DNA of 64,000 nt, taken from contig NZ_FNVQ01000001.1 of the NCBI RefSeq assembly GCF_900108065.1, forward strand, positions 744,001-808,000, read 5' to 3'. Source of the DNA: Marinobacterium lutimaris (GTDB taxonomy: Bacteria > Pseudomonadota > Gammaproteobacteria > Pseudomonadales > Balneatricaceae). The notes below the pieces were generated by a model that had not been told where the DNA came from, did no database searches, and saw only the letters and a program-made list of their open reading frames with translations. The position numbers were made by a program, and so were the translations under genes. Positions 1 through 64,000 of this stretch are shown in pieces (positions within the stretch are counted from its first letter, which is position 1; each line of letters starts with the position of its first letter).

Positions 1-465
1 GGCAATTAAGCGTGAGTCCGGTACGTCGCCGAAGCGAATCAGGATATCCACGGCATCATCTGGTGGCGAGACATGCCTGTCGCTCAGGGTGAGTCGCACA
101 ACCAGATCTGGGTGTTCTGAAACAAACTCGGATACCAGCGGCGCAATGTATTTTCTACCGAAGCCCAGCGGTGCGTGAATGTTCAGTTGACCGGTCGGGC
201 TTTCCGACTGGTTGCGAATCACATCCTGCATCTCCTCCATCTGGGCGAGGATGTTCTGGGCATATTCAAGATAGATCTCACCTTCAGGCGTCAGTGAAAT
301 ATGCCGGGTTGTCCGGTTAACCAGCTTTACTCCAATCCTATCTTCTATCTGTGCTAGGCGTTTTGTCGCAGCGGACGGGGACAGGTCCAGCTCTTGCGCG
401 GCGCCCGACAGGGATCGCTTTTGGGCCAGACTGACAAAGAATCGCATCGAATCTTCGGCATCCAT
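1..465 (-). CDS. LysR-family regulator of the divergent ttdAB operon (N-terminal part, cut by window edge)
   Basis: The reverse strand encodes the first 155 residues of a LysR-type transcription factor, starting at the ATG at 465 and running off the left edge in frame. The first 60 residues form the winged helix-turn-helix (SLSGAAQELDLSPSAATKRLAQIE), followed by the linker helix (YLEYAQNILAQMEEM) and the start of the effector-binding domain (GRKYIAPLVSEF). The gene is divergent from ttdAB with a 136-nt gap, the arrangement of E. coli ttdR and ttdABT, so it probably activates that operon in response to the dehydratase substrate. The ligand cannot be told from this fragment. Confidence 0.9.
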   Translation of the reverse strand, partial: MDAEDSMRFFVSLAQKRSLSGAAQELDLSPSAATKRLAQIEDRIGVKLVNRTTRHISLTPEGEIYLEYAQNILAQMEEMQDVIRNQSESPTGQLNIHAPLGFGRKYIAPLVSEFVSEHPDLVVRLTLSDRHVSPPDDAVDILIRFGDVPDSRLIA

Positions 466-601
466 AATGCACCTTTAGGAAATTGTATATTTACTTTTAG
501 TGCATTTTTACACGCTTTCTACCCCCTATGATAGCCACACGTTCCATCCGGTTTGTTCCTTTAAGGGGCAATCCGGGACACTAAAAGAAGAGGATACAAG
601 C
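466..601. promoter_or_regulatory. ttdR-ttdA divergent promoter region with inverted repeat
   Basis: This intergenic stretch holds an inverted repeat, AATGCAC at 466-472 and GTGCATT at 500-506, with an AT-rich centre. The left arm touches the LysR start codon, as expected for an autoregulated LysR site. A purine-rich Shine-Dalgarno (AAGAAGAGGA) precedes the GTG start at 602. That the repeat is the LysR operator is inference from its position. Confidence 0.5.
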
Positions 602-1501
602 GTGGAGAAAGAAGCCGCAGTTCAGTCCCTGACTGACACTCTCGCGAAATTCACTGCCTATATCGGAAAACGTCTTCCAACGGACGTTAAAGAGAAACAG
701 GCGGAGTTGCGTGCCAAAGAAACCAACCCCATGGCGATCGAGATCTTTGACGTGATGGCGGAAAACCAGGACGCGGCCGACAAGCTGGATCGTCCTAGCT
801 GCCAGGATACCGGTGTCATTCAGTATTTCATCCAGGCAGGCTCATCCTTTCCGTTGCTGGGTGAACTGGAGTCGATTCTGGAAGGGGCGACCCGGGGTGC
901 AACCGAAATTGGGCCTCTGCGCCACAACGCCGTTGAGTCGTTTGTCGAGAAGAATACCGGTACCAATACCGGCTCCAAGATCCCCTGGCTCGATTGGGAA
1001 ATTCTTCCTGGCGAAGACTATGCGATCATCGATGTCTACATGGCCGGTGGCGGATGTACTCTGCCGGGCGCATCGACTGTATTGATGCCGGGACAGGGCT
1101 ACGAGGGTGTGGCGGAGTTCGTTCTCGATGTAATGACCTCGCGCGGCCTCAACGCCTGCCCGCCGCTGCTGGTTGGCGTGGGTGTCTCCACCTCGGCGGA
1201 GACCGCTGCACGGCTTTCCAAGAAGGCGATTCTTAAACCGGTCAACGCCCGCAATGCTAATGAACAGGCCGCTCTGCTCGAAGATCTGTTGACTGACGGT
1301 ATTAACGATCTGGGTATAGGCCCACAGGGACTCACCGGCGACAACACCGTGATGGGAGTGAATATCGAATCATCTGCGCGCCATCCTTCTACTATCGGCG
1401 TGGCCGTTTCCACCGGTTGCTGGGCGCACCGTCGTGGCCAAATCAAGGTCAATGCAGACCTCTCCTACGAAATTATCTCCCATCAGGATGTACAGCTATG
1501 A
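602..1501 (+). CDS. ttdA: L(+)-tartrate dehydratase / class I fumarase-type hydratase, alpha subunit
   Basis: This 299-residue protein is the iron-sulfur subunit of a two-subunit hydro-lyase that converts L-tartrate to oxaloacetate, or fumarate to malate in close relatives. Three cluster-ligand cysteine contexts of the family are visible: SCQDTG (Cys67), GGGCTLPG, and STGCWAHRR near the C-terminus. Much of the C-terminal half ([38 protein letters not shown]) matches my memory of E. coli TtdA, which is 303 residues. I chose the GTG at 602 because it has a good ribosome site and gives family length; an upstream in-frame ATG at 500 would overlap the promoter. It overlaps ttdB by four bases. Tartrate rather than fumarate is preferred because of the TtdA-like signature and the divergent LysR gene, but the substrate is inferred. 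Confidence 0.9.
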
Positions 1502-2106
1502 AGAAGGTACTGAAGACACCGATTTCAGCCCAGGACCTGGAAGACCTTAAAGTCGGCGACGTTGTTTACCTCGATGGAACCCTGGTGACCTGCCGGGACG
1601 TGGCGCACCGCCGTTTGATCGAATATGGCCAGGAGTTGCCCGTTGATATTGCCGGCGGCGCCATCTTTCATGCGGGCCCGATCGTGCGGGAAAAGGATGA
1701 TGGCAGCTATGAGATGGTCTCCATCGGACCAACCACCAGCATGCGTATGGAAAAATTTGAGCGTGAGTTTATCGAAAAAACCGGCGTCAGACTGATCATC
1801 GGCAAGGGCGGCATGGGCCCGGAAACAGCTGCCGGCTGTCAGGAACACAAGGCAGTTCATGCAGTGTTCCCAGGCGGATGCGCTGTTGTGGCGGCCACTA
1901 AGGTGGAAGCGATAGAGGGAGCTGAGTGGAAAGATCTGGGTATGCCGGAAACGCTCTGGATAAACCGAGTAAAAGGCTTTGGTCCGTTGATAATTTCCAT
2001 CGATACACATGGCAACAACATTTTCGAGATCAATAAGAAAACCTACAACGAGCGTAAATCGAGCGTATTGGAAAAGATTAGTGAGCAGGTAAAGTTTATC
2101 AAATAA
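1498..2106 (+). CDS. ttdB: L(+)-tartrate dehydratase, beta subunit
   Basis: This 202-residue protein is the second subunit of the dehydratase. It matches E. coli TtdB (201 residues) in the N-terminus (MKK-L-TPI), the block [42 protein letters not shown], and [11 protein letters not shown]. The start ATG at 1498 overlaps the ttdA stop (ATGA), which indicates translational coupling. The alpha subunit carries the 4Fe-4S cluster and the beta subunit completes the active site. Unlike E. coli, no DASS-type antiporter (ttdT) follows; a TAXI TRAP transporter takes that place. Confidence 0.92.
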
Positions 2107-2185
2107 CGTCTGCGTGATTATTTGATCTTAATTTTCATGACCCCAAGTATTTCAATCTAAAAATAAAGTGAAGCTGGAGATACCT

Positions 2186-3163
2186 ATGAAAATAATTAAA
2201 ACCCTTGGTCTGTCTGTAGCGGTAGCGGCTGCATCCACATCCCTGATGGCGGCTGACAAAACTGGCTGGCCGGAGAGTTTTACGGTGGGTACCGGCTCCC
2301 AGGGTGGGGCCTATTTTGGATACGGTACCGCCTGGGCCAATATAGTGTCGGAAGAAACCGGTGTGCCAGGCGGCGCCGAGGTCACTGGCGGGCCGATGCA
2401 GAACATGGCGTTGGTGCATACCGGTGATAACCATTTCGGTATGACCACATTGGGTCCGGCCCGTGAGTCGATGGAGGGCAAGAACGCTATCGCGCCGGGC
2501 CTGCCGATGGACAATGCCTGCGCCATGTTCCCGATGTACCAGACGCCGTTTTCAATCACCGCGCTGACCTCATCCGGTATCACTTCTGTGGCCGAGATCC
2601 CGGCTGGGGCTAAGATCGGCTTTGGCCCGGCGGGTTCCACCTCGGATACCTATTTCCCGCGCATGCTGGAAGAGTTGGGCCTGACGTTTGAACGCCGTAA
2701 CGGCGGCTGGTCGGATCTGGGTGGCCAGTTGCAGGATGGCTTGCTGGATGTAGTTGCCTTTGCGGCCGGTGTGCCGGTACCGGCGGTGAGCCAGCTCGAA
2801 GTCCAAACCGATATCAACATTATTGAATTCACCGAGGAGGAGCAGAAGAAAATTACCGGCGCCTTCCCTGTGACCAACTATGAGATAGCGCCCGGAGCTT
2901 ATAAGAGCATCGATGCGCCGGTACGTTCGGTATCCATGTGGAACTTTGCCATCGCAAATTGTGACCTTCCCGAATCCTTCGTGTACGAAGCGGTAAAAGC
3001 GGTGATGGGGGACAACGCGCGAATGGTTCAGGCACATAAAGGTGCGCGTACCACGCTGCCTGAACATTGGGATAAAAATACCTTCCTGCCATGGCACCCG
3101 GGCGCAGCGCGTTGGTTCAATGAAAATGGCGGCAATATTCAAGCGGAACTGATCCATCAGTAA
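2186..3163 (+). CDS. TAXI-family TRAP transporter solute-binding protein
   Basis: This 325-residue periplasmic protein starts with a Sec signal peptide (two Lys, a hydrophobic core, then SLMAADK as the likely cleavage region). The mature N-terminus has the TAXI hallmark GTGSQGGAYFGYG. The ATG at 2186 has GGAG seven bases upstream; an in-frame GTG at 2168 is less likely because it would extend the signal peptide with charged residues. It lies 79 bases after ttdB and before its fused permease, so it should deliver the dehydratase substrate (tartrate or another C4 acid). The ligand is inferred from the operon only. Confidence 0.88.
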   Translation: MKIIKTLGLSVAVAAASTSLMAADKTGWPESFTVGTGSQGGAYFGYGTAWANIVSEETGVPGGAEVTGGPMQNMALVHTGDNHFGMTTLGPARESMEGKNAIAPGLPMDNACAMFPMYQTPFSITALTSSGITSVAEIPAGAKIGFGPAGSTSDTYFPRMLEELGLTFERRNGGWSDLGGQLQDGLLDVVAFAAGVPVPAVSQLEVQTDINIIEFTEEEQKKITGAFPVTNYEIAPGAYKSIDAPVRSVSMWNFAIANCDLPESFVYEAVKAVMGDNARMVQAHKGARTTLPEHWDKNTFLPWHPGAARWFNENGGNIQAELIHQ

Positions 3164-3173
3164 TCAGCTTTTA

Positions 3174-3207
3174 GCGTGGCATCGTTAACACGATGTCACG
3201 CCTTTTT
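3174..3207 (+). terminator. Intercistronic hairpin with T-run between TRAP binding protein and permease
   Basis: A 12-base-pair stem with one G-T pair (GCGTGGCATCGT, loop TAAC, ACGATGTCACGC) is followed by TTTTT. It sits within the operon, 10 bases after the binding-protein stop, so it probably acts as a partial terminator or 3' stabiliser that lowers permease expression relative to the binding protein. Confidence 0.8.
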
Positions 3208-3247
3208 AAACATGTAATCTCGCGCTATATAAAGCGAAGGTCTAGCC

Positions 3248-5479
3248 ATGAATAACGATAATAATCTGGCTAAAGAGCCAGACCATCTCATCGCCCACGG
3301 GGTTGATGATGAGCCTGTTGAGTCCAATCTCAGAACCTATAAAGGGCGCTCATACCAGGTTATAACGCTTATCGCAGCGGTCTACGCTGCATTTCATATG
3401 CTGGCCCTTAATGGACTGGGCTTAAAGGCATTAACCGGTGGCCTGGTTGATATCCCGTTTCTGCCGGACTTTCCTATAGAAACCTGGAACTTCCGTATTG
3501 CTCATGTGGCGGGTGCGTTGGTTCTGGGTTTCCTGATGTTCTCGGCAACAAGCTTTCCTGAAGAGGCACAGACCCGCCCGAAGGCGGTGCGTTTTCTCGC
3601 CTATCCTCTGCTGCTCAGTGCACTGTTCTCGCTGGGCATGGCGTTCTATTTTGCTTGGGAAATTGCATCCGGGACGATGTGGAACGGTATCGACAAGGGG
3701 ATCCGCTTCAATGAGATCTGGTTGTACGGCGTGCCTTTATGGGTGGCAGCGACCGGTTCGATCATTCTTTCCTGGTTCGATAAGCAGAGCCGTGGCCGGT
3801 TTGCGCCCCACGACTTTGTACTGGCCGCCTGTGCACTGTCTGTGGCTGTCTATCTGATCACCATCTATGGCACCCTGATGCGAAACTCGACCGGTACTCC
3901 CTTTGCACCGGTGGGGATCTCCATGGCAGCGTTGGCCGGTACGGCCCTGATTATGGAACTGACCCGTCGGGTGGCCGGCATGGCGTTGGTCGTGATCGCC
4001 ACGGTGTTCCTGATTTACGTGTTTGTCGGTGAATTCTTGCCCGGTTTCCTGAGCTCACCTGCGATTACCTGGGAGCGGTTCTTCAGCCAGGTTTACACCG
4101 ATGCCGGCGTACTGGGACCGACCACGGCGGTCTCCTCAACCTATATCATCCTGTTCATCATCTTTGCGGCCTTCCTACAGGCATCCAAAGTGGGTGATTA
4201 CTTCGTCAACTTTGCCTTCGCTGTTGCCGGTAAGGCACGAGGCGGTCCAGCAAAGGTGGCGATATTCGCATCTGGTCTGATGGGCATGATCAACGGTACC
4301 TCTGCCGGTAACGTTGTTGCCACAGGGTCACTGACCATACCGCTGATGAAGAAGGTCGGCTACGAGAAAAATACCGCCGGTGCCATCGAAGCGGCTGCAT
4401 CGACTGGCGGCCAGATCATGCCGCCGATCATGGGGGCCGGTGCCTTCATCATGGCGGAAGTTACCGGTATTCCTTACTCGGATATAGCGATAGCGGCGAT
4501 TATTCCTGCGATCCTTTATTTCGTGTCGATCTTCTTTATGGTCGATTTCGAAGCAGCCAAGATGGGCATGAAAGGGATGCGCAAGGAGGAGTTGCCGCGC
4601 GTTGCCACCATGGTGCGTCAGGTGTACCTGTTTGTGCCGATACTGATCCTGATCGTCGCGCTGTTTCTGGGCTACTCGGTTATTCGTGCAGGTACCCTGG
4701 CCACGATTGCGGCGGTTGTCGTGAGCTGGTTCACGCCCTATCGCATGAACCTTAAGCGAGTCTACAACGCATTCGAGATCGCCGGTCACATGTCGATTCA
4801 GATCATCGCAGTTTGTGCCTGTGCCGGTATTATCGTCGGTGTTATCTCGCTCACCGGTGTCGGTGCGCGCTTCTCCAACCTGCTGCTGAGCCTGGCGGAT
4901 ACCTCGCAACTGCTGGCGATGTTCTTTGCCATGTGTATTGCGATTCTGCTGGGTATGGGAATGCCCACCACAGCGGCCTATGCGGTTGCCGCCTCGGTGG
5001 TTGCGCCCGGTCTGGTGGATCTGGGAATTCCGCTGCTGACAGCCCACTTCTTCGTGTTCTACTTCGCGGTGGTCTCTGCCATTACGCCCCCAGTGGCCCT
5101 GGCATCGTTCGCGGCGGCGGGTATCTCGGGTGCCAACCCGCTCAAGACCTCCGTGGCATCGTTCAAGATCGGTATCGCGGCCTTTGTGGTGCCCTTCATG
5201 TTCTTCTATAACTCCACTCTGCTTATGGAAGGAGAGTTGATCGATGTGCTGCGCTCAGGGCTGACTGCGGTATTTGGTATCTTCCTGCTGGCTTCGGCGG
5301 TGCAGGGTTGGTTTATCGGTAACCGCGCCAATCTGGCGGTTCGCGTTGCGTTGACGGCTGCGGCCTTCCTGATGATCTCCGGAGGGCTGATGACCGATCT
5401 GATTGGTCTGAGTCTTGCTGTTGCGGTGTTCCTGCTTCGCAAGATGGTCGGTGCGAAGTCAGCAGTGGCTGGAGCCTGA
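3248..5479 (+). CDS. TRAP transporter fused permease (DctQM-type, TAXI class)
   Basis: This 743-residue inner-membrane protein combines the small (4-TM, DctQ-like) and large (12-TM, DctM-like) TRAP permease subunits, which is usual for transporters with a TAXI binding protein. Many hydrophobic segments are visible throughout. The DctM part contains the family glycine-rich blocks GLMGMINGTSAGNVVATGSLTIPLMKK, STGGQIMPPIMGAGAFIMAE and LLGMGMPTTAAYAV. Uptake would be sodium- or proton-driven. AAGG precedes the ATG. The C-terminal 130 residues are hydrophobic and may correspond to the extra domain often found on fused permeases. It ends the ttdAB-TRAP operon. Confidence 0.9.
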   Translation: MNNDNNLAKEPDHLIAHGVDDEPVESNLRTYKGRSYQVITLIAAVYAAFHMLALNGLGLKALTGGLVDIPFLPDFPIETWNFRIAHVAGALVLGFLMFSATSFPEEAQTRPKAVRFLAYPLLLSALFSLGMAFYFAWEIASGTMWNGIDKGIRFNEIWLYGVPLWVAATGSIILSWFDKQSRGRFAPHDFVLAACALSVAVYLITIYGTLMRNSTGTPFAPVGISMAALAGTALIMELTRRVAGMALVVIATVFLIYVFVGEFLPGFLSSPAITWERFFSQVYTDAGVLGPTTAVSSTYIILFIIFAAFLQASKVGDYFVNFAFAVAGKARGGPAKVAIFASGLMGMINGTSAGNVVATGSLTIPLMKKVGYEKNTAGAIEAAASTGGQIMPPIMGAGAFIMAEVTGIPYSDIAIAAIIPAILYFVSIFFMVDFEAAKMGMKGMRKEELPRVATMVRQVYLFVPILILIVALFLGYSVIRAGTLATIAAVVVSWFTPYRMNLKRVYNAFEIAGHMSIQIIAVCACAGIIVGVISLTGVGARFSNLLLSLADTSQLLAMFFAMCIAILLGMGMPTTAAYAVAASVVAPGLVDLGIPLLTAHFFVFYFAVVSAITPPVALASFAAAGISGANPLKTSVASFKIGIAAFVVPFMFFYNSTLLMEGELIDVLRSGLTAVFGIFLLASAVQGWFIGNRANLAVRVALTAAAFLMISGGLMTDLIGLSLAVAVFLLRKMVGAKSAVAGA

Positions 5480-5511
5480 GCAGCCATTAGCTGACGCATT
5501 AAACAAAAGGC

Positions 5512-5549
5512 GATTCTGTGCCCGGGGCGGGATACCCGGGTGCAGAATC
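5512..5549 (+). terminator. Putative operon-end hairpin
   Basis: The arms GATTCTG and CAGAATC flank CCCGGG/CCCGGG, giving a 13-pair stem with a two-base mismatch, 33 bases after the permease stop. There is no T-run, so it may be a Rho-assisted or RNA-stabilising structure. Confidence 0.5.
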
Positions 5550-5903
5550 ACCGCTTATCCAGCCTGCCTTAACCATGGCGCGTCTTGACGACATCATTGT
5601 CCCGCTTGCCTTTATCCCGCTATTTCAGAATTTGCTATTAGCATCTGGCTTTAATACTCCACTCTTGCACCTGCGTATTAAGTGAAATTTGTATAGACAG
5701 ACAATGCAGCAACCCGGGCCAGGGCGATAGGCTGCTGTGGGTAGACTTTCCCGGTCTGTACGATAACGCAGCGACGACATTCAGCATTTAAAAACAGGCG
5801 CGGTTTGCAGTCAGGCTCGCTACGAAATTCTATGGCTGGCGTTTATTAAACCTTGCGTTTTCTTATCTGAAAAGGCGGTCCTTCGCCAAGCAAGTTAATG
5901 AAC
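5550..5903. other. Intergenic region without recognised gene
   Basis: I see no convincing coding sequence or strong site in this stretch between two convergent transcription units. It contains only short, unsupported open frames. Confidence 0.5.
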
Positions 5904-6227
5904 TCAAATTAGTGTCTGCAAGGCCCATAGCGTGCCCATGCCGGCTAAGATCGTTAAGAGTGTGTTGTGGCTTTTCCAGGCGATCAGGGCGGCAACTGCC
6001 GCCGCAGGAATCCTCAGGTTATCCAAGGCAAAACTCTGCTCGGGCCCACTCAGGCTAACTGCTGGCAGAACTAGTGCTGCCAGGACGCTAGCTGGAACAT
6101 AGACCAAGGCTCGCTTCAGCGTCGGAGGTAGATGCAAGCGACCGTGAAGTCCGATAAACGAAAACCTCAGGGCGAATGTCCCAAGGGCAACAGCAATGAA
6201 TAATCCCCATAGTGTGAACTCGCTCAT
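5904..6227 (-). CDS. azlD: AzlD-family branched-chain amino acid transport protein
   Basis: This 107-residue membrane protein has three or four hydrophobic helices and the AzlD pattern (LGTFALRFSFIGLHGR near residue 17-32, VPASVLAALVLPA, AAAVAALIAWKSHNTLLTILAGM). It forms the small subunit of a two-component exporter with AzlC, whose gene overlaps it by four bases. In characterised cases (B. subtilis azlCD, E. coli ygaZH) the pair exports branched-chain amino acids or methionine; the substrate here is not determined. Confidence 0.85.
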   Translation of the reverse strand: MSEFTLWGLFIAVALGTFALRFSFIGLHGRLHLPPTLKRALVYVPASVLAALVLPAVSLSGPEQSFALDNLRIPAAAVAALIAWKSHNTLLTILAGMGTLWALQTLI

Positions 6228-6991
6228 TTGGGCTCCTTTTCGTTTTTATCGGCGCTGGCTGCCGGCCTGCACCGCTCTGCGGTCAGCCCCGCAGCGATGC
6301 CGCAGACGGCGGCCAGGAATAAGCCCAGGTTATAGGGTGTATCCGCGGCCATAACAGCTACTACTCCGCCAACGCAGGCGGCAGCCAGGTGCGGAAAACC
6401 TCTTATCGCAGGCATAAGAATTGCGAGGAAGGACAGCGGTATCGCAAAGTCCAGTGACCAGGTTTTCGGAATACCGGTACCGAGCACGACGCCTAACACG
6501 ACCGAAATGTTCCAGGCGAGCCACATGGCGATTGCAGTTCCGGCAAAAAAGAAACGGTCGGTACTCTTTGAATCGGTCGACGTGAACTTGACGATGCTGA
6601 GTGCGTAGGCCTGATCGGAAAGCATGTAAGAGAGTAGCCACTTCCACCGTCTTGGCAGGGAATGCACATAAGGTGCTATTGATGCACTGTACATCATGAA
6701 TCTCAAATTGATGATCAGCGTTGTGAATAGAATCACTAAAGGGAATACGTCTTCGCTTAGCAACTGTAAAGCTACCAGCTGTGCAGATCCGGCATAAAAC
6801 AACAACGTCATCCCGATGGTGGCGATGAACGAAAATCCTTGGTCTGTTGAGCTGATGCCTGTGACGAGGCCAAAGGGAATGACGCCTGGAACCAGGGGTA
6901 AAAGGGCGCGAACACCGGATAAGAAAGCATGTGATTGCGGGTTGTTACACATGGCGTCCAACTTCGGCTGATCGTCAGGGCTAGGGGACAT
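6224..6991 (-). CDS. azlC: AzlC-family branched-chain amino acid exporter subunit
   Basis: This 255-residue inner-membrane protein carries the AzlC signature: ALLPLVPGVIPFGLVTG near residue 30-46, FYAGSAQLVALQLL, NLRFMMYSASIAPY, and SYMLSDQAYALS. It belongs with the overlapping azlD as an amino acid efflux pair. The start at 6991 has no clear ribosome site; the Met 14 codons downstream is an alternative. The promoter should lie in 6992-7190. No regulator is adjacent; the next gene is divergent and part of a different system. Confidence 0.87.
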   Translation of the reverse strand: MSPSPDDQPKLDAMCNNPQSHAFLSGVRALLPLVPGVIPFGLVTGISSTDQGFSFIATIGMTLLFYAGSAQLVALQLLSEDVFPLVILFTTLIINLRFMMYSASIAPYVHSLPRRWKWLLSYMLSDQAYALSIVKFTSTDSKSTDRFFFAGTAIAMWLAWNISVVLGVVLGTGIPKTWSLDFAIPLSFLAILMPAIRGFPHLAAACVGGVVAVMAADTPYNLGLFLAAVCGIAAGLTAERCRPAASADKNEKEPK

Positions 6992-7191
6992 AGGGTTCTA
7001 CACAGGAAAAATGGTTCGGTTGTATTAATGAGTCTGCAGGTAAAGGGGCGAGACTCCAGCTAGCTGGGCGCTGCTTGGTCGTTGCGTTGCGTCGAAGGCA
7101 GAACAATACCTTAAACAGCTGCCACCTTCTTATAACAGCAATAGCAATAAAACAACCTGAATATTCTATCTGAGATCAGCGAATTGCTATC

Positions 7192-7208
7192 AATAACTTC
7201 AGGTTATT
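7192..7208. promoter_or_regulatory. Palindromic operator upstream of the lyase/ALDH/oxidase operon
   Basis: AATAAC-TTCAG-GTTATT is a perfect inverted repeat with six-base arms. Its inner 15 bases (ATAACTTCAGGTTAT, 7193-7207) recur exactly at 11441-11455, ahead of the DctPQM operon. A degenerate copy in the opposite orientation (AACCTGAAT, 7154-7162) lies about 35 bases upstream. The site is 127 bases before the start codon at 7335. The likely ligand is one of the two regulators at 14733 or 15881, by inference. The rest of the 6992-7334 interval shows no gene. Confidence 0.65.
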
Positions 7209-7334
7209 TTTAAGACTTAAAAAAGGTTGATTGTGGCTTGGGTGTCGCAATGGCTAACATCAATCTCAAGGCGGTTCCACTATTGCTGGCCAGATTAATT
7301 AAAAATTAATACCGGTAGTTAGAAGGTAAATAAA

Positions 7335-8261
7335 ATGAATTTTGAAGGTATCTATACTCCCGTAATCACGCCGTTCAAGCAGGATGGCTCAATTGACTTT
7401 GATGCTTATGCTATCCATGTAAAATACTTACAGGAGTCTGGTGTAAATGGTTTGATGATTGGTGGTACGACGGGTGAATACTACGTTGAAAGCCATGAAG
7501 AACGCGTTGAGTTGCTGAAAATTGCCCGTCAAGCTGTGGGTAACGACCTGACGCTTATTTTCGGCACTGGTTCTGTTGATCCGCGTGCATCGGTAAAGCT
7601 GGCTGAGGCTGCGTCTACCAATGGGGCTGATGTGGTGCTGGTCGCAACTCCTCCCTATTCATTGCCTACCCAGGCAGAGCTGGCGGAACACGCGCTGACG
7701 ATAGATAAAGCTTCGGGTTTGCCTGCAATGCTTTACAACTACCCTGATCGCATGGGTGTCAACATGGAGTCTGAGTTCTTTGATCGTATCGCTGAAGCCA
7801 AGAACTTTTGCGCGATTAAAGAAAGCTCTGGCGATATCAATCGTCTCCATATGCTCGCTAATGATTACCCCAATATCCAAGTGTCTTGCGGTATGGATGA
7901 TCAGGCGCTTGAGTTTTTCGCATGGGGAGCTAAAAGCTGGGTCTGTGCAGGTTCCAACTTCATTCCGAAAGAGCATATCGCGCTTTATAAGGCCTGCGTT
8001 ATCGAAAACGATTTCGCCAAAGGTCGTCGAATCATGTCTGCAATGATGCCTTTGATGCATGTTCTGGAACAGGGCGGCAAGTTTATTCAGAGCGTGAAAC
8101 ACGGAGTAACTGCCGCTGGCCGTTTCGCGGGAGAGGTGAGAGCGCCTCTGAGCGGTCTTAGCGATGCGGAAAAAGTGGCGCTGGAAGACGTAGTGGTCAC
8201 GCTTAAAGCGACTATTGCCGATATTGAGCCTGAAAGTAACCAACCAAGGGGGATTAAGTAA
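7335..8261 (+). CDS. DapA-family lyase/aldolase (class I Schiff-base)
   Basis: This 308-residue protein is a TIM-barrel enzyme of the dihydrodipicolinate synthase/N-acetylneuraminate lyase family. The family landmarks are present: GGTTGEYY near residue 44, Tyr136 in YNYPDRMG, and the Schiff-base Lys162 in CAIKESSGD. Family members cleave or form bonds next to a pyruvate-like group, or dehydrate/deaminate cyclic imino acids (for example in hydroxyproline breakdown). The gene starts an operon: its stop overlaps the aldehyde dehydrogenase start (TAATG). True DapA is unlikely because of the catabolic context. The aldehyde it releases may feed the following dehydrogenase; the substrate is unknown. 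Confidence 0.85.
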   Translation: MNFEGIYTPVITPFKQDGSIDFDAYAIHVKYLQESGVNGLMIGGTTGEYYVESHEERVELLKIARQAVGNDLTLIFGTGSVDPRASVKLAEAASTNGADVVLVATPPYSLPTQAELAEHALTIDKASGLPAMLYNYPDRMGVNMESEFFDRIAEAKNFCAIKESSGDINRLHMLANDYPNIQVSCGMDDQALEFFAWGAKSWVCAGSNFIPKEHIALYKACVIENDFAKGRRIMSAMMPLMHVLEQGGKFIQSVKHGVTAAGRFAGEVRAPLSGLSDAEKVALEDVVVTLKATIADIEPESNQPRGIK

Positions 8262-9757
8262 TGTCGAGCCTGCTTAAGTATGAAGAATATAAAGCGATCG
8301 CCTCTGATCTGAAACTGCCATCTCTAAGTTTTGTTGATGGTGAGTTTCGTCCCTCGGTGAGTGGTGAAACTTTTCAGTCTATTAATCCTGCAACGGGACA
8401 AGTTCTTGCGAATATCGCGTCCTGCAATGCTGACGATGTAGATTTTGCGGTCGCAAAAGCTCGCGAAGCTTTCGATGATGGCCGTTGGTCCAAGATGCAC
8501 CCGGGTGAGCGTAAAGCCGTTCTGCTTCAGCTTTGCAAGCTGGTTGAGGAAAATCAACACGAGCTTGCCGTCATGGAGAGCCTGGACTCCGGTAAGCCGA
8601 TTCATGACTGTGAAACGATCGACATACCTGAGTTTATACATACCCTGTCCTGGCATGCTGAGCTGATCGACAAGATCTACGATCAGACAGCTCCGGTAGG
8701 TTCAGGTGCTATTTCGATGGTGGTTCGCGAGCCGATCGGCGTTGTCGGTGCTGTTCTTCCCTGGAATTTTCCATTGTTGATGCTTGCCTGGAAGATCGCG
8801 CCTGCACTGGCTGCGGGCTGTTCCATGGTGATCAAGCCTGCTGCTCAAACCACTCTTACCGCACTCCGTATCGCCGAGCTGGCGGTCGAAGCTGGCCTGC
8901 CAAAGGGTGTATTGAACATCGTTACAGGCAGCGGCGCAGGGGTTGGCGAGCCGCTTGGTCTGCACATGGATGTCGACATGGTGACCTTTACAGGTTCTAC
9001 CGTTACAGGGCGTCGCTTCCTTCGCTACTCAGCGGATTCCAACATCAAGAAAATAGTACTTGAGCTTGGCGGAAAAAATCCCTGTGTCGTATTGGATGAT
9101 GCGGAAGACCTGGATTCAGTTGCCGAGCAGGTTTGTGCTGCGGCGTTCTGGAACATGGGAGAAAACTGTTCTGCGGGGTCTCGCCTTATTGTCCAGTCCG
9201 GTGTTAAAGACGAACTGATGGAACGTATCAAGGTACATGCGAAAGCCTGGACCTTGGGCGATCCTCTGGACCCTTCGAACCTTCTGGGAGCAATGATCGA
9301 TAAGGGACATTTTGAGAAAGTCGCAAGCTACCTTGAGGTCGGCAAAGAGGAAGGATATGAGCTAGTTCTCGGCGGAGAAACCATCGATGGCACTTACATT
9401 CAGCCGACCATCTTCGACGGTGTTTCTAATACTGACCGTATGGCTCGCGAAGAGATCTTCGGTCCGGTTCTATCTGTAATCACGGTATCCAGCTACGAAG
9501 AAGCGATCGCGGTTGCTAACGATACCGAATATGGCCTGGCGGCTTCTGTATTCACTGCTAACGGGAAGAAAGCGCTGCGTGCTGCCCAGGCGATTAAGGC
9601 AGGAACGGTCACGGTTAACTGTTTCGGCGAAGGTGATATCACTACACCTTTTGGCGGGTACAAACAGTCAGGCTTCGGTGGGCGCGACAACTCTGTCCAT
9701 GCTCATGACCAATACACAGAGTTAAAAACCATCTGGGTTGATCTCAGTACCGACTGA
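8261..9757 (+). CDS. NAD(P)-dependent aldehyde dehydrogenase, PuuC-like
   Basis: This 498-residue cytosolic enzyme belongs to the ALDH superfamily. Visible landmarks are the PWNFPLLML cofactor-entry loop, FTGSTVTGRR for NAD binding, general base Glu268 in LELGGKNP, catalytic Cys303 in NMGENCSAGSR, EEIFGPVLSV, and the C-terminal PFGGYKQSGFGGRDNS. The N-terminal arrangement and C-terminus (YTELKTIWVDLS) resemble gamma-glutamyl-aminobutyraldehyde dehydrogenase PuuC. It overlaps the lyase gene by one base and precedes a PuuB-like oxidase by 123 bases, so it probably oxidises an aldehyde made by either neighbour to its acid. Confidence 0.9.
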   Translation: MSSLLKYEEYKAIASDLKLPSLSFVDGEFRPSVSGETFQSINPATGQVLANIASCNADDVDFAVAKAREAFDDGRWSKMHPGERKAVLLQLCKLVEENQHELAVMESLDSGKPIHDCETIDIPEFIHTLSWHAELIDKIYDQTAPVGSGAISMVVREPIGVVGAVLPWNFPLLMLAWKIAPALAAGCSMVIKPAAQTTLTALRIAELAVEAGLPKGVLNIVTGSGAGVGEPLGLHMDVDMVTFTGSTVTGRRFLRYSADSNIKKIVLELGGKNPCVVLDDAEDLDSVAEQVCAAAFWNMGENCSAGSRLIVQSGVKDELMERIKVHAKAWTLGDPLDPSNLLGAMIDKGHFEKVASYLEVGKEEGYELVLGGETIDGTYIQPTIFDGVSNTDRMAREEIFGPVLSVITVSSYEEAIAVANDTEYGLAASVFTANGKKALRAAQAIKAGTVTVNCFGEGDITTPFGGYKQSGFGGRDNSVHAHDQYTELKTIWVDLSTD

Positions 9758-9880
9758 TCCTTCATGGCCAAAAGTGGTATCGGGGAGATGTAGTGGTTTG
9801 GGCGGTGTTCTATAAGTTCGCAGACCCGCCCCTTTTTCAATGCTCCCTGATTCGGTCCCTCGCGAGAGCGCACCAAGAAC

Positions 9881-11221
9881 ATGACTAAGATAACTGTTAA
9901 GCGTTTGCCAAAAGATCCAGGGCCAGCAGCCTGGAATCGAATTCTCCCTCCAGCGCCTGAGTATTCGCCACTAACGGAAGATATCAAGGCCGATTGGGTC
10001 GTGGTGGGCGGTGGCTTTGCGGGAATTGCAGCCGCACGTCGTCTTGCTCAGCTTGTAGAGGGCGAAAGCATTGTATTGCTTGAGGCGGGACGTCTTGCTG
10101 ATGGCCCAGCGGGACGCAATAGCGGCTTTATGATCGACTTGCCCCATGAGCTGAATTCAGAAACCTATGCAGGGGCAATAGACAAAGACCTTCAGCAAAT
10201 TCGCTTGAATCGCACTGCTATAGACTTTGCTCGAGATATGGCGTCTGAGTACGGCATGGATGCAAAGGTGTTTGATTCCTGCGGTAAAGTGACCGCAGCG
10301 GGGACCAATAAGGGTATTGCTCATATCGCGAGTTATAAAAAGCACCTCGATGCGCTGGGAGAGCCGTACACGCTAAAAAGCGAAGAGGAGATGCAAGCTT
10401 GGACAGGCAGCGATTTCTATCGCTTTGGACTGTTCACTCCGGGAGTCGTAATGATTCAACCTGCCGCCTTCATCCGTGAGGCGGCGAGGGGACTAAGTAG
10501 TCAGGTTAAAATCTACGAAAATACGCCGGTTACTTCCATAGAAGAGGAAAGAGTCCTGGTAACCCCGAAGGGACGTATTCGTGCCGGAGGCATCATTCTG
10601 GCGGTGAATGGACATGTACAGTCGTTCGGTTATTTTCCAAGGCGACTGCTTCACGTATTCACCTATGCTTCGATGACCCGCCGGTTAACTGAGTCGGAGG
10701 TTAAAAGACTGGGCGGAGTGCCGGATTGGGGAGTTCTGCCTGCAGATCCGCTTGGTACAACAGTACGACGATGCTCGGATTACAGCGGAAGCGGTGACCG
10801 CATTGTCATCCGTAACCATGCGACCCTGAACCAGTCACTCGAGGCCAGCGATCGTAATTTGAAAAATGCGGCCGTCCTTCAGGATCGCTCCTTCGAGAAT
10901 CGCTTCCCCATGCTCAAGGGGGTCGAAATGGAATATAGGTGGGGTGGACGATTATGCCTCTCGTGGAACTCAGTGCCTGCCTTTGGGGAACTAGACCACC
11001 GAATCTGGTCTGCTTGTTGCCAGAATGGGTTGGGAACGGTGAAAGGTACTCTGTCCGGAATGATGGCTGCTGAGCTCGCTGTATTAGGGGAGAGCTCGGA
11101 GATGCTTAAAGAATTTATGGATCATCAGAAGCCGCGCATGTTACCACCAGAGCCTTTCTTGTCTATGGGGGCAAACCTGACCATGCGATTAAAAGAGTGG
11201 CAAGCAGGTAAAGAGCTTTAA
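9881..11221 (+). CDS. FAD-dependent amine oxidoreductase (DAO family, PuuB-like)
   Basis: This 446-residue protein has the dinucleotide-binding motif WVVVGGGFAGIAAARRLAQL near residue 34-53, an acidic FAD-ribose residue in VLLEAGRLADGPAGRNSGF, and the DAO-type C-terminal segment WSACCQNGLGTVKGTLSGMMAAE. The overall pattern matches gamma-glutamylputrescine oxidase and related enzymes that oxidise primary or secondary amines to aldehydes or imines. It follows the lyase and ALDH genes in the same direction and ends in a strong terminator. A D-hydroxyproline dehydrogenase-like role is an alternative that would fit the DapA-family partner, but no epimerase gene is present. Confidence 0.85.
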   Translation: MTKITVKRLPKDPGPAAWNRILPPAPEYSPLTEDIKADWVVVGGGFAGIAAARRLAQLVEGESIVLLEAGRLADGPAGRNSGFMIDLPHELNSETYAGAIDKDLQQIRLNRTAIDFARDMASEYGMDAKVFDSCGKVTAAGTNKGIAHIASYKKHLDALGEPYTLKSEEEMQAWTGSDFYRFGLFTPGVVMIQPAAFIREAARGLSSQVKIYENTPVTSIEEERVLVTPKGRIRAGGIILAVNGHVQSFGYFPRRLLHVFTYASMTRRLTESEVKRLGGVPDWGVLPADPLGTTVRRCSDYSGSGDRIVIRNHATLNQSLEASDRNLKNAAVLQDRSFENRFPMLKGVEMEYRWGGRLCLSWNSVPAFGELDHRIWSACCQNGLGTVKGTLSGMMAAELAVLGESSEMLKEFMDHQKPRMLPPEPFLSMGANLTMRLKEWQAGKEL

Positions 11222-11234
11222 AAATTATCATTAT

Positions 11235-11261
11235 AAAAAACCGGCTATATGCCGGTTTTTT
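11235..11261 (+). terminator. Rho-independent terminator after the amine oxidoreductase
   Basis: AAAAAACCGGC, loop TATAT, GCCGGTTTTTT forms a perfect stem ending in a T-run 13 bases after the stop codon. Confidence 0.95.
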
Positions 11262-11440
11262 ATTTTTTGAATTTGTTTTTTGGTAGGAATCTATTTCATA
11301 TAAAAGACTTCTGCTCGTGCATTCGAATTCCATCGATAATCCTGACCGATTGATTGGTTTTTCCTTTGTTGAAAAAAAATGTTGATTATCAATTACCTAT
11401 CGATCTAATTTGCTAGTAATTATGAGAATAAATCTGCCTG

Positions 11441-11455
11441 ATAACTTCAGGTTAT
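11441..11455. promoter_or_regulatory. Palindromic operator upstream of the DctPQM operon
   Basis: ATAACTTCAGGTTAT is identical over all 15 bases to the palindrome at 7193-7207. It lies 186 bases before the DctP start, in an AT-rich 380-base intergenic region (11262-11641) that holds no gene. The shared site marks the two operons as one regulon. Confidence 0.65.
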
Positions 11456-11641
11456 GGATAGTCTGACAAATATATCATTGGATATTTTTTTATAAGTATA
11501 ACTATACTCTGGTTAAGGCATCTGGCTGATTTTTTAGTTTATTACTGTTTTTTCGTGGTTTTAAATTTAAACTTAAGAAGCCAGCACTTAAACAATAAAT
11601 ATTTAATATTAAAATCTGATGAAGAAGGCCGGGGTGAAAGC

Positions 11642-12673
11642 ATGCTAACAATTAAACAAAAGCTCCTGAAGTCGACTCAACTCATTGCCATTTCGACGGT
11701 GCTCGGCGTTACGGGTACTCTGGATGCAGTAGCCAGTGATGAAAGCTATAAGTTCAATCTAGCATTGGAGTCGGGAGATAGAGATTCGGCGTCGGGCAAA
11801 TCGATGATGATGTGGAAGGAGCTGATCGAGAAAAACTCTGATGGCAGAATGAAAGTAAACATCTTCTACCAGGGTGAACTCGGTGGTCAGCAGGAGCTGT
11901 TCGACCAGTTGGTCAAGGGCAACATCCAGATGATGCTGACTTGGCCTCAGACCTCTTACGATGAACGACTGGCCGTGAACTATATCCCTTACCTGACCCT
12001 GGGTTGGGACGATGCTCTGAAGGCCTACGGTGAGGATGGCTGGTTGAAAAACATCCTGGGCCCTGTTTATTCAGATATTGGTCTCCACTACTTTGGTCCT
12101 TACCCTGAGGGCTTCGGAGGCATCGCTACGAAAGGTAAGTATGCGACAAGCTTCGAAGCGGCTGAAGGGATGAAAGTGCGCTCGCAGCCAGTATTCCCCT
12201 TACCTCAGACGATGAAGGCGATGGGCTTCCAGGCTGTACCGATTGACTGGGCGGAAGTTTACACGGCTATCCAGACAGGTGTGGTCGATGGCGATTCCAG
12301 TAATGTTATCTACTGGGATTACCAGTATTTCCGGGACCAGTTGGATTACTTTGTTCACTCGAAACATAACTTCTCGTCCTATGCTTTGCTGATGAACAAC
12401 GAAACCTGGGAAGAGTTGGATGCAGAGGATAAGCAGATCGTTTCCGATGCTGCGCAGGCGGTAATCGATAAGCAGTTTATCGATGCGAAAGCGGAAGACG
12501 AAAAATGGATCAAGGCTGCTCAGGATTCAGGAATGGAATATATCGTTCCTACGACTGAGGAGATGGCCGGATGGGTTAAACGCGTACGCGCAGACGTATG
12601 GCCTATGGCTGAAGAAACGCTCGGTAAAGAGTTGATGGATAAAATCCGAGAAAACGCCTCCGTGCCTCAATAA
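11642..12673 (+). CDS. TRAP transporter solute-binding protein, DctP family
   Basis: This 343-residue protein begins with a Sec signal peptide (MLTIKQKLLKSTQLIAIS..., cleavage probably after AVAS). The mature part shows DctP features: FNLALESGDRDSASGKSMMMWKELIEKNSDGRMKVNIFYQGELGGQQELFDQLVKG is typical, and the ligand-contact region SQPVFPLPQTMKAMG with VQTGVVDG-like TAIQTGVVDGDSS is present. I chose the ATG at 11642 since it yields a normal signal peptide; a GTG at 11555 in the same frame would add 29 unlikely residues. It captures the substrate of the amine/lyase pathway, by context. Confidence 0.88.
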   Translation: MLTIKQKLLKSTQLIAISTVLGVTGTLDAVASDESYKFNLALESGDRDSASGKSMMMWKELIEKNSDGRMKVNIFYQGELGGQQELFDQLVKGNIQMMLTWPQTSYDERLAVNYIPYLTLGWDDALKAYGEDGWLKNILGPVYSDIGLHYFGPYPEGFGGIATKGKYATSFEAAEGMKVRSQPVFPLPQTMKAMGFQAVPIDWAEVYTAIQTGVVDGDSSNVIYWDYQYFRDQLDYFVHSKHNFSSYALLMNNETWEELDAEDKQIVSDAAQAVIDKQFIDAKAEDEKWIKAAQDSGMEYIVPTTEEMAGWVKRVRADVWPMAEETLGKELMDKIRENASVPQ

Positions 12674-12706
12674 TAAATTATTATATTGCCCCACGATTGT
12701 GAGAGT

Positions 12707-12743
12707 AGATAGTCGGCTCTTGTTAGCTGGCTATCTTATTTTT
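12707..12743 (+). terminator. Intercistronic hairpin with T-run between dctP and dctQ
   Basis: A 12-pair stem (AGATAGTCGGCT / AGCTGGCTATCT, two G-T pairs, loop CTTGTT) is followed by TATTTTT. Placed between binding protein and permease genes, it resembles the hairpin at 3174-3207 and probably sets a higher level of the binding protein. Confidence 0.75.
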
Positions 12744-12760
12744 AACCCCAGGAGTAGTTT

Positions 12761-13273
12761 ATGAATGGTATACTCTCATTGATATCGAAGTTGGATGTCG
12801 TAATAGGTATTTTAATAAAGCCTATCGTTATCATCCTTAGTGCTTCAGTCGCCGTCATGATGGCGTACGGAGTCATAACTCGAGCTATTTTGGACCAACC
12901 GGTCTTCGGACTGGAAGAGATTGTCCTGATGTGTGCGATGTGGCTTTATATGTTTGGTGCTGTCTTGGCATCCCGCGAGCGTTCTCACCTGACTGCTGAT
13001 TTTATCCAGGTCGTTTGTAAAAACACTTCAGTAATTAAGTTTTTCCACCTTCTTGCGACGATGATTTCTCTGGCTATGGCCGTTATGTTCTCTATATGGG
13101 CTTACGACTTGCTTGATTGGGCGCTGCGAAAAGGACAATCGACCACCGTTTTTCATCTTCCTTGGTACATATCCCAAAGCAGCCTATTCGTTGCGAGTGT
13201 GTTGTTTATTTTCTATTTGATAAGAGACTTCTTCGAAGATCTTAACAGCTTTCTGAGTAGGAAAACTGCTTAA
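12761..13273 (+). CDS. TRAP transporter small permease, DctQ family
   Basis: This 170-residue protein has four hydrophobic segments and the DctQ pattern (VFGLEEIVLMCAMWLYMFGAVLASRERSHLTADF near residue 47-80). Its ATG has AGGAG nearby. It pairs with the DctM subunit encoded 42 bases downstream to form the membrane part of the transporter. Confidence 0.88.
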   Translation: MNGILSLISKLDVVIGILIKPIVIILSASVAVMMAYGVITRAILDQPVFGLEEIVLMCAMWLYMFGAVLASRERSHLTADFIQVVCKNTSVIKFFHLLATMISLAMAVMFSIWAYDLLDWALRKGQSTTVFHLPWYISQSSLFVASVLFIFYLIRDFFEDLNSFLSRKTA

Positions 13274-13315
13274 ATAATGATGATAAAAATATTGTAATAG
13301 TTTAAAGGTGTATTT

Positions 13316-14614
13316 ATGGGTGCTTTACTCGCAATTGCTGCTGTTGTAGTGCTGATGATGATCGGTGTTCCGGTAGTATTTTCATTCGCAGCGATGACGC
13401 TGATACTGTCGATAGTCTACGATGTGGATGTGTCTTCATTGATGACTACCGGCTTCTGGTCGGTGAACTCTCTTATACTTCTAGCTCTGCCCCTTTTTGT
13501 TATGACCGGATACCTGATGCAGGCTGGTGGTTTGGCGTCACGGCTAGTCAACTTTGTAGAAGCTCTGGTTGGCAAATCCCGTAGTGGAATGGGGACTTCC
13601 ATGGTAATGGCCTGTGGCGTTTTTGGCGCTATATCAGGAACCGCCTCAGCCGCTGTTGCGTCGATAGGGACCATCATGATTGGCCCGATGGAGAAACACG
13701 GTTACAAGCGTGAATATACAAGTGCACTGCTTGGTATATCATCGCTCCTGGGGTTGCTGATACCGCCAAGCATTACGATGATCCTGTATGCTGTGGTAAC
13801 GCGCCAGTCTGTTGCTGCTTGTTTCCTTGCGACGATTGGGCCTGGAATTCTGTTGATCTTCATGCTGTGTTTTATGAACTGGCTGAAAATGAGAAATCAT
13901 CCAGACCCTGCTGCCGAAAAATTATCCTTTAATAGCCGAATGCAAAATATAGGAAATACGGGCTGGAAAGCGTTACCGGCACTTGTATTACCAGTGATAA
14001 TTCTTGGTGGAATCTATGGCGGTGTATTCACGCCGACAGAAGCAGCGGCGATCGCTGTTGTGTATTCCATCCCAGTAGGAATGTTCATCTATCGCGAGCT
14101 TAATTTGAAAGCGATGGGACGCTGCTTCATTGAGGCTGCTGCAACGACCGGCGTCATTATGGTCATATTGGTATTCTCGTTTGTAGCGAGCCGAATCTTC
14201 ACCTTTGAACGAGTTCCACAAGAGCTCACAGACGTCCTGATGGATCTGTTCAAAGACAAAATTATGATCCTGCTTGTCGTGAATATATTCCTAATTCTGC
14301 TTGGCATGATCATGGATGACGTAAGTGTTGTCGCTATCATCAGTCCGCTTCTACTCCCTGTGATGGTTCATATAGGTGTTGAGCCTGTGCATTTCGCTGC
14401 GATTGTTGGTACGAGTGTCGTAATCGGATGTAATAGTCCGCCAATGGCTCCGATACTCTTCATGACCTGTCGTATCGGCAACGTAGGCATGTCTCAGGTG
14501 ATCAAGCCGGCATTAAGCTTCATGTTTTTCGCTGCATTACCTGTAATGCTTGTAACCACTTACTGGTCACCTCTAGCACTGTATCTTCCTAAGCTTTTTG
14601 GCTACATCGATTAA
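13316..14614 (+). CDS. TRAP transporter large permease, DctM family
   Basis: This 432-residue protein has about 12 hydrophobic segments and DctM landmarks: LALPLFVMTGYLMQAGGLASRLVNF, GTASAAVASIGTIMIGPMEKHGY, LLIPPSITMILYAVVT, GGVFTPTEAAAIAVVYS, and GCNSPPMAPILFMTCRI. It supplies the ion-coupled transport path. It ends the dctPQM unit; the next gene is an AraC-type regulator 118 bases downstream. Confidence 0.9.
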   Translation: MGALLAIAAVVVLMMIGVPVVFSFAAMTLILSIVYDVDVSSLMTTGFWSVNSLILLALPLFVMTGYLMQAGGLASRLVNFVEALVGKSRSGMGTSMVMACGVFGAISGTASAAVASIGTIMIGPMEKHGYKREYTSALLGISSLLGLLIPPSITMILYAVVTRQSVAACFLATIGPGILLIFMLCFMNWLKMRNHPDPAAEKLSFNSRMQNIGNTGWKALPALVLPVIILGGIYGGVFTPTEAAAIAVVYSIPVGMFIYRELNLKAMGRCFIEAAATTGVIMVILVFSFVASRIFTFERVPQELTDVLMDLFKDKIMILLVVNIFLILLGMIMDDVSVVAIISPLLLPVMVHIGVEPVHFAAIVGTSVVIGCNSPPMAPILFMTCRIGNVGMSQVIKPALSFMFFAALPVMLVTTYWSPLALYLPKLFGYID

Positions 14615-14732
14615 CTACTAATGAAGACAGCAGTTCGTACTATTGTGCGAGCTGTTGGTCTGTATCACGATATAATATTGATTTAAATATAGCTAAGGAG
14701 AAGCATATATAAATCAATTTTTTGGTATCTCC

Positions 14733-15773
14733 ATGTCTAATAATTATGCTAGGCGTAATAGCCGTTTTTCTAGCCCTATAAAGCACTCCAATAGGCGTTT
14801 CACTAAAGACCTTGAGTTTGAAGGTGGGCAACGTCGAGTTGTATTTTTTCTTGTTGAAAATTTTTCTATGGCATCATTCACCAGTGCTATAGATGTTTTG
14901 GTAACAGCCAACTTACTTACAATTGAACCGATATTTAAAACAGTTACAGCAAGCAGTGATGGTGGCGTTGTAAGTAGCGATCTAGGAATTGATATATCAG
15001 TCGATACATGTTTCTCAGAAATCGATTTGGATAGGAATGATATTATTGTTGTATGTGGCGGATTAAGAGCTCCATTAATTAAATGCAAACTAATTAATAA
15101 ACTAGTAAAAAGTGCTATTTCAAAAGGTCTTTGGATAGGAAGTCTATGGAATGGTGCATTTTTCTTCTGTGATGCTCTCGATTTAGATCAACAAGAATTT
15201 TCTATACACCCCGACTCTAGAGAGATTATTAAAGAATATTATCCAAATTTTAGGATATCTAAGGAATCAAATATAATCGATGGTAAATTCTTTTCATCTG
15301 TTGGCTCTAATAGTTCGATTCGCGTAATGCTTAATCTTATTGAAATACTTTTTGGTATCGATATAAAAAGAGGTGTTAATGGGATTTTGATTGGAGATAA
15401 TAATCGACCTTTAAACTCGGCAGAAATAAATGGGGTTGGATTTATACCTGAAAAATTGAAAAATATAATTGAATTAATGGAAAATAATCTAGAAGAACCA
15501 CTACCTATCGAAGACTTTTCTATTTATACAAGTTTGTCTAGGCGACAAGTAGAGAGACTGTTTTCAAGATATTTAAACACAAGTCCATCCCGCTATTACT
15601 TGGAGCTACGCTTAAATAAAGGGCGAGAACTATTATTGAAAACTAATTATAGCGTTGGTGATGTATCTGTAGCCTGTGGTTTTTTGACTGCTACCCATTT
15701 CAGTCATAGCTTTAAGATGGTATTTGGCGCTTCACCAACGAGTGTTCGATTTGAAGGTAAAGAGATCCATTAA
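14733..15773 (+). CDS. GlxA-like AraC-family regulator (DJ-1/PfpI domain plus AraC HTH)
   Basis: This 346-residue protein has an N-terminal DJ-1/PfpI amidotransferase-like domain (VVFFLVENFSMASFTSAIDVLVTAN near residue 36-60; DIIVVCGG) and a C-terminal double helix-turn-helix of the AraC type (LSRRQVERLFSRYLNTSPSRYYLELRLNKGRELLLKTNYSVGDVSVACGF...HFSHSFKMVFGASPTSVR). Such proteins control amine and quaternary-amine catabolism, which fits its neighbours. The gene is visibly more AT-rich than those around it, suggesting separate acquisition. The start is uncertain: AAGGAG at 14695-14700 is 32 bases upstream of the first ATG, with no canonical start between them. Confidence 0.85.
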   Translation: MSNNYARRNSRFSSPIKHSNRRFTKDLEFEGGQRRVVFFLVENFSMASFTSAIDVLVTANLLTIEPIFKTVTASSDGGVVSSDLGIDISVDTCFSEIDLDRNDIIVVCGGLRAPLIKCKLINKLVKSAISKGLWIGSLWNGAFFFCDALDLDQQEFSIHPDSREIIKEYYPNFRISKESNIIDGKFFSSVGSNSSIRVMLNLIEILFGIDIKRGVNGILIGDNNRPLNSAEINGVGFIPEKLKNIIELMENNLEEPLPIEDFSIYTSLSRRQVERLFSRYLNTSPSRYYLELRLNKGRELLLKTNYSVGDVSVACGFLTATHFSHSFKMVFGASPTSVRFEGKEIH

Positions 15774-15880
15774 CCTTTATGGTCATCTCCGCGATAGAAA
15801 GTTTTACTCATCATTGGAATAGCGGCTAAACTATGCTGCTAGATAGGGAAAGTTTCAGACACTGAGTAGAAGGCGTCCGA

Positions 15881-16855
15881 ATGGTCAAGCACGCAGATCC
15901 AGATAAGGTGTTGGTGAAAATGCCTTCACTTAGAGCGGTGAAATCTTTCGTTGCGGCTGCAAAATATTTAAATTTTACGAGAGCCGCTGAGTCGCTTTGT
16001 GTCAGCCAGGCGGCTATAAGCCGTCAGATTCGTGAACTCGAAGCTTACTTGGGGGTTTCCCTCTTTAAGAGAGTAGGACGAGCGGTCGAGCTAACGGAAG
16101 CAGGTACAATATTCTATGATGCGGCGTATCTTTCTTTCGTAAATATTGCGCAAGCTGCTGAACGCATTCAGGATGTAGGCTCAAGTAAAAAAGTTTTGAC
16201 GATATGCTGTACGCCAGCGTTTTCTTCACTTTGGCTGACACGTAGACTACCCTCATTCTTTGCTGATAATCCTGACATTGATATCAATGTAGTAACGACA
16301 GAAAATTTTCTCCAGATGGAGCCTGGTGTCTATCCTGATTTGTTTATTAACAAGGTAGCTGATACACGGGAAGGATACAGTTCAATCGCACTATTCTACG
16401 ATCTTATCTATCCAGTTTGTACTCCCAACTTCTTAGAGAAAAATCCGGAAGTGGCGACTTTAGACGGAATATGCCACTCGGCACTACTAAATCTCAGCCC
16501 TTATGGTCGCTCTCAAATTGCTGAACATGTCGATTGGGGTGTTTGGCTCTCGTTTTTTGACAAAGACGTAAATGATAAAAGTGACAGTAAGCCTCATATA
16601 TTTAATGCTAACGACTATAATATGCTGATACAGATGGTCCTAAATGATCAGGGGGTTTCATTAGGCTGGAATCATCTGGTCTATCCTCTTATCGAGTCTG
16701 GTAGATTAGTTAAGCCAGTTGATGAGACCGTGGAGCTTAAAGAAAAACTACACTATTTAAGCTTTCTTGAGTCGAAAGCAAGTAATGAAGCATTTATCCG
16801 CTTTAAAGAGTGGATCCTCAGCGTTATAACTCTAGAGAAAACTTCTGTAGTTTAA
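15881..16855 (+). CDS. LysR-family regulator, GcvA-like
   Basis: This 324-residue protein has the N-terminal helix-turn-helix (LRAVKSFVAAAKYLNFTRAAESLCVSQAAISRQIRELEAYLGVSLFKR near residue 18-65) in the form typical of the GcvA branch, then a LysR substrate-binding domain. AAGG precedes the ATG at 15881. Two GAAAGTTT sequences lie about 50 bases apart in the 107-base upstream region. It closes the amine/lyase/TRAP island and is a candidate for binding the shared ATAACTTCAGGTTAT palindrome. Confidence 0.88.
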   Translation: MVKHADPDKVLVKMPSLRAVKSFVAAAKYLNFTRAAESLCVSQAAISRQIRELEAYLGVSLFKRVGRAVELTEAGTIFYDAAYLSFVNIAQAAERIQDVGSSKKVLTICCTPAFSSLWLTRRLPSFFADNPDIDINVVTTENFLQMEPGVYPDLFINKVADTREGYSSIALFYDLIYPVCTPNFLEKNPEVATLDGICHSALLNLSPYGRSQIAEHVDWGVWLSFFDKDVNDKSDSKPHIFNANDYNMLIQMVLNDQGVSLGWNHLVYPLIESGRLVKPVDETVELKEKLHYLSFLESKASNEAFIRFKEWILSVITLEKTSVV

Positions 16856-16967
16856 GTTTATTATCACGGTTTCATTAGTTGCGCTGAGGTCAGTGATTAA
16901 TGTCTGCTTTGTGCCGTTAGCCCGCGTGAGAACAGGACCAACCTGACGTCTGCTTTCGGCTGTGGGT

Positions 16968-17366
16968 TCAAGCGGTGCATTGAAGGCAGCGATACTGAAT
17001 GACGAACGGAGTGGTCAATTCAGACTGCAGTACAGAAACGAACCGCGTCAGCACCGGGTAGGCGGCATCCTGAGGCGGATGAATGCGAGCGGCATAGGGA
17101 TCGATAAGTCTTTTATACGGAAAAGTTGACCAGGGCGGGCGGCCCAGATTGGCGGAATTGACTATCGCCGCGCCAATTTCCGCGCAGACCAAAGAGAGGA
17201 GGGCCGCCTCTGTGGTGGCCTCTTGCACCACATTCAGTTCAATGCGGCATTGCTGGCAGGCACCGATCAACCGGTCGTAATGACTGGCATAGGTGCTGCG
17301 TGGGAGCATAACGAAAGGGCGGTCGGCCAGTAGCAGGATATCGGGCGGAAGAGATTCATCGCATCA
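16968..17366 (-). pseudogene. C-terminal remnant of a LysR-family regulator
   Basis: The reverse strand encodes about 132 residues that read as the end of a LysR effector domain (PDILLLADRPFVMLPRSTYASHYDRLIGACQQCRIELNVVQEATTEAALLSLVCAEIGAAIV). The frame is closed by a stop at 17364-17366, and no helix-turn-helix or suitable start exists upstream, where the LysE-family gene ends. The first in-frame ATG (17309) falls inside the domain. The gene has lost its DNA-binding half, probably by deletion at the junction with the LysE-family gene. Confidence 0.75.
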
Positions 17367-17967
17367 ACGGTAACGCCACTCCAATCAGTGCAAATAGACT
17401 CCCGCAGGAGCGGTTAAAGCCTTTTCCTGCACGTTGCAGCCAAGGCCTGAAGAAGTGAGCAAACTTGGCCACTTGATACTCGACCACAAATTCGATGACC
17501 GCATAGGTTATTGCCATTACGGCAAATTGCGGAACCATCGGCCTTTCAGCGTCAAGGAACTGAGGCAGAAAGGCGGCATAGAAAACCAACACTTTCGGGT
17601 TCGACAACGCCGTAAGAAGCCCTTTCCGGAACAGGGAGTGATTAGGAACAAGGCTATGTTGCCCCTCAATTCCCAGCTGGAGCACCGGAGCCCGCCAGAG
17701 TTGAATACCTAACCAAAGCAGGTAGGCAGCACCCACCCACTTCAGAATCAACAGAGTGTCAGAAGAGGTTTGGATCAGCGCCCCCAGTCCAAACATGGAA
17801 AGCGCAATCAAGCAGGTAAACCCCAGCACGCCGCCCGCCACGGTATAAACAGCTTTTCCAGAGCCATACAACGCACCATGAGTCAGTGCCAATAATCCAT
17901 TGGGCCCAGGGGTTATAGCCAATCCGATAACTGCTAGGGTGTAGAGCAGCCAAGAGTGAAGATCCAT
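17356..17967 (-). CDS. LysE/RhtB-family amino acid exporter
   Basis: This 203-residue protein has six hydrophobic helices and the family N-terminus AVIGLAITPGPNGLLALTHGALYGSGKAVYTVAGGVLGF, with GAAYLLWLGIQLWR and GLLTALSNPKVLVFYAAFLPQF. It exports amino acids or similar metabolites. The ATG at 17967 is chosen because GGAG lies nine bases upstream; the ATG at 17976 is too close to it. It is divergent from the AraC-type gene at 18067, which may regulate it. Confidence 0.88.
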   Translation of the reverse strand: MDLHSWLLYTLAVIGLAITPGPNGLLALTHGALYGSGKAVYTVAGGVLGFTCLIALSMFGLGALIQTSSDTLLILKWVGAAYLLWLGIQLWRAPVLQLGIEGQHSLVPNHSLFRKGLLTALSNPKVLVFYAAFLPQFLDAERPMVPQFAVMAITYAVIEFVVEYQVAKFAHFFRPWLQRAGKGFNRSCGSLFALIGVALPLMR

Positions 17968-18066
17968 TACAACCATCTCCGATTAATTTCGACTGGGCTA
18001 GTCTAGACGTACAGCAGAACAAACACGCGGTAATATTTGGACTAAATCTGGGGTTTATTGGTCATC

Positions 18067-19062
18067 ATGCACATGTACAACACAAGTCCTAAAACCGATG
18101 TTCGGTTTCTGTTATTGCCCCTGCCAGAGTTCGCAATGCTGCCGTTCGGCGGCTTTGTAGACAAATTACGTTTTACGGCTGATGAAGAGGACTACAGCCG
18201 GCAGCACTATTGTTCCTGGCTAATTTTGGGAGACATGCCGGGCTGCATCATTTCGAGCAGTGGGGTCGCGGTGCAGGTACAAGTGACCCTGCCTGAGATC
18301 CAGTACGCCGATTTCGATTATCTAGTGGTTTTTGGCGGCCGATCCGCTATGGCCACCCAAGGGTTGGCCCCTCGATATAGATCGATCTTGAGTGCCGCCG
18401 TGCGACAAGGCGTGAAGCTGGTTAGTATCGATAATGCCTGTTTCCTGCTAGCAGCCTGTGGGCTGCTGGATGGACATAAGGTGGCGATTCATTGGCGCCA
18501 CGAAGCTGAGTTTCGAGCCTGTTACCCCCGCATCGAGACTCTGGCCAATCAGATCTATTGTTTCGATGGGGATGTGATCTCTTGTTCGGGAGGGAGCTCG
18601 GCCATTGATCTGGCGGTGGAGATCCTGGCGCGCGCCTGCGGACGGAGCAAAGCCCTCAAAGGTCTCTCGGACATGCTGGTGGATGAGGCACGTAGCAGTG
18701 TGCATCTGCTTAAGTCCCAGAACAGGGAAATGACGGCAGTACCGCACCTCGGACATGCCATTGCGCTTATGCGCACCTGGATGGCCTCAAACAAGACCAC
18801 CACCGAGCTATCTGAAATGGTCGGCATCAGTCGACGGCAACTGGATAGATTGTTTGTCGATTTTCACCACGTCACAGCCCGACAATACTGGACCGAAATG
18901 AAGCTTCAGCATGCGAAGTGGCGATTGCTAAACTCAAGCCACAGTATTGCGACAATCGCCGATGAAATAGGCATCGCCGATACAAGTTATTTCGGCAAAC
19001 TGTTTAGCAAGCGTTTTGGCGTGCCGCCTGCGACCTTCCGACGAAATGGACTGAATGAATGA
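18067..19062 (+). CDS. GlxA-like AraC-family regulator
   Basis: This protein of about 331 residues has an N-terminal DJ-1/PfpI domain (VRFLLLPLPEFAMLPFGGFVDKLRFTADEED; ADFDYLVVFGGR; SIDNACFLLAACGLLDGHKVAIHWRHE) and a C-terminal AraC helix-turn-helix pair (TTELSEMVGISRRQLDRLFVDFHHVTARQYWTEMKLQHAKWRLLNSSHSIATIADEIGIADTSYFGKLFSKRFGVPPATFRR). It is divergent from a LysE-family exporter with about 100 bases between them. The DJ-1 domain usually senses an amine or amino acid derivative. ATG codons at 18067 and 18073 are both possible. Confidence 0.88.
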   Translation: MHMYNTSPKTDVRFLLLPLPEFAMLPFGGFVDKLRFTADEEDYSRQHYCSWLILGDMPGCIISSSGVAVQVQVTLPEIQYADFDYLVVFGGRSAMATQGLAPRYRSILSAAVRQGVKLVSIDNACFLLAACGLLDGHKVAIHWRHEAEFRACYPRIETLANQIYCFDGDVISCSGGSSAIDLAVEILARACGRSKALKGLSDMLVDEARSSVHLLKSQNREMTAVPHLGHAIALMRTWMASNKTTTELSEMVGISRRQLDRLFVDFHHVTARQYWTEMKLQHAKWRLLNSSHSIATIADEIGIADTSYFGKLFSKRFGVPPATFRRNGLNE

Positions 19063-19300
19063 TTACCAGTCTTGCACCGTCGGCTTGTACCGATAGCCGC
19101 ACCTTGGTGCTGTATACCTAATCTCTGCAAAGGGGCAGTTTCCGTCCCCAGCTCAGGCTCATAAAAGTTAACGACCAGCGCTGAGCCACCATTCGTGATA
19201 GTCAAACATCGGTGATGTTCACCGATTAGCGAACTCATGGCAGCTCCGCCAATGACGACTGATTCGGCGGGCTAGAGCATCATTGGATCGGGTGATATAA

Positions 19301-19960
19301 ATGGCGCTTCCATTCGCCTTTTATCTCTATCAGGTCTCTATGCCTTTCGATATTACCGCTGCTGTCAACATCATGGGGCTCACCGCTGTCGGTGTATTTG
19401 CCATCTCTGGCGCATTGGAGGCCGCAAGGCAGAGGATGGATATCCTTGGCTTTATGCTGATCGGCACGGTCACTGGAATCGGTGGCGGCACCCTGCGTGA
19501 TCTTCTTTTGGGTAGCGTTCCGGTGTTCTGGATTCGCGAGCCGATCTGGATCATCGTCTGTCTCGTCGCGTCGGCCATAACTTACTTCGTTACACCCATG
19601 TTAGCCTCGCTCTCAAAAGCTCTGCTGTGGATGGATGCCGTAGGCCTGGCTCTCTTCGCAGTGGTCGGTACCGAGGTAACACTTAACTTCGGCGCCACAC
19701 CGTTGATCGCCGTCTGCATGGGGGTGATGACCGCTTCCTTCGGAGGTATCGCTCGGGATGTGCTCTGTCGCAGCAATCTGACGTTGATGAATGATGAACT
19801 CTATATCACCACCGCGCTGGCAGGCTCTATCGTTTATCTGATGCTCGATAGCCTTGGCCTGCCATCCAGCTATGACCTGATCGGCGGCTTTTGCGTGGCC
19901 TTCCTGCTGCGTGCATTGGCAATGCGCTTCAAAATCAAACTGCCTAACCTTTACAGGTAG
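19301..19960 (+). CDS. TRIC-type cation channel family protein (UPF0126)
   Basis: This 219-residue membrane protein has seven hydrophobic segments and the repeated UPF0126 pattern: GLTAVGVFAISGALEAARQRMDILGFMLIGTVTGIGGGTLRDLLLG in the first half and DAVGLALFAVVGTEVTLNFGATPLIAVCMGVMTASFGGIARDVLC in the second. Homologues (E. coli YicG/YadS) are prokaryotic trimeric intracellular cation channel proteins; a role in glycine uptake has been proposed for some. Starts at 19301 and at Met14 (19340) are both possible. Confidence 0.87.
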   Translation: MALPFAFYLYQVSMPFDITAAVNIMGLTAVGVFAISGALEAARQRMDILGFMLIGTVTGIGGGTLRDLLLGSVPVFWIREPIWIIVCLVASAITYFVTPMLASLSKALLWMDAVGLALFAVVGTEVTLNFGATPLIAVCMGVMTASFGGIARDVLCRSNLTLMNDELYITTALAGSIVYLMLDSLGLPSSYDLIGGFCVAFLLRALAMRFKIKLPNLYR

Positions 19961-20270
19961 CGGGCCCTGGATCGACCGATCGATCGGCAGGCTCTGGGGA
20001 AGCTAGGCAGAGTGCGGACTGCTGCGATAAGTGAAAGGCTTGCCATCAGATTTTTATCGATAACCACGCCTGACTCTAACAGAGCGAATATCTGCTTCAT
20101 GCCACGACCAGCCGATCACATTCAAATCCGGCTTAGCTGAATACACATGCCGCAACGGGCTGAAATAGATTGCACCGCGACGAAGAGATCCTTCACGTCT
20201 GGAAGGCTGTCGTTTAAATAACCGACGCGATCAGCGCCAGCTCAGGGGGAGGGGAATAGCAGAGAAAGGT
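19961..20270. other. Intergenic region without recognised gene
   Basis: This stretch separates two convergent genes. It includes a short palindrome CCGATCGATCGG near 19976 and nothing else that I can support. Confidence 0.5.
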
Positions 20271-20305
20271 TGGCAGGGCGGCAGAGCGAATCCGCCGTCC
20301 CGCCA
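20271..20305 (-). terminator. Putative hairpin terminator of the SDR gene
   Basis: An imperfect GC-rich inverted repeat (TGGCAGGGCGG against CCGCCGTCCCGCCA) lies just beyond the SDR stop codon at 20314. In the reverse direction it is followed by a pyrimidine-rich stretch rather than a clean T-run. Confidence 0.5.
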
Positions 20306-20313
20306 GGTGCTCG

Positions 20314-21081
20314 TTAGTGCGCGGTGAACCCGCCGTCGACCGCCATGGCGTGGCCGACCAGGAAGGAGGAGTCCGGGCTGGAGAGCCAGAGAACCGCCTT
20401 GGCGACTTCTTCCGCTTTACCCAGACGACCGATCGGCTGAGCCGCAGCGATCATCTCTTCGGTCAGCGCGCCTTTCTTCAGCATGTCGGAGACCATCGGT
20501 GTGTCGATCGCGCCCGGGCAGACCGCATTGATGCGGATGCCGCGCGGGGCGTATTCCAGTGCAGCGCTCTTGGTCAGGCCGATAACGCCGTGTTTGGAAG
20601 CGTGATAAGCCGCCAGACGTGCCAGGCCAACCAGGCCGCCGGTGGAGGAGCAGTTGACGATGACGCCGGCGCCCTGTTCACGCATCTGCTGCAGCTCGTG
20701 CTTCTGGCAAGCCCAGACGCCACGCAGGTTGATGGCGTTGACCTTGTCGAAGTCCTCGGCGGTTTCTTCAGCCGCATCGCAGGCCGGAACCTGAATGCCA
20801 GCGTTGTTGAAGGCGATATCCAGGCTGCCGAAAGTTTCAACGGTCTGTTTTACCAGTGCCGCTACCTGAGCTTCATCGGCCACGTCGCAGGCGAAACCGG
20901 CGGCCTTGCCATCAGCGGCTTTGATCTCTTCAACAACGGCGTTCAGCGCAGTCTCGTTGATGTCCGACAGCATCACTGCGGCGCCGGCTTCGGCAAATGC
21001 TTTGGCGGTCGCGTAGCCCATGCCTGATGCGGCTCCGGTTACCAGTGCGACCTTGCCTGAAAAATCATAAGTGACACTCAT
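20314..21081 (-). CDS. SDR-family oxidoreductase
   Basis: This 255-residue protein is a classical short-chain dehydrogenase. It has the NAD(P)-binding motif TGAASGMGYATA near residue 15, the NNAG motif, catalytic Ser in VNCSSTGG, and the YHASKHG Tyr-Lys pair, ending with GHAMAVDGGFTAH. The ATG at 21081 is chosen for its AAGGA ribosome site; a longer frame to 21126 has none. Neighbours give no clue to the substrate. Confidence 0.88.
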   Translation of the reverse strand: MSVTYDFSGKVALVTGAASGMGYATAKAFAEAGAAVMLSDINETALNAVVEEIKAADGKAAGFACDVADEAQVAALVKQTVETFGSLDIAFNNAGIQVPACDAAEETAEDFDKVNAINLRGVWACQKHELQQMREQGAGVIVNCSSTGGLVGLARLAAYHASKHGVIGLTKSAALEYAPRGIRINAVCPGAIDTPMVSDMLKKGALTEEMIAAAQPIGRLGKAEEVAKAVLWLSSPDSSFLVGHAMAVDGGFTAH

Positions 21082-21321
21082 TACTGAATCCTTGGAAGGG
21101 TTAAAAGTAGTGTCTCTATTATCCACGCAGGGTCGTGCTTGAGAGGGGGGCTAGGTTGATAGCAGCTATGAGCTCGTTCGATAAGTCGCGAGCTGGGACG
21201 GCATACAGGAAGCAGGCGCGGCTTAAAACAGGGCGACTGAAGAGAGTGCAGCTTAAGAGAAGGGCTGGTGCGGGGGGCGGAAAGTCAGCGGCACCCTGGT
21301 GTGACAGAGTGCCTGCGCAGG

Positions 21322-21732
21322 TCAGTCCCGTTTTAAAAACGGAAACATCATCGTCCAGGGCATCATTGCAGCCTGCATCAACGTATTCATCTGCTGCTGA
21401 AGCTCCTGTTGGAGGAGAAGCTGCATCCGTTCTGCCGCCTCGACAATCTGTTCGGCGGGTATGGATGCGTCTATCTGTCGGGCAGCGTGCAGGCCCCGGT
21501 CGAAGCGACCCTGTTCACCAAGAATCCGCACCTGGTCATCTTCCAGGCGCACCTCTAGTTTCAGGTATTCAAACTTCAGCCAGGGAAACATGGCTGCCCA
21601 GGGCTGCAACGGATTAAACCCGCCCAGGCTATCCAGCTCCCGGCTGCTGTTCGTGTTGTAAGACGTGCTTTGAGTGCTTTTAGCGCCGGGTAGCCACTCA
21701 CCCGTTTTAACGTTCTGCGTGTGCTCGGCCAT
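21322..21732 (-). CDS. Uncharacterised protein with Trp/Pro-rich and Gln-rich segments
   Basis: This 136-residue protein is not recognised. It has a Ser/Thr/Asn-rich N-terminus, a middle segment FNPLQPWAAMFPWLKFEYLKLEVRLEDDQVRILGEQGRFDRGLH, a helical Gln/Leu stretch (AAERMQLLLQQELQQQMNTLMQAAMM) and a C-terminal PWTMMFPFLKRD that echoes the PWAAMFPWLK motif. The amphipathic, Gln-rich helix recalls granule- or membrane-surface proteins such as phasins, but that is only a resemblance. It stands alone between the SDR and MFS genes on the same strand. The codon pattern supports a real gene. Confidence 0.6.
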   Translation of the reverse strand: MAEHTQNVKTGEWLPGAKSTQSTSYNTNSSRELDSLGGFNPLQPWAAMFPWLKFEYLKLEVRLEDDQVRILGEQGRFDRGLHAARQIDASIPAEQIVEAAERMQLLLQQELQQQMNTLMQAAMMPWTMMFPFLKRD

Positions 21733-21802
21733 ATCTCGCCTCCCGATAGATGGTTAAGGCTAAAGATAGGCCGGATTTCGTGAAAATGTATGACAGGAGT
21801 AC

Positions 21803-23071
21803 TCAGTAAGCCTGGCGCGCCGCCTGTCGGCGGTTGGTGGATACCAGCAGGCCGTAGCAGAGCAGGGAGCCTGCGCCGGATATGGCGATCACCGTGCCCA
21901 TGGCGCCGGGCGTGCCGTCGGCAAACAAGCCAACCAGGCCGGTACCGGCTATGCCGCCGCCGTACTGCAGTGAACCGACCAGCGCGGACACTGCTCCCGC
22001 CTCCTGGGGGACATCGGCCAGCGCGCCGGCGATGGAGTTACCGACGATAAAACCGGTGCAGGAGACAAAGCAAAACATCGGTACCGCCAGGCCCCACAGG
22101 CCACCCCAATCGGTCAGTGACGCCAGGTAGATCAGCAAACCGCTAATCATCGCGCCGGTGGTGCCGATGCCGAGCAGGCGGTCCACCGAGGTTTTCATCA
22201 CCAGCCGGCTGTTTAGGATATTGGAGCCCATGATGCCGAAAATACCGGCGCCAAACAGCAGACCGTAATACTCCGAAGGCACGCCGTAGTAATCGATATA
22301 GGCAAAGGGCGAGCCGGACACATAGGCGAACATGCCGGCATAGAAGAATGAGCCGAGCCCCAGGTAAGCCAGAATGCGCGGCTGGACGATGATCTGTCCG
22401 TAGCGACGCAACGTGCGGCCGGCGCTCTCGTGACGGCGTACCGAGTCGGGCAGGGTTTCCGGGATGGTGGTTAGCGCGGCCATCGTCAGTACACCCACGG
22501 CGACCAGCACCCAGAAAATGCCGCGCCAGCTGCTCATCGCCTCAACCTGGGCGCCGATGATCGGCCCGAGCAGCGGGGCGGCGGTCATTACCGCCAGCAG
22601 CGTCGACATCATCTGTGCGGCCTTGGGCCCCTCATAAAGATCACGCACCATGGCGCGACCGAGTACCACACCCGCTGAAGCACCCAGCGCCTGCACGATA
22701 CGCCAGCAGATGATTTCAAAGATGGTGTCAGACAGGGCACAGCCCATGGCGCCGATGATAAACAAACCGAGTCCGAGCGCGATTGGCAGCTTACGCCCGA
22801 AACGGTCGCTGATAGGCCCCCAGAACAGCTGACCGACACTGAAACCGATCAGGTAGCCGGTGATGGTGAACTCAATGGAACCGTGACCGGCACCGAAGGC
22901 TTCCTCCATGGCGGGCATCGCCGGCAGGTAGAAATCGGTGGAGATGGAGGCAAAGCCCATCAGTGCGGCGAGTACGCCGAGGATATGCCAACTGATATTG
23001 CTGTTGCGTAAACTGGCGGGTTGACCGACAACGCTGGGGTCGACGGTCAGTGTTTTACTGCTGTCTGACAT
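21803..23071 (-). CDS. Bcr/CflA-family MFS drug-efflux transporter
   Basis: This 422-residue membrane protein has about 12 hydrophobic segments and Bcr/CflA features: STDFYLPAMPAMEEAFGAGHGSIEFTITGYLIGFSVGQLFWGPISDRFGRKLPIALGLGLF (MFS motif A) and ALGASAGVVLGRAMVRDLYEG (motif C region). It exports small molecules by proton antiport. It is divergent from the LysR gene at 23231 with a palindrome between them, so that regulator probably controls it. Confidence 0.9.
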   Translation of the reverse strand: MSDSSKTLTVDPSVVGQPASLRNSNISWHILGVLAALMGFASISTDFYLPAMPAMEEAFGAGHGSIEFTITGYLIGFSVGQLFWGPISDRFGRKLPIALGLGLFIIGAMGCALSDTIFEIICWRIVQALGASAGVVLGRAMVRDLYEGPKAAQMMSTLLAVMTAAPLLGPIIGAQVEAMSSWRGIFWVLVAVGVLTMAALTTIPETLPDSVRRHESAGRTLRRYGQIIVQPRILAYLGLGSFFYAGMFAYVSGSPFAYIDYYGVPSEYYGLLFGAGIFGIMGSNILNSRLVMKTSVDRLLGIGTTGAMISGLLIYLASLTDWGGLWGLAVPMFCFVSCTGFIVGNSIAGALADVPQEAGAVSALVGSLQYGGGIAGTGLVGLFADGTPGAMGTVIAISGAGSLLCYGLLVSTNRRQAARQAY

Positions 23072-23121
23072 CTGATTTTCGTACCTGGTGAAATAACGGT
23101 CGGGCCGGTAGAGAGGAGGAT

Positions 23122-23139
23122 CTATTCGGTTGCGAATAG
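23122..23139. promoter_or_regulatory. Palindrome between MFS and LysR genes
   Basis: CTATTCG-GTTG-CGAATAG is a perfect inverted repeat with seven-base arms, 50 bases upstream of the efflux gene and 91 upstream of the LysR start. Position and symmetry suggest the LysR operator. Confidence 0.55.
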
Positions 23140-23230
23140 CTGGACTGCGCCCGCGGATTGTCAGTGTATTGATTTATGAGATAGATTAGAAATGCGATTT
23201 TTAAATTATATTTATGCTGGTATTTCATAA

Positions 23231-24157
23231 ATGAAAAGGGATGAAGTGGGCGATCTGCTCACCTTTCTGGCGGTGGTCGAAGAGCGTAGCTTCACCCGTG
23301 CCGCCGCCAAGCTGGGAACCTCCCAATCCGCGGTTAGCCACACCATGCGCCGTCTTGAAGAGCGCCTCGATATCCGCCTGCTGACCCGTACAACACGCAG
23401 TGTGTCGCCCACGGAGGCGGGGCAGAAGCTGGCGGCAACCCTGGAGCCCGCGTTCGCGGATATAGCAACCCAGCTCGATCGGCTTAATGACTATCGTGAC
23501 AAGGTCACCGGAACGCTGCGCATCACGGCTACCCGCACAGCGGCGGAGTTTATTCTGCTGCCTGTCTGCACCCGTCTGCTGCGCGAACATCCAGAGCTGA
23601 ATATCGAGATCTCGGTGGAGGCTCGGATGGTTGATCTGGTGGCTGAGGGGTTTGATGCCGGTGTGCGTCTTGGCGAGCATGTCGAGAAAGATATGGTCGC
23701 GGTGCCTATCGGGCCCGATCTCAAAATGGTTGTGGCCGGCTCGCCGGATTATCTGGCGAGGATGGGGCGACCGCAAACCCCGCATGACCTGACCGACCAT
23801 AACTGCATCAATCTGCGTATGCCGACCTCCGGCGGGCTCTATGCCTGGGAATTCGCAGAGGATGGGCGCGAGTTTAATGTGCGGGTCGAAGGGCAGTTCA
23901 CCAGTAACGTGGCGAACCTGATTATCCAGTCGGCGATCAATGGCGGCGGCCTCTGCTGCCTGCCCAACGATACGATGAAAGAGGCGCTGAGTAGCGGCCA
24001 ACTGTTACCGGTGCTGGAAGAGTGGTGCCCCTATTTTCCGGGTTTTCATCTCTATTATCCGAGCCGGCGTCAGCACTCCGCTGCGTTCAAGTTGTTTCTC
24101 GATGCGTTGCGTGAGAGCGGGGTTGCATCTGGGCCTTTAGAACGGGGCGAGGAGTAA
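23231..24157 (+). CDS. LysR-family regulator divergent from the MFS pump
   Basis: This 308-residue protein has the LysR helix-turn-helix (DLLTFLAVVEERSFTRAAAKLGTSQSAVSHTMRRLEERLDIRLLTRTTRSVSPTEAGQKL) and a CrgA/AaeR-branch effector domain (LRITATRTAAEFILLPVCTRLLREHPELNIEISVEARMVDLVAEGFDAGVRLGE). It probably regulates the divergent Bcr/CflA transporter and itself. Nine bases after its stop begins a small HNH gene in the same direction. Confidence 0.88.
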   Translation: MKRDEVGDLLTFLAVVEERSFTRAAAKLGTSQSAVSHTMRRLEERLDIRLLTRTTRSVSPTEAGQKLAATLEPAFADIATQLDRLNDYRDKVTGTLRITATRTAAEFILLPVCTRLLREHPELNIEISVEARMVDLVAEGFDAGVRLGEHVEKDMVAVPIGPDLKMVVAGSPDYLARMGRPQTPHDLTDHNCINLRMPTSGGLYAWEFAEDGREFNVRVEGQFTSNVANLIIQSAINGGGLCCLPNDTMKEALSSGQLLPVLEEWCPYFPGFHLYYPSRRQHSAAFKLFLDALRESGVASGPLERGEE

Positions 24158-24166
24158 TTAGAGGCG

Positions 24167-24460
24167 ATGCGAAAGAGTCCCGAGATCAAGCATTGCGAGC
24201 TTTGTCAGCGCGAGGCGCCGTTAACCTTTCATCACCTGATTCCGCGCAAGGTACACAGGCGTCCGCGCTTCAAAAAACAGTACAGCACGGAGGAGCTGCA
24301 GCAGGGCATCTGGCTTTGTTACCCCTGTCACAGGGCGGTGCACAAATTCCATGACGAGATGACACTGGGGCAGGAGCTGAACAGCCTGGAAAAGCTGCTT
24401 GCTGATCCCGAGGTCCTGCGCCATATCAGCTGGGTAAAGAAACAGAAGATCCGCCAGTAA
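24167..24460 (+). CDS. Small HNH-domain protein (YisB-like)
   Basis: This 97-residue protein has an HNH nuclease-like core: CELCQREAPLTFHHLIPRKVHRR with two zinc cysteines and the His-His pair, then LCYPCHRAVHKF with a second CxxC and the final His. Such small HNH proteins are stand-alone endonuclease candidates of unknown role. GAGG precedes the ATG. It is nine bases from the LysR gene and convergent with the nuclease-helicase gene. Confidence 0.8.
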   Translation: MRKSPEIKHCELCQREAPLTFHHLIPRKVHRRPRFKKQYSTEELQQGIWLCYPCHRAVHKFHDEMTLGQELNSLEKLLADPEVLRHISWVKKQKIRQ

Positions 24461-24478
24461 TCAGGTTATAGCGGCCGT

Positions 24479-26761
24479 TCAGTTCTTAAACCACCAGGTC
24501 GGCAGCAGTGCCCATATATCAGGCTTACGGAAGCGGTCATCGATCAGGTGGATAACGCCGCGATCTTCGGGTGTACGGATCAGACGGCCCGCGGCCTGAA
24601 TCACCTTGCGTATCCCCGGATAGAGATAGGTGTAAGCATATCCCTGGCCAAAGCGGAGCTGCATCTGTTTCGATAGCTGCTCCTGAAATTCGTTATTGGG
24701 CGGCAGCCCGAGGGTCGCAACAAAGACACCCACCAGCGCATCGCCCGGCAGGTCTATCCCTTCGGAAAAGGCGCCACCAAGGACCGCAAAGCCCACCAGG
24801 CCGCGTTCGCTTCTGAAACGTTCGATAAAAGCCAGTCGCTCCTCTTCGCTCATGCCGGCATGCTGAACCGCCACAGGAATATCCGGGTTTTGCTGCGTAA
24901 AGCGTGCGCTGATCTGTTCCAGGTAGGCGAAGCTGCTTAGGTAGACCAGGTAGTTGCCGGGTTCGGCACGGTACTGTGTCTGGATATCCGCGCAGATGGG
25001 CGCCACGGACGCGGCGCGATCACGAAAGCGGGTGCTGATATCCAGCGTGTGCAGATCGATCTGTGAGGAGGAAAACGGACTGGCCACCGTCTGCCAAAGG
25101 CTCGTATCCGGCAGTCCCAGCAGGTCCTGGTAATAGCGCCCCGGATTCAGCGTGGCGGAAAACAGCACCGATGAGTGTGCCAGCGCGAAGCGCTCTTTGA
25201 GAAAGTCCGCCGGAATCAGGTTCTCCAGTGCCAGAGACGCAGAGAGGCGGCGTCGTTTTCCCTGCGCCTTTCCAGCGGTGACGGTTAGCGTACACAGGGA
25301 GTGATCGCCAAACTGCTCCGCCAGCTTCATAAACGCGATGGTATCGAACAGCACCCGCTGCAGCTCCGGATCGACCGGGTTATCGGTCATATACTCGGTG
25401 AGGTCACCTACAAGACGCAGCAGGCTGCCGTTCAGTTCAGTAGGTACTTCGGTCAACTGCAGGCGCCGGGGCTCCAGGCTTGGTAGCGATTCCGTATCGA
25501 TATGGGCATCCACCAGCTTGCGCCAGGCGCGCTGCACGCCACGAAAGCTTTTGGTCAGCGCCTCTGGCGCATTGCGGGCGGCTTCCTTGAACAGCCACTG
25601 GCTGAGATCCGCCGAGTACATGGAGCGGGCCCGGTCGATCAGGTTGTGCGCCTCGTCGATCAGAGGCACCACCCGCCATTCGTTCTGGCGGCTAAGACCA
25701 TGCAGTAACGCCTGCTGGTCGAAATAGTGGTTTACATCGCCGACTACGACATCACACCAGCGAGCCATCTCCTGCGCCAGGTAATAGGGGCAGATGCGAT
25801 GCTCCGCTGCGAGACGCTGCACCGCATCGCGATCCAGCCAGCGCAGTTCTGTGGCGGCCTGGCGGGCTGCCGGGAGTCGATCAAAAAAACCATCCGCCAA
25901 AGGACAGGACTCGCCATGACAGGCTTTGTCGGGATGCTCGCAGGCTTTGTCCCGGGCGGTCAGTTCCAGGATGCGCAGCGGCAGGGAGGTGTCTCGGTTA
26001 AGCAGCTTCAGGCTATCGAGAATCAGCTGGCGCCCGGTGGTGCGGGCGGTGAGCAGGAACAGCCGGTCCAGGTCCCGCCGGGGCATGGCGGCCAGGGAGG
26101 GAAACACCACACCCAGGGTTTTACCGATACCGGTGGGCGCTTCCATCAGCAGGGTGCGGGACGTGCAGACGCCTTTGTAAACGGTTTCACTGAGCTGGCG
26201 CTGGTTCGGCCTGAAATCCGGATACGGGAACTTAAGCGAAAGCAGCGCCTGATCACGGCTGTGGCGATGTTCCTCCTCCTGCTGATGCCAGGCTCGGTAG
26301 CGAAGGCAAAGATCATTGAGGAAGCCGTTTAGATCGGCGGCGCTCCAGCACTCATCCAGTGGCGTTTCCAGGTCTTTGGCCACATCGTAGTAAACCAGCC
26401 GCAGCCGAACTGCAGGCAGATCATCACGCTGACAGAGCAGGGCGCCGTAGACCTTCAGCTGTGCCCAGTGCAGCGCCTGCTGGCCCTCGCCAACGCGGGA
26501 CAGGTCGCCACGGTGGGTTTTGATTTCCTCCAGCAGCGGCGAGGGCTCTCCGGCCTGATAGCCGTCGGCGCGACCGCGCAGCTGAATCCCTTCGCATTCC
26601 CCTTCAAGCAGGTACTCAGGTTCGTAATCCGCACCGCGACGTTTTTGCAGCGTCTTGTGTCCGCGGATCCCCTCATCAGCGGTGGGCGAAGGCGTATATC
26701 GGTACTCCAGACCACCGGAGCGCGCGGCAAATTCACACAGGGACCGGACGGCCACCTTCAT
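24479..26761 (-). CDS. PD-(D/E)XK nuclease - XPD/DinG-type helicase fusion
   Basis: This 760-residue protein joins two parts. Residues 1-170 carry a probable PD-(D/E)XK nuclease core (Asp66 in GRADGY, Glu79-x-Lys81 in LEEIKTHRG, then QLKVYGALL). The rest is a superfamily 2 helicase of the XPD/DinG group: Walker A APTGIGKT at 208-215, cysteines ACEHPDKACHGESC plus ICPYYLA for a 4Fe-4S cluster, IDEAHN as the DEAH box, LFSATLNP, GGAFSEGIDLPGD and QAAGRLIRTPEDRG as motifs V-VI. It should unwind and possibly cut DNA in repair. It is convergent with the small HNH gene. Confidence 0.88.
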   Translation of the reverse strand: MKVAVRSLCEFAARSGGLEYRYTPSPTADEGIRGHKTLQKRRGADYEPEYLLEGECEGIQLRGRADGYQAGEPSPLLEEIKTHRGDLSRVGEGQQALHWAQLKVYGALLCQRDDLPAVRLRLVYYDVAKDLETPLDECWSAADLNGFLNDLCLRYRAWHQQEEEHRHSRDQALLSLKFPYPDFRPNQRQLSETVYKGVCTSRTLLMEAPTGIGKTLGVVFPSLAAMPRRDLDRLFLLTARTTGRQLILDSLKLLNRDTSLPLRILELTARDKACEHPDKACHGESCPLADGFFDRLPAARQAATELRWLDRDAVQRLAAEHRICPYYLAQEMARWCDVVVGDVNHYFDQQALLHGLSRQNEWRVVPLIDEAHNLIDRARSMYSADLSQWLFKEAARNAPEALTKSFRGVQRAWRKLVDAHIDTESLPSLEPRRLQLTEVPTELNGSLLRLVGDLTEYMTDNPVDPELQRVLFDTIAFMKLAEQFGDHSLCTLTVTAGKAQGKRRRLSASLALENLIPADFLKERFALAHSSVLFSATLNPGRYYQDLLGLPDTSLWQTVASPFSSSQIDLHTLDISTRFRDRAASVAPICADIQTQYRAEPGNYLVYLSSFAYLEQISARFTQQNPDIPVAVQHAGMSEEERLAFIERFRSERGLVGFAVLGGAFSEGIDLPGDALVGVFVATLGLPPNNEFQEQLSKQMQLRFGQGYAYTYLYPGIRKVIQAAGRLIRTPEDRGVIHLIDDRFRKPDIWALLPTWWFKN

Positions 26762-26864
26762 ACGGGAATCCTTAGAGCAGGTACTTCAGTCAGACGCACA
26801 GCTTAGGGGGAAGTGGGAGTTTGATCCAGAGGCCAGGTGTTGCTTTCCTGTCACGGTCGGACAT

Positions 26865-26887
26865 CAGTTTATTTCTCATATAGACTG
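26865..26887. promoter_or_regulatory. Stem-loop upstream of the Abi gene
   Basis: CAGTTTAT and ATAGACTG form an eight-pair stem (one G-T) around a seven-base loop, ending 27 bases before the Abi_2 start. It could be an operator or an RNA structure; the sequence alone does not decide. Confidence 0.4.
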
Positions 26888-26914
26888 ACGAAAAAATGAT
26901 CAAGGAAGTGTCCC

Positions 26915-27919
26915 ATGGGTTATGGAAAACCTTGGCTCAGTATTGAGGAGCAGTTGGCAAAGCTTGAGCAGAATGGCTTGAGTGTGACGGATCACGCCAA
27001 AGCGCTGCAGTACCTCCAGCGTGTTGGATATTATCGTTTGAGTGGGTATTGGTTTCCGTTTCGTGAGCGTACGGGAAAGGCTTGTCGTTATCCCGAAAAG
27101 CCTGGCAAGCCCAGCAAACTTGAAAAGCGTGTTCAGTGTTTTCCTCTAGACAAGTTTAAGTCGGGCCTGAGTTTTCAGGATGCGGTTGATCTGTATGTGT
27201 TCGATAAACGGCTAAGGTTATTGGTAATGGATGCGCTGGAGCGCATCGAGATTGCTTTGCGTGTCGATATTTCGCACACGCTGGGGGCTAGAGACCCGTT
27301 CGCCTATCTTAATCCAGAGCATCTGGATCAGACGTTTACCCGCTTTATCGACCCTAAAACGGGGTTAAGCCATCACCACGCCTGGCTTGCCAACCATGCC
27401 CGGCTTATACAGCGTTCGAGAGAAGACTTTATCAAACACAACAAGGAGCGCTACGGATTCCCGATCGCAATTTGGGTGGCCTGTGAAGTATGGGATTTCG
27501 GCTGTATGTCGAAGCTGTTTGACGGGCTTAAGCCGGGTGATCAAGATCAGATTTCCCAACGTTATGGTATTAGCAACGGCGGTGTGTTTGCCTCTTGGCT
27601 GCGTAGTCTTAATTACCTGAGAAATGTGTGCGCCCATCACAGCCGGTTATGGAACCGAAACATCGTTGACCAGCCGAAAAAGCCAGGAGCAGAGGAAGCT
27701 TTGTACTTTGCCGTTGGATGGGAAAGTCCGCATATCCAGGCAAGGCCTTTTCTGCTGTTATGTATCGTGCAGTTTCTGTTGCAGACGGTTAATCCGGCAT
27801 CAACCTGGTGGCAAAGGTTAACTGCGCACTTGATAAGCTTTCCGCTAAACAGCAGTGATCCGGCGCTAACACTTGAGGCAATGGGAGTAATAAAAGGCTG
27901 GAACGACTGGGAGTGGTGA
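26915..27919 (+). CDS. Abi_2 (AbiD/AbiF-like) abortive-infection family protein
   Basis: This 334-residue protein matches the Abi_2 family: an N-terminal block KPWLSIEEQLAKLEQNGLSVTDHAKALQYLQRVGYYRLSGYWFPFR, a middle block LYVFDKRLRLLVMDALERIEIALRVDI, and a C-terminal HEPN ribonuclease-type motif LNYLRNVCAHHSRLWNR containing the R-N-x3-H signature. Family members defend against phage by cleaving RNA. It is a single gene with AAGGAA before the ATG and no obvious antitoxin gene. It sits between unrelated housekeeping-type genes, so acquisition as a single defence gene is likely. Confidence 0.85.
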   Translation: MGYGKPWLSIEEQLAKLEQNGLSVTDHAKALQYLQRVGYYRLSGYWFPFRERTGKACRYPEKPGKPSKLEKRVQCFPLDKFKSGLSFQDAVDLYVFDKRLRLLVMDALERIEIALRVDISHTLGARDPFAYLNPEHLDQTFTRFIDPKTGLSHHHAWLANHARLIQRSREDFIKHNKERYGFPIAIWVACEVWDFGCMSKLFDGLKPGDQDQISQRYGISNGGVFASWLRSLNYLRNVCAHHSRLWNRNIVDQPKKPGAEEALYFAVGWESPHIQARPFLLLCIVQFLLQTVNPASTWWQRLTAHLISFPLNSSDPALTLEAMGVIKGWNDWEW

Positions 27920-27931
27920 TCGGAGGGCATT

Positions 27932-27980
27932 AAAAAACCCCTCAGCAGCTACTTCCGCAAGCAGAAGCAGCCGATCGGGG
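27932..27980 (-). terminator. Rho-independent terminator for the MetE-like gene
   Basis: Read on the reverse strand, an outer CCCC/GGGG and an inner GCTGCTTC/GGAAGTAGC pairing form a hairpin directly followed by TTTTTT. It lies about 75 bases after the MetE-like stop and just beyond the convergent Abi gene. Confidence 0.8.
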
Positions 27981-28056
27981 CCGTGTTGCCGTTAACACTA
28001 GTGACAGGCGCTGGGCCTGTCAACCAAGTTATTCATCCTTGCGGCATTGTAGGCGT

Positions 28057-29187
28057 TTAACCCCAAACCTCTTCAGCAATAGCGCAGATCAGTTTGATCT
28101 TGTCCCACTGAGCTTCTTCGCTGACCTTGTTGCCTTCTTCGGTGGAAGCGAAGCCGCACTGTGGGCTCAGGCAGAGGTTTTCCAGCGGGATGTACTGGGT
28201 GGCTTCCTCAATGCGCGCCTTGAGCACTGCGGCATCTTCCAGTTCGGCGAACTTGGAGGTCACCAGGCCGAGAACGACCTTGCTGCCGTTGTTGGACCAG
28301 TGGCGCAGCGGGGCAAAGTCGCCGGAGCGGTCGTTGTCGTACTCCAGGAAGAAACCGTCGTAGGCGGTGGAGAACAGCTGTTCGGCCACCGGCTCGTAGC
28401 CGCCGGAGAAGAGCCAGGAAGAGGCGTGGTTACCGCGGCAGATATGGGTGGTGATCACCATATCGGCCGGCTTCTCTGCCAGGCATTCGTTGATGATGCG
28501 AGCGCAGATGGTGGCGATCTCCTGCGGATCCAGGCCCTTGTCCTTGATCTCCTGCTGCTTGGTGGCATCGGCCAGGAACGCCCAGTTGGTGTCGTCAAAC
28601 TGCAGGTAGCGGCAGCCGGCGGCGTAGAACGCTTTGACCGCGTCGCGGTAGGTGGCGGCCAGGTCGGCGTAGAATTCGTCCAGTGACGGGTAGATCGCCT
28701 GCAGACTGGAGGAACCATCGTTGGCCAGCATCTCCTGGCGCAGGATCATGGTCGGGCTCGGGATCGTTGCTTTAGCCACGGAACCATCACCGTTTTCCGC
28801 CAGCTTTTGCAGAAACGCGAAGTGGTTCAGGAACGGGTGCTCAGCGTTAAAGCTGATCTTGCCGTTAACGCGGATGTTGTAAGAGGGCGCTGCCTTGCCC
28901 TTGAACTGCTGGTTGTAGCCCGCTTCCGGCACGTAACCTTCAACGCCGTTCAGGTTTTCCAGGAAGTCGATGTGCCAGAACGCACGGCGGAACTCACCAT
29001 CGGTGATCACCTTGAGCCCGGCGGCCTTCTGGTTTTCGACCAGTTCGGTGATAGCGCGGTCTTCGATGGCGGTTAGTGCTGCCTTGTCTATAGCGCCGGA
29101 GGCGAAGTCGCGGCGGGCCTGATGCAGGTAGCTGGGGCGAAGGTAGCTGCCGACGATATCAGCGTGTGCAGGGAATGGCTTGGCCAT
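28057..29187 (-). CDS. Core MetE-like cobalamin-independent methyltransferase
   Basis: This 376-residue protein corresponds to the C-terminal catalytic barrel of MetE, as in B. subtilis YxjG/YxjH. The zinc-site region is visible: VITTHICRGNHASSW supplies His and Cys, and LCLSPQCGFAS the last Cys; LQFDDTNWAFL is the conserved Asp region. It lacks the N-terminal half of full MetE, so the methyl donor may differ from methyltetrahydropteroylglutamate. It stands alone with its own terminator and a MetR-type site upstream, which supports a role in methionine synthesis or salvage. Confidence 0.88.
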   Translation of the reverse strand: MAKPFPAHADIVGSYLRPSYLHQARRDFASGAIDKAALTAIEDRAITELVENQKAAGLKVITDGEFRRAFWHIDFLENLNGVEGYVPEAGYNQQFKGKAAPSYNIRVNGKISFNAEHPFLNHFAFLQKLAENGDGSVAKATIPSPTMILRQEMLANDGSSSLQAIYPSLDEFYADLAATYRDAVKAFYAAGCRYLQFDDTNWAFLADATKQQEIKDKGLDPQEIATICARIINECLAEKPADMVITTHICRGNHASSWLFSGGYEPVAEQLFSTAYDGFFLEYDNDRSGDFAPLRHWSNNGSKVVLGLVTSKFAELEDAAVLKARIEEATQYIPLENLCLSPQCGFASTEEGNKVSEEAQWDKIKLICAIAEEVWG

Positions 29188-29271
29188 GATGGGTACCTCT
29201 TGCGTCCGTTCAAAAAACGCAATGGTAACGGAAGATGAATCGTTTGTAGGCGCAAATGTTTCATTGCACCA

Positions 29272-29284
29272 TGAATGAAATTCA
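29272..29284. promoter_or_regulatory. MetR-type box upstream of the MetE-like gene
   Basis: TGAA-TGAAA-TTCA matches the MetR consensus TGAA-N5-TTCA and lies 85 bases before the start codon at 29187. It suggests control by homocysteine-responsive MetR; metR itself is not in the window. Confidence 0.6.
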
Positions 29285-29370
29285 GTGAAGTGCTACCTAA
29301 TATTAAAATTGTTAATTTGGTGTGGTTACTAACTGCTTGGGTATGAACTAAGTGGGTACGAGTTGGACGG

Positions 29371-29949
29371 TTATAGCGATATCTCGTTGGACGCGATCCG
29401 CTGCAGCAGGTGACGGTCGTGACTGATCGCCAGAATCGACAGGCCCTCACGGCTGCGCTGCATCAGGAAGGACCAGATATCGGCCTGGGTGATGGGATCC
29501 AGCATGGCGGTGATCTCGTCTGCGATCAGGTAGCGAACCTCGGGTGCCAGCGCTCGCAGGATCGCCACACGCTGTAGCTCGCCGCCGGATATCTCATGGG
29601 GAAAGCGGTTATACCAATCCCTTGATACCCCAAGCGCCTCACGGGTGGCCTCGTCCGGAGCCCAGGCTTCTTCGATGATCCTGCCGATGCGCCAGCGCGG
29701 GTTCACGGCGAAGATCGGCGACTGATGCAGGTATTGAACCGGGTTTACGCCGCCTCTGGGCTCGGCCAGCTGAATAGAGCCGCTCTGGGGCTTCAATACG
29801 CCCGCCAGCAGACGGCCGAGGGTAGATTTTCCGCAGCCCGAGGGGCCGGTAAGGCCGGTAATCTCACCAGGCCTCAGGGTCAGGCTGACCCCATCGACAA
29901 TGGCGGGCTGGCGCGGATAGCCAAAACTCAGGTTCTTCGCCTCAAGCAT
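29371..29949 (-). CDS. nikE: Nickel ABC transporter ATP-binding protein, second subunit
   Basis: This 192-residue ATPase has Walker A GPSGCGKST near residue 35, a Q-loop (QYLHQSP), the signature EISGGELQRVAILRAL, Walker B YLIADEIT and the switch His in AISHDRH. It is shorter than E. coli NikE (268 residues), lacking the C-terminal oligopeptide-type extension. It overlaps nikD by eight bases and ends the operon. It powers nickel (or nickel-chelate) import with NikD. The name rests on the NikR-controlled operon rather than sequence specificity. Confidence 0.82.
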   Translation of the reverse strand: MLEAKNLSFGYPRQPAIVDGVSLTLRPGEITGLTGPSGCGKSTLGRLLAGVLKPQSGSIQLAEPRGGVNPVQYLHQSPIFAVNPRWRIGRIIEEAWAPDEATREALGVSRDWYNRFPHEISGGELQRVAILRALAPEVRYLIADEITAMLDPITQADIWSFLMQRSREGLSILAISHDRHLLQRIASNEISL

Positions 29950-30787
29950 AGGCGGGCTCCTGAACAGGCTCCAGGATGGGTTCCGGGATCTGAAGCGCCG
30001 GGTTTAGATTGAAATCACGCTGCGGTAGCGAGCGCCAGAGATTTTGCGCATACGCGGAGTTAAGCCTGTCGCCGTTTTCGATAAACGCGGAGGTCGCTTC
30101 AAGGCTGACCAATCGGCCGTTGCTGAGTATCGCCACCTGGTCTGCGAAAGGCAGGCTTTCCGCCAGGTTGTGCGTGATCAGCAGCACCGCCTTGCCTTTA
30201 TCCGCCAGTGCTCTCAGTTCCTGCAATACGATAGTGGCGGTTTCTGCATCCAGACCGCTGGTGGGTTCGTCTGCGACCACCAGCTCAGGCTCGCCGATGG
30301 TGGCGATGGCCAGCATCAGCCGTCGCGCCATGCCGCCGGATAGCTGGTGCGGATAAAACCTTAATACCTCTTTGCCCAAGCCGTATCTTGCCAGTGTTGC
30401 GCCGAGGGTTTGTGCGTTTGCCTTGAGACCCGCGCGCCGCGCCGCCCATTTCAGTTGCTGACCGCAGCGGGCCAGCGGGTCCAGTGAACTGATCGATTGC
30501 GGCACCAGCGAGATACTTCTGCCGCGGTGACGTTCCTGACTGCTGGCGCTGAGTGCTTCGCCGGCAAAACTGATGCGACCATTCAGCGCAATATTCGGCG
30601 GCAGTATGCCGAACACCGCGTGTGCGAGCAGGCTCTTGCCGGCACCGGAGGCGCCGATCATGGCGACGATCTCACCGGGGGCGATACTGAGTGAAATATC
30701 GTCCAGTACCGGCTTGATGCTGCGCTTAAGCGGGCTGTCGTAACGTTGAAAGCCGAGGGAGAAATTTTCAAAGGTCAGCAGGCTCAT
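29942..30787 (-). CDS. nikD: Nickel ABC transporter ATP-binding protein, first subunit
   Basis: This 281-residue ATPase has Walker A GASGAGKSLL near residue 43, LVPQS as the Q-loop, signature HQLSGGMARRLMLAIA, Walker B LVVADEPTSGLD and LLITHNL. It is of the Dpp/Opp/Nik type that works as a pair with a second ATPase, here nikE. The ATG overlaps the nikC stop (ATGA), indicating translational coupling. Confidence 0.85.
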   Translation of the reverse strand: MSLLTFENFSLGFQRYDSPLKRSIKPVLDDISLSIAPGEIVAMIGASGAGKSLLAHAVFGILPPNIALNGRISFAGEALSASSQERHRGRSISLVPQSISSLDPLARCGQQLKWAARRAGLKANAQTLGATLARYGLGKEVLRFYPHQLSGGMARRLMLAIATIGEPELVVADEPTSGLDAETATIVLQELRALADKGKAVLLITHNLAESLPFADQVAILSNGRLVSLEATSAFIENGDRLNSAYAQNLWRSLPQRDFNLNPALQIPEPILEPVQEPAYA

Positions 30788-31647
30788 ACTTCACTTAACC
30801 TCGGATCGGTGAGTTTACGGGTGCCGTTGCCGATGGCGTCAAAACTGAGCACGAGTAGCAGCAGTCCCAGGCCGGGAAACAATCCAAGCCACCAGTTGCC
30901 GGCCATCAGGTAGCGCATGGAATCGGCCAGCAGGGTGCCGATGGCGGGTTTGCCGGGTTCCAGGCCAAAGCCAAGAAAGGTCAGCGCCGCTTCATGCAGG
31001 ATGGCGTGTGGGAACAAAAGCGTGAATCCCACCAGTGTCTGCGGCAGCAGATGGGGCAGCAGATGGTGCCGGCCGATATACCACCAGGATTTACCAAACT
31101 GGCGTGAGGCCTGCACATACTCAGCGCTGCGTACCTGCAGAATCTCGGCCCGCAGGATACGGGTCAGGCGCGGCCAGTGGGTCAGGGTGACAGCGATAAT
31201 GACGGCAGTGGTACCGCCGCCCAGAGCGAAGGCGATCAGGATCAGCAGCATCAGATGCGGCAGCCCGAGGGTGGTGTCGATCAGAAAGGAGACCACCGCG
31301 TCAGCCCAGCGCCCGCCAGTTGCCGCCAGCATCGCCAGCACAACCGCTATCGCTGTTGAGAGTGCGGCGGTGATCAGCCCCACATTCAGGCTCAGACTCA
31401 GGCCGTGCAGCGTGCGCGCCAGCATATCGTGGCCAAACTGGTCGGTGCCGAACCAGTGCTGCCAGCTGGGCGCCAGCATCCGGGCGGAAAAGTCCATGGT
31501 GATACCCCTGTCGCCGATCAGGACAGATCCCAGAGCCACCAGCAGAATACCGCCCAGTCCCAAGGCCGTGAGCATCAGGGTACTGATGCGGTTATTGCTG
31601 CGGATAACGAGGCTATTCATGGCTTGAGGAGCGACGGCATGATTCAT
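30784..31647 (-). CDS. nikC: Nickel ABC transporter permease, DppC-type
   Basis: This 287-residue inner-membrane protein has the DppC/NikC pattern: WFGTDQFGHDMLARTLHGLSLSLNVGLI near residue 66-93, and the EAA loop QASRQFGKSWWYIGRHHLLPHLLP which contacts the ATPases. The ATG at 31647 overlaps the nikB stop (ATGA) and is preferred over a GTG four codons upstream. Confidence 0.86.
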   Translation of the reverse strand: MNHAVAPQAMNSLVIRSNNRISTLMLTALGLGGILLVALGSVLIGDRGITMDFSARMLAPSWQHWFGTDQFGHDMLARTLHGLSLSLNVGLITAALSTAIAVVLAMLAATGGRWADAVVSFLIDTTLGLPHLMLLILIAFALGGGTTAVIIAVTLTHWPRLTRILRAEILQVRSAEYVQASRQFGKSWWYIGRHHLLPHLLPQTLVGFTLLFPHAILHEAALTFLGFGLEPGKPAIGTLLADSMRYLMAGNWWLGLFPGLGLLLLVLSFDAIGNGTRKLTDPRLSEV

Positions 31648-32645
31648 GGCTGCGACCACTCCAGGGTTTCGGCCTGGCGCATACGGGGATCGACAAGCCG
31701 GTAAAGCAGGTCGGCTATCATGTTGCCGCTGGATACCAGCAGCGTCATGAACAGGGTGATGGCAAGCAGCAGTGGGATATCACCCCGAATACCGGCTTCC
31801 ACCGTTGCGCGGCCAAGGCCTGGGTAGGCGAACACTTGCTCGGCCAGTACCGATCCGCCGAACAGCTCGCCAATCGACGCAAAAAGCACGGTCAGTGCCG
31901 GCAGCGCCGCGTTACGGGCGCCGTGGCGCAGGGCAATATCCAAACGCGATGCGCCCTGTGCCCGGGCGTAGAGTGCATAGTCCGACTGCATGATCTCCAC
32001 CATTTTCGCCCGGGTGTGCAGAGCGATCTGCGCCACACCAAGCAGTGTCAGTGTCGCCAGCGGCAGAAGCAGATGATGCAGCCGTTGCCAGAGGCTGACT
32101 TCGTCGGCCAGCATGCCAGGTGGCGCCGCGCAGCAGACCGGAGTCCACTGCAGCGAGACGGAAAACATCACCAGCAGGAGGATCGCCAGCCAGAAGGTGG
32201 GCGTGGAAGCGAGCACAAAGGAGTAAACACGAATAACGCGGTCCAGCAGCGAACCGGAATAAGCGCCTGCCAGTATGCCCAGCACAAAGCCGAGCAGTCC
32301 GGAGAGCAGCCAGGCCAGGCCCATCAGCGGCAGCGATGCGAGTACACGGCTGGCCAGCACCTCCGCCACTGGTGCGTTATAGGTCATGGAGAAACCCAGG
32401 TCGCCGCTGAGCAGGTTGCGAGCCCAGTGGCTGAACTGTTCGATGGGCGGCTGGTTAAGCCCCCATTTCTCGGCGATCAGTGCGCGCTGTTCAGGTCCGA
32501 CCCGGGCGACATCCGGGCCAAGATAGGCATCCACCGGATCGATCGGCGACAGCTTGGCCAGCGAGAACGCCACAACCGCTACCGCGGCCAATACAAGCAC
32601 AAGCCGCAGCAGTCGGGTTAACATATAACGAAGGGAAGAGGTCAC
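31644..32645 (-). CDS. nikB: Nickel ABC transporter permease, DppB-type
   Basis: This 333-residue inner-membrane protein has the DppB/NikB N-terminus (LTRLLRLVLVLAAVAVVAFSLAKLSPIDPVDAYLG), the ARNLLSGDLGFSMTYNAPVAEVLASR block, and the EAA loop YARAQGASRLDIALRHGARNAALPALT. The frame opens with GTG at 32645, six bases after nikA; an ATG at Met8 is the alternative. It forms the transmembrane channel with NikC. Confidence 0.86.
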   Translation of the reverse strand: MTSSLRYMLTRLLRLVLVLAAVAVVAFSLAKLSPIDPVDAYLGPDVARVGPEQRALIAEKWGLNQPPIEQFSHWARNLLSGDLGFSMTYNAPVAEVLASRVLASLPLMGLAWLLSGLLGFVLGILAGAYSGSLLDRVIRVYSFVLASTPTFWLAILLLVMFSVSLQWTPVCCAAPPGMLADEVSLWQRLHHLLLPLATLTLLGVAQIALHTRAKMVEIMQSDYALYARAQGASRLDIALRHGARNAALPALTVLFASIGELFGGSVLAEQVFAYPGLGRATVEAGIRGDIPLLLAITLFMTLLVSSGNMIADLLYRLVDPRMRQAETLEWSQP

Positions 32646-32651
32646 CGGCAG

Positions 32652-34247
32652 TTACTCGCAGGTCCAGGTCCAGTTCTGGATCAACGAGGTGATTGGCCAG
32701 CCGTGGCCGTGAGGTTCAATCTGGGTTTCGCCCAGGTCGAGGCACTCGTTGACGTAATAGATGTGCTCCAGATTGACCAGCCAGGCCCAGCCCGCTTCGC
32801 CTTTGGCGCCATATCCGGTGGTACCGTCCCATTCCGCTGCCTGCCAGTCGGGATAGGAGGCTTCCAGGGTGGGCGCCGCCTGGGCCGCAGCGAAATGGGC
32901 GTCCACCGCAGCATCGGAAAAGTAACCCACATTGTAATAACCGGCACCCGCCCAATCGGACTGATAGAGGCTGTAAACCTCCAGCGGCGTGTGGCTGCCC
33001 CAGCCGAAGACCACCGGCTCGGAATGGAAGATCTGACCCAGGCTCTCCCAGCTTTTACCGATGGCGATTGCTTCTATTCCGAGTGCTTTCAGTTGCTCCG
33101 CCAGGGTAATCGCCAGCGCCTTGCGGGTGGAGTCTGAAGCGAGATAGTTAATCGGGAAGGCGGCGCGGACACCCTCTTTTTCACGCACACCATCTTCGCC
33201 ACGCAGCCAGCCGGCCTGATCGAGTAGCGCGTTGGCGGCATCCAGATCGTATTCGACCGCTGCTTTCGGGTTGGACCAGGGCAGGCCGTCGGCGGGGCCT
33301 GAAGCGGGCGTACCGTGACCGAAGAGTGCGACCTGGACCAGCAGATCCCGATCCACGCCCAGGTTGATGGCGCGGCGTATCGCCCGGTCAGAGGTGACCG
33401 CGTTACCGAGCTTGTTTCCCTCCGCGTCGGTTTTGCCCTCATCGGCGAGAATAGGGAAGGTGATGCCGCGATTATCGACGGACTCAACGACCACCTGTTT
33501 GAAGCCGCTCGGCGCTGCATCGGCCAGGGCTGGCGGTACCGCAGCCATATCCACCTGACCGGCGCGGGCCGCCGCGAGGCTGGTGTCTTCACCGGTAAAC
33601 AGGAAGGTGATCTTAGAGAACTCCGGCTGTTTGCCGTAATACTCGGTGTTGCGTTCCACGATTAACTGTTCGCCTTCGGTCCAGGAGATCAGCTTGAACG
33701 GGCCGGAACCAATAGGATGACGGCCATAATCCTGGCCATATTCGGCAGCGGGTACGATGCCCAGTGAATAGAAGTTCTCGGTAAAGGTGATCCAGGGCTT
33801 TTTAAGGTGGATCACCAGGCTGAAATCATCAACGGCTTCAGCGGATTCAAACGCGCTCAGGTCGAGGGCGCCACCGGCACTGGCCGCTTGATTAAAGGTA
33901 AACGCCACATCGTGCGCTGTCAGCGGTGTACCGTCGGAGAAAACCGCATCGTGGCGCAGCGTGATGGTCCAGGTGAGACGATCATCTGACAGTGTCCACT
34001 CGGTCGCGAGATCTGGCTGGCTCTCAAGTTTCGCGTCACGGGTCAGTAGCGTAGACTGAAACAGCGGATGGCCGTACTGTCCCCATCCCAGCAAAGGATC
34101 GAAACCCTCCTTGGGTTCGCCACCGATGGCCAGCACCAGTTCGCTGGGTGCCTTATCTGATGCGATCGCAGCGCTGAATGTCAGTGGTGCTGCCATTGAA
34201 ACAGAAAGGGTGGCAAGCGCGAATGCGCGCAAGGGGGGCATTGCCAT
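32652..34247 (-). CDS. nikA: Nickel-type ABC transporter solute-binding protein
   Basis: This 531-residue periplasmic protein of the peptide/nickel-binding (SBP family 5) group begins with a signal peptide (PPLRAFALATLSVSMAAPLTFSAAIASD). It contains PDLATEWTLSDDRLTWTITLRHDAVFSDGTPLTAHDVAFTF and GSGPFKLISWTEGEQLIVERN, typical of the family. The C-terminus (YVNECLDLGETQIEPHGHGWPITSLIQNWTW) differs from E. coli NikA and resembles a second group of nickel-linked binding proteins, such as NikZ-type ones, so a chelated nickel ligand is possible. AGGAG precedes the ATG. It is controlled from the NikR operator 80 bases upstream. Confidence 0.84.
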   Translation of the reverse strand: MAMPPLRAFALATLSVSMAAPLTFSAAIASDKAPSELVLAIGGEPKEGFDPLLGWGQYGHPLFQSTLLTRDAKLESQPDLATEWTLSDDRLTWTITLRHDAVFSDGTPLTAHDVAFTFNQAASAGGALDLSAFESAEAVDDFSLVIHLKKPWITFTENFYSLGIVPAAEYGQDYGRHPIGSGPFKLISWTEGEQLIVERNTEYYGKQPEFSKITFLFTGEDTSLAAARAGQVDMAAVPPALADAAPSGFKQVVVESVDNRGITFPILADEGKTDAEGNKLGNAVTSDRAIRRAINLGVDRDLLVQVALFGHGTPASGPADGLPWSNPKAAVEYDLDAANALLDQAGWLRGEDGVREKEGVRAAFPINYLASDSTRKALAITLAEQLKALGIEAIAIGKSWESLGQIFHSEPVVFGWGSHTPLEVYSLYQSDWAGAGYYNVGYFSDAAVDAHFAAAQAAPTLEASYPDWQAAEWDGTTGYGAKGEAGWAWLVNLEHIYYVNECLDLGETQIEPHGHGWPITSLIQNWTWTCE

Positions 34248-34327
34248 GTGACAGCTCCTTATGATGGCGAATCGTCCGTTGATTTGGCTGGTACCCGCGG
34301 GCGGTTCCGAGACAATAAAACCAAAGG

Positions 34328-34355
34328 GTATGATGTATAAGGCAAAACATCATAC
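34328..34355. promoter_or_regulatory. NikR operator (perfect consensus)
   Basis: GTATGA-N16-TCATAC matches the E. coli NikR operator exactly in both half-sites and spacing. It lies between divergent nikA and nikR, so nickel-bound NikR should repress the transporter and probably itself. Confidence 0.95.
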
Positions 34356-34372
34356 TCAAGCAGGAAGAAGAT

Positions 34373-34810
34373 ATGCAACGTGTGACGGTCACTTTGGATG
34401 ATGACCTTATGGAAGAGCTCGATCATCTGATCGAGGAGCGCGGTTACCAGAACCGTTCTGAAGCGATCCGTGATCTGGCCAGGGCAGGGCTCGGGCAGGC
34501 TAAGCGTGAAACAGGCAATCAGTCGAACTGCTTCGGTGTACTCAGCTATGTGTACGACCACGCTGCCAGAGACCTGGCGCGCCGTCTGACCAGCACTTTC
34601 CATAGCCACCACGATCTCACCATTGCCAGCATGCATGTGCATCTGGATCACGATAACTGCCTGGAGATCGGTATTCTCAAAGGCCCGACCTCCGAAGTGC
34701 AGCACTTCGCCGACCACGTGATCGCCGAACGTTCGGTGCGCCACGGCTCGCTGCAGATTGTGCCCCAGGCACCGAAAGGGGACACCGAAGGCGAGTCGCA
34801 CGAGCACTGA
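34373..34810 (+). CDS. nikR: Nickel-responsive transcriptional repressor NikR
   Basis: This 145-residue ribbon-helix-helix regulator closely follows E. coli NikR (133 residues): [17 protein letters not shown] at the N-terminus, [15 protein letters not shown] as the second helix, and a C-terminal ACT-like nickel domain with [23 protein letters not shown]. The His-x-His and Cys in that segment are the high-affinity nickel ligands. It is divergent from nikABCDE with a perfect operator between them. Confidence 0.96.
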
Positions 34811-34841
34811 GCAGGGTGGAACCACCGGGTTTTCTGTGCAT

Positions 34842-34876
34842 CCGCCCGTGGCTGTTGAAGCTTCAACCACGGGCGG
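34842..34876 (+). terminator. Strong hairpin after nikR
   Basis: A 10-pair perfect stem (CCGCCCGTGG / CCACGGGCGG) encloses a second palindrome TTGAAGCTTCAA. It starts 32 bases after the nikR stop; there is no T-run, so termination is likely but not certain. Confidence 0.65.
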
Positions 34877-35006
34877 GCGAGCCCTGCATAAGGTCTGCTT
34901 TACGGTCAGGCGAGTCTGGTGAGATGCATCGTGAACGTACGAGTGATAAAGACGATTTCCAATTCTTAATCAAATAGATAGACAACACTCTTAAACCCAG
35001 ATTCCA

Positions 35007-35033
35007 TTTCTTTTGTTAACCTTTCTTTTGTTA
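35007..35033 (+). repeat. Direct repeat in the nikR-sodN intergenic region
   Basis: TTTCTTTTGTTA occurs twice with a 15-base period (35007-35018 and 35022-35033). The surrounding 34877-35334 region has no gene. It also contains an inverted repeat CCAGCT/AGCTGG at 35145-35167. The function is unknown. Confidence 0.5.
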
Positions 35034-35200
35034 GCTACCCCGGTTAATCCTGCGCAGTAGCTTCCGCCTGAGGCATTTCCAACGAACGGCTGTCCGTCCG
35101 GTTCTCGACCGTCTAGGCTTCGACCATCAGTACCTGTTGTCTTACCAGCTGTCGTCTTATTAGCTGGCAGCGTTACCTGCCCCGATGCGGTAATTCGTTT

Positions 35201-35230
35201 TGATAATAACCTAACTGATATGTATTATCA
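35201..35230. promoter_or_regulatory. Fur/Nur-like inverted repeat upstream of the Ni-SOD operon
   Basis: TGATAATA and TATTATCA form eight-base arms around a 14-base spacer, about 105 bases before the start at 35335. The sequence resembles Fur-family boxes (GATAAT repeats). A metal-dependent regulator of the Fur family at the Ni-SOD promoter would be biologically sensible, but this is inference. Confidence 0.5.
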
Positions 35231-35334
35231 TTACTGTTACGTAATTGGTTGGTCCATTTCAGTGGATCTCGCCGGCAACGAGGCGGTGAACCAGGTTGGG
35301 TGGATAACGGCTCACTAGCGAGAGGGTTACAGGG

Positions 35335-35793
35335 ATGAACTGGAAAGAGGCGGCTCGGCTGGGCCAGCAGGCATTTCGGGATAATCAATACCGCCAGGCG
35401 ATCGCCCACCATTGCAAAGCCAGGGAGTTGGCGTTGGCTGAGTTCGAACAGCTGGCCGTTCAGCAACCGGATCCTGCGGTCGCGGCGGTGATGGTCTGTG
35501 AGATTAATCTGGCCGAGAGCTTCGTGGCGCTGGAGGAGTGGTCAGCCTGCAACGCCTGCTTCGACAGTGCCGAGCGCTTTCTGGATGATGCTACGGCGGT
35601 GCTTATGGATACGGGGCTTGAAGCCTGCCTGCGTGGCGCTGCGTTTCTCCGGCAGGAGCGTTGCCTGTTATGCCAGACCCATCCGCAGCTCACTCAGGCC
35701 TCAAAAGCCTCAGCGCTTTCCAGTACCGATCTGCTCTCGCTGCATTCCCGCCCCGGCCCAATCGCCGAACATCTAAAGAAAGGACTCCACTAA
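35335..35793 (+). CDS. Uncharacterised helical (TPR-like) protein upstream of sodN
   Basis: This 152-residue protein is not recognised by name. The N-terminus reads like a tetratricopeptide repeat (MNWKEAARLGQQAFRDNQYRQAIAHHCKARELALAEF), then VMVCEINLAESFVALEEWSACNACFDSAERFLDDA looks like a second repeat. Five cysteines are scattered (VCEIN, ACNACF, ACLRG, RCLLCQTH), the last including CLLC. It precedes sodN by 103 bases in the same direction, after a Fur-like box, so it may help nickel delivery or SodN maturation. That role is inference. Confidence 0.75.
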   Translation: MNWKEAARLGQQAFRDNQYRQAIAHHCKARELALAEFEQLAVQQPDPAVAAVMVCEINLAESFVALEEWSACNACFDSAERFLDDATAVLMDTGLEACLRGAAFLRQERCLLCQTHPQLTQASKASALSSTDLLSLHSRPGPIAEHLKKGLH

Positions 35794-35896
35794 AACCGGC
35801 TTCGGGATACGCCCCGGAGGCCGTTCGCTGGCGCAAGTCGCCAAACACCGAAATAACCAAATACACGGATCCCACCGGAAAATAAGGACAGAGAAA

Positions 35897-36403
35897 ATGC
35901 TGCATAACCTGCTTGCGAAAATGGATACCCTGGTCGGCTTTGAAGAGGCGTCGGCCCATTGCGATATCCCCTGCAAGATCTACGATCCCGCTACGGCTCA
36001 GATCGCTGCGCTGACGGTGATTCGTCTGGTCGACCTGCTCGAAGAGCTGAAGTCAGCACCGGCAGACGTCAATACCATGGCCAAGGTCAGCCGCCTGGCA
36101 AAAGAGAAGGAGGCGCACGGCCTAATCGTAAAAGAGGAGATTCGCGTCATCTGGGGTGACTACTTCAAACAGCCGCAGATCGAGAAGTTCCCGCAGATTC
36201 ACGAGTTGACTCATAACATCATGCTTGCCGCGTCCAAAGCCAAGCAGGAGATCAACCGCGATGATGCCGTGAAGCTGCTGGAGCTGGTCAACCAGTTCGC
36301 CGAGATCTTCTGGGAGACCAAGGGTGTCGCCACTTTTCGCGCTAAATGCCCGTACCTGCCGGAAGAGATTACTGTCTACCCGCAGCTTACCCCTGAGGCC
36401 TGA
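35897..36403 (+). CDS. sodN: Nickel superoxide dismutase
   Basis: This 168-residue precursor carries the Ni-SOD active-site hook HCDIPCKIYDP. His21, Cys22 and Cys26 become His1, Cys2 and Cys6 after removal of a 20-residue leader that ends EEASA. The remainder is the four-helix bundle of the family (VNTMAKVSRLAKEKEAHGLIVKEEIRVIWGDYFK). It converts superoxide to oxygen and peroxide. AAGGA lies ahead of the ATG. The sodX maturation gene overlaps its stop codon (TGATG), and nickel uptake and NikR genes are next door. Confidence 0.95.
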   Translation: MLHNLLAKMDTLVGFEEASAHCDIPCKIYDPATAQIAALTVIRLVDLLEELKSAPADVNTMAKVSRLAKEKEAHGLIVKEEIRVIWGDYFKQPQIEKFPQIHELTHNIMLAASKAKQEINRDDAVKLLELVNQFAEIFWETKGVATFRAKCPYLPEEITVYPQLTPEA

Positions 36404-36696
36404 TGATCAGAATCGTCAGGGTCAGTGGATTAAGCATGTCGCCGGGTATGATGCCCGGCGATTTTGCAGCGGCTTTAAACTGGCCGGCCTCTCTTTACCG
36501 GCCCGGGCAAAGGGTGCTGGTTCAGCACCCGGCATTTGGCCTTATCATCAAGCGGCTGGATGCCGTGGAGGAGGGAGTCGTCTGGTTAAGCGGTGACTCC
36601 CCGTTAAGCAGCACGCGAGAAGCGATGGGTTGCCAGCCCCTGTCTGCGCTGCGTGGCCGGGTGATTGCTGTGGTACGTCGCCGAAGACCCGGTTAG
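36403..36696 (+). CDS. sodX: Ni-SOD maturation peptidase (S26-like)
   Basis: This 97-residue protein resembles signal peptidase-like SodX: SGLSMSPGMMPGD supplies the catalytic Ser and GLIIKRLDAV the Lys of the dyad, with VWLSGDSPLSSTRE as the conserved C-terminal box. It should remove the SodN leader so that His1 can bind nickel. Its ATG overlaps the sodN stop by one base, showing tight coupling. Confidence 0.9.
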   Translation: MIRIVRVSGLSMSPGMMPGDFAAALNWPASLYRPGQRVLVQHPAFGLIIKRLDAVEEGVVWLSGDSPLSSTREAMGCQPLSALRGRVIAVVRRRRPG

Positions 36697-36731
36697 AAGA
36701 CACGACTGATCGAGCTTTTGACAGCTTCGAT

Positions 36732-37640
36732 TCAGTGCTGCATCTCTCTTTGCTCTCGCGCGTCTATCAGGTTCCAGAACGCCTCGACCAGCGGGTTTGC
36801 CAGGTTCTTTTTCAGCGTGAACAGCCCGATATCGTAGGGTTCCAGTTCCGGCGTTACATCGAGTACGTGGATTCTGTTTGCCAGCGGGCTGTTATCCAGC
36901 ACGATCTTGGGCACCACGCCGATGCCAAAGCCGAGGCTCACCATGCTGACTATCGCCTCGTTACCGGTGACCTGGGCGTAGATCTTTGGCTTGATGCCAT
37001 GCTGCGCAAACCAGTCATCGACGCGGTACCGGGAAACACCACCTTCCGACAGGATCATCGGGATATCCGCCCACTCTTTTGGGTCCAGCGGCGGATTGGT
37101 CGGTACGTTGGGTACCTGCTGCTCCACCGGCGCAATAAACAGCAGTGGTGAAATAGCGATCGGCTTGAAGGCGATGCCTCTTGGAAGTTTGGAAGGGCGT
37201 GCTGCAATCGTAATGTCTTCGCTACCGTCTAGAATATGTGCGATGGCGTGCTCCGGGTCGCCGGTGCGCAGCTTGATCTCGATACCGGGGTGGGCGATAC
37301 GGAAGCGGCTCAACAGGTCAAACAGAAAGCTGTAGCTGGCGGTCACCGAGCCATACAGGCTGATCTCGCCGCGCAGCTGGTCGGAGTTATCGGCCAGCTC
37401 GTAGCGGATCATGTCCCATTGATGGCAGGACTCGCGGGCATACTTGAGAAACTGCTTACCCTCCTGGGTCAGCACAACGGTGCGATTATCGCGTTTGAAT
37501 AAAGGTGCACCCACGGCTTCTTCAAGCTGTCGGATGTTACGTGACAGGGCAGAGATGCTGATATTGCACTCGTCGGCGGCACGGCCGAAGTGCAGTGTTT
37601 CGGCCAATGCGAGGAAGTGTTGCAGGGCTCGGATATTCAT
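36732..37640 (-). CDS. ilvY: LysR-family activator IlvY
   Basis: This 302-residue LysR regulator has the helix-turn-helix LQHFLALAETLHFGRAADECNISISALSRNIRQLEEAVGAPLFKRDNRTVVLTQEG, which closely matches IlvY. It is divergent from ilvC, the standard arrangement in gammaproteobacteria. IlvY activates ilvC when the inducers acetolactate or acetohydroxybutyrate accumulate. Its 3' end is convergent with sodX. Confidence 0.93.
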   Translation of the reverse strand: MNIRALQHFLALAETLHFGRAADECNISISALSRNIRQLEEAVGAPLFKRDNRTVVLTQEGKQFLKYARESCHQWDMIRYELADNSDQLRGEISLYGSVTASYSFLFDLLSRFRIAHPGIEIKLRTGDPEHAIAHILDGSEDITIAARPSKLPRGIAFKPIAISPLLFIAPVEQQVPNVPTNPPLDPKEWADIPMILSEGGVSRYRVDDWFAQHGIKPKIYAQVTGNEAIVSMVSLGFGIGVVPKIVLDNSPLANRIHVLDVTPELEPYDIGLFTLKKNLANPLVEAFWNLIDAREQREMQH

Positions 37641-37660
37641 AAAATGAAGGATAACTGAGT

Positions 37661-37707
37661 ATTGCAGAATAAGGGACGTATCATTGCAGATATGTCAATT
37701 TACGCAA
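37661..37707. promoter_or_regulatory. IlvY operator region
   Basis: ATTGCAGA is repeated at 37661 and 37683 (22-base spacing, two helical turns), and the second copy forms an inverted pair TTGC-N16-GCAA (37684-37707). The region lies between divergent ilvY and ilvC, as expected for tandem IlvY sites. Confidence 0.6.
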
Positions 37708-37841
37708 GGATCTATTTTCTATAGAGTGGCGTCACTTATCCGGGGCAGGCGTTAATACCACCTGCCCACAGGGTGCAAATTTTGAGCATCGGCAGCCCCG
37801 GCCGGCGATGCTTTAATCATGTAAATCAGGATACAAGTCAC

Positions 37842-39314
37842 ATGGCTAACTACTTCAATACACTGCCGCTTCGCGAGCAGCTGGAACAGCTCGGCAAATG
37901 CCGTTTCATGGCCCTTTCTGAATTCGCTGACGGCGTTGAAGCGCTGAAAGGCAAAAAGATGGTCGTTATCGGTTGTGGCGCCCAGGGTCTGAACCAGGGT
38001 CTGAACCTGCGTGACAGCGGTCTGGATGTATCTTACGCGCTGCGTCCGGAAGCCATCGAGCAGAAGCGTCAGTCCTGGAAAAACGCTACCGAAAACGGTT
38101 TCACCGTTGGTACCTACGAAGAGCTGATCCCGACTGCAGACGTAGTCCTGAACCTGACTCCTGATAAGCAGCACACCTCTGTTGTTAACGCTGTTATGCC
38201 GCTGATGAAAGAGGGCGCTTGCCTGTCTTACTCTCACGGTTTCAACATCGTTGAAGAAGGCATGAAAATCCGTGACGACCTGACCGTTATCATGGTTGCT
38301 CCGAAGTGCCCGGGTTCTGAAGTCCGCGCTGAATACGTGCGTGGTTTCGGTGTTCCGACCCTGATCGCTGTTCACGAAGACAACGACCCGAAAGGCGAAG
38401 GTCTGGCTCTGGCCAAGGCTTACGCTGTCGGTACCGGCGGTCACAAGGCTGGCGTTCTGATGTCTTCCTTCATCGCTGAAGTGAAGTCTGACCTGATGGG
38501 CGAGCAGACTATCCTGTGCGGTATGCTGCAGACCGGTTCTATCCTGTGCTTCGACAAAATGATCGAAGAGGGCATCGACGCTGGCTATGCTTCCAAGCTG
38601 ATTCAGTACGGTTGGGAAACCATCACCGAAGCGCTGAAATACGGCGGCGTGACCAACATGCTGGACCGTCTGTCTAACCCGGCCAAGATCAAGGCATTCG
38701 ACCTGGCTGAAGAGCTGAAGCAGATCATGCGTCCGCTGTACAACAAGCACCAGGACGACATCATCGACGGCACCTTCTCCCGCGTTATGATGGAAGACTG
38801 GGCTAACGACGACAAAAACCTGCTGCAGTGGCGCGCTGACACCGCTGAAACCAACTTCGAAAAGACTCCGGCTGGCGATGTAGAAATATCCGAGCAGGAA
38901 TACTTCGACAACGGCATCCTCATGGTTGCCATGGTTAAAGCGGGCGTTGAGCTGGCGTTCGAAACCATGACCGCTGCCGGCATCATCGCTGAGTCTGCTT
39001 ACTACGAGTCTCTGCACGAAACTCCGCTGATCGCCAACACCATCGCGCGTAAGAAACTGTACGAAATGAACGCTACCATCTCTGATACTGCAGAGTACGG
39101 TTGCTACCTGTACAACCACGCGTGCGTACCGCTGCTGGGCGACTTCATGAAAGGCATCAAGTCTGACGTTATCGGCAAAGGCCTGAGCGTAGAAGACAAC
39201 GGCGTCGACAACGCTCGCCTGATCGAAGTCAACGCTGCTCTGCGTAGCCACCCGGTTGAAGCCGTTGGTTCCGTACTGCGCGGCCACATGGCTGACATGA
39301 AGAAAATCGTTTAA
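37842..39314 (+). CDS. ilvC: Ketol-acid reductoisomerase (class II)
   Basis: This 490-residue enzyme is the long (E. coli-type, 491-residue) form. It has [23 protein letters not shown] at the start, the NADPH fold [28 protein letters not shown], and two knotted C-terminal domains with metal-binding acidic residues ([34 protein letters not shown]). It converts acetolactate or acetohydroxybutyrate to dihydroxy acids in valine and isoleucine synthesis. The ATG at 37842 gives the family N-terminus with AGGA upstream. Codon use is strongly biased, typical of a highly expressed gene. Confidence 0.97.
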
Positions 39315-39337
39315 TCGGCTTCTAGCCCGTTAAACAG

Positions 39338-39375
39338 AAAAAGCCGGGCCTCCTTACAGGAAGTCCGGCTTTTTT
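39338..39375 (+). terminator. Rho-independent terminator of ilvC
   Basis: AAAAAGCCGG and CCGGCTTTTT pair around an internal loop, ending in a T-run 24 bases after the ilvC stop. Confidence 0.93.
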
Positions 39376-39415
39376 GTCTGTAAATTCTTAATACCTTTTG
39401 CCTGGATTCGTAACG

Positions 39416-40843
39416 ATGACTGCTTCTATCTGCCTGCAAAATTTAACAGTGAACTTTGATGATCGCTTTAAACTGAGCGAGATCGACTGGAGCATCACAT
39501 CCGATCAGCATTGGGTGATTACCGGCACCAACGGCGCCGGCAAATCCGCATTGGGCGCCGTACTGGCCGGTGCGGGAGAGATAGAAAGCGGCACGCTGTC
39601 CGGTGTTCCGGGCAAGGTTGGGCTGGTCTCCTTTGAGGCCCAGGCCGAGCTGATCGCCCAGGAACTTAAAAAAGATGACGCCGATATCATGGACGTTATT
39701 GCCGAGGGCACGCCTGTCCGCGAAATGATTTTTAACGACTGCGCCGATCCTGATCTGGCCAGCGAACTGGTCGAAAAATTCGGCCTCACCGGGTTGCTGG
39801 ATCGAGCCTTCCGCAAGCTCTCCACCGGTGAAACCCGCAAAATGATGCTGATCCGCGCGCTCTCCAGCAAACCGGATCTGTTGATCCTGGATGAGCCGTT
39901 CGATGGCCTCGATGCCAATACCCTGGTGATGCTGCAGGAACATCTCGCCGCCATCGTCGATGACGTGCCGATGATTCTGGTACTGAACCGCTTTGACGAG
40001 ATGCCTGCATTCATCACCCATGTGGCCTATGTCGACAAGGGCCGGCTGAGCCACACTGTCGATCGTCAGGATGAAACCGCCTTCAACGAGCTGTATCAGC
40101 TGCTGCACCTGAAAACCACGGACCTGGATGTGCCGGAAGCGGACCCCGCCAGCAAACTGCCGGATCTCGATCCGGCGCAGCCGCTGGTGAAGCTGAAAAA
40201 TATCCGCGTTAAGTATGGTGACGATGTCATCATCGATGGCCTCGACTGGACCATCGAACGCGGCCAGCACTGGCAGCTGAGTGGCCCCAACGGCAGCGGC
40301 AAAACCTGCCTGCTGTCACTGATCACCGGTGACCACCCGCAGTGCTACGTGAACGATATCTTTGTCTTCGGCTTTCAGCGCGGTAACGGCGAGAGTATCT
40401 GGCAGATCAAGCAGTTCATCGGTTACGTCTCCACCGCGCTGCAGTGGGAGTACCGCGTCAGCACCAGCTGCAAGAACGTGATCATCTCTGGCTTCTACGA
40501 CAGCATCGGCATGTACACCAAGTCCACCGACAAGCAGAAGGAGATCGCCGATCAGTGGCTGGCGCTGCTGGGTATGAGCGATCGCGCTGATCAGCCGTTC
40601 AACAAACTCTCCTACGGTGACCAGCGCCTGCTGCTGATCGCCCGCGCCATGGTCAAACACCCGCCGTTGTTGATCCTCGACGAACCCTGCCTGGGTCTGG
40701 ATGATATGAACCGTCAGCTGGTGCTGGCGCTGATCGAGAAGATCTGTGAAGCGAAAAACACGACAGTTCTTTACGTGAACCATCACGCCGAAGACCAGAT
40801 CGCCGGTATCGAGAACTTCCTGGCGCTCAGCAAAGCTGGTTGA
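39416..40843 (+). CDS. modF: ModF-like double ABC ATPase
   Basis: This 475-residue protein has two ABC ATPase domains. The first has Walker A GTNGAGKSAL, signature LSTGETRKMML and Walker B LLILDEPFDGLD; the second has GPNGSGKTCL, LSYGDQRLLLI and LLILDEPCLGLD. No membrane part is present. Organisation and length fit E. coli ModF (490 residues), encoded with the molybdate system and of unclear function. Here it stands alone, without modABC. ATG at 39416 is preferred over a TTG six codons upstream. Confidence 0.88.
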   Translation: MTASICLQNLTVNFDDRFKLSEIDWSITSDQHWVITGTNGAGKSALGAVLAGAGEIESGTLSGVPGKVGLVSFEAQAELIAQELKKDDADIMDVIAEGTPVREMIFNDCADPDLASELVEKFGLTGLLDRAFRKLSTGETRKMMLIRALSSKPDLLILDEPFDGLDANTLVMLQEHLAAIVDDVPMILVLNRFDEMPAFITHVAYVDKGRLSHTVDRQDETAFNELYQLLHLKTTDLDVPEADPASKLPDLDPAQPLVKLKNIRVKYGDDVIIDGLDWTIERGQHWQLSGPNGSGKTCLLSLITGDHPQCYVNDIFVFGFQRGNGESIWQIKQFIGYVSTALQWEYRVSTSCKNVIISGFYDSIGMYTKSTDKQKEIADQWLALLGMSDRADQPFNKLSYGDQRLLLIARAMVKHPPLLILDEPCLGLDDMNRQLVLALIEKICEAKNTTVLYVNHHAEDQIAGIENFLALSKAG

Positions 40844-40956
40844 GTGCCGGTGCGAGCGAAGAGCATCAACTCGACGCTGAGATACAGGTAGGCGATTGGC
40901 GAAATTGCCAGTGGGCGACTGAAACGCAGGTCGATGATCGGAAGGGCATAACGTGA

Positions 40957-40990
40957 CAGGCCCCGCCGGAAGGGTAACCGGCGGGGCCTG
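40957..40990. terminator. Bidirectional terminator hairpin between modF and efp
   Basis: A perfect 13-pair stem (CAGGCCCCGCCGG / CCGGCGGGGCCTG) with an eight-base loop lies between these convergent genes. It could end transcription in both directions, though T-runs are weak. Confidence 0.7.
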
Positions 40991-41042
40991 AATTTGTCTG
41001 ATAGCTAGAAGCTTGGGGCGACCTTTAGCGGGTCACAAGCTA

Positions 41043-41615
41043 TCAGGCAGGGGCTTTGGCTCGTGACTTGTATTCGCCGGTACGAGTGTCAATTTCGATC
41101 CAGTCACCGACTTCACAGAAATCAGCCACTTTTACAGCGGTGCCATTGCTGAGATTGGCCGGCTTCATGACTTTACCGCTGGTGTCACCGCGAGCAGATG
41201 CTTCGGTGTAATCGATCTGACGGACAATGGTGGTCGGCAGGTCGACCGAGATCACTTTGCCCTGGAAGAATACCGCATTGCAAACATCGCTCATGCCATC
41301 AACGATGTAAGGCAATACGCTTTCGATGTCATCAGCGCTCAGCTCGTACTGGTTGTACTCTTCGTCGACGAAAACATACAAGTCATCAGACTTGTAGGAG
41401 TACGTTACTTCGATCTGGTCGAGGATGACTTGTTCCATCTTGTCGTCGAACTTGTAAACGGTTTCGGTGGTCGAGCCGCTCAGTAGGTTCTTCAACTTCA
41501 TTTTCATGATGGCGCTGTTGCGACCAGACTTGGTGTATTCAGCTTTCTGAACAATCCAAGGTTCACCACCAATAAGTACGACGTTGTTTACTTTAATGTC
41601 TTGTGCTGTTTTCAA
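41043..41615 (-). CDS. efp: Elongation factor P (Arg32, rhamnosylated type)
   Basis: This 190-residue translation factor helps ribosomes pass proline stretches. The tip loop reads KSGRNSA; with the TTG at 41615 as start, the arginine is exactly residue 32, the residue rhamnosylated by EarP. The family ending ([16 protein letters not shown]) is present. There is no ATG or GTG before KTAQDI; only TTG codons are available (41615, 41627, 41630), so this essential-type gene uses a rare start. earP lies directly upstream in the same frame and direction. Confidence 0.95.
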
Positions 41616-41657
41616 GATGGTTCTCAACAAAAGAAGAGAGGGGATTTCGCCGGCTTT

Positions 41658-42776
41658 TTACCAGTTTTCCGCAAATAGAACCAGTGTTTCCGCAAGACTT
41701 TTCTTGCCCGCCAGTTCACTGCACCAGTTTTCAGCATGTTGCTCCAGCTTTGCTGTCTGTTGCCGCCACAGATCCCAGCTCAGCTGTAATGGTTTTTGCC
41801 GGTTCCAGTCCATCCATAACCTCTCCACCGCGTCTGCCGCATCCCGATCCAGGCCTTGCAGGTAAAGGCGCAGGAATGCGGTGAGCTTATCCAGGTGAAT
41901 GTATTCGTCCTGCTGATAGATGTGCCATAAAAAGGGCTTTCCGGCCCACTGGGCACGTACGAAAGAGTCTTCTCCACGCACGAGGTTCAGATCGCAGCAC
42001 CAAAGTAGAAAGTCATATTCCTGTTGTGACAAAAAAGGTATGGCTTGAATCCTGACCTGTCCCTGAACATAGCATTCACCGGTAACGAAACTGTCGACTT
42101 TCAGCCAGCGCTTGATGTCATTTTCTATGCGCCCGGGCGGCACCAACAAATGATAACTGCGCCCGCTTTGCAGCAGGGCATCCAACCATGTGGTGATTTG
42201 CGGGTTTTCATAGGTAAAAACTGAAATCAGCATGCTATCTTCAGCGTGGCTTACTCCCAGCTTGCGCAGAAACCTGCTTTTTTCATGGGTGCCAAACTGC
42301 TGTCGACAATTCAGTAGATTGTTTTCTCTGAGCAAACCGCCTGTGTTTTCGCCGAAGCCGGGAAAGAAGAAATATTTTTCAGGGCCGCATAGTTGTGGCG
42401 ATGATAAGAGGTGGCAGCTCTCCACCCAGTCTTCAGCGCTCAGATATTCAAGATTGATCCAGAGCGAAGGAGGTGTTCGTTCTGCCATTGCGGCTATAAC
42501 GGCTTCAGGCAACGTGCAGGCAAAGGCCTCTATCACTATGTCGGCTGGCGCGATCTGTAGATTCGGGTGCCAGAGGACTATCTCCACACCCATCACTTCT
42601 TGCGATTCACGCGCAGGGTCAACGTCAGGGCATAGATGCTTGAAAGCCCCAAGGTCATCCACGAACAGGCGTATACGCTGATTGAATTCGATCGTGAGTT
42701 GTCGCGCCAGGCGCCAAGTCACACCGATATCACCGTAGTTATCGACTACGTGACAAAAGATATCCCAGGATTTCAT
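41658..42776 (-). CDS. earP: EF-P arginine rhamnosyltransferase EarP
   Basis: This 372-residue GT-B glycosyltransferase transfers rhamnose from dTDP-rhamnose to Arg32 of EF-P. The N-terminus WDIFCHVVDNYGDIGVTWRLARQL contains the catalytic-site aspartates Asp12 and Asp16. Further landmarks are VIEAFACTLPE and LVRGEDSFVRAQWAGKPFLWHIY, near the nucleotide-sugar site. It is 42 bases upstream of efp, the usual pairing for this EF-P type. Its upstream side borders the integron cassette remnant. Confidence 0.95.
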   Translation of the reverse strand: MKSWDIFCHVVDNYGDIGVTWRLARQLTIEFNQRIRLFVDDLGAFKHLCPDVDPARESQEVMGVEIVLWHPNLQIAPADIVIEAFACTLPEAVIAAMAERTPPSLWINLEYLSAEDWVESCHLLSSPQLCGPEKYFFFPGFGENTGGLLRENNLLNCRQQFGTHEKSRFLRKLGVSHAEDSMLISVFTYENPQITTWLDALLQSGRSYHLLVPPGRIENDIKRWLKVDSFVTGECYVQGQVRIQAIPFLSQQEYDFLLWCCDLNLVRGEDSFVRAQWAGKPFLWHIYQQDEYIHLDKLTAFLRLYLQGLDRDAADAVERLWMDWNRQKPLQLSWDLWRQQTAKLEQHAENWCSELAGKKSLAETLVLFAENW

Positions 42777-42888
42777 TCAGCAAAACCTGCGTTATAGGTA
42801 GACCCACTATTGTAACGAATCTACGCCGCTCCTTGCCCAGCCGGTACGCAAAGCCATTCGAGAATCGACCCTGCATTCCCAGACAATT

Positions 42889-43029
42889 CTATAGCCCAAG
42901 GGCAAGCGTTTTTGCGAATTGCGAAGGGAGAGGCCCGTAGGTGAAGGTGCCATCTGGCAGATTGGTCTGGCCCAAATCTGCCGGCTTATCAGGAGTTGGT
43001 TCGAAGAGGACGTTAGCGGGAGTGGTCAT
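42889..43029 (-). CDS. Possible 46-residue cassette protein
   Basis: A short frame starts with ATG one base past the attC end (43030) and runs to TAG. The product (MTTPANVLFEPTPDKPADLG...) is Pro/Thr-rich and not recognised. Its position directly behind an attC site is where the next cassette gene would begin, but no further attC is visible downstream, so it may be the truncated last cassette. Between it and earP (42777-42888) I see only a possible -10 element, TACAAT. Confidence 0.35.
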   Translation of the reverse strand: MTTPANVLFEPTPDKPADLGQTNLPDGTFTYGPLPSQFAKTLALGL

Positions 43030-43083
43030 TAACGCCTGAATTAAGACGAGCCAAGAAGCGGTGTCGGCTTGAATGAATTGTTA
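43030..43083 (-). repeat. Integron attC recombination site (cassette 3 end)
   Basis: In the reverse direction this 54-base element starts TAACAATTCATTCAAGC and ends TTAATTCAGGCGTTA. That layout is the same as aadA-type attC sites, with R'' TAACAA, inner L boxes, an imperfect palindrome and R' GCGTTA. It follows the stop of the gene at 43090. Confidence 0.85.
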
Positions 43084-43089
43084 GCACTT

Positions 43090-43440
43090 TTAGAAAACCA
43101 TTACATGGTCACAGCGATACTCACCGTTTTGCTGAACTAAGACCATTTCCGCTACAAACTCACCTTTTGCTTTTGTGAAGGATTGTTTCCATATAATGGC
43201 CGCAGAATCGGGGCGCTTGAAAACCGCAACTGGCGTTCTCGCTGAAAAGAACCCTTTTTCTTTTTGATATTGTTCACAAACTTTCTGAAGGTGTTCCTCG
43301 GTAACGATTGCCTTCATTCGATCAGTAAAGTCTCGCGTATGTGCTTTATGATCAATGCGAGTAGAAGCATCCATCAGGTTATCCATGATTGGATTTGCTA
43401 TGTCGAGGATTTCTTTATCTGTCATTGCTTCAAAGCTCAT
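43090..43440 (-). CDS. Cassette-encoded protein of unknown function
   Basis: This 116-residue protein (MSFEAMTDKEILDIANPIMDNLMDAST...) is not recognised. The C-terminal half (TPVAVFKRPDSAAIIWKQSFTKAKGEFVAEMVLVQQNGEYRCDHVMVF) reads as a small alpha+beta fold, perhaps of the NTF2-like type; that is a guess. The ATG at 43440 has a perfect AAAGGAG site; the longer frame to 43650 runs through the attC and is not real. It lies between two attC sites, so it is an integron gene cassette. Confidence 0.75.
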   Translation of the reverse strand: MSFEAMTDKEILDIANPIMDNLMDASTRIDHKAHTRDFTDRMKAIVTEEHLQKVCEQYQKEKGFFSARTPVAVFKRPDSAAIIWKQSFTKAKGEFVAEMVLVQQNGEYRCDHVMVF

Positions 43441-43457
43441 GAATTCTCCTTTTGAGT

Positions 43458-43543
43458 GATAGCGCCGCACACAGAGGTCGGCAAAAAAGCGCAGCGTTTT
43501 GACGGTCCCAGCGACCAACGGGAGCGACTGCTGTGCCTTGTTA
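43458..43543 (-). repeat. Integron attC site (cassette 2 end)
   Basis: In the reverse direction this 86-base element begins TAACAAGGCACAGCAGTCG and contains the loop block AAAACGCTGCGCTTTTTT typical of Vibrio-like attC sites. The far core reads GCGCTATC instead of GCGTTATC, a one-base decay. It overlaps the stop codon of the gene at 43541. Confidence 0.75.
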
Positions 43544-43912
43544 TGAATCACTTCTTGCCCTTGAGAAATAATAGCCTGCGACAGAACCAATGATGGCACC
43601 ACCAAATGCCAAAACCTCCGAAGAGTAGGGACTCTTTGTAAGAGTAGCAAAAGCGATTAATGCCAATATTCCAAACGTGAGCAGAAGAGCTAGAACAGGA
43701 GCTGCTCGCTTATTAAGCCGTTCTGTCATTGGTTCGGCTTTGCCTATACCGCCGCAGGAACCACACATTAGGCCATGTTGATTTCTGAGCTGCCAGAACC
43801 AGAGTTCATTCCTCTTAGCGCATGCCAGACAGGAGGCTCCATCCTTTCCATTGGCACACGTTCCTTTACCAGAGCAGTGCTTACAGTCATGTAGATTAGC
43901 GGTTACTTGCAC
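43541..43912 (-). CDS. Cassette-encoded Cys-rich membrane protein
   Basis: This 123-residue protein is not recognised. The first 60 residues hold DnaJ-like zinc-finger motifs (CKHCSGKGTC, ASCLAC, CGSCGGIGKA). The rest holds two hydrophobic helices (APVLALLLTFGILALIAFATL and VLAFGGAIIGSVAGYYF). It is probably a small inner-membrane protein with a cytosolic metal-binding domain. Its stop codon is part of an attC site, and another attC precedes it, so it is a cassette gene. Confidence 0.75.
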   Translation of the reverse strand: MQVTANLHDCKHCSGKGTCANGKDGASCLACAKRNELWFWQLRNQHGLMCGSCGGIGKAEPMTERLNKRAAPVLALLLTFGILALIAFATLTKSPYSSEVLAFGGAIIGSVAGYYFSRARSDS

Positions 43913-43930
43913 GATATTCCCTTCGATTTA

Positions 43931-43988
43931 TAACGATTAAGCTGTGGGGCGCGCAGCGAAGCAAGCGTCCCGCACGAGCGCCTTGTTA
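43931..43988 (-). repeat. Integron attC site (cassette 1 end)
   Basis: In the reverse direction this 58-base imperfect palindrome starts TAACAAGGCGCTCGTGCGG and ends CAGCTTAATCGTTA. Both outer cores and the inner L boxes are recognisable, and it overlaps the stop of the gene at 43986. Confidence 0.88.
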
Positions 43989-44435
43989 GCCGTTTTCTAC
44001 TTCGATTCCAACTGCATTGTAACGTGCCCATACATCTTTTCTATCCCAGTTTGAAGGCATTTTTGATCTTAGACCTGAAGCATTTAGCCTTTGGTGCTCT
44101 TCCTTTGTAACTAATAAAACTCTGAAGTAGTTTTTTAGAACACTCTCAACTTCTTGTTTTGATAATGGATTCATATCCATGAGCATATTTACAATTTCCA
44201 TTTGCGGCACGACATGCTCTACATCACAGTTAATTAACTCCATTCCGACTGCAGCTTTTGAACGGGGTATATTTTTCTTCTGAAACTGGCCATGCAGTCT
44301 CATAGTTTTATTTTGCCAGTATTGATGAAGGGCTGTTTTTAAATTCCGACAGCATTCATTCCTAGTGAAGCCATAATTCTCTGCTTCTTTGGCCTGCTCA
44401 ATTGCAAAAACGATGAAATCTAAGTTATCTGGCAT
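43986..44435 (-). CDS. Cassette-encoded HNH-like protein of unknown function
   Basis: This 149-residue protein is not named with confidence. It includes AVGMELINCDVEHVVPQMEIVNMLMDM, in which the DVEHVVP block resembles the first His of an HNH nuclease, followed downstream by LLVTKEEHQRLNAS, typical of HNH C-terminal halves (EEHxxLN). So it may be a small HNH endonuclease. It begins just after a degenerate core site (CTTAGCC, reverse of 44449-44455) and ends in an attC, making it the first preserved cassette. Confidence 0.75.
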   Translation of the reverse strand: MPDNLDFIVFAIEQAKEAENYGFTRNECCRNLKTALHQYWQNKTMRLHGQFQKKNIPRSKAAVGMELINCDVEHVVPQMEIVNMLMDMNPLSKQEVESVLKNYFRVLLVTKEEHQRLNASGLRSKMPSNWDRKDVWARYNAVGIEVENG

Positions 44436-44455
44436 GTTCTTTTTATACGGCTAAG

Positions 44456-44724
44456 ATTTTGATACTGAGCATGCGTGTTTTTGCTCAGCGGGTCGAAAGA
44501 ATGATTCAGCATAAGTGTCTGAAATATATCTATCTTTCAATATCACAGTCTTTTCTCCTCCGTGAAAAACGAGCATACACGTTTGTATGAAGCGCTGTGC
44601 GTAGTATCACCCAGCGGCCGTTCCTTAATCCCTTGATCTAGCGCCAGTTTTTCGGGAGCTACCGCTTAAAAATGAGCACATTCAGGTTGAAAACGAGCAA
44701 CTAGACCAATCTGCACTCAATATA
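44456..44724. repeat. Gene-free region with repeated AAAAACGAGCA motifs
   Basis: No gene is recognised. The motif AAAA(A)YGAGCA recurs near 44565-44575 (GAAAAACGAGCATACACG), 44668-44678 (AAAAATGAGCA) and 44690-44699 (GAAAACGAGCA); the last two are 21 bases apart. A related GAGCATGCGTG lies at 44466. These could be protein-binding repeats at a mobile-element end or an attI-like zone, but neither is proven. Confidence 0.4.
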
Positions 44725-44740
44725 CTGTATGAAATTACAG
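44725..44740. promoter_or_regulatory. LexA (SOS) box without an obvious gene
   Basis: CTGT-ATGAAATT-ACAG fits the LexA consensus CTGT-N8-ACAG exactly and is preceded by TATA. Integron integrase genes are often LexA-controlled and would lie on this side of the cassettes in the + direction, but the following 430 bases (44741-45170) encode nothing recognisable as an integrase or other SOS protein. Confidence 0.6.
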
Positions 44741-45170
44741 AGAAACGAGGTGTTTTGTCCACACGGCATCGACGGCTTTGGCTCAGAGGTAGACCTTGCG
44801 CTACGCAGTCTTTTTTGCGTGGAGGGCAGTTTGCGTACAACTGCTTGATGAGGGCTATCTTCGGAGTAGACCTGGCGTGTAGGTACCCGATAACGGTGCG
44901 GATACCTGTTCAGTTATTTCCCTTGTGGCACGGATTACCGTACCGCCTCGAAGCTGCAACTCCATCGCGTGTAGCGGGCGGCAGAGCCGTATGCCAAAGC
45001 CCGGAGCAATAAAGCCTGGTTAATAGCTTCTTGAGAAATATTGTGACAGCACTATCTGATCGCTGCAGTGGCAAAGAGGTCTGTGGCTGAAAGGACAGGG
45101 GGCGGTGATCGATATTCCCAAGTGCTCGATAAGGCAGCCAGGCATATCAATGACGTAGTGCTGGCTCTGT

Positions 45171-45542
45171 TCAAAGACGCCCCTGCCGCCGAAGGCGCCG
45201 GGTTACCGACCAGCGGTAAATATGGCTGGCCAGCGGCCTTATCAAGGGCAAACCCATAAGCCAGCCGAGTAAACGGTAGCGGGGAATGCGGGCCATCAAC
45301 ACCTGATAGGCATCGAGCTCAGAGAGGATGCGACCATCGGCGGAACAGATGTGCAGCTCGGTCAGCGCTTTGCGCGGGTCGATACCCAGCGCGACGAGCT
45401 CCGGGTCACGACCGGTGATATCGAACCACTGCACATCTTTGGCCGCATCGGGATCGAGTCTCTCATAGCTCTGCCGATCTCGAATGCAGCGTGGGCAGGC
45501 GCCATCATAAAACACGGTAATTTTGTGGTCTGAATCTGCCAT
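45171..45542 (-). CDS. DCC-family thiol-disulfide oxidoreductase-like protein (DUF393)
   Basis: This 123-residue protein has the DUF393 hallmark VFYDGACPRCIRDR (DxxCxxC) at residues 8-21, followed by WFDITGRDPELVALGID and LTELHICSADGRILSELDAYQVLMARIPRYRLLGWLMGLP. The family has a thioredoxin-like fold and unknown substrates. The ATG at 45542 gives a normal length. It is divergent from sbcDC. Confidence 0.87.
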   Translation of the reverse strand: MADSDHKITVFYDGACPRCIRDRQSYERLDPDAAKDVQWFDITGRDPELVALGIDPRKALTELHICSADGRILSELDAYQVLMARIPRYRLLGWLMGLPLIRPLASHIYRWSVTRRLRRQGRL

Positions 45543-45721
45543 AGCTTTTAACAACGTAGTTTCAGTGCAGTCCAGTGCGCCGTGATCGCCCGCATCGCAC
45601 TGATGAAGGTGATGTTTAAGAGAGAAGTCGCCGGCATCCAGTCTGAAAAACTGTACACTTCACTTCCCTGATATCGGCGTTCTGATTTTGATCGAACAGG
45701 TTGTACCCGCAAGGAAGGTAT

Positions 45722-46870
45722 ATGGCTAAGTTTCTTCACACCTCTGATTGGCATATTGGCCGTTTATTCCAGAATATTTCGCTTCTCGATGACCAGTTGC
45801 ATGTATTAAAGCAGATCCATCGCTATGCGGCGGAACATCAGGTCGATGCCCTGGTGGTTGCCGGCGATATCTATGACCGTTCCGTGCCACCGGCGGATGC
45901 CGTGGATGCACTGAATGCCTTTCTTGCGCGTTTCACTGAAGAGCTTTCCATTCCGGTGATTATGATCTCCGGTAACCATGACAGCGCGAAACGGCTGCGT
46001 TTTGGCGCCCAGTTCATGTCCGGCGCGGGTGTGCATATCCTTGGCGATATCCGCAAGGTCGCCACACCGGTCGAGGTGCAGACACAAACCGGCGCGATCC
46101 AGTTTTTCGGTATTCCATACCACGATCCGGTGGAGGTGAGGGAAGCGTTCGACGTGGAGGTGAAAACCTACGACGAGGCGCATACCCATCTGGCCGAGCT
46201 GGCAGCGCAGGCGCGCAGCGCCGATGTTCCCGCCGTATTGATCAGCCACTGTTTTATCGATGGTGCCGAGGAGAGCGACTCTGAGCGTCGTCTCTCCATT
46301 GGCGGCGCGGACCGGGTTTCCTATCAGTCGCTTCAAAGCTTTGATTACGTGGCCCTGGGCCATCTGCACGCGCCGCAATACAAGGGGGCGGAGCATATCC
46401 GCTATAGCGGCTCGCTGCTGAAGTACTCCTTCTCTGAACATAAACAGCGCAAGGGCGTGACCCTGGTGGAGATCGGCGAGCAGGGCACCTCCTGGGAACA
46501 TCTGCCGCTGATCCCCCGACGCGATATGCGCGTGATCGAAGGGACGCTTGCAGAGCTGGTTGAGCAGGGGCGCAGTGATCCTCACGCCGATGACTACATT
46601 CTTGCTCGCCTGACCGACAAACAGGATCTGCTTGAGCCCATGGCGCAGCTGCGCCAGGTGTATCCGAATACGCTGGAGCTGGAGCGCACTCAGTTCAGCG
46701 TCTCCCACGGCAGCCAATTGGTGGCTGATGTCAGTGCCAAACGCAGTGAAGACCTGGTGTTCAAGGACTTCTTCACCCAGGTGATGGGCGATGAGCTGAC
46801 CGAGGAGCAGAACAAGCTGCTGCTGGAGGTGATCAATGAAGCCCAGGCCGCCATGGAAGGACAGGAATGA
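45722..46870 (+). CDS. sbcD: DNA repair exonuclease subunit SbcD
   Basis: This 382-residue Mre11-type nuclease has the phosphoesterase motifs HTSDWHIGR, VVAGDIYDR, SGNHDS and ALGHLHAPQ, which bind two metal ions. With SbcC it trims hairpins and protein-blocked DNA ends. The ATG at 45722 follows AAGGAAGG. Its stop overlaps the sbcC start (ATGA). Confidence 0.95.
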   Translation: MAKFLHTSDWHIGRLFQNISLLDDQLHVLKQIHRYAAEHQVDALVVAGDIYDRSVPPADAVDALNAFLARFTEELSIPVIMISGNHDSAKRLRFGAQFMSGAGVHILGDIRKVATPVEVQTQTGAIQFFGIPYHDPVEVREAFDVEVKTYDEAHTHLAELAAQARSADVPAVLISHCFIDGAEESDSERRLSIGGADRVSYQSLQSFDYVALGHLHAPQYKGAEHIRYSGSLLKYSFSEHKQRKGVTLVEIGEQGTSWEHLPLIPRRDMRVIEGTLAELVEQGRSDPHADDYILARLTDKQDLLEPMAQLRQVYPNTLELERTQFSVSHGSQLVADVSAKRSEDLVFKDFFTQVMGDELTEEQNKLLLEVINEAQAAMEGQE

Positions 46871-49800
46871 AACTGCACCAGTTAACATTGACCGCCTTTG
46901 GCCCGTTCGCCGGCAAGGAACAGATCGATTTTGCCCGGCTCGGCAACAACCCGCTGTTCCTGATCGACGGTCCCACGGGTGCCGGTAAGTCCTCCATTCT
47001 GCACGCGGTCTGCTACGCGCTGTATGGCGAAACCACCGATTCCGAGCGCAAGGAGCTGGGTATCCGCTGCGACTACGCCGAGCCCGAGACGCTGACCGAG
47101 ATCGAACTTGAATTCAGCATCCGCGGCCAGCGCTACCGTATCCATCGTGTGCCAACGCAGATGCGCCCGGCCAAACGTGGCGGTGGTGAGACCGAGCAGA
47201 AAGCTACCGCACATCTGCTGCGTATCGCCGACGACGGCAGCGAAGAGACCCTGGTACCGAAAAAGAAAACCGATGCCGATGTTCGCATTAAAGAGATTCT
47301 TGGCCTGACGGCGGACCAGTTCCGTCAGGTGATGGTGCTGCCCCAGGGCAAATTCCGCGAGTTGCTGCTGGCCAAGTCCGACGATCGTCAGGCGATCCTG
47401 TCGACCCTGTTCCAGACCGAGATCTACCAGCGCATCGAACAGCTGCTGAAAGATCGTGCAGGGGATATCGAGCGCCAGCACAAGAAGTTCGAAGACAGCA
47501 AAACCGAAGCGCTGCTGGAGCTGCATCTGGAGGATGTGGACGCGCTGATCGAGGCGATTGCCACTGCGGGCGAAACCGTTGCGGCGAAGAATCAGGTCAA
47601 GTCCGACGCTTACACCCTCAAGAGCGTGCAAGAGCAGAAGCTGAAATCGGCTGAAACGCTGACAAAGAGCTTTGAACAGCAAAGGCTCAAGCAGCAGGAG
47701 CTGGCTGAGCGTCAGTCGCGTAAACCCGCCGTTGATAATGCGCGCGACAAACTTCGCCGCGCGGAAAAAGCGGCTGCCATAGCACCGGAGTGGAAGGCGT
47801 TACGGGTACTGGATCAGCAGATTCAGAAGCGACAGGAAGAGCACGAGCGAGCGGCAGTTACCGCCCAGCAGGCCTCAGCCGAAGCGGTATCAGCCACAGA
47901 ACATCTCAAAGCCACAGAAGAGAGCTACAAACAGCGTGATGGGTTAAAAACGACAGAGGTGCGCCTGACTGGCTATCAAAAGGTGCTGGCCGGCTATGAA
48001 TCCCTGAGGGATGAGGTGCGTAAGGCAAACGCAGCCCAGGCTAGTGCCGCCGCCAGAATGAGCGAGCTCGAGCAGGGTATTGCAAGGTTCGACGAGTCGT
48101 TGAAAGAGCGCAATGCCGAGATTGAAACGCTCACCGGGCAGGTCGGCCAGAAGGCCGAGCTTACCGAGCAGTTGCTGAGTGCCAGGCGCCGTTGGGAGCT
48201 GGCCGTCAAACTCGATGGCGCTCTGGCTGAGCAAACCAGGCGTGAGCAGGCGGTTACCGAGGCTCAGGCGGCGCTGGATCAGGCGAACAGGGCGCATCAA
48301 CAAGCCAGCACCCAGGCGGATCGTCTGGAGATGATCTGGTTTGCCAACCAGGCGGCCGTACTGGCAAGAAAGCTGGAACTGGACCATCCCTGTCCGGTTT
48401 GCGGCAGCCTGGAACACCCCAATCCCGCGCAGTTTGCGGACGATTCCGCGCAGGTTGATCAGGATGCGGTCGAACAGGCCCGAGCCATCGCCAGTGCTCG
48501 TCTGACCGACCGTCACACTGCCGAGACGCGCGTGGCTGAGCAGCAAAGTGCCGTGCAGAACCAGCAGCAGTTGATAGCGGAGCTCCGGAATGAGCTGGAA
48601 GTCGATCTGTTCTTTTCGGCAGAAGCGTTGAAGGATGAGTATGCGCGGCTCGAGCAACAGCTCAATCAGATCGGTGCCTGCGAACAGAGACTGGATTCGC
48701 TTAAAGCTATACACAAATCGGAGGAGTCCAAGCGTGAGCTCCTCCAGGTTGAGCAAACGGAACTCAACAGGACGCTGCCGAAGCTGTCTGGCGATAAAGC
48801 CGCGTCCGAGAGTCGCCTGATCTCCGCCGAAAACGAACTGCCGGAGAACTATCGCAGCCTGAATGCGCTGAGTACGGCGATTCGCGATACTCAGCTGGCT
48901 ATCGAGAAACTGGAGCAGGCCTATCAGGCGGCGCAGAAGCGCCATTCAGAAGCATCCAACCGTTTAACGGCGGCAAACTCGGCACTGGATTCGCTGACGC
49001 GACAGCTCGATGAGCTACAGGGCAACCGGGCGGGGCAACTCAAAGCCTGGCAGAACGCTCTGTCCGAGAGTGAATTTGAATCCCTGTCTGACTTTGAAGC
49101 TAGCCTGATGGACGAGGCCTCGGCCGAGACGTTGCGCGCCCGCATCGTCCAGTACGACGAAACGGTGAAGACACTGCAGGCGCAGCTGGCATTGATGGCA
49201 GAGCAGCTGAAAGATCAGCCGCCGCCGGAGCTTGAAACGCTGCAAGAGCGCTATCAGGTGGCGGAAAGCGCCTATCAGCAGGCCGAGCATAGCTGGGCCG
49301 AGGCCCAACAGCAGAAAGCACTGTTTGAGCGAACCTTGGTGAAGATCCGTTCACTGGAGGAGCAGCAGCAAGCGGTGAAGCAGCAGTACGAAGTGGTCGG
49401 CAAAATGGCGAAAGCAGCCTCAGGCAGAGGGGAAGTACGCGTCAGCCTGGAGCGCTTCGTGCTCGGCAACCTGCTGGGCTCGGTACTCAGCGTGGCCAGC
49501 CAGCGCCTCTATACCATGAGCAAGGGGCAATACCGCCTGGTGCGCCAGAACGAGACCGAGCAGAAGCGCAATGTTACCGCAGGTCTCGACCTGGCCATCG
49601 ACGACGCCTACAGCGGCAAGGCGCGCCCGGTGGCGACCCTGTCCGGGGGGGAGTCGTTCATGGCCTCGTTGTCATTGGCACTGGCGCTCTCTGAAGTGGT
49701 GCAGCAGCGCTCCGGCGGTATCCAGCTGGATACACTGTTTATCGACGAAGGCTTCGGTAGCCTCGACCAGGATTCCCTGCAACTGGCCATCGATATGCTG

Positions 49801-49932
49801 GTGGAACTCCAGGCCACCGGCCGCACCATCGGTATTATCTCCCACGTCTCTGAGTTGAAGGAGCAGATGCCGCTGCGAATCGATGTGAAGAGCGGGCGGA
49901 ACGGCAGCTACGTTTTGATGAGCCAGGCTTGA
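46867..49932 (+). CDS. sbcC: DNA repair exonuclease subunit SbcC
   Basis: This 1021-residue Rad50-type ATPase has Walker A DGPTGAGKSSIL near residue 36, long coiled coils on both sides of a zinc hook (Cys509-Pro-Val-Cys512), the ABC signature LSGGESFMASLSLALAL and Walker B LDTLFIDEGFGSLD near the C-terminus. It partners SbcD, whose gene overlaps by four bases. Its length matches E. coli SbcC (1048). Confidence 0.95.
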   Translation: MKLHQLTLTAFGPFAGKEQIDFARLGNNPLFLIDGPTGAGKSSILHAVCYALYGETTDSERKELGIRCDYAEPETLTEIELEFSIRGQRYRIHRVPTQMRPAKRGGGETEQKATAHLLRIADDGSEETLVPKKKTDADVRIKEILGLTADQFRQVMVLPQGKFRELLLAKSDDRQAILSTLFQTEIYQRIEQLLKDRAGDIERQHKKFEDSKTEALLELHLEDVDALIEAIATAGETVAAKNQVKSDAYTLKSVQEQKLKSAETLTKSFEQQRLKQQELAERQSRKPAVDNARDKLRRAEKAAAIAPEWKALRVLDQQIQKRQEEHERAAVTAQQASAEAVSATEHLKATEESYKQRDGLKTTEVRLTGYQKVLAGYESLRDEVRKANAAQASAAARMSELEQGIARFDESLKERNAEIETLTGQVGQKAELTEQLLSARRRWELAVKLDGALAEQTRREQAVTEAQAALDQANRAHQQASTQADRLEMIWFANQAAVLARKLELDHPCPVCGSLEHPNPAQFADDSAQVDQDAVEQARAIASARLTDRHTAETRVAEQQSAVQNQQQLIAELRNELEVDLFFSAEALKDEYARLEQQLNQIGACEQRLDSLKAIHKSEESKRELLQVEQTELNRTLPKLSGDKAASESRLISAENELPENYRSLNALSTAIRDTQLAIEKLEQAYQAAQKRHSEASNRLTAANSALDSLTRQLDELQGNRAGQLKAWQNALSESEFESLSDFEASLMDEASAETLRARIVQYDETVKTLQAQLALMAEQLKDQPPPELETLQERYQVAESAYQQAEHSWAEAQQQKALFERTLVKIRSLEEQQQAVKQQYEVVGKMAKAASGRGEVRVSLERFVLGNLLGSVLSVASQRLYTMSKGQYRLVRQNETEQKRNVTAGLDLAIDDAYSGKARPVATLSGGESFMASLSLALALSEVVQQRSGGIQLDTLFIDEGFGSLDQDSLQLAIDMLVELQATGRTIGIISHVSELKEQMPLRIDVKSGRNGSYVLMSQA

Positions 49933-49980
49933 TGACCTAAGCGGTGAAATACCAGCCGCCTCTATCGGTATTCGGAACAG

Positions 49981-50015
49981 GGCGCCTCAAGACTCCGTTT
50001 AAGGTATAGAGGCGC
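49981..50015 (+). terminator. Weak hairpin after sbcC
   Basis: GCGCCTC and GAGGCGC (49982-49988, 50009-50015) pair over a 20-base loop, followed later by CCCTAAAAAG. The rest of the 49933-50247 gap holds no gene. Confidence 0.4.
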
Positions 50016-50247
50016 TGTGCCCTAAAAAGTCATCATTGAGCGAGTGGGCTCCGCGATACCTGATTGAGTAAATCTTTGCTCAAAATCCTGCGTGCATCGT
50101 TATTAATGGGCAGATATTTGCACAATACCCCCTGGAGCCCAAACCCGCTCTGCCACTGCCTGGCGGCAGGTTACAGGTGGCCATGCTGAAAGAGTGACGT
50201 GCAGGCATGCAGGGGTAGCGGAGATGCCGCTTCGGCTCCTTGAGTGA

Positions 50248-52320
50248 TCAGCGGTAACTGACCGATTTGAAGCCCAGCGCTGAACGCTTATCGGCCAGCA
50301 CAGTGATCAGCTTTCTGATAATCGCTTCCATGGAACTTCCCGGCGGAAAAACCGCATCGACGCCCATCGCGGTGAGGGCCGGGATATCCTGATCGGGAAT
50401 AATACCGCCAACAAACACGCCCAGTCGGTCGCAGGATTGCGGCCCAAGTGTATTGAGCAGCTGCTCTACCAGCGGCAGGTGAGCGCCGGATAGCAGCGAG
50501 ATACCCAGGGCATCGTAGGGGGCTGAATCGAGCATGCGCTGCACCTGCTCTGGCGTGCTGAATAGTGCACTGATATCCACGTCAAAACCTGCATCCTTGA
50601 GCCCTGAGGCAACCAGGCGAACGCCACGGTCGTGGCCATCGAGCCCCAGTTTTACCAGCAGGGCGCGGGGCGCTCGGCCCAACAGTTGGTGGTAGGCATC
50701 AACCTCCCGGCGGACGCTGCGCCACTGGGTATCCTGGCGACGCTCCAAGCCATAGCGGCCGGCGAGGTAATGCGCATCTGCCTGATGGCGACGCATCTGT
50801 TTCAGCAGGGCCTGGGTGCACTCGCCAAGCGTGGCGCGGGCGCGGATCGCCTCAATGGTGAATGCCAGCAGGTTGGCCGTTGGCGAAGCGGCGGCCGTGG
50901 TAAGATCGGCCAGCGCCGCTTCTACCCGCGAGGTGTCGCGCGTCTCTTTTAGCCGTTGCAGGCGCTGGCGCTGCTGATGCAGTACCTCGTCGGCATCGAT
51001 AGCGCGCACAGGCGGGCGAGCCTCATCATCGCTGACAAAACGGTTAACGCCGATAATCGGCCGCTGGCCGTTGTCGATACGGCTCTGGGCTCTCAGTGCC
51101 TGGCCGTGGATCTGCTCGCTGACCCAGCCTGATTCCAGCGCGGCCAGAATGCCGCCCATGGCATCGATCTGGCGAAGGTAATCGCGCACTTTATCGGCCA
51201 TCTGCTGGGTCAGGGATTCCATCATGTAGGAGCCGCCCCAGGGGTCGGCCACATCGCAGATGCCGGTTTCCTGTTGCAGAATCAGCTGGGTGTTACGTGC
51301 CAGGCGCGCGGAGTGCTCTGTCGGCAGTGACAGCGCTTCGTCGTAGGCGTTGGTGTGCAGCGACTGGGTGCCGCCAAAGACGCCGGCCATCGCTTCGATG
51401 GTAGTACGAATCAGGTTGTTGTGTGGCTCCTGCGCGGTCAATGACCAGCCGGAGGTCTGGCAGTGCATCTTCATCCGCTTGGCGCGATCCGATCTGGCGC
51501 CGCGATGTTCAACCTCTTCGCACCAGAGCAGGCGCGCCGCCCGCAGTTTGGCGATTTCATCAAAAAAGTTCATGCCAACGCCGAAGAAGAAGCTGAGCCG
51601 GTGGCAGAAATGATCCAGATCCAGACCCCGCGCGCTGATCGCATCCAGGTAGGCGCGGGCGTTCGCCAGTGTCAGTGCCAGCTCCAGCGCGGGTTCTGCT
51701 CCCGCTTCCTGAAAGTGATAACCGGAGATCGACATGCTGTTGAAGTTAGGCAGTGCGTGGCTCAGATAATCCACCACATCGGCGCAGATCCGCAGCGAAG
51801 GCTTGGGTGCAAAGATATAGGTGTTGCGCACCATGAACTCTTTGAGAATATCGTTCTGAATGGTGCCGCGCAGCTGCTCGCGGGCCACGCCGCTCTCTTC
51901 GCCGGCGACGATAAACGCGGCCATGATCGGCAGTACCGCACCGTTCATGGTCATCGACACCGACACACGGCTGAGGTCGATGCCAGCAAACAGTCGCTTC
52001 ATATCCTCAACGCTGTCGATCGCTACACCGGTGCGCGCCACATCGGCCTGGGCGGCGGGGTGGTCGGAATCAAAGCCCAGGTGCGTTGCCAGGTCAAAAG
52101 CGACGGATAGCCCCTGACCACCCTCAGCCAGCGTCTGCTTGAATGCGGCGTTGGAGGCTTCAGCATTGGCAAAGCCGGTGTACTGGCGAATCGTCCAGGG
52201 CTTGTGCCGATACATCTGCGTAAACGGACCGCGCAGAAATGGCGCTTCGCCCGGGCGACTGTGTTGATACTCCAGATGGCGAATATCATCGGCACTGTAA
52301 AAAGGTTTGCGCTCTACCAT
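50248..52320 (-). CDS. Methylmalonyl-CoA mutase (fused large and B12 domains)
   Basis: This 690-residue enzyme has the mutase barrel followed by a C-terminal B12 domain (KLGLDGHDRG near residue 563, SLLSGAHLP, VGGIIPDQD). The residues that separate methylmalonyl-CoA mutase from isobutyryl-CoA-type enzymes appear conserved: Tyr47 in TIRQYTGF and Arg165 in EFMVRNTY, with the same 118-residue spacing as I recall for Tyr89/Arg207 of the Propionibacterium enzyme. It should interconvert succinyl-CoA and methylmalonyl-CoA. No epimerase or MeaB chaperone gene is in the window. The ATG at 52320 overlaps the end of the LnmK-like gene, tying it to the Nit1C operon. Confidence 0.88.
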   Translation of the reverse strand: MVERKPFYSADDIRHLEYQHSRPGEAPFLRGPFTQMYRHKPWTIRQYTGFANAEASNAAFKQTLAEGGQGLSVAFDLATHLGFDSDHPAAQADVARTGVAIDSVEDMKRLFAGIDLSRVSVSMTMNGAVLPIMAAFIVAGEESGVAREQLRGTIQNDILKEFMVRNTYIFAPKPSLRICADVVDYLSHALPNFNSMSISGYHFQEAGAEPALELALTLANARAYLDAISARGLDLDHFCHRLSFFFGVGMNFFDEIAKLRAARLLWCEEVEHRGARSDRAKRMKMHCQTSGWSLTAQEPHNNLIRTTIEAMAGVFGGTQSLHTNAYDEALSLPTEHSARLARNTQLILQQETGICDVADPWGGSYMMESLTQQMADKVRDYLRQIDAMGGILAALESGWVSEQIHGQALRAQSRIDNGQRPIIGVNRFVSDDEARPPVRAIDADEVLHQQRQRLQRLKETRDTSRVEAALADLTTAAASPTANLLAFTIEAIRARATLGECTQALLKQMRRHQADAHYLAGRYGLERRQDTQWRSVRREVDAYHQLLGRAPRALLVKLGLDGHDRGVRLVASGLKDAGFDVDISALFSTPEQVQRMLDSAPYDALGISLLSGAHLPLVEQLLNTLGPQSCDRLGVFVGGIIPDQDIPALTAMGVDAVFPPGSSMEAIIRKLITVLADKRSALGFKSVSYR

Positions 52321-52322
52321 GC

Positions 52323-53201
52323 TCACCCCCGGTTGGCCCAGCGATATTCCGCGCCGTTCAGGCGCTGTTTACGGGTCAGGATATCGGCGATCTTCTGACC
52401 GTCTGAGTCCCGGCGCACGCTGAGCCAGTGCAGCAGCGTGCGTTCATCGGATTTCAGCGTGGCGAAGCTCAGGTGCAGCGCATCGCCGATATTGATATTG
52501 CCGTAGTAGTTCAACTGCCGGTCGGCGATCTGCCACAGCTGGCGATTGCGATTCCAGCTCCACTCGGCGCGGTCGGCAGCGGCCTGGAAATTGGCGAAGT
52601 AGAGAAAGTCTGCGCCGTTAAAATCGTTATGGGGGCAGGGGTGGTGAATGATACCGGGCAGCTTGGCGCAGGTGTCGGGCCTGAGTTCCAGCCACTCCTG
52701 CCAGTGTTCGTTGCGAAAGGCTTTGGCGGAGTCCGCCAGCCTGATCGCTTGCGCGTTCAGTGTCAGTCGTGCATCGCTGGCTGAGTCAGTCGAAGTCTCA
52801 GTGGCCAGCTCGGTACGCACTACACTCTGGTTGTTGCCCGCTTCCCGCCGGCTCACCTGGGTCGAGAGCATCTCCACCCGCGCACAGGTTTGGCCATTGC
52901 AGAGCAGTTGATGGCTGCTGAAGAAACGCGCCCGGCCGATGGGGATCAGGCGGGTTTCGATGCAGAACTGATCGTTTTCGTTGATCAGCTGCAAACGGGC
53001 ATCATCCAGCTTTACCGCCACAAAGGCGGCATAAACCGGTGAGCCATCCGGCGCCCTGAAATCCGGCAGGGTTTCGCCGAACTGCTTTGCCAGCACGAAC
53101 CAATGCTGATTGCCGCACTCCTTGAGCAGCCAGTTCTCACTCAAGCCGCACAGGGACAGGTTGGGCATGCCGGCGATAAATTGCGCGTTACAGCTGATCA
53201 T
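52323..53201 (-). CDS. LnmK-like double-hotdog protein (probable acyl-CoA transferase/decarboxylase)
   Basis: This 292-residue protein resembles LnmK of leinamycin synthesis and the related Pnap_2097-type proteins: MISCNAQFIAGMPNLSLCGLSENWLLKECGNQHWFVLA at the start and ADFLYFANFQAAADRAEWSW in the second hotdog half. LnmK decarboxylates methylmalonyl-CoA and loads propionyl on a carrier protein. The mutase encoded next could supply that substrate, a strong contextual match. No carrier protein gene is visible. The ATG at 53201 has GGAG upstream and lies 16 bases after nitH. The family assignment comes from memory of sequence patterns and needs a profile search. Confidence 0.65.
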   Translation of the reverse strand: MISCNAQFIAGMPNLSLCGLSENWLLKECGNQHWFVLAKQFGETLPDFRAPDGSPVYAAFVAVKLDDARLQLINENDQFCIETRLIPIGRARFFSSHQLLCNGQTCARVEMLSTQVSRREAGNNQSVVRTELATETSTDSASDARLTLNAQAIRLADSAKAFRNEHWQEWLELRPDTCAKLPGIIHHPCPHNDFNGADFLYFANFQAAADRAEWSWNRNRQLWQIADRQLNYYGNINIGDALHLSFATLKSDERTLLHWLSVRRDSDGQKIADILTRKQRLNGAEYRWANRG

Positions 53202-53217
53202 CGCGTCATCTCTCCAT

Positions 53218-54522
53218 TCAGGCCGTGACGGCGTCCTTGGCGTTAGCGCCACTTTTCACCTGCGCCTGATAGCGCTCGATCTGATGGGCCAGATGTTCTG
53301 CGTCTTGGCGTACGCCGGAGAAGCGCCCGGAGCCCCAGGTGTGCAACCAGGGCAGGCCGATAAAGTAGAGGCCCGGTTGCTGGGTGACGCCGCGCTCATG
53401 CTTGGGATGGCCCTGGCCATTGAACACGGCGGCATCCAGCCAGGCGAAATCGGGACGGAAACCGATGCACCAGAGAATACTGGTGATGCCCGAGTCAGCC
53501 AGGTTAAGCGAGGTACGCTCCTGTTGCAGCTCCCACACCGGGGTGTAAATGGAGGGACCTTCCTCGGTTTCGATGCCCTGTTTTTCGATCCAGGCATCAA
53601 TGCGGGCGTTGATGTTGTTGAGGGTGGCGTCCGCCTTGTTCAGGTTGTCCGCTAGGTTGGGCTGGAAGATCAGGTTTTCACCATCAAACTCGCTCATCAG
53701 GCCGTAGAGCTCCATCCCTTCCTTGGCGAATTCACGCAGGTCGATATCGCGACCGCCATCACGGCCGGTGACGTAGTGGTTGGTGTTGTTGCGAACGTTC
53801 TTGCCCAGCGGATGTTCGTTGACGGATATCTGGTAGTAACCCATGTCGTCCAGCCACTCCACCACATCCTTGCCACGGTAGAAGCGTGAGACGCGCGGCG
53901 CATTGCCGGTGGCGAGGAACACCTTGCGCCCGGACAGGTGCAGATCTTCGGCGATCTGCGCGCCCGACTGGCCTGAGCCCACCACCAACACGGCACCTTC
54001 GGGGAACTGGTCGGCGTTCTTGTACTGCGCCGAGTGCATCTGAAACACCGCTTGCGGCACCCGTTCCGCCATCCGCGGAATCACCGGAATGTGGTAGCCA
54101 CCGGAGGCGACCACAACCTGGTCGGCACTGAAGTCGCCGTGCGAAGTACAGAGCTGGTACACGCCGTCAGCGTCGGTCTCAACGCTATTGACGCTCACGC
54201 CTTCACGCACCGGGGCGTTCACCTTCGCGGCAAAGCGCTCCAGGTAGCCGATGGTTTCATCGCGGGTCATAAACCCTTTGGGGTCATCGCCATCATAGGG
54301 GTGGCCGGGCAGGTCGCACTGCCAGTTGGGCGTTACCAGGGTGAAGGCGTCCCAGCGCTCGTTTTTCCAGCCATGCATCAGGGTGTTCTTCTCAAGCACG
54401 AGGTGGTCAATCTGCAACTGCTTAAGGAAGTAGCTGATCGACAGGCCCGCCTGGCCTGCGCCGATAACAATAACGGGGTAGTGCGGTTTGGTTGTTTGCT
54501 CGTTACTCATGTGGGTATCCAT
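53218..54522 (-). CDS. nitH: Nit1C flavin-dependent oxidoreductase (MSMEG_0569 family)
   Basis: This 434-residue flavoprotein has two dinucleotide-binding motifs: VIVIGAGQAGLSISYFLKQ near residue 19 and LVVGSGQSGAQIAEDL in the middle, plus VVVASGGYHIP. The pattern WKNERWDAFTLVTPNWQCDLPGHPYDGDDPKGFM is characteristic of this Nit1C family, which resembles N-hydroxylating and Baeyer-Villiger monooxygenases. Its reaction is not known. Start codons at 54522 and 54510 are both plausible. It lies downstream of nitG and upstream of the LnmK-like gene. Confidence 0.87.
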   Translation of the reverse strand: MDTHMSNEQTTKPHYPVIVIGAGQAGLSISYFLKQLQIDHLVLEKNTLMHGWKNERWDAFTLVTPNWQCDLPGHPYDGDDPKGFMTRDETIGYLERFAAKVNAPVREGVSVNSVETDADGVYQLCTSHGDFSADQVVVASGGYHIPVIPRMAERVPQAVFQMHSAQYKNADQFPEGAVLVVGSGQSGAQIAEDLHLSGRKVFLATGNAPRVSRFYRGKDVVEWLDDMGYYQISVNEHPLGKNVRNNTNHYVTGRDGGRDIDLREFAKEGMELYGLMSEFDGENLIFQPNLADNLNKADATLNNINARIDAWIEKQGIETEEGPSIYTPVWELQQERTSLNLADSGITSILWCIGFRPDFAWLDAAVFNGQGHPKHERGVTQQPGLYFIGLPWLHTWGSGRFSGVRQDAEHLAHQIERYQAQVKSGANAKDAVTA

Positions 54523-54553
54523 TGTCTTTACTGAGTCTTTATCGGTTGTCGGT

Positions 54554-54838
54554 TCAGGAGATGTGGGTGATCTCAATCTCGGGGTGCTCGCTGGCTTCAA
54601 AACGCGCGGCTTTTGCCTTGATGACAGCCAGCTGGTCCATGGAGCTGGAGCAGGCGTAGCCAAATTTCTGCTCGACGCGCTGGCTGGCGGAATCGAGCGC
54701 CACCTCGGCTTTGCTGACGAACTCGGCCAGTGGCATTGTGTCACCCGTCTTGAAGTGGTCGCGCACCACGGTCGAGGGGGAGTAGCAGCTGTCTTCGCTG
54801 CCGTCGGGCCAGCGGACGTTGAAGTTAATTGCGGGCAT
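54554..54838 (-). CDS. nitG: Nit1C small protein (MSMEG_0570 family)
   Basis: This 94-residue protein matches the small 'nitrogen starvation response' family found in Nit1C clusters: MPAINFNVRWPDGSEDSCYSPSTVVRDHFKTGDTMPLAEFVSKAEVALDSASQRVEQKFGYACSSSMDQL. Function is unknown. It is conserved with the nitrilase cluster in distant phyla, which supports a direct role. AGAAG precedes the ATG. Confidence 0.87.
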   Translation of the reverse strand: MPAINFNVRWPDGSEDSCYSPSTVVRDHFKTGDTMPLAEFVSKAEVALDSASQRVEQKFGYACSSSMDQLAVIKAKAARFEASEHPEIEITHIS

Positions 54839-54908
54839 TTTTACTTCTCCATCAATGTCTTAGGGGCATATTCAAAGGTATTGTTTAAGGCATTGTTTAA
54901 AGGCGTCG

Positions 54909-55892
54909 TCAGGGCGCTGAGGCCGTGTCGCTCTCCGGGCGAAACCCCATCAGCGGTTGGCTGCCAAGGTCGCGCACCTGCACCTTTTGCGCGTCATGCC
55001 TCACCCAAAGCTGTTTGTCATCGGTGATTGTGCCGATGGCTGAGGCGCTGATATCACGGCTGTGGAATAGCCCCAGCAGCGCTGGCAGTGACGCCTGATC
55101 TGTCGTCAGCAGGTAGCCAAAGCTTGGGAAAGCGCAGAGCCAATCAGCCCAGCTGACGCCTTGTGGTTTTTCAATCGCATCCAGCTCGATGCGCGCGCCC
55201 ACGCCAGAGCTCTCCAGCAGCATCAGCGCGGTGCCGATCAGCCCCGCCTGGCTGATATCCTTGGCGGCGCTGGCAAGCCCTCGCTCGGCGATTTCGGGTA
55301 GTAGTGCGATATCACCGCGCAGGCGTTGGGCCGGTGCCTGCGTGGCGGCGTTCCAGTTGAGGTAGGGCGCACGGAAAGCGCCCCGATGGTCGATGGCGGC
55401 GACCAGCACCTGCCCGGGTTGTGCCGCAAACGCACTGAGCAGCTGTTTCGCCTGGCCGAGAATAGAAACGGCCAGTTGCGCTTGATTGGCGCGCAGGTTG
55501 GTGTGGCCGCCGATAATCGGTACGCCGAATGTTTCGGCGGCGGCACTCATGCCGGCGAAAATCTGCTGGGCGTGATCGATATCGTGATTCCAAAGCGCGT
55601 TGACCACCGCCAACGGCCGCCCGCCCATGGCGGCGATATCGCTGATATTGACCATCACGCCACACCAGCCGGCAAACCAGGGGTCCTGTTCAACAAAGGC
55701 GTTCAGAAACCCCTCCATCGCCAACAGTGAGTAACCCTCGGGGCCGGGAATCGCCGCTGCGTCATCGCCGTTGGGGTGCCAGCCTTGCGGCAGCGGTGGC
55801 AGTTGTGGAGCCAGCCGGGCGATATCCTCTTTATGGGCGATGCCGGCGTACTGGCTCACCTGTGCCATCAGCGTGCGCAGCTCCATGCTCAT
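54909..55892 (-). CDS. nitF: Nit1C AIR synthase-related protein (Sll0787 family)
   Basis: This 327-residue protein has the PurM/ThiL/SelD-type fold: DDAAAIPGPEGYSLLAMEGFLNAFVEQDPWFAGWCGVMVNISDIAAMGGRPLAVVNALW near residue 43-101 supplies the ATP- and metal-binding acidic residues, then IIGGHTNLRANQAQLAVSILGQ. Such enzymes activate a carbonyl or amide with ATP; the Nit1C substrate is unknown. Its start overlaps the nitE stop by four bases. Confidence 0.87.
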   Translation of the reverse strand: MSMELRTLMAQVSQYAGIAHKEDIARLAPQLPPLPQGWHPNGDDAAAIPGPEGYSLLAMEGFLNAFVEQDPWFAGWCGVMVNISDIAAMGGRPLAVVNALWNHDIDHAQQIFAGMSAAAETFGVPIIGGHTNLRANQAQLAVSILGQAKQLLSAFAAQPGQVLVAAIDHRGAFRAPYLNWNAATQAPAQRLRGDIALLPEIAERGLASAAKDISQAGLIGTALMLLESSGVGARIELDAIEKPQGVSWADWLCAFPSFGYLLTTDQASLPALLGLFHSRDISASAIGTITDDKQLWVRHDAQKVQVRDLGSQPLMGFRPESDTASAP

Positions 55893-56488
55893 GCCTCTGT
55901 CTCCAGGGCGCGGGTCAGCTCAAGCAGTCCCGGTGCAATCTCCGCCGTTGAGCGGCGGTTACGAGCGCGCAGTACAAAACCGCCAAAGGGGGTGTGGCAG
56001 GGCGGATAGTGGCTGAGGTCCGCCTGCATGATGACGTGGGGCAGGTCACGCACGCTCTCTTCGCCGATGCGCGCCCAGTGCAGGCGACGGAACAGGGTTT
56101 CGTTCTGCGACTGCACCCGGGCCAGAAAGCAGCGACAACCCAGTGCATGGGCACTGGACACCGCCAGCTTGATCAGCGTGGCCCCGAGATAGCCCTGGGT
56201 ACGAAACGCCGGATCAACCGCCAGGCGTGAGCCGTACCAGATTCCCGGCTCCTCCTCATGGATGCGCACGGTGCCCACCACCTGCTCATGCCAGCCACCG
56301 TGACCGCCAAGCGCTACCAGCAGTTGTGCCGATTGATCGGTGAGATCCCGGTCGTCCTGCTCAAACAGCGACTGCTCGTCGCAGAACACGCGTCGGCGCA
56401 AGGCGTAGGCCTCGTTGGCCTCCCAATCGAGGCTGGCCCATTTAATGGTGTATTCGGAGTAGGCCGGATGGCGGTTTTTACTGGTCAT
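55889..56488 (-). CDS. nitE: Nit1C GNAT acetyltransferase (MSMEG_0567/Sll0786 N-terminal type)
   Basis: This 199-residue GNAT-fold protein has YALRRRVFCDEQSLFEQDDRDLTDQSAQ at the start, VVGTVRIHEEEPGIWYGSRLAVDPAFRTQGYLGATLIKLAVSSAHALG as the acetyl-CoA pocket, and FRRLHWARIGE. In some organisms this domain is fused to the AIR synthase-like domain; here the two are separate, overlapping genes. The ATG at 56488 is chosen for its GAGGG site. The acyl acceptor is unknown. Confidence 0.87.
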   Translation of the reverse strand: MTSKNRHPAYSEYTIKWASLDWEANEAYALRRRVFCDEQSLFEQDDRDLTDQSAQLLVALGGHGGWHEQVVGTVRIHEEEPGIWYGSRLAVDPAFRTQGYLGATLIKLAVSSAHALGCRCFLARVQSQNETLFRRLHWARIGEESVRDLPHVIMQADLSHYPPCHTPFGGFVLRARNRRSTAEIAPGLLELTRALETEA

Positions 56489-56504
56489 AGCGAAACCCTC
56501 ACAC

Positions 56505-57605
56505 TCAGTGTTCGTACTCGGACAGGGTGGAGCAGGCACCGCAGCGGCCGCAGCCCGCCTTGATATCGCTGGAGCGCATGCTCGCCCGCTGCAGGCGTTT
56601 GCCCAGAGGCGCCAGGATCGACTCCATAAACTCGCTGCCGGGCGGTGTCAGATCTTCCAGCGGCGTACCGGTGATCGGCACGAACGGCACCACGAAGGGG
56701 TAAACGCCGATCTCGATCAGCTGCTCGCAGATCTCAAGAATCGCCTCCTTGCTATCCCCAAGGCCCGCCAGGATGTAGGTGCTGACCTGGCCACGACCAA
56801 AGACTGCAACCGCATCGCGAAAGGCCAGCAGATACTCCTCGATGGAAACCTCCGCCTTACCCGGCATCAGCTCCTTGCGCAGCTCAGGGGTTACCACCTC
56901 CAGATGCATACCGAGGGTGTCGATACCGGCATCCTTCATGCGCTGATACCAGATGGGATCATTGGGCGGTTCGCACTGGGCCTGCAGTGGCAGATCCACC
57001 GCCGCGCGGATCGCCTGCGCACTCTCGCAGAGAATGGCGGCACCACGATCTGCGGTCGCAGGCGTCCCGGTGGTCATCACCATGTGCTGCACGCCATCGA
57101 GTTCAACCGCGGCTTTTGCCACTTCAGCCAGTTGCTGCGGTGTTTTACGGGCGATGGTGCGACCCGCCTGCAGCGACTGACCGATCGAGCAGAACTTGCA
57201 TGCCTTGCGCCGGCTCTCATAGCGGATACAGGTTTGCAGCACGGTGGTGGCGAGCACGTCCTTGCTGTGCAGCGTGGCTATCTGCGAGTAGGGGGTGCCA
57301 TCCTCGGTGCTGAGATCGTAAAAACGCGGTGTCTCGGCAAAGGTGATATCCGCCAGCGGAATCGCATTCTCGACCAGCCGGTGACCGCTCTCGTCGGACT
57401 CCACTGCAAAAGGGGAGCGCCAGGCCGACTGGGTATAGATCGGTACCATCAGTGTGGTGCCATCGATGGTCACCGCCTGATGATCGGAAGGGCCGGCACC
57501 GCCACGGCGGCTAACGTGGTCCTGATCGACACTGTTCAGGCGCAGACCCCGTGTCTGCAGCTCAGTAATCAAATGCTGGCGCTGGGTTGACTTGCTTGGG
57601 CTCAT
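56505..57605 (-). CDS. nitD: Nit1C radical SAM protein (MSMEG_0568 family)
   Basis: This 366-residue radical SAM protein matches the Nit1C family. The cluster region reads [18 protein letters not shown], giving Cys-x9-Cys-x2-Cys rather than the common x3-x2 spacing. It is followed by a barrel resembling lipoyl synthase/biotin synthase ([38 protein letters not shown]) and a C-terminal CGRCGAC cysteine cluster. Its substrate is unknown. The start at 57605 (or 57608) has AAGGAG upstream and overlaps nitC by 44 bases. Confidence 0.9.
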
Positions 57606-58572
57606 CATCGGCTCCTTGGAGGCTTTCATCCGCAGTGGGGGCAAGTGGACGGCTATAGCGGGCGGGCTCGTCGTTGATCGCCAGGCTCAGCAGTTCAGGG
57701 CGCGCGTAGTGGCCAACGGAATCCATCATCCGTTTGCGCTTGGTAATGAGGCTGAAATCGAGATCGGCAATCACCAGCCCTTCACCCTCGGTCAGCGGCG
57801 TCGCCAGGTGCTTACCCTCCGGCGAGATAATGGCTGTGTTGCAGCCGTCGCGCAGGGCTTGCTGCAGCTTCTCGTCAGGGGTGATCGACTCGATCTGCTC
57901 GTCATGCAGCCAGCCGGTGGAGTTGACCACGAAACAGCCGGACTCCAGTGCGTGGTGGCGAATGGTCGCTTCGATCTGATCGGCAAACACGGGGCCGACC
58001 AGTGAGCCGGGGAACTGGCTGCAATGGATCTGCTCATGCTGGGTCATCAGTGCATAGCGGGCCAGCGGGTTGTAGTGCTCCCAACAGGCCAGTGCACCGA
58101 CCCTGCCGACGGCGGTATCGGCAACCTTGAGGCCCGCGGCGTCGCCCTGGCCCCAGATCATTCGCTCATGGTAGGTGGGCGTGATCTTGCGGCGCTTAAG
58201 CAGCAGTTTGCCGTCAGCGTTAAAGATCAGCTGGGTGTTGTAGAGGCTGCCGTGATCACGTTCGTTCACGCCAAGCACGACCACCATGGCGTGCTTGTGG
58301 GCACGCTCGGCTACCGCGTCGGTGATAGGCCCCGGCACCACAACCGCTTCTTCATACAGACGCAGGTGCTCGGCGCCGCAGGCCACGGCGGGGTATACAA
58401 AAGAGAAGTAGGGATAGTAGGGGACAAAGGTCTCCGGAAAGACGATCAATTCGACGCCTTTCGCGGCCGCTTCATCCATTGCATTCAGTACATTGGCCAG
58501 CGTGCCGTTCGCGCTCCGAAGATCCGGAGCAATCTGAACGGCAGCGGCCCGTACCACTTTAGAGGTGGTCAT
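57562..58572 (-). CDS. nitC: Nitrilase (Nit6803 type)
   Basis: This 336-residue enzyme hydrolyses nitriles to carboxylic acid and ammonia. The catalytic set is Glu47 ([12 protein letters not shown]), Lys129 ([12 protein letters not shown]) and Cys163 ([12 protein letters not shown]). The same spacing occurs in the Synechocystis Nit6803 enzyme, offset by six residues. It is the signature gene of Nit1C clusters, reported in Pseudomonas to be needed for growth on cyanide as nitrogen source. It lies between nitB and nitD. Confidence 0.94.
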
Positions 58573-58586
58573 GGCCGCTACGCTCC

Positions 58587-59069
58587 TTACAGGGTCCAGG
58601 TATCGAGGATGACCGCGTTGTCGCGCATGTGCAGGAGTTTCAGGTCCATCACATCCAGCGGATTGATCGGGCGGATCCCCTCAACCAGAGACGGCTCGCC
58701 GTGGCCATAGAGCGCCTGCAGGGCAAAGCGGCAGGCGTACACCTTGCCGCCTTCCGCCATGAACTTCTTCAGCTGGTTGGCGTAGTTCTGATGACCCGGG
58801 AACGCTTCATCACCGATGGTGGGGAAGCCACGCTGCAGACCCAGGGTAACGCCGGGTCCGTAAAGCAGAATGGAAGTCTCGTAGCCTTTGCGCTGCAGGC
58901 GGGTAGCCTGAAGCATGTTGACCAGGCCGATGGAGCCTTCAAAGGCAACGGTATGGAAGGTCACCAGCGCTTTTTCGCCAGGTTTCGCCTGAACATCTTC
59001 AAACACTTTCTCTTCGTAATCGACGAAGAAATCACCGGCTTTGTGCTGTGGCTGGGTTACGGTTGGCAT
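58587..59069 (-). CDS. nitB: Nit1C nitrogen-starvation protein (MSMEG_0572/Sll0783 family)
   Basis: This 160-residue protein ([75 protein letters not shown]) belongs to a DsrE-like family first noted for induction under nitrogen starvation in Synechocystis (Sll0783). The molecular role is unknown. It is the first gene of the cluster, 15 bases before nitC, and is transcribed from the region holding the ATGCAATCAAT repeats. Confidence 0.92.
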
Positions 59070-59122
59070 AGTCTGTTACTCCATCTTTTTTGTCTTGAGT
59101 TGAACCAAAAGCAAAGTCGCGT

Positions 59123-59199
59123 TTGATTTGGTGCAATCAGGATGGAGCAATCGATATGCCAATTGATTTGGGTATGATTGCAATCAATATGCAATCAAT
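59123..59199. promoter_or_regulatory. Repeated ATGCAATCAAT motifs upstream of nitB
   Basis: Two adjacent 11-base copies, TTGCAATCAAT and ATGCAATCAAT, fill 59178-59199. Degenerate copies are GTGCAATCAG (59131-59140) and GAGCAATCGAT (59145-59155). TTGATTTGG appears at 59123 and 59163, 40 bases apart. Direct repeats of this kind are typical MocR operators. The remaining 59200-59427 region is AT-rich and has CCAATCAATTGG at 59340-59351. Confidence 0.65.
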
Positions 59200-59427
59200 G
59201 ATTGGTGTCTAACTCAAAAATCGGATAAAAAATTCAGATGCATGCGTTTTGTATATTATGCATATTTTCTAATTTAACTGACTGATTGTGCAGTATTAGT
59301 GCGTTAAGTCTCTATATGCTCTCTGTTGGGGCGCTCTATCCAATCAATTGGTTATTGTCGGTAGATATTTTCGATATAACAAATGGAGTAGAATGCCTGG
59401 TTGCAACTATCCGATTTATATAAAGAG

Positions 59428-59438
59428 TTGATTGCATT
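59428..59438. promoter_or_regulatory. ATGCAATCAA motif at the mocR start codon
   Basis: TTGATTGCATT is the reverse complement of the repeated motif and ends one base before the MocR start codon, which suggests autoregulation. Confidence 0.55.
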
Positions 59439-59439
59439 A

Positions 59440-60840
59440 ATGAGTACACACGAGCTTCAGCGTTGGCGCCATCGGTTGGAATCAGAGAAAGGGACGCCTG
59501 CTTATCGCCTGATTGCCGATCTGATAGAAGAAGACGTCGATAGCGGTCGTCTTCAAGCAAGGGACCGGCTGCCCACCCTGCGTGATCTGGCCTCGGCAGT
59601 CGGTATCAACTACACCACGGCGGCGCGAGCCTACAACGAAGCTCGGGCACGGGGATTGATCGACTCTCATCCCGGCTCTGGCACCTTTGTGAAGGGAAGG
59701 ACAGTTAGCGTTCAGCCCAGCCGAGGTGACTATGAGATGACCATGAACCTGATGATCGAGCCGTCGATTCCGACGCTGGTGGAGCAGGTGCGTGACAGCG
59801 CGATTTCGGTGATGGCGCAACATGATCTGTACTCCATGCTGCGCTATCAGGCGTTTGGCGGCTCTCCACGTTCGAAAGAGGCGGCGCTTAAATGGCTGGA
59901 TCAGCGACTGAGTCGTGCGGTGCCTGAGCAGGTGCTGGTCTGCCCCGGTATTCACAGCGCGCTGGTGGGGCTACTCACTAAACTGGTCGATCCCGGTAAG
60001 CTGGTATGCGTCGAAAGCCTGGCCTATCCCGGCATTAAAGCGATCGCGGCGCAGCTGGGGCTGACCCTGCACTCACTGGAGCGCGATGCCGATGGCCCGC
60101 TGGTGCGCCCGTTTGAGGAGGTGTGCAAGCAGGGTAACGTCGCCGTGCTGTATCTGAACCCGACCATTCAAAACCCGACCACCACGACGATTCCTCAGAG
60201 CCGCCGCGAGGCGCTGGCAGATGTGGCGCTGCGCTACAGCATTCCGATCATTGAAGATGATGCCTATACCTTGCTGAGCGAAGAACCGGTGACCCCGATC
60301 GCCGATCTGGCGCCGGAGCTGACCTACTACATCATGGGTACGGCGAAGTGCTTTGGGCCTGGGCTGCGCTCTGCGTTTGTGCATGCACCTTCGCGCCGTC
60401 AGGCGCAGCGCTTTGCCGGCGCCATGCGCGCGCTCTATGTGATGTCGAGCCCGCTGGTGGATGAGCTGGTGAGCAGCTGGATTCTGGATGGTACCGCGGA
60501 GGCGATGCGCAAGGCGATCCGCAACGAAGCGATCGCACGGCTGAAACTGGCCGAACAATACCTGGGGCGCCAGCGTATCGCCTCGGCCAAAGGGGCCTTT
60601 CATCTCTGGCTGAAACTGCCGAAGGCATCGAACTGGAACCCCTCGGAACTGGCCGTTCAATTGCGGGGTCACGGCGTCAGTGCGGTATCGAGCGCAGCAT
60701 TCAGCACCGATAACAACCCGCCGGACGCACTGCGGCTATGCTTTGGTGGTCCGATCAGTCGCGACATATGGGAAGAGGGGCTACAGCATGTGGCCGACCT
60801 TATCGATCAGCCCGCCTACCTGTCATCACTGACAACCTGA
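59440..60840 (+). CDS. MocR-family regulator (GntR HTH plus aminotransferase-like domain)
   Basis: This 466-residue protein has an N-terminal GntR winged helix ([66 protein letters not shown]) and a fold-type I aminotransferase-like domain with the PLP lysine Lys303 in [11 protein letters not shown] and [10 protein letters not shown] upstream. MocR proteins sense PLP or amino-compound ligands. It is divergent from nitB and shares repeated motifs with its promoter, so it probably regulates the Nit1C operon. thyA starts 13 bases after its stop. Confidence 0.9.
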
Positions 60841-60853
60841 ACCGGAGCGCCTG

Positions 60854-61705
60854 ATGAAACAGTACCTGGATTTATGTCGACGCATCATCGATGAAGGCGA
60901 ATGGGTGACCAATCAGCGCACCGGCAAGCGCTGTCTGACACTGATTAACGCGGATCTCAGCTATAACGTAGCCGCCAATGAGCTGCCGCTGATCACGACC
61001 CGTAAAAGCTACTGGAAAGCGGCCATCGCAGAGCTGCTCGGTTATATCCGCGGTTATGACAATGCCGCCGACTTTCGCAAGCTGGGTACCAAAACCTGGG
61101 ATGCCAATTCCAACGAGAATGCCGACTGGCTGGCGAACCCCTGCCGTAAAGGGGCGGACGATATGGGGCGGGTTTATGGTGTTCAGGGGCGTCACTGGCG
61201 CACGCCTGAGGGAAAAGAGGTCGACCAGCTGGCCAAGCTGGTAGGTAATCTGAAACGGGGCATAGACGACCGTGGCGAGATCCTGAGCTTCTATAACCCC
61301 GGTGAGTTTCATCTCGGTTGCCTGCGACCCTGCATGCACACCCATACCTTCTCGCTACTCGGCGACACGCTTTATCTGACCTCCTATCAGCGCTCCTGCG
61401 ATGTGCCGCTGGGTCTGAACTTCAATCAGGTGCAGGTGTTTGCGCTGTTGCGACTGATCGCGCAGATCACCGGCCATAAGCCGGGTACCGCCTTTCACAA
61501 GATCGTCAATGCGCATATCTATGAGGACCAGCTGGAGTTGCTGCGCGATGTGCAGCTCAAACGGGAACCCTTCCCGCTACCCAGCCTCGAGATCAATCCG
61601 GATATCCGCACCCTGGATGATCTCGAAAACTGGGTCACCCTCGACGATTTCAAGGTCGAGGGTTACCAGAGTCATCCGCCGATCGCTTATCCGTTTTCGG
61701 TTTAA
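60854..61705 (+). CDS. thyA: Thymidylate synthase
   Basis: This 283-residue enzyme methylates dUMP to dTMP using methylenetetrahydrofolate. Catalytic Cys160 ([10 protein letters not shown]), the phosphate-binding [16 protein letters not shown] and the C-terminal [12 protein letters not shown] are present. The sequence is of the 280-residue type found in some marine gammaproteobacteria. It is only 13 bases from the MocR gene, an uncommon linkage, and convergent with the oxidase operon. Confidence 0.94.
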
Positions 61706-61708
61706 ACC

Positions 61709-61825
61709 TCAGGCCGAAGGGATCAGGGCCCGCAGTATCAGTGCCGCCAGATAGGTGACACTGACACTGGCGCTCCAGATCGCAACCAGCCACAGCAGTT
61801 GATGCAGGTTTTTTGATTTCAGCAT
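61709..61825 (-). CDS. Small membrane protein of the bd-type oxidase operon (DUF2474-like)
   Basis: This 38-residue protein (MLKSKNLHQLLWLVAIWSAS...ILRALIPSA) is a single transmembrane helix. Its pattern, Trp-Leu-Val-x-Ile-Trp in the first half, resembles DUF2474 or CydX-like subunits. It starts 13 bases after the cioB stop in the same direction, so it is probably a stabilising subunit of the oxidase. Confidence 0.8.
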   Translation of the reverse strand: MLKSKNLHQLLWLVAIWSASVSVTYLAALILRALIPSA

Positions 61826-61838
61826 GCAGTAATACCCA

Positions 61839-62864
61839 TCAGTGATACGCGTCTTCAGCGCTCACCTTGCCGCGGAACACATAATAGGACCAGGCGCTGT
61901 ACATCAGGATGATCGGGATGATCACCAGCGCGCCGACCAGCGCAAATCCCTGGCTGGCAACGGGGGAGGAGGCTTCCCATATGTCGATGCCCGGAGGCCA
62001 GAAATTGAGGGCGGGTGGAATCACGTTGGGCCACAGGCTGATACCAAGACCGATAAACCCAAGCATCACCACCACCAGCGTCATCAGGAAGGGCGTCGCT
62101 TCGCCCTGTTTCACCGAGCACAGCAGCCACACGCAGGCGAGCAGCGTCACAATCGGCAGCGGCGCTAGCCAGTAGAGGTTGGGCAGACTAAACCAGCGCT
62201 CGGCGATTGCCGGATGTCCCAGCGGCGTCCAGATCGACACCACCAGCATAAACACCAGCAACATGATGACCAGCGGGTAGGTCAGGCGACGCATCAGGCT
62301 CTGCAACAGGCCGTCGGTTTTCATGATCAGCCAGGTACTGCCCAGCAGTGCATAGGTTGCCGATAGTGCGACACCGCAAAACAGCGAGAATGGGCTGATC
62401 CAGTCCCAGGCGGTGCCGGCAAACTGCCCATCCACAACGCGGATACCGTTGAGGTAACTACCGAGGGTGACCCCCTGAGAAAAGCTCGCCAGCAGGGAGC
62501 CGGCAAAAAACGCCTTGTTCCACAGATGGCGGCTGGCGTCGCTGGATTTAGCCCGCGCCTCAAACGCCACGCCGCGCAGTATCAGGCCGATCAACATAAA
62601 CACAATGGGAAGATAGAGGGCGCTGAGCACCACCGCATAGGCCAGCGGGAACGCCGCCATCAATGCCGCGCCTCCCAGTACCAGCCAGGTTTCGTTGCCA
62701 TCCCAGATGGGTGCCACGCTCGCCATCATGCGATCGCGATCTTTTTCGCCGTTAACAAAGGGGAAGAGTAGCCCCACGCCCAGGTCAAAGCCGTCGGCGA
62801 TGACGTAGAGCATGACACCGACGAGGATGATGACGGCCCAGATAGCCGCAGTATCGATACCCAT
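61839..62864 (-). CDS. cioB: Cyanide-insensitive bd-type quinol oxidase, subunit II
   Basis: This 341-residue membrane protein has about nine hydrophobic helices and the CydB/CioB N-terminus AAIWAVIILVGVMLYVIADGFDLGVGLLFPF, then DGNETWLVLGGAALMAAFPLAYAV and FFAGSLLASFSQGVTLGSYLNGI. It forms the oxidase with subunit I, whose stop codon is two bases from its start. The CIO type is inferred from the short Q-loop of subunit I and the DUF2474-like partner. Confidence 0.9.
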   Translation of the reverse strand: MGIDTAAIWAVIILVGVMLYVIADGFDLGVGLLFPFVNGEKDRDRMMASVAPIWDGNETWLVLGGAALMAAFPLAYAVVLSALYLPIVFMLIGLILRGVAFEARAKSSDASRHLWNKAFFAGSLLASFSQGVTLGSYLNGIRVVDGQFAGTAWDWISPFSLFCGVALSATYALLGSTWLIMKTDGLLQSLMRRLTYPLVIMLLVFMLVVSIWTPLGHPAIAERWFSLPNLYWLAPLPIVTLLACVWLLCSVKQGEATPFLMTLVVVMLGFIGLGISLWPNVIPPALNFWPPGIDIWEASSPVASQGFALVGALVIIPIILMYSAWSYYVFRGKVSAEDAYH

Positions 62865-62866
62865 GG

Positions 62867-64000
62867 TTATTCTCCTTGCTCTGTGTTGGAAAGCGGCGCT
62901 TGGCGTACAGTCGACAGGGTGGTCTCAATGTTGTGATCCGGCCCTTGAGCGATCAGGCGCAGCATGTAACGAATGCCGGTACCAAAAATCAGCCCATAGA
63001 CAATCACAAACAGCACCAGTGAGATTGTCAGCTCAAGCGCCTGATGGGGGCTTGCCGCATCCGCGGTTTTCAGCAGCCCATAAACCACCCAGGGTTGACG
63101 CCCCAGCTCCGTGGTAAACCAGCCGGCCAGCAGCGCAATCAGCCCCGTCGGCCCCATCAGCAGGGCAAAACGCAACAGTCTGCGGTTGCTAAACAGTGTC
63201 CGTCGCCACCAGGCCCAGACACCCCAAACACCCAGCAGCAGCATCAGCGTGCCAAGGCCCACCATGACGCGGAACGACCAGAACACAGCGGTAGCATTGG
63301 GGCGCTCGTCAGCGGGAAACTCCGATAACCCTTTGAAGGTTCCATCCCAGCTGTGGGTGAGGATCAAACTACCAAGATGCGGAATGCCGAAGGCAAAGTG
63401 AGTGGTTTCCGCCTCGTTATCCGGCCAGCCAAACAACAGTAGCGGTACCCCTTCGCCTGCGGACTCATTGCGCCAGTGCCCCTCCATGGCCGCCACCTTG
63501 GCGGGCTGGTGCTCCAGCGTATTGATACCGTGCGCATCGCCGGCGATGATCTGCAGTGGCGTAACAACCATCAGCATGCCGATCGCCATCATCAGCATGG
63601 TGCGAATCGCAGCGCTATCCCGTCCTTTCAACAGATGCCAGGCGGCACTCGCGCCCACCATCAAAGCGGTGCTAAGAAACGCCGCAAGGCCCATGTGCAC
63701 CAGGCGATAGGGGAAGGAGGGGTTGAAGATGATTGCCAACCAATCGGTGGGGATCACTTTGCCATCCACAATCTCGTAGCCGGCCGGTGTCTGCATCCAG
63801 GAGTTGGACGCGAGAATCCATGTTGCGGAGATCAGCGTGCCAATGGCGACCATAAGGGTGGCGAAAAAGTGCAGCTTTTCGCCCACTTTACTCCAGCCAA
63901 ACAGCATGACGCCGAGAAAGCCCGCTTCCAGAAAGAAAGCGGTGAGCACTTCATAGGTCAGCAATGGGCCGGTAATGCTACCGGCAAAGGCGGAGAATCC
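62867..64000 (-). CDS. cioA: Cyanide-insensitive bd-type quinol oxidase, subunit I (partial, cut by window edge)
   Basis: The reverse strand encodes the C-terminal 377 residues of subunit I, open at the right edge. Landmarks are FAGSITGPLLTYEVLTAFFLEAGFLGVMLFGWSKVG, VHMGLAAFLSTALMVGASAAWH and QPAKVAAMEGHW. The segment between that last block and FWSFRVMVG is about 65 residues, about half the length in E. coli CydA, so this is the short Q-loop form that includes the cyanide-insensitive oxidases. It reduces oxygen with quinol and can support respiration in cyanide, which fits the neighbouring Nit1C cluster. Confidence 0.9.
   Translation of the reverse strand, partial: GFSAFAGSITGPLLTYEVLTAFFLEAGFLGVMLFGWSKVGEKLHFFATLMVAIGTLISATWILASNSWMQTPAGYEIVDGKVIPTDWLAIIFNPSFPYRLVHMGLAAFLSTALMVGASAAWHLLKGRDSAAIRTMLMMAIGMLMVVTPLQIIAGDAHGINTLEHQPAKVAAMEGHWRNESAGEGVPLLLFGWPDNEAETTHFAFGIPHLGSLILTHSWDGTFKGLSEFPADERPNATAVFWSFRVMVGLGTLMLLLGVWGVWAWWRRTLFSNRRLLRFALLMGPTGLIALLAGWFTTELGRQPWVVYGLLKTADAASPHQALELTISLVLFVIVYGLIFGTGIRYMLRLIAQGPDHNIETTLSTVRQAPLSNTEQGE

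What the first reader, a model, noticed from the sequence alone, without database searches (positions are those of the whole stretch)
50248..59069. Nit1C cluster extended by an LnmK-like protein and a methylmalonyl-CoA mutase
nitBCDEFGH, LnmK-like and mutase genes run in one direction with overlaps or short gaps, so they look like a single operon. Nit1C is linked to cyanide/nitrile nitrogen use. A mutase that makes methylmalonyl-CoA next to an enzyme family known to decarboxylate methylmalonyl-CoA and transfer propionyl suggests an acyl-transfer branch. This could mean Nit1C builds or degrades an acylated nitrile-containing metabolite rather than only hydrolysing a simple nitrile.
Basis: partly seen in the sequence, partly recalled or inferred. 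Interest (0 to 1): 0.78.

Follow-up and report, generated by a model that had tools for sequence, protein, structure and literature searches.

The report
Cyanide-linked cluster with acyl-supply module
A widespread bacterial gene cluster tied to cyanide use carries, in many species, two extra genes that probably make a three-carbon acyl group from a central metabolite and hand it on, which gives a testable clue to what this unexplained cluster does.

Summary
Confirmed. The window (a Marinobacterium relative) holds a complete Nit1C cluster (nitBCDEFGH), then an LnmK/Pnap_2097-family gene and a methylmalonyl-CoA mutase gene, with no gap over 70 bp. The linkage recurs: of 65 distinct Nit1C loci compared, 20 carry LnmK+mutase, 22 LnmK alone, 23 neither, none the mutase alone. 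Where the mutase is in the cluster it is the genome's only PF01642 mutase in 12 of 13 genomes; where the cluster has LnmK without it, a full-length mutase lies elsewhere in 13 of 13. Cluster-mutase genomes lack methylmalonyl-CoA epimerase (0 of 12 over cut-off) and a convincing MeaB. The mutase therefore most likely turns succinyl-CoA into (2R)-methylmalonyl-CoA for the LnmK-like enzyme. The predicted fold matches LnmK best, and the tyrosine aligned with LnmK Tyr62 is invariant. The acyl-transfer module is well supported as comparative inference; a nitrile-containing product is not shown, no carrier-protein gene was recognised, and the acceptor is unknown. A 2016 paper (PMC4751646) lists a Nit1C operon ending in a hypothetical protein and this mutase, and NCBI annotates both genes; the functional logic was not found in print. 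New variant of a known kind.

The parts
58587..59069 (-). nitB, MSMEG_0572/Sll0783 family (DsrE-like)
   Evidence: TIGR04044 284 bits, cut-off 109.85
57562..58572 (-). nitC, Nit6803-family nitrilase
   Evidence: TIGR04048 580 bits, cut-off 502.6
56505..57644 (-). nitD, radical SAM protein (start uncertain)
   Evidence: TIGR04043 579 bits, cut-off 303.7
55889..56488 (-). nitE, GNAT N-acyltransferase
   Evidence: TIGR04045 224 bits; AlphaFold/Foldseek GNAT fold
54909..55892 (-). nitF, AIR-synthase-like protein
   Evidence: TIGR04049 429 bits, cut-off 321.3
54554..54838 (-). nitG, MSMEG_0570 family, 94 aa
   Evidence: TIGR04042 120 bits, cut-off 79.85
53218..54522 (-). nitH, flavin-dependent oxidoreductase
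   Evidence: TIGR04046 659 bits, cut-off 498.35
52323..53201 (-). LnmK-like acyltransferase/decarboxylase (Pnap_2097 family), 292 aa
   Evidence: TIGR04099 310 bits, TIGR04098 260 bits; PDB profile hit LnmK 2e-10; Foldseek best hits LnmK
50248..52326 (-). methylmalonyl-CoA mutase, B12-dependent (ATG at 52320 also possible)
   Evidence: NF006944 964 bits; PF01642 + PF02310; Y47/R165/Y201/H202 conserved
59401..60840 (+). divergent MocR-type (GntR + aminotransferase) regulator; likely but unproven regulator of the cluster
   Evidence: PF00392 + PF00155; EhuR model 347 bits, below its cut-off of 480; similar divergent genes in many relatives

Best explanation
The last two genes form an acyl-supply module of Nit1C. 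The mutase (coenzyme B12) converts succinyl-CoA into (2R)-methylmalonyl-CoA. The LnmK-like double-hot-dog enzyme takes the methylmalonyl group from CoA, decarboxylates it and passes a propionyl group to an acceptor: either a cellular acyl carrier protein, from which NitE or another enzyme could draw, or directly a Nit1C intermediate. Shown by computation: gene identities, operon-like layout, recurrence, mutase never without LnmK, complementary placement of the mutase, absence of epimerase and MeaB, LnmK fold with the conserved tyrosine, mutase active-site residues. Inferred: direction of the mutase, use of (2R)-methylmalonyl-CoA, decarboxylation, propionyl transfer. Unknown: the acceptor and the final product.
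For: LnmK family and fold; Y57, aligned with LnmK Tyr62, invariant in 41 of 41 Nit1C copies aligned. Mutase substrate residues kept in 19 of 19 cluster mutases tested. 65 Nit1C loci: 20 LnmK+mutase, 22 LnmK only, 23 neither, 0 mutase only. Cluster mutase is the only PF01642 gene in 12 of 13 genomes; 13 of 13 genomes with LnmK but no mutase seen in the cluster have one elsewhere at 756 bits or more. Epimerase over cut-off: 0 of 12 cluster-mutase genomes, 5 of 6 others; MeaB at 350 bits or more: 0 of 12 and 5 of 6. Base rate of PF01642: 169 of 390 in the order, 12 of 23 Nit1C genomes without LnmK. A title in a reference list says that LnmK specifies (2R)-methylmalonyl-CoA.
Against: No enzyme was assayed. 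No carrier-protein gene was recognised in the cluster, and LnmK is known to load an ACP. Only 16-17 % identity to LnmK. 23 of 65 Nit1C loci lack the module, so it is not needed for the core function. The mutase residues checked do not separate methylmalonyl- from MeaA-type mutases (the two MeaA-like rows share them); the tree and the NF006944 cut-off do. One MAG (G756) has a second partial mutase. In one of the 13 'mutase elsewhere' genomes (L025) the contig ends just after LnmK. The compared genomes are related, so counts are not independent events; 7 of the 13 come from one order, where I did not measure the base rate. No MeaB-like partner was found for the cluster mutase.
Confidence: 0.6

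Rival explanations
1. The pair is a simple succinyl-CoA to propionyl-CoA route, like the E. coli Sbm operon (recalled): the LnmK-like enzyme only decarboxylates, releasing free propionyl-CoA for NitE or for general metabolism.
For: Same enzymes and same complementary pattern; no ACP gene recognised in the cluster; NitE's closest folds are CoA-dependent acetyltransferases.
Against: Genomes with a full housekeeping mutase, epimerase and MeaB keep the LnmK-like gene in Nit1C; such cells probably have propionyl-CoA already (inference). LnmK is described as an acyltransferase as well as a decarboxylase.
Confidence: 0.2
2. The mutase is catabolic: it carries methylmalonyl-CoA that arises from a Nit1C product or from propionate to succinyl-CoA, and the LnmK-like protein is a side or editing enzyme.
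For: Housekeeping mutases of this kind serve propionate breakdown (textbook). The sequence does not fix the direction.
Against: Epimerase over cut-off in 0 of 12 cluster-mutase genomes. The mutase is never present without LnmK in 65 loci.
Confidence: 0.1
3. The mutase and the LnmK-like protein act on another acyl-CoA pair (not methylmalonyl).
For: The LnmK-like protein is distant from LnmK (16-17 % identity). Cluster mutases form a group of their own, and all 12 gamma-proteobacterial ones change a housekeeping arginine to leucine. The residues checked are also shared by MeaA-like mutases.
Against: Y89/R207/H244 equivalents kept in 19 of 19; NF006944 equivalog cut-off passed; 13 of 13 clusters without a mutase of their own lie in genomes with an ordinary methylmalonyl-CoA mutase-type gene.
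Confidence: 0.07
4. Chance neighbours or hitch-hiking on a mobile stretch, without functional link.
For: The cluster lies on plasmids in several Burkholderiaceae, one of them typed conjugative.
Against: 39 of 42 LnmK genes start within about 200 bp of nitH over gamma-, beta- and alpha-proteobacteria, and no mutase-only locus was seen.
Confidence: 0.03

Closest known systems
Nit1C cluster (Podar 2005, PMC1199592; Pseudomonas CECT 5344, PMC11049912)
   Same: The same seven genes nitB-nitH in the same order as in Pseudomonas
   Different: Two further genes after nitH; a MocR-type instead of a sigma54-type (NitA) regulator; PMC11049912 reports no extra genes linked to Nit1C across Pseudomonas
Nit1C operon of the Atlantis II contig (PMC4751646, 2016)
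   Same: Listed gene order ends with FAD oxidoreductase, conserved hypothetical protein, methylmalonyl-CoA mutase
   Different: The hypothetical protein was not identified as LnmK-like, and no function was proposed in the passages seen
LnmK of leinamycin biosynthesis (PDB 4HZN, 6X7L-P)
   Same: Family models, double-hot-dog fold, aligned tyrosine
   Different: 16-17 % identity; no polyketide synthase and no dedicated ACP gene recognised here
E. coli Sbm operon (recalled, not tested)
   Same: A mutase paired with a methylmalonyl-decarboxylating activity, fed from succinyl-CoA
   Different: Unrelated decarboxylase fold, a MeaB-like partner, no Nit1C

Membership tests
Nit1C cluster | nitB to nitH, seven genes, one direction, in this order | tested here: met
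Nit1C cluster | Needed for growth on cyanide or nitriles | not testable with these tools
   needs mutants; known only from the literature (PMC11049912, passages)
LnmK bifunctional enzyme | Match to the curated family models | tested here: met
   TIGR04098 260 bits (cut-off 100) and TIGR04099 310 bits (cut-off 125); 18 of 18 relatives match both at E <= 0.001
LnmK bifunctional enzyme | Double-hot-dog fold like LnmK | tested here: met
   Model pLDDT 87.9; the seven best Foldseek hits are LnmK, TM 0.72-0.76
LnmK bifunctional enzyme | Tyrosine equivalent to Tyr62 (role recalled) | tested here: met
   Y57 aligns with it; 41 of 41 Nit1C copies
LnmK bifunctional enzyme | Dedicated ACP partner encoded nearby | tested here: not met
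   No ACP among the window's nine cluster genes or among the annotated cluster genes of relatives; a relative outside Nit1C has an annotated ACP (its NCBIfam ACP score is only 20 bits)
LnmK bifunctional enzyme | Methylmalonyl-CoA decarboxylation and propionyl transfer | not testable with these tools
   enzyme assay needed
Methylmalonyl-CoA mutase | Catalytic and B12-binding domains over the equivalog cut-off | tested here: met
   NF006944 964 bits, cut-off 876; PF01642 and PF02310
Methylmalonyl-CoA mutase | Substrate residues Y89, R207, H244 and the B12 axial histidine (roles recalled) | tested here: met
   Conserved; shared also by two MeaA-like rows, so not fully diagnostic
Methylmalonyl-CoA mutase | MeaB-type chaperone in the genome | tested here: not met
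   Only short P-loop pieces up to 27 bits in the window's genome; usual in such genomes but not part of the enzyme's definition

The most novel reading that the evidence does not exclude
Nit1C is a small biosynthetic pathway, and in these lineages its product carries an acyl group made by a dedicated B12-dependent detour (succinyl-CoA to methylmalonyl-CoA to propionyl). An LnmK enzyme would act here outside any polyketide or NRPS assembly line and hand the propionyl group to a nitrogen-bearing Nit1C intermediate, so that cyanide or nitrile handling depends on B12 and on the TCA cycle.
Probability: 0.3. Interest if true: 0.78.

Novelty: new variant of a known kind. Interest (0 to 1): 0.6.

Why it matters
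What Nit1C makes or breaks has been open since 2005. The module names a specific acyl donor, methylmalonyl-CoA, and a specific source, succinyl-CoA. This turns the question into isotope-tracing and single-enzyme experiments, and it predicts B12 dependence in the lineages that carry the mutase.

Tried and rejected
A carrier-protein gene inside the cluster: none recognised; the extra gene seen in some relatives is the MSMEG_0565 glycosyltransferase between nitF and nitG. NitE as a proven acyl-ACP user: not supported; the FeeM model matches 24 of 27 NitE proteins, but acetyl-CoA-type GNATs are the best Foldseek hits, with FeeM at rank 34. A gamma-specific Arg-to-Leu change as a mark of all cluster mutases: rejected when 6 of 7 plasmid copies had Arg. 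A substitute gene after nitH in the 23 LnmK-less clusters: none recurrent by eye; by mechanical ORF calls the next ORF is on the other strand in 16 of 23. A Nit1C setting for every family member: rejected; L090, L098 and L106 and the distant L032 and L033 lie outside Nit1C, and L034 gave no tblastn match.

In print (open-licence PMC papers only): 'Pnap_2097' gave 0 papers; a six-term search joining nit1C, LnmK, the mutase and the model names gave only PMC4751646; a five-term search put the same paper first. Searches listed Nit1C, LnmK and Nit6803 papers; of these I looked at passages of PMC8666670, PMC11049912, PMC1199592, PMC4751646, PMC6039565, PMC10098168, PMC9396626 and PMC9570651. No passage seen joins LnmK and Nit1C.

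Rows dropped before counts: L028 (same contig as L020) and L086 (same contig as L025) as duplicates; L032, L033, L034, L090, L098, L106 as not Nit1C. Of 60 plasmid records with a match I fetched 18. Residues and the mutase tree cover 19 of the 20 cluster mutases (L114 came later). The 23 LnmK-less loci all come from the window's own order, while the LnmK loci were found by LnmK, so 20:22:23 is not a prevalence; the less biased figure is LnmK in 2 of 25 nitC+ genomes of the order.
Full report
WHAT IS THERE. The window is position 744001-808000 of contig 18 of a 5.57-Mb genome. Its nearest named relative in the scan is Marinobacterium mangrovicola, with a 94 % identical LnmK-like protein. Nine genes run on the minus strand from 59069 to 50248: nitB, nitC, nitD, nitE, nitF, nitG, nitH, an LnmK-like gene and a methylmalonyl-CoA mutase. 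Every one passes the curated cut-off of its NCBIfam model. No gap exceeds 70 bp, LnmK-like and mutase overlap by 4 bp (or are 2 bp apart with the later ATG), and the consensus scan shows nothing that separates nitH from LnmK-like. Downstream, the next large ORF (46867-49932, plus strand) is convergent, so the run ends after the mutase. Upstream, a MocR-type regulator is divergent.

THE LNMK-LIKE PROTEIN. It scores 310 bits on TIGR04099 and 260 on TIGR04098, and 18 of 18 aligned relatives match both models. A single sequence finds LnmK in the PDB only weakly (E 0.007), but a profile of 18 relatives finds it at 2e-10, with the next other family at 0.0036. The AlphaFold model (pLDDT 87.9) has LnmK structures as its seven best Foldseek hits, at TM 0.72-0.76 and 16-17 % identity; acyl-ACP thioesterases follow. 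Y57, which falls on residue 62 of the LnmK chain 6x7l in the alignments, is invariant in all 41 Nit1C copies aligned, as are N124, N195 and N235. The catalytic role of Tyr62 is recalled. In leinamycin-type clusters this enzyme is proposed to transfer methylmalonyl from CoA to an ACP and decarboxylate it to propionyl-ACP (PMC9396626, passages). That LnmK is specific for (2R)-methylmalonyl-CoA I take from a paper title in a reference list; that paper is not held.

THE MUTASE. It is a full-length B12 enzyme. The residues equivalent to Y89, R207, Y243 and H244 of the Propionibacterium enzyme, read off the alignment (roles recalled), are kept in 19 of 19 cluster mutases and 8 of 8 housekeeping ones. 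Three other homologues differ at one or more of these sites, but two MeaA-like mutases keep all four, so the residues alone do not prove the substrate; the NF006944 cut-off and the tree, in which the MeaA-like rows stand apart (100/100), add to it. The 19 cluster mutases group together with modest support (81/61) next to the 8 housekeeping enzymes (96/99); in an earlier tree the 12 gamma-proteobacterial ones formed a clade at 98/100.

RECURRENCE. TIGR04099 passes its cut-off in 2 of 390 genomes of the order, 6 of 398 of the phylum, 11 of 150 in the order of G485 and 2 of 180 in the order of G755; the first two counts include the window's own genome, and each centre genome is counted in its order. 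Controls: 0 of 14 named genomes. Fourteen loci came from named genome records and 60 plasmid records have a match. After removing duplicates and non-Nit1C loci I compared 65 Nit1C loci: 42 with LnmK (20 of these with the mutase), 23 without LnmK, and none with the mutase alone. By tblastn positions 39 of the 42 LnmK genes start within about 200 bp of nitH; the exceptions are L031 and L095 (about 1.5 kb) and Methylocystis L104, where the cluster is rearranged and LnmK follows nitF. On a quick NitC+NitD+NitH tree the state 'neither' needs at least five changes, so the pair has been gained or lost several times, without a lone mutase in these loci.

COMPLEMENTARY PLACEMENT. I searched whole genomes for PF01642. 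Thirteen genomes have the mutase in the cluster; in 12 it is the only hit, and the exception is a MAG (G756) with a second, partial homologue about 36 % identical to the window's mutase. Thirteen genomes have LnmK in Nit1C with no mutase seen in the cluster; all 13 have a full-strength mutase elsewhere (756-805 bits). In one of these (Methylobrevis, L025) the contig ends just after LnmK, so a cluster mutase cannot be excluded. The base rate of any PF01642 gene is 169 of 390 in the order and 12 of 23 among Nit1C genomes without LnmK, and 8 of 20 in the order of G755; I did not measure it in the order of G485, from which 7 of the 13 come. None of the 17 other genomes listed from the window's own family has one. 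L022 is instructive: its LnmK falls in a 7-row group with six Marinomonas copies (100/100), all of which have the cluster mutase; L022 has none in the cluster, and its genome has mutase, epimerase and MeaB genes side by side elsewhere. Whether it lost the cluster mutase after or before the six split is unsure (80/39 in the LnmK tree; sister to all six in the Nit tree).

DIRECTION. Propionate breakdown through a mutase needs methylmalonyl-CoA epimerase, because carboxylation of propionyl-CoA gives the 2S and the mutase uses the 2R isomer (textbook knowledge). Over the family cut-off, epimerase is found in 0 of 12 cluster-mutase genomes (best 44 bits, cut-off 115) and in 5 of 6 genomes with the mutase elsewhere; the miss is a MAG. 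MeaB is found at 350 bits or more in 5 of 6 and in 0 of 12; short P-loop pieces at 23-28 bits formally pass Pfam's low cut-off in several genomes but are not MeaB. The G953 genome was not tested for either. The simplest reading is that the cluster mutase does not serve propionate breakdown but makes (2R)-methylmalonyl-CoA from succinyl-CoA for the LnmK-like enzyme. How it is protected without MeaB is open.

WHAT REMAINS OPEN. The acceptor of the acyl group is unknown. No carrier-protein gene was recognised in the window's cluster or in the annotated relatives, so a cellular ACP or a small Nit1C intermediate must serve. NitE is an N-acyltransferase of undecided donor. Outside Nit1C, relatives of the LnmK-like protein sit in a cluster with an annotated ACP and an acyl-AMP ligase (Thalassospira) and within about the first 270 residues of a polyketide-synthase-like protein (Streptomyces), which fits acyl loading. 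Nothing here shows that the product carries a nitrile.

PRIOR WORK. Podar 2005 (PMC1199592, passages) defined the seven genes. PMC11049912 (passages) ties Nit1C to cyanide assimilation and reports no extra genes linked to it across Pseudomonas. PMC4751646 (passages) lists a Nit1C operon with a conserved hypothetical protein and a putative methylmalonyl-CoA mutase at its end. PMC6039565 (passages) finds that deleting the M. smegmatis MSMEG_0565-0572 operon costs peroxide resistance under nitrogen starvation; by the family names this is a Nit1C relative. Annotated plasmids already name 'Pnap_2097 family protein' followed by scpA. New here are the recognition of the pair as one module and its complementary distribution; my searches turned up neither, within open-licence PMC papers.

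Noticed in passing
window 61839-64000 (continues to the right, L120); L014/L121, L024, L095, L104: Cytochrome bd-type oxidase genes (cydA/cydB; possibly the cyanide-insensitive type, recalled) lie 2.8 kb from nitB here. Matches near Nit1C occur also in M. mangrovicola, Marinomonas arctica, Methylorubrum extorquens AM1 and Methylocystis iwaonis; 6 of 74 loci searched match, counting the window's own and a duplicate, and none of the 23 LnmK-less ones, of which only about 4 kb upstream is held.
   Followed up: partly
window 59401-60840: Divergent MocR-type regulator, nearest to EhuR (347 bits, cut-off 480). Similar divergent genes flank many relatives, while L060 and L062-L065 have a longer, different protein of 637-648 aa there. 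It may sense an amine or amino acid.
   Followed up: partly
mutase residue 81, window 52078-52080: The housekeeping motif THRGYDSD reads THLGFDSD: leucine in 12 of 12 gamma-proteobacterial cluster mutases and 1 of 7 plasmid ones, arginine in 8 of 8 housekeeping mutases.
   Followed up: partly
L094, L097, L099, L102: Nit1C with LnmK and mutase on plasmids of Paraburkholderia, Burkholderia anthina and Caballeronia; the B. anthina plasmid is typed conjugative.
   Followed up: no
L098:12001-12795 and L106:11001-11774: LnmK-family stretch near the N-terminus of a Streptomyces ketosynthase protein, and a Pnap_2097 protein in a Thalassospira cluster with an annotated ACP and AMP-binding enzymes.
   Followed up: no
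L104 (Methylocystis iwaonis plasmid): A rearranged Nit1C: nitC-D-E-F-LnmK in one run, with glycosyltransferase, nitB and an FAD oxidoreductase several kb away beside cytochrome bd genes.
   Followed up: no
window 50248-52326 and the genomes: A B12-dependent mutase in genomes without a recognisable MeaB chaperone; how the enzyme is kept active is unclear.
   Followed up: no
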